A DNA stretch of 64,000 nt from Pseudocercospora fijiensis CIRAD86 (taxonomy: Eukaryota > Ascomycota > Dothideomycetes > Mycosphaerellales > Mycosphaerellaceae), in NCBI RefSeq assembly GCF_000340215.1, contig NW_006921542.1, positions 1,020,267 through 1,084,266 on the forward strand, in the 5' to 3' direction. The translations under genes were made by a program, and so were the position numbers. Of this stretch, positions 1-64,000 are shown one piece after another; the first letter of the stretch is position 1, and each line of letters starts with the position of its first letter. The notes beneath the pieces are model-generated. The model did not search any database. It saw only the letters and a list, made by a program, of their open reading frames with translations, and was not told where the DNA came from.

Positions 1-800
1 TGCGTATAAGGGTCCCTATAGAGGCTCTTTCCTAGGCTATAAGTGTATCTTATAATCCTATAGTTAGTGTTTAGGTAAGGCTGCCTTGCCTCTCTCCTCT
101 TTAAAGAGTCGCTTCTACTTACTATACTCTTTAGGAATGTCTAGGTCCGAGATTCTAGTTTTATTCTTCGATAGCGTATAACTTCTATCCTTCCCGTAAT
201 TATTATTATAACCCTCCTAACCTAACGGTAGTGTCGATCCGGGTTAAATACGGTTCTCCGTAATTCCTATCGACGTAAATGTCTTACGAGTCGCCCTACG
301 TTTATTAATCTTATCTGCCTACGAACGCTGCCGCTATATAGGTTGAATGCCGATTATATAGTCGCATTCCTTAAATATAAGTACTCCTCTTCTCTAGTCT
401 ACGACTAGGTTATGCTTTCTTAACTAAGGTATGCCTAATACAATATCGTAACTAGCTATATTAGTAACATCTAAGACAATCTCCTCGTAGTACTATTAGA
501 TAGCTAGTAGTAATAGTATCGTTTCTCGTTCTACGCTAGGTAGCGGTGACCTATCTACTGCTATAAGTTTATACGCTCCTTCTCTTCTACTTCGGGTTGC
601 GATCCCTCGGCTTTTAACGAATAATTCGGAGGCAAAGTTCCCGCTCGCTCCGGAATCTATTAATATACTCGTCGGGTACCCGTTAACGATAACTTTTATA
701 CGGAAGACTACTATTAATGCTTAAGCGCTTTCGGTATTAAGGAACTCTCTTAGAACGCTCTAATCTAGAGAGTTAGTCCGTTTCCCGACTAATTAGTAGC
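1..800 (-). pseudogene. Retropepsin and start of pol of left Gypsy element
   Basis: The frame around 560-700 reads VNGYPTSILIDSGASGNFAS, a classic retroviral-type aspartic protease site. The D-S-G-A-S codons lie at 643-657 and have escaped mutation, while flanking Gln/Trp codons have become stops. Upstream pol continues towards position 1 and is cut by the window edge. In the intact family this enzyme cleaves the Gag-Pol polyprotein. Confidence 0.75.
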
Positions 801-1499
801 CTAACGTTATTCTAACTAGCTACGGATCCGTAGTCCTACCGTTCGTGCTTCTTCGGTATATAATTTTTCCTCGAGGGTATCGTTATATATATCCCGTCCC
901 TACGCTACTATAGCCTTTCGATATTGCTAATTTAATCGCTAGACCGTCTAACGTATATCTTAAGTAATAATCGTCCTTTCGTCGGATAGGACGTATCCGT
1001 AGGGCGTAATTATACTTCCTATCGGTACTCGCTCCGTAATAAAGTTATAGTACGTATAGTCTATAGGTATCCGGGGGTAATTCTAGAATTTTACCCGTAA
1101 GCTTATCTAGAAATAATCAAATTAGATAGGATCGACCTTCCGTTATCCGTTAACCTTTAGAAACATTTCCTCGTATTTGCGTACTAGATATAAGGCGATT
1201 GTTCGCGCTGCTATAGGTGTATCTATTATAAACGTAAGGATCGTATCGTCGTTAATCCCGAATTCGTCTTTACTTTCTTTATTCGTAGTTTCTTCCTCGG
1301 TATCTAGACTTCCTTCTAAATCTTCTTACTATTCCTCCTCTTGCTAAGGGGACTCCGGTACTTCTAGGATAGCTCCTAACTCCTCCCCGGGAGGGAATAA
1401 AGCTTCCGGATCTCGGTTTTCTTTATCGTCGGTATCTAAGTAAGATTTATTAATCGTTTCTTCTTCTAACTAGGATTTCGTATCTTCTCGTACGAGTCG

Positions 1500-2640
1500 C
1501 CTAATCTAAGGGAAGAATCCTACTTCTACTTTAGCAGAATAATGAATTTAGTATTAGTCGTCGTAATAGAATCTCTAGTAAAGGGTTCTATATACAGGTT
1601 CTTATCGTCGTACTATTATATAGATTTGTCGTAGCTCTTTCTTTACGACCTCTACGTAGGTCCTCGGCGCGTTATTAATAGAGTATAGCTCTACTATTAT
1701 TCGGTAGCCTTCTCTGCCCGAGTCCTTTCGTTATATTATATTAAACTGTTCGCGTCGTACTATATTCTTACCGCGGCAGTTCCGTACTATATAGCCTTCT
1801 TTACTATACGTATAGCAAGTCAATCTTCCTACTTTCTTAGGCGAACTCTTGCCTTTTCTTCCTTTAATTGCTCGACCCTTCTAGGTAGCGTCTAGCTCTA
1901 TTAGTTGCGTACTATAGTAGTTATTCCCCTTTAGTTTATCGTAGGTACTATAGTTTCGTCTATTATCGTATCTAGGAGTATAACTAGCTTTTCTAGAAGT
2001 CTTAGAATCGTAACGTCGTTCTAAAGCTCGTTCGTAGAGCCTATCGTCGAGATCGATCGTAACCTTAACTAATGTTCCTATATTATCTATTTTTCTACCG
2101 TCGCGTATAAGCTCGTCTTTAACGTTATCCTTAAGACCTCGCCGATATATTGTTATAAGAGCTTCGTCGTCCTAATCCGTAAGTTAGGCGTATTCCTAAA
2201 ATTTAGCGGCGTAATCGGTATATAACCCCTTCTAAGTTAAGTATTAGATAACCCTAACTGCGGTAGCAACCTCGTTAGAAGATCTAAAGACCTTCTTTAT
2301 CGTATGCTTAAGATTTTCGTAGCTTGCGAAGATTCTATCCGAATTGTCGGTCCTATTGCTATCTAGATAGGTCCTAAGAAATAGTTTAACCTAATGCTAA
2401 GCCCTACCTCGTATAAACGTCGTTACGAAGACTAGCTTTAAGTTGTCTTAGACCTAGTTGAATATAAAATATATATCTATCTAGCTAACCTAGGTATTGA
2501 ACTTGTCTCGGTCGCCGTAATAAAAGTCTAGCTTTCCGATCTTAAGAGAATCGTTTCCGGTATAGGTTCCTAGTATATTGCTAATACTAGAGGTAGTCCG
2601 TCGAGTACTACCTATCTCGCTAGGGGCGGGAGTTCCCCTT
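1500..2640 (-). pseudogene. Gag of left Gypsy element (RIPed)
   Basis: This minus-strand frame is interrupted only by TAG/TAA. It reads as a charged capsid-like region followed by a basic stretch (…KGRKGKSSPKK…) and a zinc knuckle at about 1771-1820. The knuckle now reads C-Y-T-Y-S-K-E-G-Y-I-V-R-N-C where CX2CX4HX4C is expected: the second Cys (TGT to TAT) and the His (CAT to TAT) are both lost by RIP-type transitions. It would have formed the structural core of the retrotransposon particle. Confidence 0.75.
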
Positions 2641-2680
2641 CCGACTTATAATAAGGCACTTATCCTAAGGGCGTTTAAAG

Positions 2681-2820
2681 TGTTACGGTTACTCGCGACA
2701 GATCGTTAGGTGACTTCTTATTACGTATAAGCCGAGGCTTCTTTAGAGAGGCTAATATAAGCGGGAGGTAGAGATAGAATAATTAGTATAAAGGTAATTC
2801 CAATTAGTAAGTAGGTAACA
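2681..2820 (-). repeat. Putative 5' LTR of the left Gypsy element
   Basis: The 140-bp segment begins TGTTAC and ends GTAACA, an inverted terminal pair of the form TG...CA, and lies immediately upstream (in element sense) of the Gag frame. The partner LTR would be outside the window, so identity of two copies cannot be tested. The adjacent putative primer-binding region starts CTTTAAACGCC, which does not match the common TGG start. Confidence 0.45.
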
Positions 2821-4080
2821 TAAGTTGAACGCCTCGAGCTATAAGGGCATTCCGGCGTTCCTAAATACAAAGGAGACATCTTATCTATAGTCGTAAGCGA
2901 CGTAAGCGACGCTGTCGCTCTCGACCGCTCCTATCGCTCCTAGTAAGATAGAGCGACAGCTTAGCCTACTAGTCTTAGCGTCGCTCTAAGATTATATAAG
3001 GACTCTAACTAATTAGATCCGTAATATACTAGTCTAGCGTCCCGTATCTACTATAATAAATAATCTAGACAATCCTATAGAATATATCGATTGAATTTAT
3101 TTTTTAATTGTTTTAAAGACCTTAAGTAGTAAGTTTCTAGTAAGTAATATAGTAGAAGTATACTAGGTTAAAATTTTAGAGTCTATACCTAATACTATTG
3201 CTATAAGTAAGCGGTCTAAGTTACTTAGACAAATAATCTAGTAAAATCTATTCCCGAAATTACTTTCGAATTGTTTTATAGTACTTAGGTAGTAGCTTTC
3301 TATTAGGTAACATTGTATAAGAGCTCTTATAGTATACCAAATAAACCCTTTTCTATTTAGCTATTTAGTTAGTTATACTAGTAAAATATTTCAAATGCTT
3401 TAGAGAAATCTATCTTATTTTATACTATTAGTTTACTTAGCTAGATATTAAAGACTAGAATCCTAGAGTTTCTAAGTTATTTCTATAGGTACTTAGTACT
3501 TAATATAGCAGCATAAGTTTTCTATACTGCCCTAATTTATAGTTAGAATAAAGAGATAAAACTATAGTATCTACGATCTCGAATATATTTACTTAGAAAT
3601 TTAGTTCGAATTCCTTAGAAACTATAGCCTATTTATATAAAAAACTAGTACTTAATATAGTAATAGGGTCCCTATAGTTCTTATATCTTAGTCGTAGAGT
3701 ATATAATTACTTTAAAGTAAAATGTATTTTCTATATTTAAATTATAATATAAAACAACTATAGTATAAAACCGCTAGGCTTAGTAAGTTCTACTGTTTAT
3801 TACGGTATATATACGTAGCGAACTCAACTTTAACTTGTGCCTTTCGCTTATATAATTACTATTATGCTCTTATTTAGTCTCTATTTTAAACTTTTTTTAA
3901 ACTTTTTTTAATATCTTCTTCTCTTTCTATTATTATAGTTTTATCTATACTAAGCTAGTAGTTGCCGACGAGTAATAGCTAGTATCCTAAATACTTGTAA
4001 GAACTTATTATAGATATAGTATCCGGCCTAATTAAAAAGTTATCCTTATACTACGGAAGGATCCTACCCGATCTACTCTC
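2821..4080. other. AT-rich RIPed spacer without a recognisable gene
   Basis: There is no frame I can interpret in this stretch. It holds an inverted repeat at 2911-2920/2951-2960 (GCTGTCGCTC and GAGCGACAGC) in a GCGAC-rich patch and is otherwise AT-rich with almost no CpA/TpG. The composition changes to normal coding-like DNA at about 4060-4140, the left edge of gene island 1. Confidence 0.6.
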
Positions 4081-4250
4081 GAGGGGCGGAGGTTTTTAGC
4101 ATTTGTAAGATACGAAGACTGCGACGAGAGTGCCGTGTTTTAAATTGGATTACAGAATGCTACAGTGCAGTTGATAATACTAGCAGCAGGCGGAATCGCT
4201 CCTTCGCTCTCGTCTAGCTCGTAGGCGCCCCAGACATACTAACACGTTCC

Positions 4251-4286
4251 ACATTACCGCGGCGTCCCACATTACCGCGGCGTCCC
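4251..4286. repeat. 18-bp tandem duplication
   Basis: Two exact adjacent copies of ACATTACCGCGGCGTCCC (4251-4268 and 4269-4286) lie in the 3' flank of the 470-codon gene. It is non-coding as far as I can tell. Confidence 0.9.
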
Positions 4287-4522
4287 AACGTCCTTCCCTA
4301 CACTCAGTCAATTCGCACTGCGCAAGAGCGTCTAAGTCCCAGCAAACCTCGGTCTCGAGCGTCGCTACCCCGATTGTCTTTCGAAGTGCTACAGATGTAG
4401 ATGTAAGAGCAGTTCGGAAGTGATGCAACACGCCGACATTGTCGCGGAAGGAAAGGCCTTTTCCGACAAGGACGGCTGGACAGAGCTGCTTTCCCACAAC
4501 CTCGACTTTTCTCATCCTCGAT

Positions 4523-5935
4523 TTACCTCTTGACACCCTCCCTCCTCGTTCCCAAAAGATCCCACCAACCCATCCACATATCCGGAACCTTTCTCCCCGT
4601 ACCACCCAAAGGACCCAAAGTCCCACAATGCGAAGATTGCCAGATCTTGTATTCGTCATCTTCTGAGTCCATTATTGGCTTCTTCTCCTTCTCGCTCTGC
4701 TTTTCCTCCGCCGTTTGCCTTTGACTCGCTTCGCTAAGCAAACCCTTCGCCTCCCTCCATGCCTCACAAGGATGCTTTCCCCTCCTCAACTCCAGAATTT
4801 TCTCGATGGGCGCACGATCAACCTCTATCGTATTCGTAGTCGTGGAAAAATGAGAAATCCAGCGCCGGAGATAATTTCCAAGATCGTGATCGAGATCACA
4901 TTCCGTCGGGCCTGATACGACGGAAGCGTCATCGCATACACATCGTCGGTTATGGGCCCATTCGACAGCATCAGCGTGTTCCTGCGTTGCTTTAAGAAAT
5001 TCGTGGAAAGATGTACGGGCTCGGGGGTATTCCGGGTTCGATAAAAACTTCGTCATGATGAACTCGAGCAGGCGCAGACTGTATGGGTAGAGTTCACGAC
5101 TAAGAATTGGACGGAAGAGGGCTTGATAGATGTAGCTCAGAGTGAATTGGTTCGTGTTCTTGCCACTCAATGGCGACGGCAGTCTGCGAGCATCGTCCCA
5201 GAACGTCGGGTTCGTAGGGAGAGAATTGAGAGCGGCGAAGAGGTTGATGTTGGTGAGTCCGACTTTTCGGGAAGTGGAAAGTGGGCCACCTGACTGGACG
5301 AGTACCCATTGGGCTTCGGTGATGGACAGTGCGAGGGATGTAAGATCGTAGCCTTTTGAGTCGGCTGGGTTCTTTTGTCGTGTGCTGGCAGTGGTGGCGG
5401 CTGCACGAGCATTGCAGCGTTTATGCATCGACCTTTGCAACTCTGGTCTAGTTTCGTAAACATTTTGCTCGGTCTCCATTTTCGAGATGGTCTTGGACGA
5501 GTAGAGTGTTTGTCGAACCAGCTCAATGTTGCAGTAGCTTGCGTTCAGTTGCCTGCCCATTGGGTTCAGGTGGAGAGCCATTCCTTCCGTCACTGGGAAC
5601 ATTCTGCCTGCCACTATCCTATGAAGGTCGAGGTTGTTGGCATCGTAGGCTCCACAATGCCGCGTTATGACGAGTTGGTCTCCTAGGCGCAGGAGGAGGA
5701 ATTGCATAGTGGTGACAATGGTTAGCCCTAGGAACCAGATGCAAACAGAGCCGAAAGCCTTCGGGAGATTGCTGCGGCGGAAGTATTGATACATCTCGGA
5801 AATCATGAGGCAAATGAGAGTATACCAGCCGAATCGGAGGGCGAAGTATCGCGCAATCCATACCGCATAGCTGGGTCGATGACGGACAAGGTAGAGAAAT
5901 GCGGCGCCGAGAATGGCATCCAGGTAAGCAATCAT
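4523..5935 (-). CDS. Hypothetical 470-aa multi-span membrane protein
   Basis: A single uninterrupted ATG-to-TAA frame with no RIP damage. The N-terminal quarter is hydrophobic, with likely membrane segments at about residues 4-17, 27-46 and 61-84, followed by a largely soluble region rich in polar residues and a Lys/Glu-rich patch near residues 405-425 (KQSEKEKKP). No catalytic motif is evident and I do not recognise the family. The first ATG is used; there is no longer in-frame start. It is divergent from the small plus-strand gene at 6464, and the roughly 500 bp between them would hold both promoters. The C-terminal end (WMGWWDLLGTRREGVKR) is Trp/Arg-rich. A genuine gene is likely because of its length and composition; the function is unknown. 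Confidence 0.75.
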   Translation of the reverse strand: MIAYLDAILGAAFLYLVRHRPSYAVWIARYFALRFGWYTLICLMISEMYQYFRRSNLPKAFGSVCIWFLGLTIVTTMQFLLLRLGDQLVITRHCGAYDANNLDLHRIVAGRMFPVTEGMALHLNPMGRQLNASYCNIELVRQTLYSSKTISKMETEQNVYETRPELQRSMHKRCNARAAATTASTRQKNPADSKGYDLTSLALSITEAQWVLVQSGGPLSTSRKVGLTNINLFAALNSLPTNPTFWDDARRLPSPLSGKNTNQFTLSYIYQALFRPILSRELYPYSLRLLEFIMTKFLSNPEYPRARTSFHEFLKATQEHADAVEWAHNRRCVCDDASVVSGPTECDLDHDLGNYLRRWISHFSTTTNTIEVDRAPIEKILELRRGKHPCEAWREAKGLLSEASQRQTAEEKQSEKEKKPIMDSEDDEYKIWQSSHCGTLGPLGGTGRKVPDMWMGWWDLLGTRREGVKR

Positions 5936-6463
5936 AGCCGGTGGTGGGAGAGGGGATCCGTTTTTTGCGAGTTGGAGAAAGGAAAGATGTTGTAAGTGAG
6001 CTGATGTGATCTAACGCGAGTTGAAGGACGATGGAGTGGGTGAGTCAGAATCAACTATTCTTTGTCTCCTTTTGGCGTATACTTCAAGTCTTCAAGTCGG
6101 CATCGCAGAGACAAACACCAGGATCAGCAGTGGTACAAGGTCTTGCGGAGTGGGGCCGCAACGTGGAGTCCTTTAATGCAGGCTTAAGCTGCCTGGACAG
6201 ATGTCAGTCCCAAGGTAACTGTTTCGATGCTTCCTTGACCGTGGCTGAGACAGATTTCAGTCCCAAGATAGCTGCAGGGTCTTTCGGTGCTTCTTTTAGA
6301 ATGCCCGAGACAGATGTCAGCCTCAAAATACCTGCAATCTCAAGAGCAAAGACATGTCTGCAAGGAAATATAAGAACAGGAGATTTGGGCTGGCGGAGCA
6401 AACGAAGGTTCTCCGCCACAACGGGGACCATTGGCGGCAAGTAGGCAGTCAGCTTTTCACCAC
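5936..6463. other. Divergent intergenic region with imperfect tandem repeats
   Basis: The spacer between the minus-strand 470-aa gene and the plus-strand small membrane protein gene. It contains three imperfect copies of a 53-60-bp unit starting GACAGATnTCAG at 6196, 6249 and 6309. A 137-codon open frame crosses it (6031-6444), but its composition looks non-coding. No clear TATA or operator motif stands out. Confidence 0.5.
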
Positions 6464-7005
6464 ATGCAATTACAAAAGCCATCGACACATTCAATGCAGC
6501 TCCGCCCTCGCCGCACGACGACAGAGACGCAGTGGACAACCAGCGGTCAGGTGTTGGGAGGCAAGAAAGCGAAGGAGAGTCGCCTTCTCAGCAACGACAA
6601 GGTAAAAAGGCGGATGAAAGCTTGACGCTGCGACATGAACAAGGCTGATATGATGGCGTGCAGGCAAAGCCCAATTGTGAGCCCGGCATGGCGCCAAGAT
6701 TGAAGCAGAGGCTGCAGTATTTTGTGGACCAACACCCATTCATCTTCGCGGCCCTAATGGCGGCGCTTGCTGTGGTGATTGTGCTTTTGGTGCAGGCCAC
6801 ATTGAGCGGCGCAGGTGTGGATAAGCAGCGCTCTTGGTCGGAGGCTGATGCGCATGAGGAGGCTTCTGATAACGATGTTCGGAGGATTGTGCAGACGGTG
6901 TTCTGCCCTTCACACAAAGGTGAAGCTGGCGTGCAGGCTTGTGAGGTCACGTATACTCAGAACGACGATGGGATGTGGCAGGCGCTCGAAACGGGTTTGC
7001 TCTAG
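6464..7005 (+). CDS. Small single-span membrane protein, two exons
   Basis: Proposed exons are 6464-6601 and 6664-7005, with a 62-bp intron (GTAAAA...GCAG) that has a CTGAT branch-like site about 20 bp before the acceptor. The join is phase 0 and gives 159 aa: a basic N-terminus, one hydrophobic span (PFIFAALMAALAVVIVLLVQ), then a short acidic tail with two Cys. The start could also be the ATG at 6494 (10 residues shorter) or, without the intron, the ATG at 6688. The family is not recognised. It lies at the right edge of gene island 1; RIPed DNA begins about 80 bp after its stop. Confidence 0.5.
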
Positions 7006-7795
7006 TTGTCCTACCTCCATTCAGCCTCGTGGGCATAAAGAATTGAGTTGCGTGAATAGGAATAGGGATAATATTGCGACTGAGTGCACATTGCGACCGA
7101 GTGCACGTGATAGATTAGTAATTAGGGCTAGCTTCCGAACTTACCGACAACTAATTACGAGCACTCTACCTAATTCTTCGCCTACGAGCCTAATAACAAA
7201 GCGCCCTAACCTAGCCTACGACATACTACTTTTTCGCGACAACGTAAATACAACAATCTAAATAGACGAGATTGTAGAGCTGCTAATTGCGCTTTATTCT
7301 GTCTAAAAATCTTTAGCGTCCGACGTTAGTACGTTAAGATTTCGCAATTCTACTAAGCCGACTCGCTTATAGCTATACGACTTTGTAGACGGCTAGCTAT
7401 AGCGCTAATATACGCTAACACTTAACATACAATATCTAGTGTTTTAATACCTAGAGCCCCTTCTTCTAGACACGGCGATTATTATTAAAGTAGGCGAAAA
7501 ATCCGTCCGAAGCCTCGCGACCGCTATATAGCCTTCGAGGGCAAACGATAACCTTCCTATAGTCGACTCGATACCTAGAGATCCTTGCCTAGCTATTTCT
7601 AAATACCTTTTGTATATAGTATAAGTCTACGCGAGTCGTAGTTGTTATATTATTATTATATAGCGGACGCGACTCTAAAGCTATAGCCGACTACCTAAAG
7701 TCGACTTAAAGAATACCTAAAACTTACTACTAATACCTCTAACAATATATCTAATAATACTTCGGAAGGTCTTTAAGATTAAGAAGTCCTTTAAG

Positions 7796-10700
7796 ATGTC
7801 TAACGACCCTTCTAGCGATATTACGGAGTATAAGTACGACGAAGATAGCAACCTAATACCGATCTAGCGCTAATAAGACAACGGCGGTAATCTAAGCGAT
7901 CTAGTCGAATAGGATCTAGAAGATGCGCTACTGCCCGGCGAACTAGGTTATCTAGGTTATCTAGGTTATCTAGGTCTAGCAGGTTAGCCTTTGCTGCCTA
8001 TATAGACAGTAGTATTGTACCTAACTAGCGGCCTTCTAAGCGATACACCGGAGAAAGTCGTACGACCGGCGGGTATGCCTAAGATTAGCGAGTTTAATAA
8101 TAAAGCGTCCGAGACTATAGACGAAGATCTCGGCGAAGAAGATAAAGAGCTTAGCAGCGATAAAGAAGTAGAAGCCCGCGACGATAAAGATAATAACTAG
8201 GAAGACGACGAGGAAGACGAAGAGGCACTTACTAATAAACGCTAAGCTGCTAAAGATGCTACGATAAAGCGTGTCCTCGATAAGCGGTATAAGGAGGTTA
8301 AGGAGCTTATAGCTAAATACAAGCTTAGTATTAGATATTTCGTAAAGTATTTAGTCGGTAAGCTAGGCGAGAAGACTTTATCTAAGTCCCGCAAGACTTA
8401 AAAGCGCTCTAAGCAATACGAGAAGAACCTTAAGGCTGTTACCGATGCCTTTCCGGAAGACCGCCTATTTAGCGCTCGTATTATTCGCAACGAGCTAAAG
8501 AGCCTTATTAGCAAGGATATGTTTAGCACATACGATCTAGACTTTTATACCGCCGAGATTGACCTAGCTATAATAGACGACACTATTTAGTAGGTTGCCC
8601 CTAAATAGTATTAGTTACTTAGTTAGGATCTGCTACCTAATATGCGCCGCGATCGTTAGCAATACTAGGCCGAGTTTGTAGACAAGCATAACGTTATACG
8701 TAAGCGGACGACATTCCTAACTGCGTAGATCCTATTTTCTATATCCTATATTAAGGCATTATTCCTTCTAAAGGTCCTTAGTATATTCCTCGTTAGTAAC
8801 GGTGCGAGTCGCCGCACTATCGAGGTATTAAACAACCTAAACGTTACTCTAGTATACTAGACTATCTAGATCTTAATAGGCAAGAATGCTGATTATATAG
8901 AGATAGTAGTAGCTAAGCTCTGCAACTACCCGGACAAGCAGTATAGTACGACTATCGACAACTTTAATCGTATATAGAACCGCACCGACTAGGCTATAGG
9001 CGACACTAACTAGATAGTAGCTATAACGACCTCGTACGTAGCCGTAAACAAGCGCATTCTAAAGGGAGGCCTAAAGAAGAAGATGCTCTATTACGATAAG
9101 CCGCTTAATGCTAATAATATCTTTAAGAACATCTACGAGGACAAGGCAACTTCTGCCCGTAATAGAGAGGAGATTACTAACATTAGTATAAAGACCGCGC
9201 TCTTCTATATCGACGAGGCCTTAGCGTACACATTTCTAGAAGCCGTTAAGACGATATTCGAGAAGGAGAAGGCTAGCGGTAGTAATCTTAAGCGACTAGT
9301 ATAGCCCGTTATCGATAAATTAGATCTAGCCCGTATAGAGCTATACTCTTAGCCTATATCGTTTAACGATAAGGCGACTATTAAGGGCATATATGCCGTC
9401 TAAGACGAGATCCTGTTAAAGTTCTAGGACCTAGATCGCGAGAAGGACTTTGCAGCTAGACTAGAGGGACCTCTATATCTGTAGAATAGTAACAATATAA
9501 CTATCGTCCGTAGGTATAGTATACGTAACGAGAGTGTCGAGAACGAGGACCTATACGACAAGCGCGATAGCCTGCTTATGTCTCTAGCCTAGTTCTATAC
9601 TATAATAAACTGCGTATATATACTCTTGTATACGTACTAGGATAAGAATAGCGAAGGCAAGCCTCTACTAAACGCCTAGATAGCAAAGGGCGATGCTGCC
9701 TTCTAGTATAGCGAGAACAAGGTTAGCAGTACGAAGCTAAAGTTCTTTAAGATCCTTCGACTTCTTAAGACTATATTCCGGGCTCGAGGTATCGGTACGA
9801 CTATTAAGTAGTTGTCTAAGTAGGGCCGTATTGTAATCTCTAGCGAGGATAACCGCATATAGGCTATCGGAGAGGCTCTCTCTAGATTAACGGCTTAATA
9901 ATACCTAGATATACTATAGGATATCTATAAGAAGCTCCTATCTGTCGAGGCCTAGCGTAGCTTGCCGTACCGCGCTAGCGAGGAAGTACCTAATACCTAG
10001 TACACTACTATAGCTCGTATAATATAGGAGATTGAGATGTTCCTTACGCTACGCCTTATAGTCCGCAATGCAGATATCGGTTATCTCCGTCGATCTGTCG
10101 ACTATCTAATCCCTAACTTCTTTAGTACTAAGTAGGGCAACTATAGTCGGATAATGATCTATAAGCGATAGCTGCTTGGTCCTAGTTATAATAAGGTCCT
10201 TTAGGATACTATCCTTTCCTCTAGTATTGTTACTAACGGCAAGAAGGGCTATACGATAGTAGCTAATAAGCAGCTCGAGATCTACAACTACGAGTACTTA
10301 GAAGACATTAATCGCATCGGTAACTCGACTTATAACCTGCTAGCAACCTTTAAGAAGATCGCCCTTAACCGCGAGCCGGCTCGTATACTACGTAACATAA
10401 TAACATCCTTTACTAAGATTAAGCCGAGTAGCTACTATACCTATAAGAATACATCTATTAATGTCTTTAGCCGTATAGAGAAGCTATTTACTAATAGCTT
10501 TATAGCTCCGTATAGCAATAAAGGTAGGCATCTGTCCGATAATATCTAGCAAATTAGTAGCAATTAGATCCGCGATAAGGTAGATGCCTTTAACTAGAGT
10601 AATAAGGACTACTTCGAAGGTCGTTCTACTATAATAGATGCCGTAATCGAAGACATAGAGGCTACTAAGGCTAGTCGCGAGGCTACTACCGATCGCGGTA

Positions 10701-10861
10701 ATATTAAGAATGCTATTAATAAGAACGACTCTAAGTAGGTTGAAGCTGTTTAACGTGCTAATAGATAGGCTTAGCTAATCGATGCGGAGGTTAAGGTAGT
10801 CGATGCGACAGGCGGTAACTAAGATATAGATAAGGGCAGCGGTTACGGCGACTAAGAATAA
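7796..10861 (+). pseudogene. RIPed 1,021-codon ORF, possibly DUF6589-like
   Basis: From ATG 7796 one frame runs without any frameshift to 10861; the only interruptions are TAA/TAG, mostly in place of CAA/CAG/TGG. The N-terminus has a run of G-Y-L units (about 7947-7975) and a long acidic region (about 8115-8235), followed by basic and mixed helical segments. A central stretch (about 8950-9090) reads TTIDNFNRI...NRTD..AIGDTN...AITTS...LKGGLKKKML, which resembles the DN-containing core I associate with fungal DUF6589 proteins; this is from memory and uncertain. It faces a RecQ-like helicase gene and may belong with it in one element. Confidence 0.6.
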
Positions 10862-10940
10862 ATAAATATAGCTTTTATATTCGTCTATAGCGATCTAACC
10901 TGCTATATCTATTATTTAGCCCTTCTAGTACTAGCTTTAT

Positions 10941-11030
10941 CTTCTAGGTGCTAGCATAGCTTCTAGGTACTAGTATAGCTTCTAGGTGCTAGTATAGCTT
11001 CTAGTACTAGCATCGGCTTCTAGGTGCCTT
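10941..11030. repeat. 19-bp tandem repeat (4-5 copies)
   Basis: Adjacent variants of CTTCTAGGTGCTAGCATAG run with a 19-bp period just after the end of the 1,021-codon gene. Confidence 0.85.
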
Positions 11031-12978
11031 AGGCACTAAACTAATAATCGGCCGCTATCGCCTCGCCTTAAAGGCGCGGTTATATATAGCCGTTATTGTT
11101 GCCTTACTATTATTACAATAGCGCATTGCTATTAGTAGAGGCAAACCTTACCTACGTAGCGGATATCGACCTCCGCTTTCTAACCTCTTCTTCTTCTTCT
11201 TCTTCTATATATACACATATATACATATACTAATATACTAATATCCCTAGCAATATACTAGCTATCGGCTCTTAATAGTAATAGTATCGATACCTCTTTG
11301 TCGTATATAGGTAGCTCTATAGCGATTAACACTATTCCTTACTAGTTCTGCGGCTTGCTACCGATAGAGCCGCTTGTCTAATAGTTAAGGTTCCTCGGTA
11401 GGTGGTTTGTTTAGTCCTTCTTTCGAGGTCTCCGATAGGCTTTACCGACGTAAGACGTTGCGAAGGTAACTCTCCTAGCGAGTAGGTTGTTTTCTATAGC
11501 TTTAGCGGGCGCCGACTACGCATTTAACCGAAAGAGTATAGTTGTTATTAGATCATCGTAGTCTTAGTGCAAACTATAGAGGTCTTAGATAGATTAGCGG
11601 AGATAAAAACTCTTTAGTAAGGTATACCTATAATGCGGCTAACGGCCTAACTCGGTAAAAACTCTTTAGTAAGATACACCTTAAGTAGCGGCTCGATAGC
11701 GACTCTCCTACTAAGTAGGTTAATAGGTTCGTAGCATTGCTATAGGCTTCCTACGTTCGGATTCTTTATAGGATAATAGCTCTCGAGAACGCATCTAGTT
11801 AAGTCGGCGTAACGCCTTCGTTAGGACTATTAGATATAACCTTAGTCGTTACGTAAGGGCCTCTAGTATACTATGTACTTAAGCCCGAAGGCGCTTAGTC
11901 TTAGTCTTTACTACTGCTATACGACTATAGCGCTCGGCGTATTAAGACTGCTATACGACTATAGTACGTATCGACTCGAGTATCCCTAAACCGAAAGCGT
12001 ATTAAGACTGTTATCCGACTGTAGTGCGTATCCCCGAACCGAGCGCGCTCGACAACCTTTTCCGCGGTATCTCTTAGAGATACTAAGGGCGCGGTTACAC
12101 TCTATTGTTGTCTAGGAACCAATAAGTGTCGCTTTAGCGAATAAGCTGTCGTCGTTTCGCTTAATAAGCCCGTCCTATATACCTTGTCCTTCGGTTATAC
12201 GTGCTGTAGTTAGTAATAGAATGCGTTAATTACTGTCGCCCTACGCGTAGTATATAGGCTATATGTAATTCTAGTAGCTTCGGGGCGTGTGCTTCTATAG
12301 CCGCTTAGTGCCGCTAGTTAAACAGATCCCCGGACGCTACTGTTCGTTTTCTCTGCCTTGTATAGTAAACCAGTTATCGGAATAATCGTTCTAGGGAGAG
12401 TCTAAGTAATAGAGGGCGTTAACGTAAGAGGGCTATCGTAGCTTCTCGAAGAGATATTCTTATCTCGATATACGTTATCGCTCTACGTATCTATCCTTGC
12501 CGTATATGTTGTAGTGCTAATAGCTGCGGTGCAATAAGTATAGTGTTAGTGCTGCTAGTGCTACTAGTGCTGCTAGTATCGCTAGTGCTACTAGTATCGG
12601 TGACTTCTCGCGGATACGGTTCTTAGTGCCCGAGGCGGCCGTCGTTATCGTATTAGACACTTTTGTTAGCGCCATTTGCTAGAAACGCGCGCAATCGACG
12701 TATCTCGCTATATTAGTGTTATAAAAGACGTAAAGGTGTTGTTAATGCGCGGAAGGAAGCAGCTATAACGTTTAATCCTACTAATTAAGCGCTCTGCCCT
12801 ACTAAATCCGGGGTCTTAGCGGGACTCGGTATCCTTATCGCTTCCTCGAATTTACGCTTCTCGACTAGCTCCTATATACGATTTATTAACACTATCTACT
12901 ATTAACTATCGACTATCTACTATTAACTATTATATAAGATAGGCTACGAGACGCGTTAACAGCTAAGGCAAACATACA
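11031..12978. other. RIPed spacer between convergent genes
   Basis: No interpretable coding frame. It contains local duplications, for example two copies of a segment starting AAGACTGCTATACGACTATAG and a related third near 11925-12030, and short CTAGTGCTGCTAGTGCTACT-type runs near 12545-12600. Confidence 0.5.
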
Positions 12979-13250
12979 TAGCGAGCTTACAAGGATATAA
13001 TAGAAGGGTAGTAAAGAGCCTATATAGCGAGCTTATAAGGACATAATAGACATTCGCTAGCACTCATAGAAACAGCTTAACTAGGCATCTTACGCTAGCT
13101 CTCGTAGAAGCAGCTTAACCGCGACACCTACGACTATCGATACCTACGACTATTTATAAGGACATAATTAGCGAGCTTATAAGGACATAATAGAAGGGTA
13201 GTAAAGAGCCTGCTTAGCGAGCTTATAAGGACATAATAGAAGGGTAGTAA
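12979..13250. repeat. Dispersed 40-bp direct repeats (four copies)
   Basis: Copies of AGCGAGCTTATAAGGACATA followed by ATAGAAGGGTAGTAAAGAGCC start near 12979, 13026 (truncated), 13169 and 13216, with other sequence between them. Confidence 0.8.
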
Positions 13251-13268
13251 GGAAGGACCTTATTAAAT

Positions 13269-13476
13269 GCTAACTTTAGTACTATTCTAGTGCTATTCTA
13301 GTGCCAACTCTAGTGCTAACTCTAGTGCTAACTCTAGTGCTAACTCTAGTACTAACTCTAGTGCTATTCTAGTACCAATTGTAGCGCTATTTTACCGCCA
13401 ACTTTAGCGCTATTCTACCGCCATTTAGGGTGCTATTCTAGCGCCAATTCTAGTGCTAATTCCACCGCCAATTGTA
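13269..13476. repeat. 12-bp minisatellite (CTAGTGCTAACT type)
   Basis: About 17 degenerate copies of a 12-bp unit (CTAGTGCTAACT, drifting to CTAGCGCCAATT and CTACCGCCATTT) run up to the 3' end of the helicase gene. Variants keeping CC/GC suggest the array once had unit CTAGTGCCAACT. Confidence 0.85.
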
Positions 13477-13649
13477 GTATTAACGCCTGCTAGGAGAGCT
13501 ACCTTAAGAGCCTATTATACGTCGACCCGCTTCCGAGAGTCTACGCTTAGTACGCAATACGCGACCTCGCTCCTCGTTAGTACGAGAGACGGTGCTAAGA
13601 ATCCGCTTAGCTCGAGTATATACCTATTTAGCAGTCGGATCAATCTATA

Positions 13650-16428
13650 GAGGTAGCTATCGCTAAGTACGTAGACTAAGACTACCGGATAAGCCTAGGC
13701 GCTCCTAGCCTCGAGTTCCTACTACCTAGCTATTACGGCTATATAGAAGATTAGCCTATATACTAGTAGAACCTGCGATACTAGCTCTTATCTCGTTAAC
13801 CGCGTTCGTACGCTGCTATAGAGTAAACGGTGTTATAGCTAGCAAGGCAGTATTAGCTGCGCGTATACTAAGCGCGTTCTATACTGCCTATAGAGCAGCC
13901 TATTCCTCCGCCTCCTTCTCTAGATCCTCCGCAACCTTCTTCCTTATATTATAAATCGTACGCTACTTAGCAAACACCTCTAGACTAAGACTCTTAAGAG
14001 TATCGATCAATTTAAAGCTCGCGAATAGTTGCTCGTACTACTAAAGCTTCTAATACTACTCTATAAACACTGCCGCCTTTTCGCTTAAGAGATCCTAGTT
14101 AATAGTGATATCGTTCTAGGCATTAGTAGAGCTTGTAGCAGTAAACATATTAGCAATATTAGCTAGTAGAGGATTATCGATAGTCTCGGTTAAGGGGAGG
14201 TCGAATCTAATACGACTTAACTAGTATAGCTACCTAAGATTAGGTCGCTTAGAAACCCACTCCTTAAGCATTCTAAACCTAATGCCTAGTCGTGTATCGG
14301 CCCTTAGCGCCTTAAACTTTAGTAGAATAGCACCCTCTAGAGGTGTGTCGGTATACTAGTTATTTAGTGCTAGGCTACAGATATTGTAACAGTCTTCTAC
14401 TACTAGTAGTTCCTAGGTATAGACTGCCTTATCCTCGCTAAGGTAGCGAAGTACGACTTTGCGCGGATATATACTATACTAAGGCCGGAGATAATTATTC
14501 TAGAACTTAAGCTAGATACGAGGAATGCCCTCGCGCTATCTTATCTTATCTTTAGACTAGTAGTCGCTAGTTTCTTTACCGCTAGCCTCCTCGCTATCCG
14601 TATTAGCGGGATCTTAGGTGCTAGGTATATCGGTATCTTCGCCTAGAAGCTCGGAGTAGCGAAGACCTAATAGTCGTAGTAGTGTATACGATCTACGTCG
14701 ACCGCGAGGCTTAGGCTTAGACTTAGACTTCGTCTTAGTCTTAATCGCTAGATAGTTAGACTCTAGAGATAGCTGCTTAATGCGATTATCGACCTAGTAC
14801 GGTAAGAAGATAAAGGCTAGGCTACGCGGAATAGCGCGACCGGTACGGCTAAGACGCTAGAAGACATCCTCGATGTCCTTAGCTTAAGTAAAGCCTACCT
14901 AAGCAACTCGCTTAATATCTAGTATATTAAGACTAACACTAAAGGCAGTCGTAGCAACTATAATACGATGTTCCGAAGGTCTATCTAGATAATCTGCGGT
15001 CTTATAGTATCGGTTGTAGCGACGCTTCTAGTCTCGCTTAGCGACACTGCTAGTATAGAATATTACTATAGTATAGACATTAATACCCTTATTGTCCTAG
15101 GTATACCGCTTCTTTAGATCCTCGCACTTAATAGTCGTAGCTATAAGCTAGTATCGGATAATATTAGCTAACTATTGCACCTACTTGCGGCTATCGATAA
15201 ATAGTAGAGCCTTCTTAATATTTATTAGCGTAGCTGCTTTAGTCTCTAGGTCGGATGCGCTATCGATTGCCTAGTAGAGGTACTTATACTTAGACATCTG
15301 CTTCTCTAGAATAGTACAGAGAATATATATCGTATCCGGACGATCGATACTAGCGCGGATAATCTTAGTCTAAAACGGTCGATTGCTAACTAGCCGGAAG
15401 CTACTATACTAGAGTACAAAGTCCTCTATCTCTTAGGACATCGTCGTAGAACAGCCGAGCTATACTATATCATTTCGTAGTAGCTTACGTAGCGCGAAGA
15501 TCTACGTATATTCCTTTCGAAAGTCGCGCTAGTAGTTAATAAGATAGACTTTATCAATTACTATAAGACCGATACGGGTACGAACCTTAGGATCCTATAG
15601 CAACTTTCGAAAGCCTAGACTAGCACCGGTCTCTAGACTTAGGATAATATAGTAGTAGGTGCTATCGCTAATATGCTCGTATAGCTTAGGGTAGAGGCTT
15701 ATAGTTTCGGAGGTAATATTAACAGCGTTCCGAATGCTATCTAGTAGCGTAGGCTCGTTTGCCTAACCTATATAACCTACATAACCTACATAACCTATAT
15801 AACCTGCCTAGACCTGTTATAAGCGGTTGTCGAAGGTCTTAGCCTATTCCTCGCTAAGGCGGTTAAGTAGTGTAAAATAGAGTGTTATTAAGCTAGTTAG
15901 GTATGTAAATGCCGTAAATACTAGGCTCTTGCCTTCGCCTATCTTCGCGACGTTTAGGACATTACTACCGCTAAAGATTAGTGTATATACTAGATCGGTC
16001 TAGGAGTCTCTCGGCTAGTAGCCTTTGCCTAGATAAAGACGATCTAATAGCTTAGCAAGGCTAGCGATAATAATGTTGCGGTATACATTCTTTGCTTCTA
16101 GGTAGGCCGCTACGTCGTATACGAGTTGTCGAACTTAGTCCTACGACAAGCGTATAGCCTCGTCGGCGGCGTTAATAAGATCGTAACGAGTCTAGAACTA
16201 TACCTCGTATTCTTGCTTGTTCTATAGCTACTAGACCGGCGGTAGGTAACTAAAATCTAGGCGCTCTCGTATAATAGCGGCGCGACTAGGAAGTTGTACT
16301 AGAAACTGCTATTTACTAATCTAACTATTAGTACGTATACGCCTAGTAGCACGCTTATTATTGCGCTCCTTAGTCGCCTTCTGATTAACCTTGTTCTGCT
16401 TCTTTCTACTAAGATTCTTAAGAGGCAT
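13650..16428 (-). pseudogene. RIPed RecQ-family DNA helicase
   Basis: A minus-strand frame from ATG 16428 with only TAA/TAG interruptions. After a basic N-terminus (MPLKNLSRKKQNKVNQK) come SF2 helicase motifs in order: Walker A-like IGEGKSLVF (about 15920-15950), a DExH box now reading I-D-K-V-Y (codons 15544-15558) where D-E-x-H is expected, ATTAFSVSLNI (motif V region, about 14910-14950), and RLSRTGRAI (motif VI, about 14840-14870). Order and spacing fit RecQ-like helicases, including telomere-linked ones. The DExH Glu-to-Lys and His-to-Tyr changes are both RIP-type transitions, so the enzyme is dead. A 9-bp repeat (GGTTATnTA, Gly-Tyr units) at about 15765-15810 echoes one in the facing gene. 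The 3' end is approximate. Confidence 0.75.
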
Positions 16429-17300
16429 CTTAAAAAGCGGTATACGTTAGTTGCGGTACTCGAGTGTCGATAGCGCGGAAACTAGAAGTTAAAATCCGAT
16501 CGGCGGTAGCGATAAGGTCGATAGGTACTAATATTAGATAGTACTAATCGGTATACTAATATATTAACGATTACAGAAGTCGAGTCGATAGTACGAAGGG
16601 CTGCTAATGTTTTTAGATGCTAGGCTTAATGTTAATGTCGGAGATGAAATTTGTAGGATATAGCGATAACGAGGTATACTTTTAAACACTCCGAATAGGC
16701 CTAGAAGTAACTAGCGGCCCTTCTACGAGTGTAATCGAGTGCGAGATCGTACTAGTTGCTACGGTAGCTATAAGTAAAGGCAAATAATTAATAGGGTAGG
16801 CTAGCGGAGGTATATAGCCCTAGGTAGCGAGATAAAGGCAAAGGTAGGAGAAATCGGGCATTCTAAGTACGGGAGGTTCGAGAGATAGTTAGTACGACGG
16901 CCCGTACGTGCTTTATTTAGACTTTTATATGCTGTTTGTATATAAGTAATACTAGGTAGGGTAGAACAAACGAGTCTCGTAGGAAACATGTCTTAGCGTA
17001 TAGAAGATAACTATTTTAATTAACATTTTTACGAATACTTTATATAGACAATTCTATAGACTATATTAAGGCGTAGGACTCTTTTTCTAGGTTTGGCTAT
17101 ATTTAGTATAGTTGTTGTTCTATATATCGCATTGTGCTAAATACCCGTAGGCGTTTATATAAGGGACGGACGGTTTAACTTTAGGCGCTCCGCTATAGGC
17201 TTCGTATAGACCGCTAACTAGATATATATTAGTGTACTTAGTATATAATAATATAAGAACGATCGAGAATAGAAACAATCACGTATAGAATAGTATAGAA
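16429..17300. other. RIPed flank of the helicase element
   Basis: AT-rich, CpA/TpG-poor sequence with no interpretable frame. A 62-codon open frame at 16801-16989 (minus) has no features suggesting a gene. Normal composition resumes at about 17300. Confidence 0.5.
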
Positions 17301-17912
17301 GGTAGAAGGTAGAAGGTGGAAGGTGCATGCAAGCCTACAAAGCGGGGCGCCTAAATGGAGGTAGTAGTTGTCTTCTTCTACAGTCTAGGCCAGTGCTTCG
17401 GCGGAGGGAGCGTAGGGTTCGCGATTGGAGGCAGTGATCTTGATCATAGGGGGGAATACAGAAGACCTCGCGGTGGTCAGCTCGGCGGTTTCGGTGGTCT
17501 GGTCAGGTTTTGAGCGCTTACATCATGAGGTGATGAAAGGGCATGAGATTTGGCTGAAGAGATCTCGGGAATGCCCCCGCAAACTCAATCTCGAATCCTA
17601 CCGCCACGATCTGCCTCGGCTCGGCGGGCAACCTTAATACGCACGATGCTTCAGCACTTCCTACACCTACACCTGCGACATGCTGCCCGATTTGACATCA
17701 TCAACTCTTCCGCTATCCATTATGCCTGCGTCTCGCTCAACCATGGATCAAAAGCTGGCTTCGAGTCACGTGCCTTTCGCGTGCTGTGTCCCTTGCATTC
17801 CAGCGTGCTGCGAATGCACACTCGCATACGGAGCGGTGCATGAGCACCACAAACAACACGACAACCATCTTTGCGAAATCTCCCGGTATCAGTTCCAGGA
17901 ACAGCCGCATCC
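17301..17912. promoter_or_regulatory. Upstream region of the 607-aa gene
   Basis: About 600 bp of un-RIPed DNA upstream of ATG 17913. It contains upstream ATGs, one opening a 126-codon frame (17680-18060) that overlaps the main start, so upstream-ORF control is possible. It begins with a short GAAGGTAGAAGGT repeat at about 17300-17320. Confidence 0.35.
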
Positions 17913-19736
17913 ATGCCTCGTACTCAACGAAAGCCTCCGCCTTCTCCGCCCGTCTCCTCGCGTACGCGCAACGCGCACTCCCGCGCCTCCGCTCCAGCTC
18001 GCCTACAAACCTCAACCCGCCGCAGTCTCGGAGGCAGTCAAGCCAATGCCAGATCAGTGAGTCTTGATTCTGTCGCCGCGAATGAGCATGAGATCGAGAG
18101 CGGTGGGGACAAGGAGGCCGGGTTTGGAAGCAAGAGTAGCGAGGAGAGGGATGGGGATAGCAAAGAGCATAGCGATGACAGTGCGTACGAGGACGACGAG
18201 GGGCACGAGCATGGGGATGGCGGTGACAATGCGCATGAGGATGGCAGTGACAATGCTCATGAGGATGGCGGTGACAATGCGCATGAGGATGGCGGTGACA
18301 ATGCGCATGAGGACGACGAGGGGCACGAGCACGAGGATGACGATGACAAGACTGAGCACAAGACTAAGCACAAGACTGGCAGAAGATGGGCTTGGATAAT
18401 CCTCTTCCTTATCCCACTCTTCATAATCTGGGCTTCCTGGCAGTCCCCCGAGTCTCAGCCTCTGGCACCACCGTGCCATGTGCAGCGCAACCCGAACAAT
18501 CTCGTCCCGTGTGCGATCGCGATCGACCTGAATCGCGCACTGTCTGCCATTCCTCACCACGCCCACCCTGCCAGCCCGGACGACCTCTTTTCATCTGCCG
18601 AGCCGAGTCTTGACGACCAAGTCATGCATGAGAAGCTTCTTGTCGACCGCTACGTTCAGCCGGCCGATCAATGGTACGCCAAGCTCGAGCGCATTGTCTT
18701 TGCCGCGATCAATACGGAAGCGGCCAACTCACGAGCAGAGCCAGACATCTCAGTGTCTTACATCTTACGTCTTCTCTTTCCTCGATTCGGCCTGATGCGT
18801 GAAGAGATGGCTGCTGCGAAATTGACAAGCAGAAAGCTCCTCCGCCATGTCTACGCCTACGCCAAACAGCGCCACTCAGGCCGCAAGGAAGTCGTTGGCC
18901 GCGCACGCCTACTCCTGCAGCACAGGATCGAACAGCAACAGCAACTCAACCAACAAGTCCATCACCTGTCGCGGAAGGCTGGCCACACCTCCACGGCGCA
19001 AGTCGTGCCCCGGCTTGAATCAGAACGACAAACCCTCATTCGCCTTCTCCTCTCCGAAGCAGTCCTAACCTGCTGGCTCGAAGGCATCGAGCAGCTCGAC
19101 GCCGAACTCCACGCATGGTCCCACAAAGTCTGGACCGATGGGCAGGTCTTCCTCTATCGAGTCCGCCACATCAAGAACGACACGCAACTTCTTCGCCGCA
19201 CAATTTCGGACCAAGCCAAGCACTGGTCCGATGAAGCGAGAACCATGGTGGACGACGCTTACAACTCCGGCCTTGCTACGGAAAGGAGTTGCGCAAAGAG
19301 ATGGGCTGAGAGCAGAATTGGGTACTGTGTCGCTGATACGAATGGAACTGGAACCGGAATCAACATCTATCAGAACTGGACTGTTCTCGACCGCACAGGT
19401 TCCGGCTGCATTTCTCACCCAAACCCCACCCTCTGGGAATGGCACAACGCTATTCCCATGAACCTGGACTTCCACCACGACGCCGATCAGCCTTTCTCAT
19501 CATGCTCTTCTTCCTCCAAAGATGTACGGCACTCCTCCTCCCGATGTGCCCGGCTCTGGATTCACCGCGTCTTCACTCATGCCGACCTTGCGAACTACAC
19601 GCGCATCGAAGACAAGTCGAAGAGGGGCGTCACGATCCAGTTTGGTACGAAGAAGCCATTGGGGATTGGACCTTTGAGATTTTGGAGGCCTTTGGTAGCA
19701 GGAAGGGCGGAAGATAAGGTAGGGAGGAGAGGTTGA
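17913..19736 (+). CDS. Hypothetical 607-aa single-span protein with acidic repeats
   Basis: One exon from ATG 17913 to TGA. The order is a Ser/Arg/Pro-rich N-terminus (1-60), a strongly acidic region with four copies of an 8-residue unit D-G-G-D-N-A-H-E (about 102-133) flanked by D-D-E-G-H-E-H blocks, a basic KTKHKTGRR patch, one membrane span (about 157-177, WIILFLIPLFIIWASW), and a roughly 430-residue C-terminal region with helical, charged segments and a Cys/Asn-glycosylation-like part near 470-500 (NGTGTG, NWTVLD). One topology is a cytosolic acidic tail and a lumenal or extracellular C-terminal domain. No known domain is recognised. The next gene starts 310 bp downstream on the same strand. 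Confidence 0.75.
   Translation: MPRTQRKPPPSPPVSSRTRNAHSRASAPARLQTSTRRSLGGSQANARSVSLDSVAANEHEIESGGDKEAGFGSKSSEERDGDSKEHSDDSAYEDDEGHEHGDGGDNAHEDGSDNAHEDGGDNAHEDGGDNAHEDDEGHEHEDDDDKTEHKTKHKTGRRWAWIILFLIPLFIIWASWQSPESQPLAPPCHVQRNPNNLVPCAIAIDLNRALSAIPHHAHPASPDDLFSSAEPSLDDQVMHEKLLVDRYVQPADQWYAKLERIVFAAINTEAANSRAEPDISVSYILRLLFPRFGLMREEMAAAKLTSRKLLRHVYAYAKQRHSGRKEVVGRARLLLQHRIEQQQQLNQQVHHLSRKAGHTSTAQVVPRLESERQTLIRLLLSEAVLTCWLEGIEQLDAELHAWSHKVWTDGQVFLYRVRHIKNDTQLLRRTISDQAKHWSDEARTMVDDAYNSGLATERSCAKRWAESRIGYCVADTNGTGTGINIYQNWTVLDRTGSGCISHPNPTLWEWHNAIPMNLDFHHDADQPFSSCSSSSKDVRHSSSRCARLWIHRVFTHADLANYTRIEDKSKRGVTIQFGTKKPLGIGPLRFWRPLVAGRAEDKVGRRG
18216..18311 (+). repeat. 24-bp coding minisatellite (4 copies)
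   Basis: Four contiguous 24-bp units (18216, 18240, 18264, 18288), three identical and one with two substitutions, encode the acidic D-G-[GS]-D-N-A-H-E repeat of the 607-aa protein. The unit keeps frame, so copy-number change would alter only the length of the acidic tract. Confidence 0.95.
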
Positions 19737-20046
19737 GCAGGGCTGGGAAGCAGAGGAAGAGGGAGGGAGTGAAGGATGTATGGCGAGATGAGATGGGGAG
19801 CAAAAGTTATATGTTTTTCGCACGTAGAGTCGTAATGAAGTTTTGACAGTACTGACCTGGATCCAGTCGACTTGATGCGCATACATGTAGCGGCGGTGGA
19901 TTGCAGAGAGAGATGAAGTGAAAGTCTCAAATCACTTATGTCTCGCTGGGGATGCTGTAACCTGCCGTAGAACTCCGAGAGCCGACGCTGCCTCAAACGT
20001 GACGTGCAACATCGACAACACTTTGTTTTCTTTAGAAGCCTGCAAG

Positions 20047-20988
20047 ATGGAAGACGGAGAAGAGGATTCATACGAAAAACAATGTATTCAGTCTTTACAG
20101 GCAGAGAATCGACGTCTTCGAATGCAACTTGAGTACAAGTGCGTGGTGTGCGATGACCTCTACGGCAAGCTCGAAGACCGCGATTCCGAACTTGACCAAC
20201 TGCGGGCCGACCGCTCACTCAGACACACCTCCGCGTCCGCCAGCACACGACATGTCAAGCGCAATCTGACTCACGACCAATGTGGCCAATGCCAGGCGCT
20301 TCGCCAGGAGATTGCGCAAGTCGTCGCCGCTCCCGAGAAACCTTCTCCGCCCACGCCCGCGCCGAACAGTGTCCAGAGAGCTGCTGCCGTCGAGCTTGTC
20401 CGCTCACATATCACCTCCGAACTCGCAACCATTCATACCCGCCTCGATCTTCTTGACCGAGAAAGTGCACAACGCAGCCAACAGGTCCACGATGAGCTTC
20501 AGCTTCTGAGCCGAGTGCACGCCAGCCTTTCCGACCTCTTACACGGCATGCCACACGCATTGCAGCGCGCCGTCCAGAACAGCACCACAGCGAATCCCAT
20601 CTCCCATAGCAGCGCCTCTCCGAGCAGTGTCGGTGATGGGACGAGCACGTTTGGAAGCGCGCGCGGAGAGAGGCTCGGCAGTCTCGACTCAGCAGCCTTC
20701 TCAGCAGCTGAGTTCATCGGCCAGCAGAACAACCTTGAGCGCTCCATGAGTGCCAGAAGCAGCAACAGGACAAGTGGCAGAAGCAGGACCAGGACAGGTG
20801 ACAGTGGTGGGACAACTCATCTAAAGGCGCTTGAGTCCAATTGGCACGCTGCAGCGCCCACACTCGGTCAGAAGCCGGCATTTGTGCCGCCAGCACCCTC
20901 TCCCTCCTTTGCCCTCTACTCTCGGCGGTGGGACCAAGCAGAGGTCAAGGCAAGATCTGGCTTGAAGAAGATGCATGATGGGTGGTAG
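20047..20988 (+). CDS. Hypothetical 313-aa coiled-coil protein with CxxC pairs
   Basis: The start at 20047 (CAAGATGG, good context) is preferred; the frame is open upstream but lacks an earlier ATG. Residues about 8-60 are a heptad-like coiled coil (SLQAENRRLRMQLE). Two Cys pairs, C32xxC35 and C79xxC82, bracket a basic linker and could bind a metal. A second helical region lies at about 125-185 (AAAVELVRSHITSELATIHT). The C-terminal 120 residues are Ser/Thr/Arg-rich and disordered-looking, ending with ALYSRRWDQAEVKARSGLKK. Its family is not recognised; a scaffold or DNA-associated role is only a guess. Tandem with the 607-aa gene upstream. Confidence 0.7.
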   Translation: MEDGEEDSYEKQCIQSLQAENRRLRMQLEYKCVVCDDLYGKLEDRDSELDQLRADRSLRHTSASASTRHVKRNLTHDQCGQCQALRQEIAQVVAAPEKPSPPTPAPNSVQRAAAVELVRSHITSELATIHTRLDLLDRESAQRSQQVHDELQLLSRVHASLSDLLHGMPHALQRAVQNSTTANPISHSSASPSSVGDGTSTFGSARGERLGSLDSAAFSAAEFIGQQNNLERSMSARSSNRTSGRSRTRTGDSGGTTHLKALESNWHAAAPTLGQKPAFVPPAPSPSFALYSRRWDQAEVKARSGLKKMHDGW

Positions 20989-22427
20989 GTACATGACACT
21001 GTTGTCGGGAGATACGTTCGGGGGTGAAACATTTGCACCGGCAGTCGGCAATCAGACAGAATTGGGCAAAGAATCTTCTCGCTTTCCATTGTCCGGCAAG
21101 TTGCCTCTTCCTCCTTGCTTTCGCTGCCGGCTGGCGAGCTTCGAACTCCAGGTAGGTGAGCTCGGAGCCACAGACTCGGAGCGGCGGCGTACGCATATGA
21201 GTCTTGTCGAGGTCTCGCCTTTCTCTGCCTCATCCGAACTCATGGAGACATGCTGTCCAGAGTACATACACTCCGCCTGTGCTCGCGAATTGGGGTCGGA
21301 CTGGAGTCTGACTTTGGGGAAGCTGGCTTTCCAGCACACACATATGCCATCACAACATCGCCATTTCGCAATACTTCATCTTCATATTTCATGCGCTTGT
21401 TTTATGCATCAAGACCTTTCATTTGCGCCATTGTGTACATCTATACGTTGTGTTTGTGGCGTGTTCTCGGTGGAGAGGGCTAGCAGCTGCCTCAATACCA
21501 GCCCGCCCAGCTTCGGAGGTTTGACGGGCTTCGCCGACACAAGCTTGGCAAGACGAAGCGGTTCGACCACACTGTCAACTACACCGCAATGCACCACCAC
21601 ATTCCATCACAATTCATCACCGATAATTTTCATTTCGTAGAACTCGATGACCCGATTCTTTTGGTGCAAAAATCAGTATATTTGCATCGCTGTGTGACGT
21701 GCATTAATTCGTCGAAGTATTGGGCCAGAACGCCGAGATGCTGACAACGTCGGCTGAGGAAACACAGGCGGGAATCACGAAATCCTCGCATACGTGCAGT
21801 GAGATGATGCTTCAAGAACGGAGCGTTGACTTGTTATGATGTGTACGAATTCAAACTCCTTCGTCGGCAGGCTGGATACATCTATCGACAATTCTGTGCC
21901 TACTGAGTACTCTCCTCCGGGCGGCTGATGCTGTCGATGAGATTCCGCCGACGCCAGCAACGACTCGACGAGAAGGAAGTCCGAGGCTGATCGGAGGTCG
22001 GAGGTCGGCACGCAGCGAATGTCCGCTTCTACAACTCGACGAATCCCCACCAACTCCAGCATCACACCACGCCGCAGTGCAGTGCAGCAACAGCAATCGT
22101 GGGATGCCTCGCCTTCACACAAGCTGCGTGCTCAGTCACGTACCATCAACGGCCACTGCTGCTTCACGAGCCCTTCTCCTCTCGTCGTATGCATCCAATC
22201 ATCTTTCTCCACCAACGACCTGCAAGATGCTGCAGCACCCTCTTCCTGCCGCCAGCTGCGACCAGCCGGCAGCCAGCTTGTGCTGGTCGCCTCCGACAAA
22301 CGACGCATCAATCATGAAAAACATCTGCTGAATCCCACGCTCCTCACCTCACCTACACACTCTCTCCTCACAACTCACCCCAGAGCTGCAACACCAGCTG
22401 ATTCGAGCAGGCGAACGCACATTCACC
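20989..22427. other. 1.4-kb intergenic region in gene island 2
   Basis: Un-RIPed DNA between two plus-strand genes. Open frames on both strands (for example 20975-21640 plus and 21775-22122 minus) have no domain, start context or composition to support them. CT-rich stretches near 22330-22390 just before ATG 22428 resemble a fungal promoter or 5' leader. Confidence 0.5.
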
Positions 22428-24312
22428 ATGCCTCGTCACCGTCGCTCCGCCCGTGACAAGAAGGTGGCCATGACCGACTTATTCCTCCCAGCTCGTGCTG
22501 GCTGACTGACTGACTTGTGAACAGAAGCCTGCCTTCGTGGATGAGTCCGATTACGACAGCTTCGACTCCGAAGCATCTTACCGCTCCAGCTCCAGCTCGT
22601 CTTCCCCGACCAACTCTACAACCAACAAGGCCAAGGCAAGCCAATATCTCCTTGCCTTTGGTGGCCGCACGGAATCGCAGATTCTCGACTCAAAGCGATT
22701 CACGTTCAGCAACAACGACAAGACCGCCATGTTCAAGCATGCTGTCAATTCTGGTTATTGCAAGCGATCTCTGCCTACCGTGGAGCAACTCTTGGCCCTG
22801 GCGAAGTCGATGAACGTCCCGATCGGGGCTACCAAGCTCACAGAGACTTGTCTGAAGAAGATTCTCTCCTGGATCTCCAACAACGTCAGCAACGAGAAGA
22901 CCAAAGGTCTGATTGTGGAAGAGGATCATGGCTACAAGTGCTTTACCATCAATGTCGCCCAAGGTCTGATCAATGCTGTGAACGAGCCTGGCTTCACCTT
23001 CAACTGGCTCAAGAATGACAAGCTGATGAAGCAGAAGCATCACGGTGCAGGACAGACATGGGTGGCCATCGGAAACATCAACGAGGCTGGAGCGACCGCC
23101 ATTGTGAAGGATGCCATGAATTATGTCGCATCGAATCCCGCGGCCTTTTGTACTCCACGAGCATCGGTTGCAGCAACTCCTGGCTTCCTCACCGCACCGA
23201 AGCCAGCAAGCACTCTCTCGCCAGGTTCCCAAACTGCGTCGTTGTCGACGCCGACCGCTCCTGTGTCTGTGATGCCGCGTCCTTTCGCTACTCCATCCTC
23301 CACAAAGCCTCCACGCTTCAGCCTCGAGGACTCTCCCAGCGAAGACTCCGACGTTGATGATCAGCCAGGTACTCAGAAGAAGAAGAAGGCAACTATCAAG
23401 CAGGAGCCCTTCTCGCCGCTCTCGCCTTCGTCGTCATTCTTCCAGACTCCAACGCCTTTTCCACGTACTCAGAAGAAGGATGAGGCAGAAGGCATGACTC
23501 CTCTCTCTTCGACACAGAAGTCGAAATCGAAGTTCAGAGGAGCGCATACGCCCACGCCCACGCCCATTTCAGCCAACACGGTGGAGGACAAGCAGGAAGA
23601 GATCCTGTCTCCATTTCCTCCGGCCCAACAGCAAAAGCATGACTCCAAGTCCATGACACCTTCTGCTGCACTCCCAGTGGCGGCCTTCTCACTCACATCC
23701 CCGCTCCTCCCACTTCCAACTGCTCTTCCGCAAACTCATCAGGAGAGTCTCAAGCAGGAAGGACACTTGACTGACCCAGCTTCTTCCTCTTCGCCTCGTG
23801 AGCAAGAGATCGAACGCCTCAAGGTGAGCTTGCGTGGATGCAGCTACTCCGACGCCGACATCGCAGCCATGGTCGATCATCGCCTTGCTGGCAATACCAA
23901 AATTCCGGATTCCACCAACGTTGCTGCCACCTCACCAGCCTATGGCAATCTCAGCTCTGGCCATCTCAGCTCTGGCAATCTCAGCTCTGGCAGTCCCAGC
24001 TCCCACAAGCCCGGCATTTCCAAACTCAACGAGCCCAATGTCAAAGCGCAGGACATTGCCGAACTCGACGAGCCCAAGGTCAAAGCGCAGGACATTGCCG
24101 AACTCGACGAACCCAAGGTCAAAGCGCAGGACATTGCCGATGATGTCAAGGATACGACGGACAGTGATGATGACGAGGATGAAGTCTCGATGCTAAAGCA
24201 GCAAATGCAGTTGCTTGCTTTGCAGCTTCAGATCCAAGAGGCGAAGGCCAAAGCCAAGAAGGCGAAGAAGGCGAAGAAGGAGGAGGGGCAGAAGAAGGCT
24301 GATGTCGTGTGA
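22428..24312 (+). CDS. Hypothetical 607-aa nuclear-type protein, two exons
   Basis: Exon 1 is 22428-22463 (MPRHRRSARDKK) and exon 2 is 22525-24312. The 61-bp intron (GTGGCC...ACAG) contains a triple CTGAC branch-site run at 22502-22514 and joins in phase 0; exon 2 alone has no ATG at its N-terminus. After an acidic/Ser-rich stretch comes a conserved-looking globular region (about 50-220), then a long Pro/Ser/Thr-rich segment with two psi-K-Q-E SUMO-acceptor-like sites (IKQE near residue 303, LKQE near 420), 5-residue L-S-S-G-[NH] repeats, three 13-residue repeats (about 512-550), an acidic block and a terminal coiled coil ending in Lys/Ala repeats (KAKKAKKAKK). This suggests a nuclear or chromatin-associated protein, but no known domain is recognised. 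Confidence 0.7.
23947..24006 (+). repeat. 15-bp coding repeat (3-4 copies)
   Basis: Units AATCTCAGCTCTGGC, CATCTCAGCTCTGGC, AATCTCAGCTCTGGC and a diverged fourth encode N/H-L-S-S-G in the 607-aa protein. Confidence 0.9.
24022..24138 (+). repeat. 39-bp coding repeat (3 copies)
   Basis: Three contiguous 39-bp copies (24022, 24061, 24100) encode the 13-residue unit E-L-D-E-P-K-V-K-A-Q-D-I-A; copy 1 begins K-L-N and has N for K. The second and third differ by one base, indicating recent expansion or homogenisation. Confidence 0.95.
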
Positions 24313-24540
24313 TCGAAGCTCGTTCGTCGTTGGATTCGCAGGTCTCGGGTGAGCGAGGGCGTGGCGTGGCGTGGTTGTTGAGGAAGCGTAACTGAGATTG
24401 TGAACGTAGAAGCTTACGAACGAATTTACGATTGATTGAAAATAGGGATGGATCTCCTTTGTTAGGTTGGGTTTGGGAATAGAGTAGGAAAGAAAAGCAG
24501 ATAGAGAAGAACGCAAAAAAAAGATAGGCATGTACTTATA
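24313..24540. other. 3' flank and sharp border to RIPed DNA
   Basis: The 3' untranslated flank of the last island gene, ending in an A-rich run (about 24515-24522). Composition switches abruptly to strongly AT-rich sequence at about 24540, which I take as the left end of the plasmid relic. Confidence 0.5.
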
Positions 24541-24818
24541 AACTCACTATAGAAGCAAATTTCGGTAAGCCTACGAGTATAAAACATATATATCGTTTCT
24601 TTACTCCTTAATTAGAAACAAATACAGCCCGACTTGATCTGACTTAACCACTAAGAGTATTATTACTTATTTTAATATGTTTGTTATATAGAGAAGATAA
24701 TATTTAAGATAAAATTCAAGATAATATTTAAGATAATATTTAAGATATTAATTGTGCTTTATCTAAGGAGAATAATTATCCTATATTATATAATACAGTA
24801 CGTAAAATATATAATAAT

Positions 24819-25440
24819 AGAAAAAATTCTTGTATTTTAGATAGAAGATATCTTAATATTAACCTACAAAATAAGCTATTAGCTATTTTGTCTAAGGTAG
24901 ATCTTAATGTTTTTAAAGAGTCTTCTATATTAGATAAGGTAGAAGGTAACACTTTTACTAGTAGAATTACTTATAATATAAAGGAAGATATACAGTTTAG
25001 TCTATTTACTCCTAATGCTTTAAAAGATATAGAATTAGAAATAGTTAAGGTAGATAAAACTATTAAATATATTATAGATAGTATATATTTATCTCTTATA
25101 GATAAAAGAAAATTATCTATACTCCTAGAAGAGTAAGAATACTTTACAAACTAATATAAAAATCATATAGATACCTTATTACAAGATAGTAAAAGATCTT
25201 TAACAAATACAGAGACTAGAGAAAAATTAGCATCTAAAATGTAAACGGAACTTAAACTTTATAAAGAAAATATAACAGATTACAAAAATAAACTTAATAA
25301 CGATATTAAACCTACAAACAATATATTAAAAAGTACTAGAGAGGTTAGTACTAAGTAATTGGAAAAAAAAGAATCAAGTAATAAGGAAATTAGTACTATA
25401 GAATCTATATATAATAATGTTTCCTATTATATTAGGACAT
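24819..25440 (+). pseudogene. Unidentified plasmid-relic ORF (convergent to RNA polymerase)
   Basis: A frame with few TAA/TAG interruptions (an 82-codon open piece at 24888-25136) reads as a charged, helical Lys/Glu/Ile-rich protein, e.g. NALKDIELEIVKVDKTIKYI. It ends near 25.44 kb, about 150 bp from the end of the oppositely oriented RNA polymerase. It does not show DNA polymerase B motifs; it may be an accessory plasmid ORF or the tail of a larger gene truncated at 24540. Confidence 0.4.
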
Positions 25441-26692
25441 TTTATAAAATTAGGATCTTTTTTTGTTTACTTATATAAGTAGATACTAGGAGTTTAATTT
25501 ATTAGTATAATTATTATCTTTATCTACCTTACAACTTACTCAATCGATATTAACAATATAATAAAGATAATTTTTTTAACTTACAACCTTCTATAATAAC
25601 CGTTCTTTTTTTTTCCTATCTAGAATATTTCCTATAGCATTTTCTACACTATCTAATATAGATTTATCAAATCGTTCTAGATATTTACTATCTAAATATA
25701 TTTCAGTATAGATAGAAGCTCGTAAAACCTTCGAGGATTCTACTTTATCTATAGTAGTCCTAAAACAATTATAAACTGTATAGAATTGTGCTACTTTATA
25801 TAGTTTAAAGAACTTAATAGTTAATAAACTTAAAGAACTTCTATCTAGAGAGTATATAAGGTTAGGCATTAAAGCTCTAATTTGTTTTTTCCTATTATAT
25901 TTATCTTTAATAGTAACTCTAATATTTAATTTAGCCTTATTATACTTAAACAAGCTTTAAGAGGTAGACATAGTTCCTAAGTAACTCTGTCTAATTGTTA
26001 TACTATATAGTAAAGTTTATACTATAGGTAGTTCTAATAGATTTAATATATAAGCTATATTTCTAAGATAGACAGTTAATCTCTTAATTTTCTTACAATC
26101 TTTTATAACTATTTGTTTTATATTAGCGACGAGTCTAAACATATCTAGAATGTTAATCTTATTATTTTTTTCATTAATTGAAATAGAATATTAATCCTCT
26201 TCCGGGGGTAAATTACTAGGATCTAGCTTATGTAAACTACCTTTAATATAGTCAACTGTAGACCTAGTAGTAGCATTGTAAGTAATAGTTATAATAGCCT
26301 TTTTAATATAGCTTCTTTCAAAATAAAAAGCTGCTAATCTTTTATAAGAAACAAATTCTTTTTGTTCGTCTTTACTCCTATTATATATTTAAGATAATAC
26401 TTTAAATTTGCGTTTAATTAGCATATATAACTTATATTATAAGAAACTATAGAAATCCTTATGCTTACTATTATTCTTATTTATATATAGGTTTAATATA
26501 GTAAACAACGTCTTTTTATTACTTAGTAGTGCTATATATTAGAAGCTATTATATATAGCGTTAAGTTGTATAGGTAGATATATAAAGAAATGTATAACAT
26601 TTTCTATTTAATAAAGTTTCTATAACGTTTGTACTCTATACAAAATAATGTAAATAGAAACTTATCTTTAGCTTTATTAATTAAGTTACTAT

Positions 26693-26971
26693 TGAAGGAC
26701 GGAAACCAACACTACCACTACCACTTGTAGCAATAGTACGGGCTACCGAGGGTAATATAACCTATAGCAATATAGGCAGCTATGTTTAGCAAGATAGGAT
26801 AACGAGACTGTCGCTTAGGCTAATAACTAGAGCCCTATAGCATAGGCATTGTAGAAGTATAATATAAACAATATACTATACGAGGTTGATAATCTATCTA
26901 CTCTATAGAAGGAGGCCTCTTATATAGGCTTAAAACTAGCCTATAGGTATAGGGCCGGTTACTAGCTAATA
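26693..26971 (-). repeat. 3' LTR of the 12.3-kb Gypsy element
   Basis: 279 bp. Its element-sense 3' end still reads ...CCTTCA, keeping the canonical CA, while the 5' end is RIPed. It is preceded in element sense by the polypurine tract. Confidence 0.92.
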
Positions 26972-26987
26972 TCCCTCCCTTTCTTCG
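26972..26987 (-). other. Polypurine tract
   Basis: On minus the bases directly before the 3' LTR read CGAAGAAAGGGAGGGA, the primer site for plus-strand DNA synthesis in LTR retrotransposons. Confidence 0.8.
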
Positions 26988-27080
26988 TATCTAACTAGAC
27001 ACGTTTCACATTATACGCGCTTAAAACAAACATGTATGCATCCTTAGCGCTCTTAGCTAAGGCTATTCTTAGAACTCCGC

Positions 27081-27104
27081 AATAACACCCCCGGGGTAGT
27101 ATTA
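27081..27104. repeat. Palindrome AATAaCACCCCCGGGGTAGTATTA type, copy 1
   Basis: A GC-core inverted repeat following ORF3, one of five related palindromes in the Gypsy element. Confidence 0.8.
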
Positions 27105-27161
27105 ATCCTAGATACTATAATTATGCAAAAACAACTTCCTAAGCAATACTATATAGACTTA

Positions 27162-29909
27162 CTATTGCTTCAACGCGCCGTAATCCTTACTAGCAATAAC
27201 CTTATCTGCTAGTCGGCTCTCGAAATCTCCTCCGCACGCGTTAAAGCTGTTAGCACCGAAGTACTATCCTTCGTAGAAAGCTTAATTAACGAGGAGGTTA
27301 ATAGCCTTTTCCGTCGTAGCTTTCTTCTAATCGTATAGATATTCCTTAAGTCCCTCGTTATTAAGCTAGAGGATCTATTTAACTTCGTTCTAAATAACGT
27401 AACTTAACTAAGGAATCCTACTAACTAGGGCGTCGGAGATATAGCCGAGGCCTTCGACTAAGATAGCCGTAGGGAAAGCGAATAGTACGAAGGAGTTAGA
27501 GGCTAGGAGGGCGGTTAGATTGCGGTACGCTTTAGCAATCTAAGAGACTGTTAAGTTCTCGTAGCCCTTAACCTTAGTGCCGTTAATAACGCGAGAGTAG
27601 CCTAGGTTAATCGATATACGGTTGCTCTTAGTCTTTAGATTACTATATAGCAGGTATAGTATCTAAATAGAGACCTCGCACTCCTTTAGAGGGTTAAGGA
27701 TCTACTCCGCCTTACGCCCCTTACTATTAGGCTAACTATCGAATATATAGTCGAGGTCGTCGTCGGTAAGGTGCTTATTAGTAAGCTTACCGATCTTGCT
27801 TAGTAGGACTAGGCTACGAGCCTTAAGCTTCTCAACCTAGTTCGCAAAGACCTCGGGCTAATATATGCCTTCGATAATAGTAGAGTAGCTAGTCTTATCC
27901 TTAGATATAAGGTAGACCTTAATACGTAGGTAACTAGCACCCTCGCTAGCTACGAGCTTAACTATATCTTGTCCGAGACGAGCAGACTCCTTAGAAGGAC
28001 AGTTTTTATAAGTACCGCTAACCTTAAAGAACTTAGTAGGCTTAGGGATAGAGATAAGCTCGTATACGTAATTAGGTCGAAGGGCGATAGCTAAGAGCTA
28101 TAGGGCAGGGTGCTAGCGGACGATTTAGTTGCTTATACTATAAGTTTGAAAAGCATTGCGGCCTTCCTACTTAGCCTTAGGCATCGCACGTATATACTAA
28201 AGGTACATTTTAAACTCCTCCTATATTAGGTCGATAAGGAAAGGAAGATATACTCTACGAGGCTCTTACAACTAACTAAAGACTTAAGGGAAGATAGCAT
28301 TGCTAGTCTAGCGAAAGCGGTCGAAGGAGGTACCTTAGCTAAGGATGCCGGTAACGAACTTGCTCTAGCGATCCGTTAGCGTAAGGGCGCGAGTAATAGT
28401 ACTAGTAGGGTTAAACGCGTAGAGTCCTAGAGATGTTAGGGCGGCAATAGGGCGTCTAGGAAACTAGTTAGCATAGGCCTAATTAGCCTTAAGGGCAGCG
28501 AAGGCATCTTAATTAGCGATATTACGTCCAATCTTTAATAGGCGGCTAATAAGGACACTCGTCTTAGCACTAGCATAGAGACTATAGACCTTAGCAGCCT
28601 TCTTAATATAGTTAGTATATATAGTAAACCGCTCTTTACCTAGCTTGCTAAGGTCGTCGAGCTATTAATAGATAGATAGGGCGGCAGGAGCTTTACCTAT
28701 ATCGGCTTTAGGAACTATATCGATCTTAGTAATAAGGTACGTAATAGAGTCGCCCTTATAAGAACTATAGATGTTCTTAGTTAATAGGATCGGCGAGAGG
28801 CCTCTATCTCTACGCTCGCTAAAGGAGCCTTCGGAGGAGACATCTTCTAGTAGTATATCTAGTATATTAATATCCGAGTTACTATAGTTAGTACTATAGT
28901 TAGTACTATAGTCGGTACTAGAAGGAGTGCTATACTTCTTGCTAGCCTTGCGGAGGGCCTAGCGAGTATACAATGCCTTCTTACGCGCTGCTTCGGCCTT
29001 AGCGCGCTCGTCTTAAACTTCTTAAGGGACCTTGCGGTTGCGGGTCGAGCGACGATCTTTAGCCTACATTTCTATAGCGAGCGTAAGACTAGTAGCCGTA
29101 TCGGCCTCGGTTTCTAGGCGAAGAGCCTTACGTTTAAGGACATTAACGATAGGAGCCTCTTAACCTTTAACAATAAAGCCTATACTATTAATACGATAGC
29201 CCTTCTCTTTTAGTAAATCCTTAGTTGTCTATATATTGAGATCGACCTAGACAATCGCATCGTAGTGCTTCTTCTAGTAGGCTGTCGTAAAGTCGTTAAG
29301 CGCAAAGGACAAGTTAAGTAACTACTTGCCTACCTTCTTACTAGCTATAGATATACGATAGATTATAGTACGGGAAAGATACTCGGCGCCTTAACGACGG
29401 ACCTTATACTTGTTAACGAACGAAGAGACCTGCTTAGCACGCTCTTGTCTACCGTAGGCGAAGTTAATAAGGCTCTTAGGAAGACTACTTAGTCCTCCCT
29501 AATGTTCGAAGGCCTAGTCGAGGGTCTTAAAGCGTAAACGAATCTAGGTACCGGCTGTCTCGAGGCTATAAACGATAGGAAAGGCTTATTCGATATCTAT
29601 ATCGTTAAGGACCTCGCGCTTAAAGATACGCTTACCGATAGACTAACGTAAGTTATTTATACCGTACGTAACTAAGATAGTAGCCTTCTTAATGTTCCTA
29701 TTAATAACGCGTAGTAGGGTACGAGCGTTCTAGATCTTCTCTTAAGGGTCTTTAAGGGCGGTAACGATCTAGAAGCAGTACTCGAGGCTAGTTGTAGTAG
29801 CTAAGGCGCTGTCGGAGGGGGCTTCGATCGGGACTAGTACGCCTAGGTTTAGGGCTAGTAGGTTACTACTACTACTAGCGCCTAGCGGATTTAGGGCACC
29901 GGAAGATAT
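27162..29909 (-). pseudogene. Extra ORF3 (916 codons) after integrase
   Basis: A single minus frame with only TAG/TAA stops and no frameshift, from a start codon RIPed to ATA (29907-29909) to TAG at 27162. It begins ISSGALNPLGASSSSNLLAL and is rich in Lys, Leu, Ala and Ile throughout. I recognise no domain: no RT, protease, envelope-type membrane spans or integrase motifs. Its frame integrity shows it was protein-coding before RIP. It is separated from pol by a 0.8-kb region and from both neighbours by the palindromes described separately. Confidence 0.6.
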
Positions 29910-30334
29910 CTTAGTCGACCGGAGCGGAAAGGAGTTAGTAACGAGCTTGTAAAAACGTTCGTAGCTTGTTAATAATAATTAAAGGGTTTAGATAGAAGAG
30001 GGGGGGGGGGTAGGCGGTAGTAAGTTAGTTAGTATTCGAGTAGAAGAAAGAGCTTAGAAGGCTCGCCTTAAATAGGGTGCGAAGGTAGCGTAGTCCGTAT
30101 GTTCCGGTAAAGCAAACGGATAACGATTACATATAGACCCTAAAAAGTAAAGCTATATACGAGACTCCTTTATTAGTAGGGCGGCTAAAGTTTAACAATC
30201 GATCTAGCTAATTGCTAGTAGCGACTACGCGCCTTTTATTAACCTCTAGCTTTCGTAGATTCCCGCGCACTCGAAATGTAACTAGTTAGTTCGAGTACCT
30301 AGTAGTAATCTATAGTAGTAAGATTAGCGGGACT

Positions 30335-30358
30335 AATAATACCCCCGGGGTAGTATTA
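30335..30358. repeat. Palindrome, copy 2
   Basis: AATAATACCCCCGGGG followed by TAGTATTA, upstream of ORF3. Confidence 0.8.
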
Positions 30359-30760
30359 GCTTTTCTCTAGAGATACTCGGCAACTAGGAGTAAATCTCCT
30401 AGGCCTAGCGTAGCTTATATTAGCCTATAGCACTATCGTTATAGATGCAGCATTACCTTTTATAGTAGCAGGCATGTGAACGTAGCCCGTACGTTCTTCT
30501 TTCTTCTAGACACTAAGCTTAGCGGCCTAAGGTCCCTATCCTTAGAGGCTATAGGCCTAGGTTGCTACGTCTATCTAAGAGCTAGGAAGGGAGAGGGATC
30601 CTCCCTTTCTTAGTATTCTACGTAACTAGTGCTAATTATAGCAGGAACATCCTCTAGTAGAGTACCTTGTTGTCGTTGCTACCTAAGGACAGTTACTAGA
30701 GACTAGGAACCTAGAGGGAAGTAGTCCTAGAAGGGTAGAGGGTTAGGTTCGGCTATTTTC

Positions 30761-30787
30761 CTAATACTACCCCCGGGGTATTATTAG
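30761..30787. repeat. Palindrome, copy 3
   Basis: CTAATACTACCCCCGGGG then TATTATTAG, just after the pol end. Confidence 0.8.
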
Positions 30788-30999
30788 GAAAACACGCCTC
30801 GTATAGTTCTATCTAAGGAAATAAGAGTAAAGGAATAAAGTTATAGCAATATTAATCGAGGAGGGCAAAAGACAAAAGAGCAAAACAATAGACAAGGTAA
30901 AAGCAAAGGAGGGCAATAACTAAGAGCATTAACATCCGTAGGAACAGGTAGTAAGGACTAAAGCTAAAGGGCAGCGCTACATTAATAGCGCGGAGAATA

Positions 31000-33900
31000 G
31001 TTAATAGAGGCAAGGAAAGTAAGGTAGTAGAGGCAGGAAAGGATATACGATTATTTAGTCTCGGGGTCGTCTAGCTATAATTCTAGGCGGTCTTTATCGC
31101 TAGACTAGTTAGGTTCCTCGGAGTTAGAGTTAGATAGCTAGAAGTCTAGTTCACTATTGGAATCGGAATTAATATCGGAAACGCTCTATATATAGTTAAT
31201 CCGTATATAACCCTCCCTCTATTCTTAAGTTATTCCTAATAGCTTACTAAGACGAATCTAGGGATAGGCATAGTTCTTAGGTAGAACAGGATCTATAATA
31301 GCGGTAGGATCCTCCTCCCGATAGGCATCTAAGGACGGTAGAGGGTCTATAGAGGCACTAACTTCCTCTTCGGTCGGCGGAGGGCGGATAGGTTCGCGTA
31401 ACTTAACGATCTTCTTTAGATTAGCCCGAGGGTAAGAGTGCTTTAAGGTAGCACTATCTAGCTCCTAAAGAAGGTATACGGAACCCGAGTAAAGGACCTC
31501 CTTTACTCTATAAGGACCCTTCTACTTAAAGGCTAGCTTGTAGGAGTAACTATACTCTAATTCGGACCGGTATAGAAGGACTATATCGCTAACCTTTAGA
31601 GGTTCCCAATCAACAGCATTATAGTTATTAAAATACTACTTAGCCTCTTCCCGAAGCCGACGTTGTCGAGCAAGACCCTCTTAAGAAGTCGTAGTTATAT
31701 CCTTAAGAGCCTTAGCCTATAGAGTAAGAAGATCTGCCCTAGTACGAACAGACCCCTAATCGTAAACGCTATACGTGCGATAGGACAATTTAATAGGAAG
31801 AACGGCGTCCCTCCTAATTATAAGCTCCGCTAGTATAAGTCTAGTCGTATCGACAATAGTAGTTCGATCCGCCTAGAGAAGGGCCGAAACGCGGGTAGAG
31901 ATAGGAACGGACCTATCCCCTCTATTAGTTATCTTAGATAGGGCATCAATTAAAGACCGATAGCTACGCTTAATAATAGCATTCGACTAGAGATAGTACG
32001 GGGAGATACGAACGTTCTTCGCCCTATACGAAACAAGTAGTACTTAAACTTCTTTAGCTATATTGTTCGTAGCGTTGTCTAAGATAATCTCGTAAGGTGT
32101 TCCCTAGCGGTAAAACAGATCTTTAAATAGGAAGGTAGCTATATTACGAGCATTAATAGCGCCGCAGCCCTTATAGAAATAATAGGCCTCCGGCTACCGA
32201 GAAAGACCCTCTCGAATAATATATAAGCTATTGTTGCGACTAAGATAGACCCTATCGCTATACTACCGCTCCCTAACTAACTAGGTAGCAGGGATACGTA
32301 GCTCTCCTAGACGCCGGTAGCTGTTCCTAAAGTTGCACTTAGGACAGCTCTTATAGTAGCGGGAGACATTAGCCTATACGCCGTCCTACTAGTAGCGTCG
32401 ACGAAGGACATCGAAGGTGCCCTCTACCGCCCGGTAGCCGAGCTTATCGTAAACGGAACGAAGGATTTCTTGTCGGGCTACTAGATCGTTAATAATGCGC
32501 TAGAGCGGTATATTAACTATAGCCTGTCGCTAAAGGATACGATCCTTAATAAGGAACCTCCGAGAATAGCGAATAATACGACGGTATTAACTCTTTAATA
32601 GACTAGGAGCCCTCTTCGTATAGGTAAGGAAGTAGGCGATATTATAGGAGTCGTCGGAGTAGACCCTATTAAGGATATTATCCCTACCTAGTTCGCCCGC
32701 CTTAGTATCGTCCTAGTCCTCGCCGTTAGTAGTAGGGTCTTCGTTAGGCTAGTTACTAGGTTAGTCGTCGGTAGTAGGCCTAGTAACTACCGGTATAGCG
32801 TTAATATAGAAGGTAGTAAAGAAGGTGCGGTTAATAACCGCGTCGATATCCTCTTCTTCTATTATCTCGGCGATATCCTCTTCTATAGTAGGCCTTCTAG
32901 AAAGGCTATCCGGTCTAGTATGCTTCTTACTAGGAATATAGAAGACGTCGAAATTAAACAAATAGATCTAGGCAACCTACCGAGCTATCGTAGAGTTAGG
33001 TAGGTCGGAGGCTATATAGTTAAGTTAATAGACTAGCGTCTAAGCGTCGACTTCTAGGCGAAAGAACACTCTAAAGAGCTAAGGTCGGAACTTCTTAAGA
33101 GCCTTATAGACACTAAGGCACTCTCGCTTGCTAGTATCGTATCGGGCCTCGATTAGTTTCTATAGACCGGACTTGTACCGGATAGGGTAACGTAAGGAGG
33201 GCTCCTTACGATTACACTATATTAGTATCTCGCCGTAGCCTTCCCCGCTCGAGTCGATAGCAACAATTAGTAGACCTACGCCTTCCGAGTAGTTAATAGA
33301 GGTAAGCGTAGGCGCGCTAACAAGCGCCTTAGTAACCTTATCCTTAGCGGCTTAGTAAACGGAGGTCTATTTAAACTCTATATCCTTCTTAAGTAAGGCG
33401 TATAGAGGCTTATATACTAACGCAAAGTTTTCGACCTAGATACGGAAGTAGGAGACTACTCTAAGCTAGATCCGGACATCTTTCTAATAGGTAGGGTCTA
33501 GCTAGGACACAATCTTTAGGACCCGTGTATTATTAGGATAGCGGCCGTTCTTATTAGTTACAAACCCGACAATGTTCATTCGTTTGTATAGGAGCTAAAG
33601 CTTCTCCCTATATACCGTTAGGTTAGCTCGCTCTAGGTCGTAGAGGACACTATCGAGGTTCTAAATATATTCGAGAAAGAACCTACGGATACTAGGCTCT
33701 ACTTCTTTATTATCGTATCTAGTTTTAGGCCCTTTAATGCCGATGTCGTTAAGGAAAGGCATCGCTGTATAGGAGATATAGGCCGCGAGGACTTAGTTTA
33801 TAATGCGAACGAACTAGGCTACGGAGTTAGTTGCCCCTTAGGGAAGGGTAGTTTATCGGTATAGTCTAAGAGGCGTCTCGAAACTAGTAAGGTCGCGGCT

Positions 33901-34760
33901 ATTAGGATAGAGAGGGATCTAGTCGTAGCCCGAGAAAACATTAACTAGTAAGGCTATAATACAGTTAGTAAAAGCTTCCGAGAACCTATTAGTCTCCGGA
34001 GGGAGGTTAGCATCTCTAATCGTAACTGCGTTAAACTTTTATATAGCGTTAATTAGACGGTACTTCTTTAGTTCCCTAGGAGCTGTTTTCTTTTAAACTA
34101 GGAAGTATAGATTACGATACGAGGCATAGGAAGGCTTAAGTGTGCCGGCCTTTACGCGCTGCCGTATTATGTCCTTAACTATATCTCTTAGGCTTAGGTT
34201 TAGCTTAAACCCTAGGTAAGCCTAAGGCTTATACTCGATCGTTCGGATCCTCTATAGAGAGGCAACCTCCGGGTTAATCCTACCTAGGTGCGTAAAGTTA
34301 TATACTAATATAGCTTCGCGGTTATATAGAAGCTCGTATAGCAAATCTAGTTTAAGATCCGAAAGCTCGATGCTAGGTTTAATGTTCGCTAGTCTCTCCG
34401 GCGTTAGCCTCGATCCCCTAGGAATAGCGGAGAACTTTTTAGTAATGTACCTCTAGTCGTATAGACTATCCCTAGGTATTAATATCGCTTCGCGGTTAAG
34501 GCACTTTTGTCGCTAGTTAGGATTTCCGCTAGGATTAGACCTATCGGTTATGTATACGCTACCCTTTACGGGCTTGATCTTGTTAGCTACCCTCTTATAT
34601 AGGGTATATACGCTAACCGCTCGTAATACCCGAGCCCTCTCTCTTTAACGTTAGGCCCGGAGATTAGCGTAATAGAACAGCGCGTAAACTTTATTAGAAG
34701 TCTCCTTAAGTCGGTAGGTATGTAGCTAGTAATCCTAATTTATAATTCCGGCGAAAACGT
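31000..34760 (-). pseudogene. Pol (RT, RNase H, integrase) of the 12.3-kb Gypsy element
   Basis: Reverse transcriptase motifs include TTLP.GATNSVAQF-like text followed by the catalytic box now F-L-N-D-I (codons 33745-33756) where F-L-D-D is expected. The RNase H end reads FNFDVFYIPSKKHTRPDSLS (about 32.88-32.96 kb), the Gypsy V-x-H-x-P-G-x-x-N/H-x-x-A-D-x-L-S-R pattern. Integrase shows a Cx2C zinc pair (SCPKC, about 32,340) and a GPY/F module (KGPYRVKEVLYSGSVYLL, about 31.47-31.54 kb). No chromodomain is clear after it. Confidence 0.85.
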
Positions 34761-34768
34761 TAGATTCC

Positions 34769-34793
34769 TAATAACACCCCTAGGATAGCATTA
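34769..34793. repeat. Palindrome, copy 4
   Basis: TAATAACACCCCTAGGATAG then CATTA, between Gag-protease and pol. Confidence 0.8.
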
Positions 34794-34799
34794 GCTCGG

Positions 34800-37700
34800 C
34801 GTTCTAATTAGTTAGTTCGGATTCGGGCTCGGGTAGATCCGCTTCCGGCGGCGATACCTGCGATAGTATTATTACCGAGATTCGTATACTAGGTAGTCGT
34901 TGTACTATTATACTCGCTATCGCTTCGAGTATTCGTCTCCTTAGTATAGAGCCTAGAAACTAGCCTTGTCGTACGGAGCGGCGCACCTCTAGATATAACC
35001 TATTTAAGCTACATTAACTTATAGCGCAGATTGCCGGTCTTATAACCGCGCTATAGCGTTTCCCGAAGAGCGCTTAGAAGCAGCAAGGATATCCTCGTAG
35101 GACTTATAGCTAGTGTTTCCGATATAACTAGTAAACACGACTCGGTTGCCCTTCTAGTTAGCGATAGTTCCTTCCTAGGAGCTATCGTCGTAGTTGCGCT
35201 AGACACCCTAGGTTATACGAGACTATAGTCGACCTAGAATAATTAGCGTATTCGGGTTAGCGGCAATCTAGAAGGTAAAGGAAAAGCATATGCCGAAAGC
35301 GTCTACTATAATATTGTAGTAGGCACCTACTAGCGCAACCTCCCTATTTACTCCCTATATACTAAGGGAAATATCTCTATTTATTAGCAGTCGGAGCTGT
35401 TTAGCCTAGCGCTTACTTATAATAAGTGACTCTAAACTATTATTAAGCATTGCTAGCAACTACTAACTATAGCTTCCGATAGTAACTTAAATATAGATAG
35501 CGGGAACGACGGTAAAGGAACGGGTAACTGCAGAAAGGTCTATATTATTAGGGATAGAGTAAAGTTCCTTAGGTCGAGGAGGTCCTACTCGACCGATTTG
35601 TTAGCTAGTAAATCGGATAGCCTTAATAGAAACTAAAACCGAAGCAGAGTCGGCATTATTATTATCCCCTCGGCCTATCTCCTTAATCCCCTCTTCGTTA
35701 GTATTATCGATAGTCTCCTAGCTCTCGTAGGTTACTAATTCGCCTTCTACTAACTCCTAGGCCCCTAAAAATTTAGGAAGGAACTATAGGGAAGAGACGT
35801 CGATATAGTCCTCTCGCCCCTATTTGCGTCGGAGGGCTATAAGGTCTTTTATAAAGGTAGCATCGTTAGGAATCCGGCTCTAGAACAGGTTAGTAGGCAA
35901 ACCGTATACTAGAAGCTCCCCTATAGACACGTTAGACTTAAGGTCTAGGAACTATAAAGCCTAGAAGAGAGCATTTGCCTTTGTGTCGTAAGAGTTAGTA
36001 GGCCCGGCACTATACTTCTTTATATACCTATTAAAGCGAAAGCTCTTTAGGTCGGCTAACTTTCGTTTATAGGCCGGCGGGTTAGCTAGGCCTAGGGTAC
36101 TACTAAGGTCGGTAGTAGCATCCTCTATATCGATATCCGGAGTCTCTAGGACCTCCGGAGAGGCTATACTAGCTCGGGTTGCACGGTCTTTAGCTGTTTA
36201 GAGTGTTTTAGTCTTAGCGACTAATTCTCGCTGTTTCTTAGCCTTATTAGCTGCCTGCTTCTTAAGTATCCTAGTAGGGGCTACCGCACTAGGGCGGATA
36301 GGGTTCTACGGGCTCTTGCCCTTGCCTTAGGACGACTAGGTTTAGGACGACTAAGTTTAGGACCTTGTAGTAGCGTAGACATCTATACTATTCTTAGTAA
36401 CCGCATAAATATTAGTAACTGCGTCCGGGTCCTAAGACACAAAGTTAACTTTAATAGGCTTAGTAGTACCGTTACTGCTCCGCTCCTTAACCTGTTTTGC
36501 CCTAACCTTCTAAGTTTCTCGTTTAGTAATAGCGGCGAGGGTACTGTTCCTAGTGTCCTTAAACTCGATCTTGCTACTATACTTCTTTTCTAGAAGACTC
36601 CTAAGTTAAGGCAGCTTCGGGGCTCTACGATCCTACTCGAAGTCAATCTTGTCGCCGGTATCGGTATAGTAGAACCGACTATTTACTTATATAACGAGCT
36701 TCCTCTTAAGAAGCTCCTTCTAGATAGGGTAGTCTAATTAAATATATTTGAAACCGCCGTATATCTAGCACTTGCTATCTAAGTTAGAATAGATCTTCCG
36801 TATAGCGTAGACGTTAACTAAAGGGGCCTTAGGGTAGTTAGGATCGGAGACCTAGTAGACTAGTAGTATATCCTTTAGTATACTAGCATTAAGGACCTCC
36901 CTAACTCGCTATAGTACTTTCGTATTAAGGTTGAGCTAGGCTAGGGATTTAGCTAAGTCCGCAACGTCCTAAGAATACTTAGTAACGGTAGGAGTTACAG
37001 TACTAGGACTACTTTGCGATTTAGGAAGAAACTTAGGCCCTCTAGTTCCCGAGGCATCGTTCCTTACCTAGTCTAGGTTATTCCGGTCCTCGCCGTAAAT
37101 GAACTTCTTTGTATCGGCGGAGCTATTAATATCGTCCTTAACAGCCTCTAGGACCTCTTTGTACTTCCTAAAGGTCTCGGGATTAGCTTCGCTAAGCTTA
37201 TAGCGACGGAAGATACGCTTAGCCGTAGACTACGGCAAGCCTTTAAGGAGTAGCCTCGTTCTCTAAGAATTCTCGAGGTCCTACTAGTCGATGCCGTCCG
37301 CTAACTTAACAAACTCGCGGACGTACTCCTTTAGGTCGTTATCTTCGGTGCGCCTCTCTATATAGAGGTTCTTAAGCTACGTACGACTGCCTTTAATGCG
37401 ACGGCTATCGCGGTCCCGATACTCCCTTATAAAGGCCTGCTTAAAGACCTCCTAGTCGGTATCAGACTTGTCGTCCTTTTCTAGGTAGCTAACTAGGGTT
37501 CTAAGGGTTCGGTAAAGCTTAGTAATAGTAGTCCTCGTAAGGGACCGGACCTTGTACTAGTCCGACTCCTCTTCGAGTCCGTACTCGGCTAAGTTGTCCT
37601 TAAAGCGTTCTACGTACGCCGTAGCGTTCTACCCTTCGAACAAAGGGTTCCTACTACTTCCTAGCTCTAGTAGGCGACGCCTGTTCTAACGGAGAAGGTT

Positions 37701-37850
37701 AGTTTACCCTTAAATTATCTTTATAACGACATTATAGAGAGCCTCGGGCGTAGAAGGCTCGATAGCCCCTAGGTCGACGGCGCTTATAACAACTAGTCGT
37801 CGCCTAATTTCTTCGTTAATAGGGTCCGGTAGGTTATTAGATTCCGAAGA
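34800..37850 (-). pseudogene. Gag-protease ORF of the 12.3-kb Gypsy element
   Basis: A continuous minus frame with only TAG/TAA stops. The N-terminal part has a Gag-like FEG.NATAYVERFKDNLAEY motif and helical capsid-like sequence; a Lys/Thr-rich central part follows. The retropepsin-like end reads MLNNSLESLIISKR (about 35.41-35.45 kb) where a D-x-G/S-x-E active site is expected, so the catalytic Asp appears to be Asn. Further on, NTLIILGR matches the usual I-L-G-R near the protease C-terminus. Limits are approximate. Confidence 0.7.
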
Positions 37851-38008
37851 TTCCGCTAATTCGTAATACTCGCTTTCGCTAGAGCTTATTCGATTATTAT
37901 AAAGTAGTTAAAATAAAATGCTATAGGAAAGTGTTTTTAGTATATATTATAGGTTTAGTTTGTTTCGATGTTGCTATACGAGAAAATGGTATGCTAGGCT
38001 GTTTTCTT

Positions 38009-38035
38009 CTAATATTACCCCTAGGGTAGCATTAG
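38009..38035. repeat. Palindrome, copy 5
   Basis: CTAATATTACCCCTAGGGT then AGCATTAG, in the leader before Gag. Confidence 0.8.
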
Positions 38036-38708
38036 AGTTTAGCCTCCTAGGGGTCGCCTAGACATCCCTAGGAGCTTTAATTTAGTAAATTTAGACAAAA
38101 GCCGCTCGGAGGAAGGAACTGCAATCTCTATTCACACCTAGATCCTAGAAACTAGCCACTTTACTAACTATTGTTATCTCCTTTAGCTAGGCGGGGGGGG
38201 CGGGGACCTTCTTTTTCTAGTAAAAGGCTAAACACTGTCCGAACGAGGTAGCGAATCCCGAAACAGTCTACCCGGTTAATAGGGGAACTGCCTAGGCATC
38301 CGACCTATAATCTAGAAATTGCTATCGTATAGATAGTCTTAGCAAACCAAGTAAGGCCGATAGGTAATTAGTCTATCTCCTCCTTAGGCGGGCGGTAGCT
38401 TATCTCGAGCAAGCGGTACTAAATAGGTCTTCGATCCGGAGCCGAGTCCTTAGAAGCTAGCTATAGTTATAGACTAGGCCCTAAGCTATAACAGTCCTAA
38501 GGGTTTGCAGCTTTTCGGGGTTAAAGCGATGCCCTCGTTAAGAGGTTTCTCTACTTGTCGTAACGGCCCCTTAAGATACTTCTATATCGTCTATATCGTA
38601 GGCTCTTATCGTGCCCTCGCTTCGGTTATAGCTATTCGTGCCTAGAGACTACCTTTAACATACCCGAACCTGTTAGATATAAAGAGATAGCCCTACCTTC
38701 GGCTCTAA

Positions 38709-38987
38709 TAAAGGACGGAAACTAATACTACTACTACCACTTATAGCAATAGTACGGGCTACCGAGGGTAACATAACCTATAGCAATATAGGTAGCTATA
38801 TTTAGCAAGATAGGATAACGAGACTGTCGCTTAGGCTAATAACTAGAGCCCTATAGCATAGGCATTGTAGAAGTGTGACATAAACAATATGCTATACGAG
38901 GTTAATAATCTGTCTACTCTGTAGAAGGAGGCCTCTTATATAGGCTCAAAACTGGCCTATAGATGTAGGGCCGGTTACTAGCTAATA
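38709..38987 (-). repeat. 5' LTR of the 12.3-kb Gypsy element
   Basis: 279 bp, matching 26693-26971 along its length. In element sense it starts TATTAGCTAG (TG to TA by RIP) and ends CCGTCCTTTA (CA to TA). Differences between the LTRs are mostly C/T and G/A, so RIP rather than age dominates their divergence. Confidence 0.92.
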
Positions 38988-39349
38988 CTATCTTAAAAAT
39001 TAATAATTTCTAACTTTTTTTTAAAATTTAGCTAAGTTTATCTGTCTTACTATACTTAGAAAGACTATAATAGCTAGCACTATACAACTTAAGATTATCT
39101 ACATCCTTAAGATATCCTTTATATATAATACCGGGTTTGCTAAAGAGTAGTAGAGCTTGACTGAGTTTATTACCTTAGTAATTAAAATAATTAGACATAC
39201 AATATAATCTACTACGCTAATCTAATCTAATAGGGAAATAAATTTCTTCAAATCTCCTATAATAAATAGCTATTAGAATAATAGTATTTTCTAACACTAG
39301 TTTACTCTTATATAATTTGTATAAACCATTCTAATATTTACTATTAGAA

Positions 39350-40371
39350 CGTTACGAAAACTTCTTTACCGATCCTATCGATCCTATCGATCCTAGCGAT
39401 CGCAAGCGATCGCAAGCGATCGCGAGCGATCCTAAGCGATCCCGAGCGATCCCGAGCGATCCTAAGCTATCCTAACACGATAAATAGGTAACTTATAAAA
39501 GTTAGACTTTTACCTGATACTATACTAAAAATAGAACATTTTTGTCATATATTACTAAGCCGTAAACCTTCTAGATAAAAAGATATAAAGGAAAGAAAAT
39601 CGCTTTTTTAGACATTTTGCTTCTAATTTATCTTTTTTTCTAGCAGGGTTATAGCTTAGTAATATAGTAGAAAAGTACTCTATTTTTAGTATATTATTAT
39701 AAAAAAATATAAAATTTATAGATTTTCTATAAAACTAAAGCTAGGGAACAGAAATAAGCAATATAGTATTTTAGCTTTTCTAAGTTATACTTTACTATTT
39801 TTAGAAATCTAAAAAATAGAACTTAAAGTTCTATATACTAATAAGAGTATCATAAATTTTTAGGTTATAATACTTAGTAGTTATCTTAGAATCTAGAAAA
39901 GAATCTCGAGTGTTTCGAGTGTACTTTTTTTCAAAGTTCTGCTTATTAAGCGTCGGCTTTTGAAAGAAACCTTAACGAAATATCGGCTGTATTTAACGAA
40001 ACCTCAACGAAAAAAATTTATTTATAAAAAAAACCTACGAAACCGCTAAATTTAACCTATACGTTATACCCTAAAACACCTCGTAGTAGTAGTATACGTA
40101 GTAGTAGTAGTCGCAGTCGGGCTCTAACTTGTCCCGCGTCCTTTGCGTTCCTTGCCCTCGAATTTCGGGACGGCCCGTCCCGAAATTCGCGATCGCGAGG
40201 ATCCTGTCGGATAGGATCGCGAGTAGTCGGAATTTCTAGATCGCGGCGATCCTATTAGACAAGATCTTTAACGTACGATCCCGAGGATCCTAAGGATCCT
40301 AAGGATCCTAAGCGATCCTAAGCGATCCTGTCGACAGGATCGTCGCGATCGGAAAAAAAGTTTTCGTAACG
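39350..40371. mobile_element. 1.02-kb non-autonomous TIR element with GATC-rich subterminal repeats
   Basis: The ends are inverted: CGTTACGAAAACTT at 39350 and its complement ending CGTAACG at 40371, both continuing into arrays of about 9-bp (A/C)GCGATCCT units. Flanks show AA on both sides, and removing the element plus one AA restores the RNA polymerase frame. Inside there is no coding frame; a 14-bp-arm palindrome lies at 40159-40189. I cannot assign a superfamily. Confidence 0.75.
40159..40189. repeat. Perfect 14-bp-arm palindrome
   Basis: CGAATTTCGGGACG, spacer GCC, then the exact reverse complement. It has unusually GC-rich, un-RIPed composition within an AT-rich element. Confidence 0.95.
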
Positions 40372-42512
40372 AAGTAGGTTTTAGTTTTTCTAATTCCTTT
40401 TTACTAGCTAGAAAGTTAAATTTATTATTATAAACCTATATAAATTCTAACAGCTTAGTATTTACTTTAGAAGGTATGCGACTAATACTATTAACTACTT
40501 TATATACTACATTATTATTTACTATAGACTTTAAAGCGTAACAATTTTTATCTATTATAACATTCTTAGAATATTTAACATTATTAAGTAAGTAACTACC
40601 TTTATTATTTGAAGTCTATAGTAAGGGTTTATAAACTATTAGTAGTTTATTAGGTAAGTTTACTATATTATCCTTTTTATTTTCTATAATATCTTTAGGT
40701 ACAACTATTTATTAATTATTATGTTTACATTTCCTTATTAGTTTGCTTTCAATTAAACTAGTATTTTCTAAAAGTTAAATAAATGTAGAACCTACCGCTA
40801 TAACAAATGTGTAATCCTTAATCTAAGTATATAAGTTGGTGTTTTTCGTACTCTATTATTAGTTCAAGCACTAAATAATAACATTTTGTTATCCTTATTA
40901 CTATTTTTAACACGATATAAATATAAATTATATATATGTTTACCTATAGTTTTATAAACTTTTATTAAATATGTATTAGCGACATTATTAGTACTGTAGT
41001 GTAATGTTATATTAATATATATAATAAGACTTATATTTGCTAGAAATTCTAGTTTGAAACCTATTAATATAGTACTACAAACTAATTCTTCTGCTTTCTT
41101 TAATTTCTTATACTAATAGTACTTAAGTAAATTACTAGTATTATTTTTTAGACTAGTTATACTACCTAAAATCAATTGTTTAATTTTACTAGTTAAAATA
41201 TCTAGATTTAATCCTTTAATGTAAGATTCATTATCTAAAGTGTAATAAGTATTTTATAACAAATTCCTTATATTAAGTTGAATTTCTTTAAGAGAATTTT
41301 TACTATTATCTTTTCTTATTAGAGACTCTATAATATTAGATAAAATATTAGATCTTTTAGTTAGAACATCTATTGTAGATATATTAGTAGCTCTTATAGC
41401 ATGATTTTTACTTAAAGAATTATTACCTAAAGAACTATTACTAGTATATTAAAATATAATAATAGTATATAATTCCGATAAATCCGGTATATCTGTCTTA
41501 TTAAATACAGATAAAACCAACTCTTTAAAGTCACTATAAGATATATTACTTTTAAGTATTAAGCTAAGCAATTTAAAATTATCTATATAGATAACAAACT
41601 TATAATATAAACTAGAACTACTAGTTAAATCAAAGTTAGATAATACACTTATAGGATCTTTAATTAAAGCTATATTATTACATATAGTATAGCATATAGA
41701 AGACCTTATTTTATTATCTAGATTAGTATAAACTCTACTAGAAGTAGAATACTATCTAGAAGATCCTCTACGTAACGCTCTTTTATAAATTTTAGATTTA
41801 CGATTACTCCCCCCAATTTCAAGATATTTAATAAAATCAGGTTTATTCTCTTTAGGCAAATTAGTAGATATTCTACTAATATTGTCCCCCTTACTAGCTC
41901 TAGCCCTTAAGAAGGAACCCTTAAGATCTGTCCGAGTTCTAGAAGTATATTTATTATATTATTCTCCTTCTCTTCTAATATCTCTTTTTTAGGTTTAGTT
42001 TCTTGCTTACTAGAAACACTTTTTTTAATTTCTAAGTCGGAAGATTTAATAGAAGTTATACCTAGTATATTAACCTACTTATCTAACTTACGATATCCTG
42101 CTATAATTAAACTAATCTCTTTGCTAAATTTAATACTCTACCTAACAACATTATAAACATTTGTTTTAATAGAAGATACTATACTAATATAAGCATTATA
42201 ACTAAAAGCACTACCCTTTAAAACAAAAGAAGTAGTTATATAATATTTAGTACTATCTTTAAAAGTAATAGTATATATAGACTTATTATCCTTTATAGTA
42301 GAAGGTATTAATATATAGGTACCTTTCTTAGCTATTAAAAACTTACCTAAACGCATACTAAACTCTTTTAGATGTCTACACTTAATAATACTAAAGCTAT
42401 TTGAAATACCTACCCTAACTTTACTAGAGAATTATCTAATACCTAAACGTCTTGAAATTAAACTTTTATATATTATTTCTTTTAATAATTATAAGAATAC
42501 CTAATAGAACAT

Positions 42513-42960
42513 CTTAAGGAGCACTAATTTAATTAGTACTATACAGACAAACGATCTTACGTTTAAATATAACCTATTAATAAGCTATAGTATATACTCT
42601 CTCCTAAAGAGATACTAATATTATATATTATAGGTTGTTATAATACTAGGGGTTTCCTTAAATTACAGTAGAATTATATACTAATAACTAAGAAGTATAT
42701 CCCTAGAAACGGATAATAATAAGAAAAATAGTGCTTACGTATTAATCCTTTAACTATAATTTAGTTACCCTATTATTATATACTTAATAATGCCTTATAA
42801 TTAAGGGATAGCGACTAACCTAACTCCTTAGTATAAGAAGTTAGAGAAGCAAATTCACCGTTTACACTAGCGTATAATACTAATTAAGCGTTTACTAGCG
42901 GGTATAGCGAAATTATAAACTTTTAATTTACTACAAATTTTAATTTTATACTTTATAGGA
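42513..42960. other. Probable non-coding end of the plasmid relic
   Basis: AT-rich sequence upstream of the RNA polymerase start. In linear plasmids the terminal inverted repeat would lie here, but I could not match it to the other end. Composition changes at about 42,820-42,960. Confidence 0.35.
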
Positions 42961-42995
42961 AGGAAACAATTTTTATTAATAAGGTATATATCCCC

Positions 42996-43740
42996 CCTAT
43001 CCTAAGTCTCTATAGTAGTATAAGCGAGTCTATCGATTTGCCGACTTAAGATATAGCTTCTATACTCTTAATAGATACGGCGGTCTAGTACTTTATCGTC
43101 TTAATACCTAGGTACTATTATCGTCTTCGTCGGTAGCCTCTAGCTCTAATAGAGACTCTATATGCTTTTTACCTAATACTAGCCGAGCGTTATCCGTTAA
43201 TCGAACACTTTATAAGAGACGAGACTCTATATACTTTTTACCTAACACTAGCCGAGCGTTATCCGTTAATCGAATACTTTATAAGAGACGAGACTCTAGA
43301 ATCTCTAACTTAGCTCGTATTATTAAACGCTCGACCTAAAGAAGGCCGCTTACCTAATATACTATCCTAACTAAAGCTAAAGAGAATCTCTGCCTTCTAT
43401 TAACTAACTATTCTTATACTTAAATAATAGCGCTAGCTGCCTATAGTCGTTCCTCTATCCTAAGTCTCTATAGTAGTATAAGCGAGTCTATTAATTTGCT
43501 AACTTAAGATACGGCTTCTATACTCTTAGTAGATATAGCGGTCTAGTGCTTTATACCTAGGTACTAATATCGTCTTTGTCGGTAGCCTCTAGCTCTAATA
43601 GAGACTCTATATGCTTTTTACCTAATACTAGCCGAGCGTTATCCGTTAATCGAACACTTTATAAGAGACGAGACTCTAGAATCTCTAACCTAGCTCGTAT
43701 TATTAAAGGCTCGACCTAGAGAAGGCCGTCTATACTAGTT
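42996..43740. repeat. Duplicated block with 69-bp repeats
   Basis: A segment starting CCTATCCTAAGTCTCTATAG occurs at about 42997 and 43453. A 69-bp unit starting GAGACTCTATATGCTTTTTA lies at 43152, 43221 and 43601. No coding frame. Confidence 0.8.
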
Positions 43741-44530
43741 ACTAGCGGTATTAAACAAAATTCTAAAGACAAGAATATAGCAAAAGAGAAGCTTAATCGT
43801 CTTAACTAAGCGACTGTGCTTACTAACGCCGAAGACATAATATACCTATACTTTAGCTTCGACCGTAACGAGTAAAGCGGCGGCAACGGTAATAGCGCCG
43901 GACTTAGTACTAATAAGATTAACGTCTAGCGCGCCTAATTCGCTATCTTCTATTATTATATTTATAAAGAATACTATAAAGCTATTAGAAGCGGTAGACT
44001 AGCTAAGTTCTAGGTAGAAACAAACAGAATCGCTTAGAATACGATCGATAAAGTTATACCTCCCTTCGAAGGCGGCTTTCTAGGGTCTTCCGAGCTACCT
44101 TATACTTACGCCGATACGAAATTAAAGGAGTGCGAGACTTACGGCTACCTAGACTAGCGAGCTTATAGAAGGGGATACGCTATAGCTATTTTCTAATAGA
44201 ATAAGGCCGCATACCTTAGAAGGCTCGGAATTACGAAGGAAATAGCACTTCTCGGTACTTCTACTATTAGATCCTATAAAACGAGGTAGTATACTTTAGG
44301 AAGCTCGGAATTACGAAAGATAGAAGGAGGAAGCTAGGTATTACGAAAGATAGAAGGAGGAAGCTAGGCATTACTAAAGATAGAGGATAAGCGCGAAGCC
44401 TAAGGTAGATTCCTTTATCTACTAGGTTTTTATACTACTAGTATTACGAGTCGTACGAGTAGGGGAGAGCCTAAGGGTTACTAATCTTTATATTCCGTAC
44501 GCGCGATAGGATCCTAAATAGCGTTAAAGA
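43741..44530. other. RIPed sequence left of the hAT-type element
   Basis: No interpretable gene. It includes a small tandem repeat with unit about 33 bp (GGAAGCTAGGnATTACnAAAGATAGA) around 44270-44390. Confidence 0.5.
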
Positions 44531-44550
44531 TAGACCCCGTAGTAGTTCGG
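44531..44550. repeat. Left terminal inverted repeat of the hAT-type element
   Basis: TAGACCCCGTAGTAGTTCGG; identical in inverse orientation to 54404-54423. Confidence 0.9.
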
Positions 44551-44960
44551 GTTGGTTTAGTTTAGTTTACTAAGCCGAAACTCTAGTTTAGTTTAGGTTG
44601 GTTTGCTAAGCAACTATATAAGTAGCTAGTTCGAACTATATAATTTATCGGTTTTTAAGAAGTGTACGAATGTATACGTAGCTTTAAGCAAGCCCTTTGT
44701 AAGACTTAGTAGTGTAGCCGGCAGCGTAGCCGGCATTTTTAGTCCTTAGTACTTATAGAATTTTCGAATCCTACTTAGGCTACGTAGTTGTATAAAGGTA
44801 CTTATATAACCTTAAATCTATAGACAATTAGCTAAGGGCACTAACTAATCAAAAGTATATATATATATATAAGGCATTATAGTTTAGTTCGGAAACTGTA
44901 CTCCTTAGGTATAAATTTCATCCTTTCGTTTATAGTTTAATTCCCTAACTGCTTAGTAGA

Positions 44961-45420
44961 ATGTCTTTATCTAGATCTAGGTAGAACTTATCGATTTCCG
45001 TCGAAGCTCTCCTTAAGAAGTTCTAGCACTTTCCTACTAAACTATACTCTAATATTAAGTACTAGGATAGCTCCTCCCTCGATATTAGTACTATATACGA
45101 AACAGCTATAAGGCAGCTCTATAGGGTATTCTACTAGTTACTCGCTATACTATAGCCGAATACTAGTTCGTTCCTTAGAACTCTAGGTTATTTAGTAGAT
45201 ATTAAGGATAGGGCAGGCAGTAACTTCGTATTATATAAGGAAGTAGAGGCTGCTATAGAGGAGTCCTTTAACCTATAGAAGATAGTAAAAGATATAAAGG
45301 CAGCTATAGGTCTAGGTACCTAGTTGAATTTCTAGTAGGTAGAGTATAAGGATATTTAGTAGGAGTATTAGATAGAGTTACGAAAGCAGGTATATAATAT
45401 AGTCTAGAGAATAGGGATAA
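44961..45420 (+). pseudogene. Small unidentified ORF of the hAT-type element
   Basis: From ATG 44961 (MSLSRSR) one frame continues about 150 codons with stops only at likely Gln/Trp positions. It is helical and charged (SVEALLKKF, YKEVEAAIEESFN). No known domain. It is the only frame in the element that I read on plus. Confidence 0.4.
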
Positions 45421-45798
45421 TGCCTATAACTATAAGTATTAGGTTCTTTAATCTTCCTCCTTTTTTCCTTGTTTTCTTTTTATAAAAATCCAAACTAATA
45501 CAAATTAACTAGAATGTCTATCTTCTTTTAGTTCTTTTTAAGACCTAGCAGCGTAGCCGGTAGCGTAGTCGGCCTTTTTACTCCTAAGCACTAACGGGTT
45601 TTTCGAAGACTTCTATTCTATACGGCTAATAAAGTATACTATACTATATAGGTATACTTAGAGAGTATTTAGAGCGCGGTATATAGCGCCGTATAATAGC
45701 GGCTTATTTCGTATATAGAAAAGCTTATAGACGACACTACGAATATCCTTCCTACTAGAACATCTATCCTACCTAGTACTATCTCGAATATAGACATT

Positions 45799-46474
45799 CT
45801 AGCCTTTTAGAATCTAATCGAGTGCTTTAAAATCCTTGTCTATAATCGTTATACGCTTCGCGTAGATAGCTATAAGGTTAACCGCTAAAATAGTATTAGT
45901 ATAGTCCGAAAAGAGGTAGGAGAGAAACATATATTCGAAGATACGAACTAGGTAGGCTTCTATAGCCTCTTAAAGGGCGTCTATCGCGGAGGCTTAGAAG
46001 CGAAGGTCCGTTCTATAAACCTAGGCAATTTCGCGAACAAGTCGTCGGAAAGGAGCTTTACGGATTAGAAGCTTAGAACTCTTCTAATACTACCGAATCT
46101 TACGGAGGGCTACGGCTAAAGAAGGATTAGTAAAAAGATAGTAAGAATACCGGCTACGCTACCGGCTACGCTACCGGCTACGCTACCGGCTACAAATAGG
46201 ACTTACTTCCTAGGCGCTATCGACGCTTCGTACGATTACTACTAGTAGTAGAAGCGCTAGTTATCGTCTTACGTAGAGCCTTGCCCGCCGTTATCTTACG
46301 CGGAGCCTTACTCGCGACGCCCTTTCTAGTACCGGAGCTAGCGGCAGTAGTAGTAGCTCTCTTACGTTAATATACTATACTCGTTCTATTATTTCCGGTC
46401 TTATTACGACCCGTAGAAGTAGTAGGTCCCTTCTTACGAGGCGTCGTAACTTAGTTAAGTAGACTCGGTATTAT
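45799..46474 (-). pseudogene. Histone H3-like gene A, three exons, RIPed
   Basis: Exons on minus: 46474-46207, 46115-45933 and 45884-45799; together 537 nt (179 codons). The tail is long and Lys/Arg/Thr-rich (SKAPRKITAGKALRK recalls H3 GGKAPRK). After it comes G-T-V-A-L-R-K-I-R, then LLIRKAPFRRLVREIA, TDLRF, ASAIDAL-stop-EAIEAYLVRIFE and AIYAKRITIIDKDF, each matching the canonical histone fold of H3 in order and spacing. Intron 1 (46206-46116) starts GTAAGT, ends TTTAG and has a TACTAAT branch site; it splits the Thr codon of P-G-T. Intron 2 (45932-45885) ends TTTTAG, and its donor looks RIPed from GTATGT to ATATGT. The start codon reads ATA. Confidence 0.88.
46116..46206 (-). other. Intron 1 of H3-like gene A with 12-bp tandem repeats
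   Basis: A 91-bp intron bounded by GTAAGT...TTTAG. It contains four copies of GCCGGTAGCGTA (46151-46195), the same GCCGG motif found in the intergenic spacers of the element. Confidence 0.8.
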
Positions 46475-47019
46475 AAAAGTCGTCGAATTAAGGAAAAAAG
46501 TGCGTTACGAAGGTATACGAAGGCGCGCGCGGAGCGAGGGTATTACGGAGGTAGTAGATATAGAGCGTAGAGGTATAGGTATCGATACGAAGGTTAAATA
46601 TAGCGAGAGAGGTAGTATCGCGGTATCGCTAGGCAACAGAGTAAGCTTCGCGTAAGCCTATATTATAGTAACGTTAGAGTAAGGAAAGAAGGTAGGCACG
46701 GCTAAAAAAGGCAGGTACGGCTAAAAAAGGCAGGTACGGCAGACTTTGAAATATAGCCGGCATATATAGCCGGTATAGTAATAGGCGAAAGCCTCCTTTT
46801 AATAAATAGCCGGCGTAATAATAGTATCCTATTATAGTATAGATATTCTTTAGTAATGCCTTTACTAGCTATAGTAATCTTATAAGTAACCTAGGCCTAT
46901 TGCTAGTAAATATAAGAAATATCAGGTAGGCTATACTAAACAAGCTAGTTATTTAGCAGGAAAAGGCCTACTACCGTCTCTATATACCGGCTACAAGTGC
47001 CGGCTATCGCTCTAAATTC

Positions 47020-47731
47020 AACTCCGCCCTATCTCGGAGGCTAAGGTACCGAGCGGAAACCCTATAGCTTATATTTACTCGGTTGTCGCGGAGCGCTTAT
47101 AGGTAAGGTATTAGAAAAGAGTATAAAAAGTACGAGAATAGTATCCTAGGATATAGGTCGTAAGTGAATAAGAGTAGCACGCCTAGTTATTTATATAGTA
47201 CGTTACTCTATACGACTAAGAGCCTATATTATCTCGTGCTTCGCTTATAAGACCTCGACTCTACTAATATACTATTATTCTCCTACTCGGTCGCTAGCTT
47301 AAATCTTCTTCGAGTTGCCGGACTTAGTACGTATCTATAGCTATATAATAGCGCTACGTATTATAGAGAATTAACTCCGCCGTATCTCGAAGGCTAAGGT
47401 ACCGAGCGGAAATCCTATAGCTTATATTTACTCGGTTGTCGCGGAGCGATTATAGGTAAGGTATTAGAAAAGAGTATAAAAAGTACGAGAAGAGTATCCT
47501 AGGATATAGGTCGTAAGTGAATAAGAGTAGCACGCCTAGTTATTTATATAGTACGTTACTCTATACGACTAAGAGCCTATATTATCTTATACTTCGCTTA
47601 TAAGACCTCGACTCTACTAGTATACTATCGATCTCCTCCTCGGTCGCTAATACGCTATCTTAATTCTTCTTCGAGTTACCGGACTTAGTAAGCATCTATA
47701 GCTGTACAATAGCGCTACGTATTATAGAGAA
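47020..47731 (-). repeat. 353-bp tandem duplication between the H3-like genes
   Basis: Copy 1 (47020-47372) and copy 2 (47373-about 47731) are near identical apart from C/T and G/A differences. On minus each copy has an ATG frame beginning M-[RL]-T-K-S-G-N-S-K-K, reminiscent of a basic histone-type N-terminus, followed by a possible intron. I cannot identify the protein. Confidence 0.7.
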
Positions 47732-47749
47732 TTTCTCGTTAAAGTTTCT

Positions 47750-48040
47750 CTCTCGTAGGCTTGCTATCTGCCTCGTAGTATAGAGGATTAAAGTACTACT
47801 GCTAAAGAATCTCCTTATAGTTAGGATACTAGGGCTCCTTAGGACCTTTGTGTTTTAGGTCTAAATAGAGACGTATTATAAACGTTCTATCGCCCTTTCG
47901 CTTACTACCCGCTAGGTCGCGATATACGAAGAAACTAATCTAAATATAGCTCGTCTCTATAATAGCCGGGTAAATATAGAGCGCTAGGTTTCTACTTCGT
48001 ACCTTAGATTTAGGGACGGCGCGGAGATAAAATCAGAAAT
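47750..48040 (-). other. Unassigned stretch between duplication and H3-like gene B
   Basis: Minus frame text such as KPSALYLPGYYRDELYLD suggests former coding sequence, but no family is recognised. It ends at a GCCGGT spacer (48043-48062). Confidence 0.3.
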
Positions 48041-48122
48041 ATAGCCGGTACCTATAGCCGGTAAAAGGATGCGAAAATAGGCCTCCTCCTAGGTTAATCT
48101 AACGACTAAATACAATTTCTAA

Positions 48123-48698
48123 CTAATCCGCTATAAACCGACGCCGAATTTTAGCTAGAAGCTATATATCTTTATTTTAAAGAGTAACCCGCTTCGTATA
48201 GATAGTAAGGAGGTTTAAAAGCTTAAGCTCGGTTACGAGAAATGCCTCTATAGCTTCCTAAAGAGTACTAATCGCCTTAGCCGTAAATCGTATACTAGAC
48301 CGAAAATCTAATATAATTTCTCGGACGAGTCGCTAGAAGGGAGTCTTAGGGATTAAAAGCTCGGTCCCTCTTTTGTTTTAGAAAAGCCGGATCTAGCGAA
48401 GGGCAATAGTACCTAGTTTAAAGCGCCGCTTCTTTATCGTCGAGTCCTACCTTGTTCCCTTTTTTTTAATAGAAAGATAACTTTTCTTCGGATAGTCTTC
48501 GTCCGCCTACTCTTTTTAGCCTTCTCCTATCTACCTAAAGCCTTCTTATTTTTTAGTACTATTTTCCGAGGAACCCCCTTCCTTCGTATATACTACGGAG
48601 AGCCTTACTCTTCCGATATCTCGTTCTCGCTATAGTCTCCCTATACTTAGCTTGCTTTACCCTTACCCTTTAGCCTCTAAAGATATTTATCTACGCAT
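48123..48698 (-). pseudogene. Histone H3-like gene B (divergent), RIPed
   Basis: One frame of 576 nt (192 codons) from ATG 48698, with stops at expected Gln/Trp positions. It has a long polar/basic N-terminal region (about 115 codons), then KKRRFKLGTIALR, GTELLIPKTPF, RLVREIILDFRSSIRF, AISTL-stop-EAIEAFLV, TIYTKRVTL and NKDI, following the H3 fold order. It lacks the introns of gene A. Compared with canonical H3 it has two extra residues before ELLI, Pro in LLIPK, and a divergent loop after EAFLV (TELKLLNLL). Divergence and a long tail recall centromeric H3 variants, but that is only a resemblance. Confidence 0.8.
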
Positions 48699-48719
48699 TT
48701 AGGCGACTAGGGTATATCG

Positions 48720-49080
48720 GTAGGACCTAGAAAATTAATAAGCATATAATCGTAAGGAGATATTAATACTTCTTACCTTCTAGAACAAATAGTCTTCTAT
48801 TAAACCGCCTTAGTAGGTTATCGTTAGATTCGAATAAAGGATAGTAGCTTAAGGAAGGGGAGGTAGCCGGCTTAGGAAGGCCCGAAGAGCCGAATCCTTA
48901 AGGTATATTTATCTTTAAGAATATAGGGAAAGGGAAGAAGGAGAGCAAGAGCGAATAGAGAATTAGAAATAGTCCGTAGATAAGCGGGGTCGGTTGCTAT
49001 AGCAACTAGTCTGTTTAGGTCCTAGGAATTCGAAACACATTTCGGATATATACCGGCTATATACGCCGGCTATATTACCT
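48720..49080. other. Spacer before the transposase end
   Basis: No interpretable frame; contains the GCCGG cluster at 49053-49070. Confidence 0.4.
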
Positions 49081-49089
49081 TATACGTAA

Positions 49090-51450
49090 ACGCTTCGTCT
49101 CCTTAAAGCTACTCTAAGCCTATATACGTTTCCGCTTCTCGACCCGGTATCGCCTTCTACCTCCGCCCTCCTTCTCTTCGTTATCGCTAATTAGGGTTTC
49201 GCTTAAACTAAATTTCGTATTCTCTTCGCGCTCCTAGGTTTCTTCGATCTTAAGGTTTTCTAATTCCTCGATTAACTCCTTTAGTATAATCTTTAGTAAC
49301 CTACCTTAGCGATTCTAGTAGAGGAGATAGTATCGGAATACTATAATAGATTCGAAGGTAGTAGGTAAGTATATTCGATTAAAGCGGCCCTAGTAACGAG
49401 CGATACTAAAAGACCTCTTATAGCCTATACCTACGCTCGGGATAGCGAGGACGTCCCGAGCGACCGACGCTATCGTTAGAAACTTAGGCTCTAACCGCTG
49501 CTATATAGCGAGAATATCGTCTCCGAATTCGTCTAGAAGACCGGTAAGATCTAGAGATTATTAGCCCTCTTTCCGAGCCTACGGGTTTATACTTACTCGC
49601 GCGCCGATAGAGATCGAACTCTTCTTTATTCCCTTTAGTAGTTGCTTCCTTTTCTACCTCTACTTCCTACCTACGAAATAGGTATAATATCGGAGCCCTC
49701 TAAACCTTCTTTTTCTTTATAGGAGCTGTATTTAGACTAGTTTCTTTCCGACGCTCGTAGAATATCTTTTCTAGAATAGTCTAGTAATACTTCGGCTATA
49801 CCTCGTCTGCCTTCTATTCCGGCCTCTACTAGTATATATCCTTTTCTACCGGGTTAAGTAAGTACGTAACGCTATAGATATCCCCGAACGACTTAAAGGT
49901 AGCACTATAATATTTATATAACTTAGTATAGGAGCTGTCTATAGCTTTCGTTATAGCTACTTTCTAGGGAACGCTCTTCTTAGCTAGCTTAGCTACGGTT
50001 TCCTCGAGCTCGTTAAAGAGCTAGTTATAGTACGTAAAGACAAGGTAGATCGTCGGTCCTCGGGTTCTTCTAATCGTAGTAGTAACCTTCGCGTAATACT
50101 TACTAATATCGACGAGATACTCTGCTTAGCGCTATTCGGCGGCGGTAAGGCCGAGCTACTTAATACCCTCGGAACTCTAATAGATCTCGAGAGCGGTACG
50201 TAAAGTATATCCCCTCGTAACTATATAAAAAGTCAAATCGAACCGGGTCTTAACGTCTTAGGTAAAACAGAGTAGGCGCTAAGGAAGCCGCTTTTGCTAT
50301 CGCTTATTCTATACGATATTCTAAGTATCGGTTTTAGGGCGCTCGATTAGGTTCTTTTAAATAGCCTCGAATCGGTTATATCTCTATAAGCTCGAGTTCG
50401 TATATATTGCTAGACGACGAAGCTAGAGAAAAAGAGTTAGAACTATACTAGGTTACTAGCTATAGGTACCGGCTACGGACAAAAGTTATACTTTATATAA
50501 AACGAGAGCGAGGCTCTCTACCTTATCCTATCTTATTGCTATAACGAGTATCTCGACTTTCGACTTTGCCTTATCCTTATCTAGGATCTTCTATTAGTCG
50601 TCGTTTAATAGTGCAATTTTAAGCGTCTTAAAGAGGGCTCGGATCGCGATTTAAACTATATAAGCGAGGTAGGGAAACTTCTATAGGGATATAACTAGTA
50701 ACGACGTCGGCTCCGATTTAATAGGGCTAGGGCTATTACTAGGCTCCTCTTTATCGTTATCGTCGTACGTATTATCGTACGTATCCGGAATCGTAGCGAG
50801 CTTAATATTCGGAAGATTAAGCTAGATTATAGACCTTATAATCTCCTCTACGTACTCGACCCTATCGATACAATTAGTAATTTCAAAGACATATACGAGT
50901 AAATTGCATATATAACGCCTTATACAATGTTCGATTATTACTAGCGTTATCCGTAGTAATCGAGATTAGTTTCGTTATTACGCTAACTCTATCTATTGCC
51001 GTATAGATAAGCTTCGCTATATCCTTACTAGTATAGGAACCTAGAATTTTAGGGAACCCGATTATAAGTTCCTAGAGTTTCTAATCCGAATTAATAAAGT
51101 ATAGTATAATCGAGAGGAAGGAGGCTCTTATAGTCCGGCTTAACTAGCTATCGATAGTAATAGCTACTCGGCGAGTATTACGGAGGATCTCCCGAATATC
51201 GTCTAACGTAGCCTCTTTGTTCTTTTCGAATATAATACGCTAGGTTATCGCGCCGAGAAATAGGGGAGGGTAGTTTGTAAGATATAGGTATATCTTCTAT
51301 ATAGACTCCCTTTCGTAGAAGTCTTCCGGAAGACCGTTTGTAGCTAGTATTTCGTTTGCTAGTTGCTTAAAGTCTTCGGGGGAGAAATCGGTAGCCTTTA
51401 ATCCTAGAGCTTCCTTAAGCGTAGCCTATAATAATTAGCTAGATCTCTAC
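49090..51450 (-). pseudogene. hAT-family transposase (RIPed)
   Basis: The minus frame, with TAG/TAA stops, reads TDFSPEDFKQLANEILATNG, ITIDS...RTIRASFLSIILYF, then KLISITTDNASNNRTLYKAL (50935-50985), the hAT D-N-A-x-N-N core, then TRFDLTFYIVTRGYTLRTAL (W to F/S region), PTIYLVFTYYNQLFNEL-like text, and the C-terminal dimerisation block DDILAI...QRLEPKFLTIASVARD and IPSVGIGYKRSFS (about 49.38-49.53 kb). Order and spacing are typical of hAT transposases, about 780 residues. At least one frame change occurs near 50.92 kb. It would cut and join the element ends. A BED zinc finger was not seen. Confidence 0.85.
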
Positions 51451-51599
51451 GGTTGATTAAAGTAGCCGGAATCTATAGCCGGTAGCTATAGCCGGCAGCT
51501 ATAGCCGGCATTTTAGAAGATATACCTCTTTCTAGAACGCTATATCTATATTAACTCTCCTCTCTCCTTAAGATTCCCGATACTGTTTAGAATAGAGAT

Positions 51600-52260
51600 A
51601 GTTCGTAGGCGATAAGTTCCTATCCCCTAGTTTCGGGTATTTTAAGATTAAACCGTAGAAGTTATAGACAATTACTAGTTAACCTTTAAGTCGAGAAGTC
51701 GTATAACGGTATAATGCCCCCTCTATAAAGAACTTCTAGAATATATCCGTTCGCTCCTTACTCCCCTATCGCATCGAGTACTTCCGGAGTTTATACTCCT
51801 TCGAACGTAAGTATAAAGGGAACTATATCTTATAGACCTATTAATTGAACTGCTCTATATACTCGGGTTTCTAAAGATACGCCTAGCTAGCCTTTTCGAA
51901 GATTTCCGGGTTAATACTCGATATTCTTATATCTCCGAATAACCTTCTACTTAGACTCCGTAAAGGTAAGGACTAGGTAGTAGTACCCTATAATGAATTC
52001 CTACTACTAGGATTCGAAGAGGATAAATCTAGCCCTAATCGTCGTCTAGGACTCGATAGGCTCGAAGGTAAGTATACGACCTCCTCTCGACGTTGTCGCA
52101 ATCTCGCTCGTATACTAGACTATTTCGACTATCGTCTCGTTATTACCCTTCCTAGTATAGCGCCTAGTATATATACAATATCGGTCGGTATATTTTAAGG
52201 TTTCGTACGGTAAGGTAAGGACTTAGGAGTAGTAGATATATACTAGTAGCTATAGGGAAA
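51600..52260 (-). pseudogene. Unidentified RIPed ORF upstream of the transposase
   Basis: Two overlapping minus frames are plausible (one with EYIEQFN, LRSKEYKLRKYSMR; another with TFEGV, TPEVLDAIGE). It may be the first exon(s) of the transposase or a separate gene. The GCCGG cluster at 51469-51512 separates it from the transposase, favouring a separate gene. Confidence 0.3.
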
Positions 52261-52449
52261 CACCCTTTCTTTTATAGTATCGTATCGTTAGGAATAGCTA
52301 GGTAGTAAATAGCTAGCTACCTTTTTTTTGTTTCCTAGCTACCTAACTGCTAGATTTTTTTTCCTAGCTACCCTAGCTAGCCTAACTACTAGAATTTCTT
52401 TCCTAGCTACCCTAACTACCTAAATTTTGCCTTCTATACGGCGGCTCTT

Positions 52450-53430
52450 TCCTACTAACGGAACCGAGCTACTATACCTAACGAATCTAAGCTCGTTTTT
52501 AGTCTTAATCTATCCTCTTTCGGTATAAGATACTCGATAAGCAAATACTTAGGCCGAGTCTAACTACGAAACCTAAGACTAACTAATAGCTCTATTAACT
52601 AATCCTAATCCTCGAACTCCTTCCGCTTCTTAGTAAAGACCTTAAAGAGCGCTCGAGCTTCTTCGGGTACCTACGGAGTAGTCGAGATAAAGCCGTATCG
52701 CTAAAATAGGTAATCCTTCGGAGGCTTATATAGAGATTTAGAGAATTCTAACGCTAACCTATCCTACTAGTAGCTTAGATTCCGGATACAAGCCCTCTCT
52801 ACCTTAGTAAAGATTTTATATAGTAGTAGCACTCTACCTTCGAGAAACGCTTTCTATTTAACTGTTAGTATCTGCTAGCTACGAACGCCGGCTATATATA
52901 CCGAGTATAGAATAATTACCTATACCCCTTCCTCCTATAGTAACACTTCTACCGTCCCTAGATACCTAGCCCCGATCGTATTAATCGTAAGCTACTTTGC
53001 CTTTATAGACGCAAAGGCTTCGCTCTAATACTAATAAAGAAACTTCTGCTCTATATCGAGGATATAAAGACGACTAGTCTCGATTCTAATCCTTGCTAGC
53101 TTTTCGTAGTAGCTTTGACTATAATTTTCTAGATTAAGAGGACTTATGCCTTAGCCCTTTACTAGTATCTCGTCTCTTTAACTATACTCGATCTACTCCT
53201 AGCGCTTATCGTCTATAGCGTTAGGCCCTAAGACTATACCTATTACTAGATCGACGTATAGTATCTCCTCGCTTTTTTTAGTTCCTTTATTCGTAGTATT
53301 AAGCTCTATCGCGGTATTCTAAACTCTAGTATTATTGTTTTCGGCTATCTAAATATCTCCGTTACTATCGGTCGTATCGATAGAGGTAGCGGCTATAGGT
53401 CTCAATACTATTAGTTAACGTATTAAAGAA
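52450..53430 (-). pseudogene. Unidentified RIPed ORF (about 330 codons)
   Basis: A minus frame with TAG/TAA stops only: LRPIAATSIDTTDSNGDI, then LGPNAIDDKR, NLENYSQSYYEKLARIRIE, KAFLEGRVLLLYKIFTK, EFSKSLYKPPKDYL, PEEARALFKVFTKKRKEFED. Mostly helical and charged; no domain recognised. Followed in element sense by a TTTTTTTGTTTCCTAGCTACC-rich stretch (about 52310-52430). Confidence 0.45.
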
Positions 53431-53509
53431 AAATATACCGGCTATAGCTGCCGGCTACGGCTACCGGCTATAGCTGCTAGCTACGGCCGCTAGCTAGATT
53501 AACTTACGC

Positions 53510-53850
53510 TACTAGAACTTTACGCTCGAAAACTAGCCGCAATTCTTTCCTCCTTTTAGCCTTCTCTTAGGTTGTCTTCTTATTCTAACCTTTACTTTTT
53601 TCTATAGGCGCTAGCTATCGATAGAATACCTTATTCCGCGCCTTTCTTCTCTTATCCTTAGCTCTTTTATCCTTATCTATCTTCTCCTTTCTCTTACGGT
53701 CTCGTACGGAATTCTTCTTCGTAGAGTACTCCTCTTTAGTCTTACGCTTTTTAGTTAGACGCTTAGGTAAAATAAACTCGCGGTCTTTAGTTCTATCTTC
53801 TATTTAGCGCGCGGCGCGCTTCTCTCTTACTATTATAAGGGAAAGGGGCG
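53510..53850 (-). pseudogene. Small Lys/Arg-rich protein ORF
   Basis: A minus frame of about 110 codons, very basic (KRLTKKRKTKEEYSTKKN, RKRKEKIDKDKRAKDKRRK). It could be a DNA-binding or nuclear-localised partner of the element; no fold recognised. Carried alongside histone-like genes, a chromatin link is possible but unproven. Confidence 0.45.
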
Positions 53851-53964
53851 GGGGCGTAGCGTATAGTAGTTATTATCGGTATAGGTATAGAGGAAGAAGT
53901 TGAAAGTATAAGAATAACGCGAAGCCCTAATTGTTGCCGCCTACGTAACGTTATATAGGTAAGC

Positions 53965-54290
53965 TTTCGTAACTACGGCAACTACGCCCCGGTAATAGCA
54001 ACTACGCCCTAGCAACGGCAACTACGCCCTAGCAACGGTAACTACGCCCTAGCAACGGTAATAGAGCGTAGTAAATACAACCTAGTAACTATTATAGCCG
54101 GCAATCGTAGCCGGTAGTCGAATAAGAGTGTCCTTATAGTAAAACTACGCCCTAGCAATAGCAACTACGCCCTAGTAACGACAACTACGCCCTAGTAACG
54201 GCAAAAGAGCGTAGTAAATGTAATAGAGTTACTATTATAACCGGCAATCGTAGCCGGCAGTCGAATAAGAGTATCCTTATAGTAAAACTA
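53965..54290. repeat. Tandem array of 18-bp and about 150-bp repeats near the right end
   Basis: Units AACTACGCCCTAGCAACGGC recur in two groups (53965-54062 and 54145-54200), each followed by a block with AATCGTAGCCGG and GTCGAATAAGAGTnTCCTTA. The larger unit is thus duplicated. Confidence 0.85.
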
Positions 54291-54403
54291 ATATAGTCTC
54301 TAGTTTAAACTAGGAATCTATATAGTTCGAAAAAACCAAACCGGAACTAGGGAGCTAGTTCGCCGCTAAGAAACTAAACTATATACGTTTAGTAGTTCGG
54401 AAA

Positions 54404-54423
54404 CCGAACTACTACGGGGTCTA
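54404..54423. repeat. Right terminal inverted repeat of the hAT-type element
   Basis: Exact reverse complement of 44531-44550. Confidence 0.9.
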
Positions 54424-55100
54424 GGTATATAGCTACCTAGCTATAGTACTATTATACGTAAAGCTAGTAATCGATCGTAGTTTTTACTATATACCTCCTT
54501 AATTGTTTCGTCTACCTATACTAGGGTTTAGGTAGTAGGAAACATCGTCTTATATCCTCGGGCCCTAGTTAACGTAATAGCGAATAGTTTACGACGTGTC
54601 TTATTATATAAGATTTGCTCCCTTGCTTCGAGTAAGCCCTTCTTTCGATTTAAACGTTCTTTACTAGAAGTCGTTAAGCCTTTGTCTCGCTTCTTACGTC
54701 GTTTTAATAGCTTTATATCGTCGCTCTAATCCGCCCTATCGTCGCTATACTTCCGTTTTAGCCTTGCTAGATCTTTGCTATTCTTGCCCTTATACTAGTT
54801 ACGTTAGTCCTCTATTACCGTACTCTAGTATACGTTACCTTTATTAATTTCGATCTAATGCTAGTCGCTATATATAAACGAGTCTCCTCCCCGTTTTCTT
54901 CTTCGAATCTAGTATCCCTATCCGACTCTATCGAGTTAGATAACGACTTAGTTTAGTATTTATCTTCTTCGTAGTTGCGACCTATCCTAAGTATACTATA
55001 ACGAGTAGTAGTATTGTTACGAATCTAACGTAGTATATATTAGACTATACGGGTCTTTATACTTGTTTACCCTACGAAAAGGGGGGTATTAAATTGCGGT
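54424..55100. other. RIPed sequence right of the hAT-type element
   Basis: A possible minus frame with acidic text (about 54,540-54,970) is seen but cannot be assigned. No repeats noted. Confidence 0.4.
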
Positions 55101-55109
55101 TTTATCTTC

Positions 55110-57650
55110 TACTCCTATATAGACTGCCCGAGTCGCCGTCTATAATCGCTTATTAGTCCTGTCGGATATGCCCTACTAACGCTAAAGTATAATCGTAGCC
55201 TATAGACTGTTCGCTATTTTCGTACCTTGTCGACGCTAGCCCGATTCGGTCGCGAGTCGGATTTAGGAACTATTAATCTAGCGCTATTATTAGTCTAGCG
55301 GTAATTATTGTAGTCTATGCCGACGGTATATAGTAATACTATCGACATTGTACTAAAGCAATCGGCGTATTTAGACTATTTATTCCTCGCTCGGTCGCTA
55401 CTACGGTATATATAGATATATATTCTTTATCGGTAAATTAATCGGCGTTAGCTAATCCGCTAGGTCGAATACATACCTTCGAAGCCGCCTCGTAGTATTA
55501 CGGGTTAGTTAGAACTATCTCTATCGGCGTGTTTAGCTAATTCGAGGTTAATAATACCGTAGAGGCCCTATACTCGATAGATGCAATTCGAAATAGATTA
55601 GCTAGAGGTATATAATCTACCCTAGTACGACGACTGCTAGTCGTAGCCGATTTAGCCTTTCCTTAACTATCGCGCTACCCCGAGTCCGCTATCGCTATAG
55701 CGCGATTAGGGTGCTTAAATATAGGCCGAGATTAAATAGATAAAGGAAGAGATCGCGGCGCTTAAGACTACTATACGTAATATACTTACTATATATTAGC
55801 ATATGTCTAAGATTAAAGCGTAGTGCTTATCGTAGCCGGGGCATCTTGCCTTCCGTTTAATAAATAGATTAGTACCTATTACTATTAGAGTAGGACTTCT
55901 ATATCGGACTTAGTAAAATTAATTATTTATTATGCTTTTCTACGTTTATATTTACGCTCGTTCTGCCTCCTTAATTTGCCTATAGATTGCAAATCGCAGC
56001 TATAGGCCTCTACCTAATATATCGGATAGACTAGCCCTCTACTATCGCTCGTTGTTAATTCGAACGTATCTATATTAGTCGCTTATCTAATATAAGGCGT
56101 CGACTCCGGCTTCGAAACTACAATCTACCCGTAGTATCTTAACTAATCGTTCGAGGTCTATATTATCGACTCCTACTAACGCGCGGCCTCTAACTATAGG
56201 CTAGCGATAATCGAGTTTATATAGTCGATATATAGGTTTTACCTTCCCGTTCTACTCTTATACTATAACTATACTCTACTATACATTATTTAGTACGCGG
56301 TACGGCGGTACCGCTCTAGATCCTTCTAGTATCGCTAGTCTAGTATCCGTAGATATAGCAATTTCCGCGTAATCGCTAGTATCGCCGACTCTACGCGTTA
56401 TTACGCGTACCGTTTTTCGTCTCGTCTATCGGCGATAATTAGAACAAATCTTATATATTAGGTACCTAAACGCAGTCTGTCCCTCTACCGTACGGATCTG
56501 CTTTACTACCTTAGGGAACTCTTCTTCGTATTTCTCGTCTATTAATACTAGGTCGTATAGGTAACCTTGCGTCCTTCGGCGTTCCGGCAATAATAGTAAT
56601 CGGAACGTGCTACTAATCTAACTAGACTCCTAAATTGACCTCTCGACGCTAGCGTAAAATGCGTAGTATATCGATAGCGATAGGCTAAGGCCGCAGGTAA
56701 TACCGCCTATTAAATATTAATCGCGAGGTAGTTAAGTACGTAGCATTCTCGAAGGTAGTAGTTGTATATATAGCGTAGTAGAAAGTCGACGTTAGTTAGT
56801 AGTAGAAACTAGAACTACTCTAGTCGCGGGGTTTGCTAATACCGACTCGGGCCCTAATTCGGTATCGAATCGGGTACTAAGCCTACTAGACAACTTCTAT
56901 ATCCTCTATTACTAACTTCGGTAGCGGGTTCGGCAAATTACATTATCTATTATCTCGCTTCTTAACCTTACGCCTAGTGTATTATATTGCTACGGATCTA
57001 TATACGGTCGTTTATTCGGCCTCCTACTTAGACTACTACTCTAGTATACGATCTATAGAATATTTCGATCGTTTTATGCCTTTGTTTGCTACTCGTTATA
57101 GCTAAACATATGCCTTTTCGCCGCCGATAGAGTTAGTAGTATCTATAGAAAATGTACTATCTTAATCGTTAGCTCGAACTATCTATATGCCCTACTCTCG
57201 GGTCCTAAGACTAACCGCCTTACTAGCCTATACCCTCGTACTATAGCGGGTCTAGTCTACCCGCTATCGTATAATAATTGTTAGTTACTATAAGGACATA
57301 GATCGGTTAATTTAGCTACATTGCGTAGCTTATAAGCACTCGCGTCTCGCGCCGGCGATCGTAGTCGCAACTCTACTATAGATAGGCTTATATTTATATT
57401 ACTAACTTTCGATTACTTGTTACGTAGTACTATATTTACTGCGACTTGTTAGTCCTATATCTAGAACCGTCTATCGTATAGGGGTTTATACTACAACGAT
57501 TATCTATAGCCTTATTACTTCGGTTACTAGTTGCGTAACTAAACTGTTATATACTTAAGCGCTAGATGCCTTACTTCGTCGATTTATTAGCTAGTTAGGC
57601 CCGACTCGCTAACCGACCTAGTTACGAGGTAGGCATTTAAAGTCGTTACC
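55110..57650 (+). pseudogene. Long unidentified RIPed frame
   Basis: One plus frame remains interrupted almost only by TAG/TAA for about 2.5 kb, Arg/Leu/Tyr/Ser-rich (CSLCRRY, LSRFLTLRLVYYIATDLYTV, SIEYFDRFMPLFATRYS). It might be an antisense artefact of RIP-biased sequence, as Arg/Leu richness on one strand can mirror a real frame on the other. No family recognised. Confidence 0.3.
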
Positions 57651-58080
57651 TTTCCTAATTACTGCCTTCTTTAACATTTACTATTAACTTATACTAATAT
57701 ACCTATTCTATATATATATACCCCCTTATACTCCCTATCGTATATATAGTATATTATTTCCTTCGCTAATACCCTATTCTAACTTATATATAGGCCGTAC
57801 TATATAACTTAGCCGTCGTGCTCGACTAGCGTTAAGCTAGTATATATAGATATTTATTGTATAACGCAACTCTAACGGCTCGCGTTAGGGTCGGCGGGTA
57901 TAAGTAGCTCTCCGCTCCTATTCTTACCTCCGCCGACTCTAACGTATAGCGAATTTCGCTACACTCTATTCGTTTCTCTACTACTCTCGGATATTGTACG
58001 TCGTTATCGATCTATAGTCTCTAACCTCTGCTATATAAGTATTACTAATTAGTATAACCTGTTATATACTAATACTATAC
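57650..58080. other. RIPed spacer
   Basis: AT-rich with TATATA runs near 57710-57760; nothing assignable. Confidence 0.4.
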
Positions 58081-58089
58081 ACTAGTTAC

Positions 58090-58516
58090 AAACTCGTCGC
58101 CTACTGCCTTCGCCGAGATAGTAGTCTCTACGAATGTCGAGGACTAGCTAAAGGACAACGGTCTACTAATCTAAGCCTTAAACGATAACAAAGACGTCCC
58201 TAAACATATTATACAAAACCTATATAGCATCGACAAGCCTCTTCTTAAGGTAGCAATAAAAAGGCTCCTTCCGTATCTAGAGAAACAATTTTTATTTAAC
58301 TAGTCGAACGGGAAGTAGCTTCGCTAGCCCGCTAAGGGGTATTATAAGGGGGAGAAAGATACAGTATACGCTATTGCTAGTAACCTTGCCTATCCTACTA
58401 AACCTAGACGTAGGCTATTAATGCCCGAATAGTACTTTAAAGATCCTAAATAGGCTCCGAAGTAGTACGTTAGGGGAATGCTTCCGTAAGACAATACAAA
58501 TAGTCCGAATAATTAA
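58090..58516 (+). pseudogene. Short unidentified RIPed ORF before the helicase
   Basis: A plus frame reading FAEIVVSTNVED, NDNKDVPKHIIQNLYSIDKP, LKVAIKRLLPYLEK, KGYYKGEKDTVYAIASNLAY and ending NNTNSPNN-like before TAA at 58514. Natural-looking charged composition; no domain recognised. Confidence 0.45.
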
Positions 58517-58540
58517 ATTTAGAGGTCTGTAGTCTACTTA

Positions 58541-61500
58541 GTATGCCGCCTTATATAGAAGGTTATAAGGGACAAGTTTACCCCGCCGGCTAGTAATAAT
58601 ACTAAAGAGGAAAACGTATCCGAGAGCGAGACTAATAGATCCCGATAAACTACGCCCTCTATACCTAAGCGTAGAGTAAGTTCTGCCTCTACTAGTAAGA
58701 CTAGTAGAGCCGGTCGGGTATTTAAGAGGATAACGCTAGGAGATTCGTACGGTAGCAAGGATACTAATCTAGTAATATCCGACGCGCTACGCCCTATTAA
58801 GCCGGACCGGGCTAAGATTACGTTATAGTTTAGTATTATCGACTAGCGGTTACCTTTAATAGTAGACTACGACGTATTTAGCCTAAATTAGTCTATCCTA
58901 TAATCGAAGACTTCTAATAATATTAGTGTAAAGGATTTATTACGGCTCTAGCTCGTACGAGAGTTATTGCTATCGCCCGAATAGTAGAAGTACGAATTCT
59001 TCGTAGTAATCGATCTAGCTCGCGGCCCTAAAGGTCTTTCTAAATACAAGACTAATCCGATATTCTACTCCTTAGCTATAGAGATATACAACAGCTTAGA
59101 TACTAGGATTTCTACTAGACTCGATTTCCTCGTCGGCAAAAATATAACAGACTATACTAGGATACCTTCTATATATCGTCGACCGTCCCTACTTAAGGCT
59201 TCTAGAACTATCGACCTAACTTAGTATAGTGCTTCTATAGCCGGTAATCCTACCGAAATCAATATCGGTTAGAGTCCGCAGTCGCCTACGAAATCGGCTA
59301 TTAAGTAAGCTAAGGACGACCGACTCGCTCGTAAGGATCGCGCCGATTACGAGCGCTATAAATAGCTTATCGCGGATAGATTCCGGAGGATATAGGAAGA
59401 GTAGGAGGTAGCCCGGTAGGCAGCCGCGCGAAAAGCTATAGCCGACGTCGCCGCGGATATAATAGCGATTTAGTAGGCTATCGATAAGGTAGTTAAGGAG
59501 GTGCTCTGCGACAACGGTTATAATAGGAATACTGCTTTACTTCTAGTCGCCTTCGACGATTCGGTTCGAACGGCCGTCCGTTCCGTATAGCCCGATACGA
59601 TAGAGTATACGGTAAAGGCCTATATTGCTTCTACTCTACCTAAGATATAGTACGCTTTAAATAGACTAGCACTATCCCTAGTATAACCTCCGGCGTAGAC
59701 AAATACTAGTAATAATACTAAGGACGATAGAAAAATTAAATCGAGTAAAGCCGATAATGCTAATAGTAAGAAGGCCGGAGATATAATCGACTCGAAGCGA
59801 GATCGAATTCGCTAGAAATAGATCGAGTCGTTACCGAGTTAGATCGTATCGCTACTAGATCCGAATAAGCCCGAACTCGCCGTATAACTACCGGATACGT
59901 AAGTAGAAGTCTAAGCCGACTCTCTACCGATCTAGACGTTAGTAGATTTTGTCGATTAGATCTCGTCGGCGATACCTAGCTAGTCGATAGATTTAGATAT
60001 AGAAACCGACGTCGAGAAGTAGTTATCTAGTAACGTATACTCCTACCTCGACGCTAAGAACTTTAAGTTAATATACGATTTTAGACTGCTCGATCCCTCT
60101 TAGACTTCGCCGCGTATAGGTATTGTTCCGCCTAATTAGAGATCGACTCGTCTATTAAAGTCTTACTAATTCTATACAATTACCTAGACGCTTCTAGCTT
60201 CCGTTACTAGCGCGGACTTCTATATCGGCGGTATAGACGTAGGTATAGATAAGACGGCATATACGTTAGGATACGTTACTATAACCTCGATATAGTAGAG
60301 GGTATAGAGTAATAACGGGCTATTAACTGCTAACGCCTATCCCTTTCGGCTATCTAATTCGTCGGTTAACTTAGGACTTCGGCTAAATAAGAAAATTGCG
60401 TTCGATCCGTAGGTATTAGCTAGCGGTACAAAGCCGGTTATCCGCCCTAGCGTTTACGTTATCTATATTCCGAAGCAGCTAGCCGAAAACTAGATATATA
60501 AGATCGACAACTTTATACTATCCGGAGCTATATTCGTATATCTTATAAAAGACTCTAGTAAGCTAACGAAAGATAAGAGACGCAATAGAGCTAGTCCGTA
60601 GAACTATAACTAGGTCGTATATATCGATAACGTTCTTTATCTCGATTATATAGCGCTCCCGACTCGGCTAGAACTAGAATAGGTATTCGGTACAAAGGTT
60701 ATAGATAAGTAGTAGTTAACAAAAGGCGTCCCGGTACGCTTATTGCTTTAATACGAGGATATAGAAGTACCCCCTTGTTTATAGTACTATAAATAGATCG
60801 TCCTTACTACCTCGACTATAATATCTAACGTACTAGATTTTATAACGTACGAACGAGCTAAGAAATAGAAGTCCTAGATACGGTCGGAGAAATCTAATTC
60901 GAAACCGCCGCTACTTCGTATACTAGCTACGACTATTATCGTCGACGAGTTTTATATTACTAAGACATATAGCGCTAAAGAGTAGACTGCCGTCGCTAGT
61001 CTTATAGGCTATCCTTTCGTTCTCGGCCTAAGTAGTACCCCCTTTAGCAAACTATCTAATTTAGCTATTATCGTAACTGCCTCGGTATAGAGATACGTTA
61101 AGGCCTACAATACAAAGGGGTACCTCTGCCCTGTTTAGTCGCCTTCTATAGTACGGTTTGATTTCGTTAACTAATCGCTATCGACTAAAGAGATGCGCGA
61201 TATAGAACGTAACTTCTAGTTTAGCGATAATAGTAATATCTCCGACTCGGCTAGGTATATTAGCAATTAGGTTTCTAAGTACTTACAATCCGAATACTCT
61301 AACGCGACCGTAGGTCGAACAGAACTAAGTATTACGGATAAAGATACTCGGGCGCTAGACAAGTTTCGCCCCTAGTTACTAACAAAAATAGTTCGCCTTA
61401 AGAAGACGCTAATATAGTAACCTATACCTAATACTCCGCGCGTACCGGCTATCGATTGTCTACTATATTCCTATTTTAATATTAGCTTGCAATTTAAATC

Positions 61501-62430
61501 TATAGAAGATCTAGTATTAAGCGAGTAGGTCGAAGAATAGAAGGCAGCGGAAGATATTAAATTTATATACGTATCTAAGATAATGCGGGTCTTTACTATA
61601 TTTCTATCGCTACTTCTCGTACTACGAGGGGGCGATACGGACTTAATTAAGGAACTTAGTACTTTTATACTATAGGATATTAAAAACATACTTCCTAGGA
61701 TACGCGACTACGGTTTATCGGATCCCTACCTCTAGAACTATATACTAATACTATATAACGAGCCGGTTATAGTGTCGCTACGGTATATAATCCGAATTAA
61801 GCGTAGTAAGTAGCGCTAGTACGGGCATAGAAGTAAGATTGTACTAGCTAGCTTTAAGCCGTAGAATGTCTTCGTTTTAGACTTAGTACGTATCTATCTG
61901 CCCCCTATCTACTAAGCATATAAGACTAACATTTTTGTAGTATCTTTAGTAGCTAGCTATATAGAAAAAAGGCTCCGAGTATTACAATAACATCCTAAGC
62001 ACTAGTAACATAGTATATAGAATCCTTATCGATACTTAGAGTAGCTAGACTAATACTACTAGGGCCGACCTTATTAAAGAGTTCGTATCTACGAGGAATA
62101 AGGTAAATAGATATAGCGACGAGAAGTAGCTTATAGTAGTATATATAAGCTAGATTACAACTAGTATAAACCTCCCCCCTACGGACACCGTTATTATTAT
62201 CGACAATTACTAGACTCCGGAGGCTAACATTTAAATAGATAGAAGAGTATCTCGCGCGGCCGGCGTTTAGAGGGCAGATTTTACGGAGTCGTACCGATTT
62301 ATAATAGTATCGGTTGTAATTATATAGGTAGTATAGGTTATAAGTAGATAGGTACGAGCTTAGGATATATAATACTCGCTCGGCTTCGAGAAGGAAAAAA
62401 AGAGGAAAAAGGGTAAAGTATAATAGGATA
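58541..62430 (+). pseudogene. RIPed SF2/SNF2-like helicase
   Basis: A plus frame of about 1,290 codons with TAA/TAG stops. After a Ser/Lys-rich N-terminus and a disordered, acidic middle, it shows LATTIIVDEFYITKTYSAKE (about 60920-60980), a DExH box whose final His appears as Tyr, GYPFVLGLSSTPFSKL (61010-61050; S-[AG]-T-P motif III), and near the C-terminus LDSGG-stop-HLNR (about 62210-62240), like the S/G-G-G-x-x-L-N motif V of SNF2-type helicases. Walker A was not located. It could be cargo of a larger element or a decayed cellular gene copy. Confidence 0.6.
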
Positions 62431-62589
62431 TAGCTATAGCGTACGTCGGCGCTAGTATTACGAGTAGAGGAAGTAGTATATAGAGTTAACGTCGATATAG
62501 CAGATACGCTATAAAATGTTAATATAAGTAAAGTAAGCCTAACTTTGTATTTATCCGCGCCTAATATTAATAACTACTACTATAGGTAT

Positions 62590-62790
62590 AAATTAGCGAT
62601 GCGACTCGATAACCGACTTAGGGTACGAGTCGGCAAGCCTATATATTAGGAAGCGACCTAGACTACCGCTCTACCCTTTAAATTAGCAATGCGACTCGAT
62701 AACCGACTAGCTATCCGACTTAGTCCGGCTTAGGTTGCTAATCGGCAAACCGACGTATTAGGAAGCTACCTAACCTACCGCCCTACCCTT
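62590..62790. repeat. Imperfect about 100-bp tandem pair
   Basis: AAATTAGCnATGCGACTCGA followed by TAACCGACT occurs at about 62590 and 62680, each followed by CGGCAA and TTAGGAAGC(G/T)ACCTA blocks. Confidence 0.75.
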
Positions 62791-63365
62791 CCTATCCCCT
62801 CTTACTATATATCTGTATAGTATATTTCTCTATATTCCGTTACTACCTTTACGCATCGAGTATAATGTTATTATATACCTATTGTTTTCGTAATAGAAAC
62901 GCAACCTATTTACGCAATTGCTCTAACTCTAGTGCTAACCGCTCTACCTCGTCTTATAGTTCTTTATTCGTCTTCTATTATATAAATAGCGGCGGTCTAT
63001 TCTTGCGGATATATAGCGCTGCCCTACCCGAGATTCGAATGCTTCGTTTAATCTATCTAACTAGGTCCTCTACGTTAGGAAAGGCTAACTAGCTACTACG
63101 TTTATCGACTCGATTAAGTACTAACGACTTAACCGCGTACTGCGATTCTTAACTGTCCTTTACCTTATCTATATTATCGAAGTTCCCTATCGTTCTAGTA
63201 TTAAGTAGAACATATATAGTATAGACCCTAGGCTAGGAAATCGAATATAGTCGACTAGGTTATATAGTATAGGCGATCGGTTAAACAACCCCGTAACCGT
63301 AGCTAGAGCGATTAGCAACTAGCGCGCTAGCTAGAACTATACTCGGCGCTACGACACTATTTACT
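62791..63365. other. RIPed sequence without recognised gene
   Basis: A 75-codon frame (62865-63092, plus) has no supporting features. Confidence 0.4.
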
Positions 63366-63369
63366 ATAT

Positions 63370-63870
63370 AGCGCTACTATTATACGTGCGGAGCTAGACT
63401 ATAGTTAGGGTAAAGGCGTAGACAAGGTTAAGCTCGAGATAAGAACTACGCTAGCGATAAGGAGTATCGCGAGGAGGACGCTACGGCTACGGCTATCGCA
63501 GGCCTCTAGTAGAACAAGAAGCTAAACCCTATCTACTACGCGGCGCCGCTATTATACTACGGAGTAAGATTATAGCTAGGGTAAAGGCGTAGGTAAAGTT
63601 AAGCTCGAGATACGAACTACGGCTACGGCTATCGCGGGCCTCCGGTAGAACAAGAAGCTAAACCCTATCTACTACGCGGCGCCGCTATTATACTATAGAG
63701 TAAGATTATAGCTAGGGCAAAGGCGTAGGTAAAGTCAAGCTCGAGATACGAACTATAGCTACGGCTATCGCGGGCCTCTAGTAGAATAAGAAGCTAAACC
63801 CTATCTACTACGCGGCGCCGCTATTATACTATAGAGCTAGATTATAGCTAGGTTAAAGGCAGTAAGAGTA
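63370..63870. repeat. 136-bp tandem repeat (over three copies)
   Basis: Unit with GGCGCCGCTATTATACTA followed by AAGGCGTAGGTAAAGTTAAG, registered at about 63409, 63545, 63681 and 63817. The first unit carries about 39 extra bases. The array is GC-richer than its surroundings and reaches almost to the window edge. Confidence 0.85.
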
Positions 63871-64000
63871 TCGCGGGAGGACGACCGAGTCGCCTTACTT
63901 ACTCTCGGAGTATCCTATAACTATACCTTTATTATTCTCGCTATATATTGCTCCGACGTATATAACCTAGCGTAATACCGTTAGGTTAGACAATAAGGGA
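63871..64000. other. Window edge, RIPed sequence
   Basis: Nothing recognised; continues the CpA-poor composition. Confidence 0.4.

What the first reader, a model, noticed from the sequence alone, without database searches (positions are those of the whole stretch)
44531..54423. A hAT-type element with two histone H3-like genes as cargo
A perfect 20-bp inverted pair encloses a hAT transposase and two distinct genes whose translations follow the H3 fold (RLVREIA..., EAIEAYLV/EAIEAFLV, AKRIT/TKRVT) in order and spacing. I know of no described DNA transposon family carrying histone H3 variants. Such cargo could affect nucleosomes on the element, silencing, or centromere-type chromatin.
Basis: partly seen in the sequence, partly recalled or inferred. 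Interest (0 to 1): 0.95.

Follow-up and report, generated by a model that had tools for sequence, protein, structure and literature searches.

The report
Published fungal transposon carrying histone genes
This is one mutated copy of a jumping gene, already described in 2019 from the banana black-leaf-streak fungus, that carries two histone H3-like genes; new here is that one of them appears to have introns, so it was probably not picked up as a plain copy of the host's histone message.

Summary
Window 44531-54423 is a whole, RIP-mutated hAT-type DNA transposon with a perfect 20-bp inverted repeat pair, a degraded hAT transposase and two different histone H3-like genes, all three genes on the minus strand. 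In the same genome 9 of 20 fetched copies are complete (9.57-9.92 kb). All 9 hold both H3 regions and 7 of 9 have exact 8-bp target duplications; the window copy has none. The novelty claim fails. Genome size, largest contig, host H3 gene on contig 6, element length, 20-bp TIR, 8-bp TSD and one or two H3-like copies match the family that Dhillon et al. 2019 described in Pseudocercospora fijiensis (PMC6710886); Manning et al. 2013 first reported an H3-carrying hAT. Three points go beyond what I read there. (1) The '16-residue insertion' of one H3 copy looks like a 48-nt intron, and that gene has a second intron, which argues against capture of a host H3 transcript. (2) A roughly 80%-identical subfamily carries the same two H3 genes. 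(3) Both genes lie away from canonical H3 and CenH3 in a tree, beside an intact Tricladium protein, with moderate support. Neither looks like CenH3. What the H3 proteins did is unknown.

The parts
44531..44550 (+). left terminal inverted repeat, 20 bp
   Evidence: perfect reverse complement of 54404-54423; the match starts at its first base in 40 of 40 scored copies
54404..54423 (-). right terminal inverted repeat, 20 bp
   Evidence: right end of 9 complete copies
45805..46411 (-). H3-A: H3-like gene; tail exon 46411-46207, core exon 46115-45933, C-terminal exon from 45884 (read to 45805; true start and stop not determined)
   Evidence: PF00125 E=2.2e-18 on the core exon; coordinates
46116..46206 (-). 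H3-A intron 1 (predicted), 91 nt here, 79-115 in copies: GTAAGT...ACTAATCCTTCTTTAG, holds a 12-bp minisatellite
   Evidence: conserved in subfamily copy L033
45885..45932 (-). H3-A intron 2 (predicted), 48 nt: donor GTATGT (ATATGT in this copy), branch-like ACTAAT, acceptor TTTTAG; the published '16 aa insertion'
   Evidence: 18 of 18 copies keep ACTAAT and TTTTAG; donor G in 6 of 18, A in 12 of 18
48126..48428 (-). H3-B: second H3-like gene, no intron over the histone fold; a basic tail reads on upstream
   Evidence: PF00125 E=1.8e-23; coordinates
49270..51480 (-). degraded hAT transposase (limits approximate); Dimer_Tnp_hAT at 49399-49518
   Evidence: (weak), frames by eye, indel-poor stretch with partly codon-periodic transversions
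46148..46193 (+). 12-bp minisatellite TACCGGCTACGC x3.8 inside H3-A intron 1
47015..47733 (+). tandem duplication of about 360 bp between the two H3 genes
   Evidence: 92% identity; split alignments at the same place in other copies
52430..53350 (-). further minus-strand readable frame, unidentified
   Evidence: no Pfam match up to E=10

Best explanation
It is a RIP-inactivated copy of the published histone-carrying hAT family of Pseudocercospora fijiensis. Shown: the family has 20-bp TIRs and 8-bp target duplications, many near-identical copies, and two H3-like genes as fixed parts of every complete copy seen; the copies examined are full of stops in RIP context. Inferred: a hAT transposase encoded by the element cut and pasted it. 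Inferred: the H3 genes were spliced, translated, H3-type proteins resident in the element for a long time, rather than one transcript copy of the host H3. The function of those proteins is not shown.
For: Copies, TIRs and TSDs. H3 domains. hAT C-terminal region (weak). RIP: TpA/ApT 1.94 and (CpA+TpG)/(ApC+GpT) 0.18 against 0.49 and 1.35 at the host H3 locus. Identity with the published family: 73.94 Mb and contig 1 of 11,880,248 against about 74 Mb and 11.8 Mb (PMC4981457); intact H3 exon on contig 6 against 'original H3 on scaffold 6', 9.5-9.9 kb, 20-bp TIR, 8-bp TSD, one or two H3 copies per element. Introns in H3-A. A second subfamily, about 77-86% identical over the main aligned pieces, has both H3 genes and an exact 8-bp TSD. 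Tree and AU tests. RIP-proof transversions between subfamilies favour third positions, 22/186 against 19/372, Fisher p=0.0057, tail exon left out.
Against: The window copy itself has no TSD. The transposase match is below Pfam's cut-off. With the H3-A tail exon included the transversion excess is 26/253 against 31/506, p=0.056; the tail alone shows none (4/67 against 12/134). The introns differ less than the exons (1/93 and 1/54 transversions), which I cannot explain. The tree rests on 101 columns with RIP-altered residues, and H3-A alone with ascomycete H3 is not rejected (p=0.304). No transcript was seen, so the introns are predictions.
Confidence: 0.9

Rival explanations
1. Passive transduplication: a transcript or retrocopy of the host H3 was captured once and hitch-hiked (the published reading).
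For: H3-B reads without interruption across the sites of host intron 2 and of H3-A intron 2; H3-A with canonical ascomycete H3 is not rejected (p=0.304); the published alignment of ten near-full-length copies is said to show no introns.
Against: H3-A has two predicted introns. One sits where host H3 has none; the other is one codon away from host intron 2. H3-A and H3-B of the window copy are only 62% and 52% identical to host H3 (53/86, 47/90), while host H3 equals Golovinomyces H3 in 95/95; RIP inflates this gap. One clade of A+B+ascomycete H3 is rejected at p=0.0197.
Confidence: 0.25
2. Transposon-encoded H3 variants work for the element: they enter nucleosomes and alter silencing or access on element DNA.
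For: Both subfamilies keep both genes. H3-A's tail keeps the H3 spacing of K9, K14, K18, K23 and K27 in window and L033 (read by eye). ESTs of the H3-like gene exist in Pyrenophora (PMC3538342).
Against: No functional data. Of 150 PF00125 places scored (of 772 candidates) only 2 have no stops, and both are host genes, C6 and C5. The tail exon shows no transversion sign of selection.
Confidence: 0.3
3. The cargo is a centromeric H3 (CenH3).
For: Many of the 75 hits to H3-B carry CenH3/Cse4 names; H3-B shares EAFL with CenH3; AU does not reject either gene with CenH3 (p=0.197, 0.263).
Against: Loop 1 has the H3 length and the CenH3 C-terminus is missing; seven CenH3 form their own clade, 99/97, without either gene; the best PDB matches of H3-B are H3.3.
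Confidence: 0.04
4. The H3 genes are separate nested insertions with their own ends, or the TIR pair belongs to a short element.
For: None found.
Against: All 9 complete copies hold the same order between the same TIRs, and the diverged subfamily copy on C12 holds both genes between related TIRs.
Confidence: 0.01

Closest known systems
Histone H3-carrying hAT family of Pseudocercospora fijiensis (Dhillon et al. 2019, PMC6710886; main text parts 1-5 of 7 read)
   Same: 9.5-9.9 kb, 20-bp TIR, 8-bp TSD, one or two H3-like copies, RIP, hundreds of copies, original H3 on scaffold/contig 6, genome of about 74 Mb
   Different: The paper reads the 16-residue difference as an insertion, infers capture of an intron-free transcript, and reports DUF659 but no dimerisation domain. 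Here the insertion looks like an intron, H3-A has a second one, a weak dimerisation-domain match is found, and DUF659 was not found.
H3L-carrying hAT of Pyrenophora tritici-repentis (Manning et al. 2013, PMC3538342; passages seen)
   Same: hAT with a histone H3-like gene and a further ORF as cargo
   Different: 5.6 and 2.3 kb forms, one H3L, mostly intact, with ESTs; no similarity of element sequence to the Mycosphaerellaceae elements according to the 2019 paper
Repeat family R25 of Stagonospora nodorum (Hane and Oliver 2010, PMC3017866; passages seen)
   Same: transposon-like RIPped repeat with histone H3 similarity
   Different: superfamily not named in the passages seen; there read as a gene-derived repeat
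P0004, histone-fold protein of Tricladium varicosporioides
   Same: intact protein sharing the TE(F/L)EL(T/S)NL stretch with H3-B and grouping with it (91/84); listed on 3 contigs
   Different: loop 1 is two residues longer than in H3-B; its DNA neighbourhood could not be seen, so whether it lies in a transposon is unknown

Membership tests
hAT superfamily | 8-bp target site duplication | tested here: met
   exact in 7 of 9 complete copies (one in a microsatellite) and in the one subfamily copy checked, C12; absent in L012, L016 and the window copy
hAT superfamily | short terminal inverted repeats | tested here: met
   20/20 bp
hAT superfamily | transposase with hAT dimerisation region | tested here: inconclusive
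   PF05699 E=0.009, 16 bits, under the 21.4 cut-off; conserved frame in 11 of 11 copies read
hAT superfamily | DDE catalytic residues | not tested
   catalytic positions were not sought in the RIP-damaged frames
P. fijiensis H3-hAT family (Dhillon 2019) | length 9.5-9.9 kb, 20-bp TIR, 8-bp TSD, one or two H3-like copies, RIP | tested here: met
P. fijiensis H3-hAT family (Dhillon 2019) | DUF659 domain in the transposase (hAT domain reported in 277 of 471 elements) | tested here: inconclusive
   no DUF659 match in Pfam scans of single RIPped copies; the paper used another program (TransposonPSI) and finds the domain in only part of its elements, so a miss here decides nothing
P. fijiensis H3-hAT family (Dhillon 2019) | same TIR letters | not testable with these tools
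   given in a figure; no supplement look-ups allowed
CenH3 | longer loop 1 than H3 | tested here: not met
   H3-A and H3-B have the H3 loop length; host CenH3 (L030) and six fungal CenH3 are longer
Canonical H3 retrocopy | no introns | tested here: not met
   two predicted introns in H3-A; H3-B has none over the fold
Histone H3 fold | PF00125 over cut-off and near-gapless H3 alignment | tested here: met
   (H3-A gapless after splicing, H3-B with one 2-residue insertion near the alpha-N helix)

The most novel reading that the evidence does not exclude
A transposon-specific H3 lineage exists across fungal classes (Dothideomycetes hATs, the Tricladium protein P0004 and metagenome protein P0076). 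It has its own two intron positions and is kept by hAT elements as working genes that shape chromatin on the element, rather than repeated passive capture of host H3. P0076 is H3-B-like in sequence, and its peptide read-throughs (GSK...SAVALRE and ELESMF) fit GT-donor introns at the same two sites as H3-A; this is inferred from protein letters only.
Probability: 0.25. Interest if true: 0.85.

Novelty: already known. Interest (0 to 1): 0.4.

Why it matters
The element is in print, so the finding is not a discovery. The correction does matter: if one cargo gene is an intron-bearing, diverged H3 shared by two transposon subfamilies, the published story of a captured host transcript needs revision. 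The question then becomes why hAT elements in several fungi carry H3 genes. Element-coded histones would be a direct way for a transposon to act on host silencing, and an intact relative (P0004) exists to test it.

Tried and rejected
Tried without result: ORF listing with ATG/GTG/TTG starts, 60 aa or more, 43500-55500 (none); Pfam over six frames of the right half of the element and of subfamily piece L035; Pfam on the 52430-53350 frame, which by eye recalled a copia Gag-type stretch, not confirmed. The alignment-based homology search was flooded (7,988 hits, 120 listed); three rows of the tree (P0183, P0186, P0214) come from it. Two scripts stopped with errors and were rerun mended; the motif search looked for wrong letters and was redone.

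Considered and rejected: Tc1/mariner (TA ends), because 8-bp TSDs lie outside TAG...CTA; CenH3; nested insertions; a chance TIR pair. PMC4994206 was opened (passages) and only cites the 2013 paper.

Selection: the H3-A tail exon was set aside from the pooled transversion test in the script, before its result was seen; it shows no excess, and with it the pooled p is 0.056. Tree rows: 21, namely 6 element and host rows and 15 chosen by hand of the 220 database proteins listed.
Full report
What is there. The window lies at contig 11, 1020267-1084266, of a 73,937,190-base genome in 30 contigs. Window 44531-54423 (9,893 bp) is bounded by a perfect 20-bp inverted repeat. It is heavily RIP-mutated: TpA/ApT is 1.94 and (CpA+TpG)/(ApC+GpT) 0.18, against 0.49 and 1.35 at the intact host H3 locus. 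No ORF of 60 aa or more with an ATG, GTG or TTG start overlaps 43500-55500. With stops read as residues, Pfam Histone PF00125 hits two minus-strand places, E=1.8e-23 (H3-B) and 2.2e-18 (H3-A core).

It is one transposon, and the H3 genes are integral. The left 170 bp matched 40 of 40 scored places (of 507 first-look candidates, the window included) at 98-100%; H3-A 40 of 40 (of 442) at 96-100%; H3-B 40 of 40 (of 415) at 98-100%. I fetched 20 of the other 39 left-end places in 10-kb stretches, chosen without regard to H3. Nine reach a right TIR (9,568-9,916 bp) and all nine contain both H3 regions. Of the other eleven, L010 reaches element position 9822, where my 10-kb stretch ends; L028 reaches 9818 and then leaves the element, with no right TIR found; L024 reaches 8413; the other eight are interrupted or truncated earlier. 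Exact 8-bp target duplications flank 7 of 9 (L009, L011, L014, L015, L020, L025, and L027 in a GAA microsatellite). L012, L016 and the window copy have none. So the window copy was probably rearranged after insertion, but the family inserts as hAT elements do.

Transposase. Frames read by eye on the minus strand at about 51480-49270 look hAT-like. Pfam gives Dimer_Tnp_hAT (PF05699) at 49399-49518 with E=0.009 and 16 bits, below the cut-off of 21.4; scans of longer frames gave nothing. The motif frame is seen in 11 of 11 copies read. The stretch has few indels and partly codon-periodic transversions against a diverged subfamily. The DUF659 domain reported in 2019 was not found here.

It is already known. 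Searches of open full texts lead to Dhillon et al. 2019 (PMC6710886; parts 1-5 of 7 read). They describe in P. fijiensis a hAT family of 471 H3-bearing repeats, full length 9.5-9.9 kb, 20-bp TIR, 8-bp TSD, one or two H3-like copies per element, inactivated by RIP, and the original H3 on scaffold 6. Here the intact H3 exon is on contig 6, contig 1 is 11,880,248 bp, and the published assembly is about 74 Mb with a largest scaffold of 11.8 Mb (PMC4981457, passages). Manning et al. 2013 (PMC3538342, passages) first reported a histone-carrying hAT. Hane and Oliver 2010 (PMC3017866, passages) found H3 similarity in a RIPped repeat of Stagonospora nodorum. A 2026 paper (PMC13041039, passages) cites the 2019 finding.

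What the published account seems to miss: introns. The 2019 paper says that where two H3 copies lie in one element they differ by an insertion of 16 residues in the second, and infers capture of an intron-free transcript. In 18 of 18 copies aligned, the extra 48 nt of H3-A ends in ACTAATACTATTTTAG or, in the subfamily, a near-identical end. The donor G is present in 6 of 18 and A in 12 of 18, always after T, the RIP context TpG to TpA; the full GTATGT stands in 3 of 18. Removing the 48 nt gives ...RIFE-SV-NLIAIYAKRIT, gapless against H3 FE-DT-NL. Upstream, the tail exon ...RRXRLG (X a TAG) joins TVALRKIR across a stretch with donor GTAAGT and acceptor TTCTTTAG. It was matched in 15 of 18 copies; two more (L017, L019) show the same signals in the printed sequence, and L024 was not resolved. 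Among the 15 its length is 79 (5), 91 (9) or 115 (1) nt, steps of the 12-bp minisatellite unit. Host H3 is uninterrupted at FE-DT, and its second intron splits the Gly codon one codon upstream. Both introns recur in subfamily copy L033, and the second is also visible in L034. So H3-A is not a simple retrocopy of this host's H3, if the introns are real; no transcript was seen. H3-B has no intron over the fold, so for H3-B alone a retrocopy remains possible.

An older association. A second subfamily, about 77-86% identical over the main aligned pieces, has similar TIRs and, in the one copy checked (C12), an exact 8-bp TSD, GAAGTAAA, with its own H3-A and H3-B. Transversions, which RIP cannot make, fall at third positions in 22/186 against 19/372 at first and second positions, Fisher p=0.0057, for the H3-A core and C-terminal exons plus H3-B. 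Against this, the H3-A tail exon shows no excess (4/67 against 12/134), with it the pooled result is 26/253 against 31/506, p=0.056, only the C-terminal exon is significant by itself (p=0.0071), and the introns differ least (1/93, 1/54). Each side is a single RIPped copy. By eye, the H3-A tail keeps the H3 spacing of lysines 9, 14, 18, 23 and 27 in both subfamilies (sequences).

Relatives. Identity over the fold to host H3 is 53/86 (H3-A) and 47/90 (H3-B) in the window copy; RIP missense lowers these numbers. In a 21-row tree on 101 columns, H3-A, H3-B and the intact Tricladium protein P0004 stand on one side of a branch (85/90), H3-B with P0004 (91/84), and seven CenH3 form their own clade (99/97). 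Holding A+B with three ascomycete H3 is rejected (AU p=0.0197), as is B alone (p=0.038). H3-A alone is not (p=0.304), and neither H3-A nor H3-B with CenH3 is rejected (p=0.263, 0.197). Support is moderate and long branches are in play. P0004 is listed on 3 contigs, a hint of several copies, no more. P0076, a metagenome protein, reads through what look like introns at the same two places; I had no DNA for it.

Function. Nothing here shows what the H3 proteins did. Of 150 PF00125 places scored (of 772 candidates), two have no stops, C6 (host H3) and C5 (host CenH3); the 622 candidates not scored were not seen. A chromatin role for the element's own benefit is a testable idea, not a result.

Noticed in passing
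44531-54423: The 9-mer TAGCCGG(T/C)A occurs 24 times on the two strands of the element but only twice in the other 54 kb of the window; some copies sit inside H3-A intron 1. It could be a repeated transposase-binding motif or a spreading minisatellite.
   Followed up: partly
44531-54423 flanks: The window copy lacks the 8-bp TSD that 7 of 9 complete copies have, as do L012 and L016, suggesting recombination between copies or an assembly join.
   Followed up: no
52430-53350: A minus-strand readable frame, about 0.9 kb, upstream of the transposase, with no Pfam match; by eye slightly like a copia Gag-type region, unconfirmed.
   Followed up: partly
17740-24309 and 4183-7258: Islands with little or no sign of RIP (about 52-55% GC) and open frames of up to 630 codons, set between RIPped repeats.
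   Followed up: no
26689-26971 and 38705-38987: Direct repeat of 283 bp, 93% identical, 12 kb apart, bracketing a RIPped block: possibly the LTRs of a retroelement.
   Followed up: no
H3-A introns, window 46206-46116 and 45932-45885 against L033: Between subfamilies the introns carry fewer transversions (1/93, 1/54) than the exons; unexplained.
   Followed up: no
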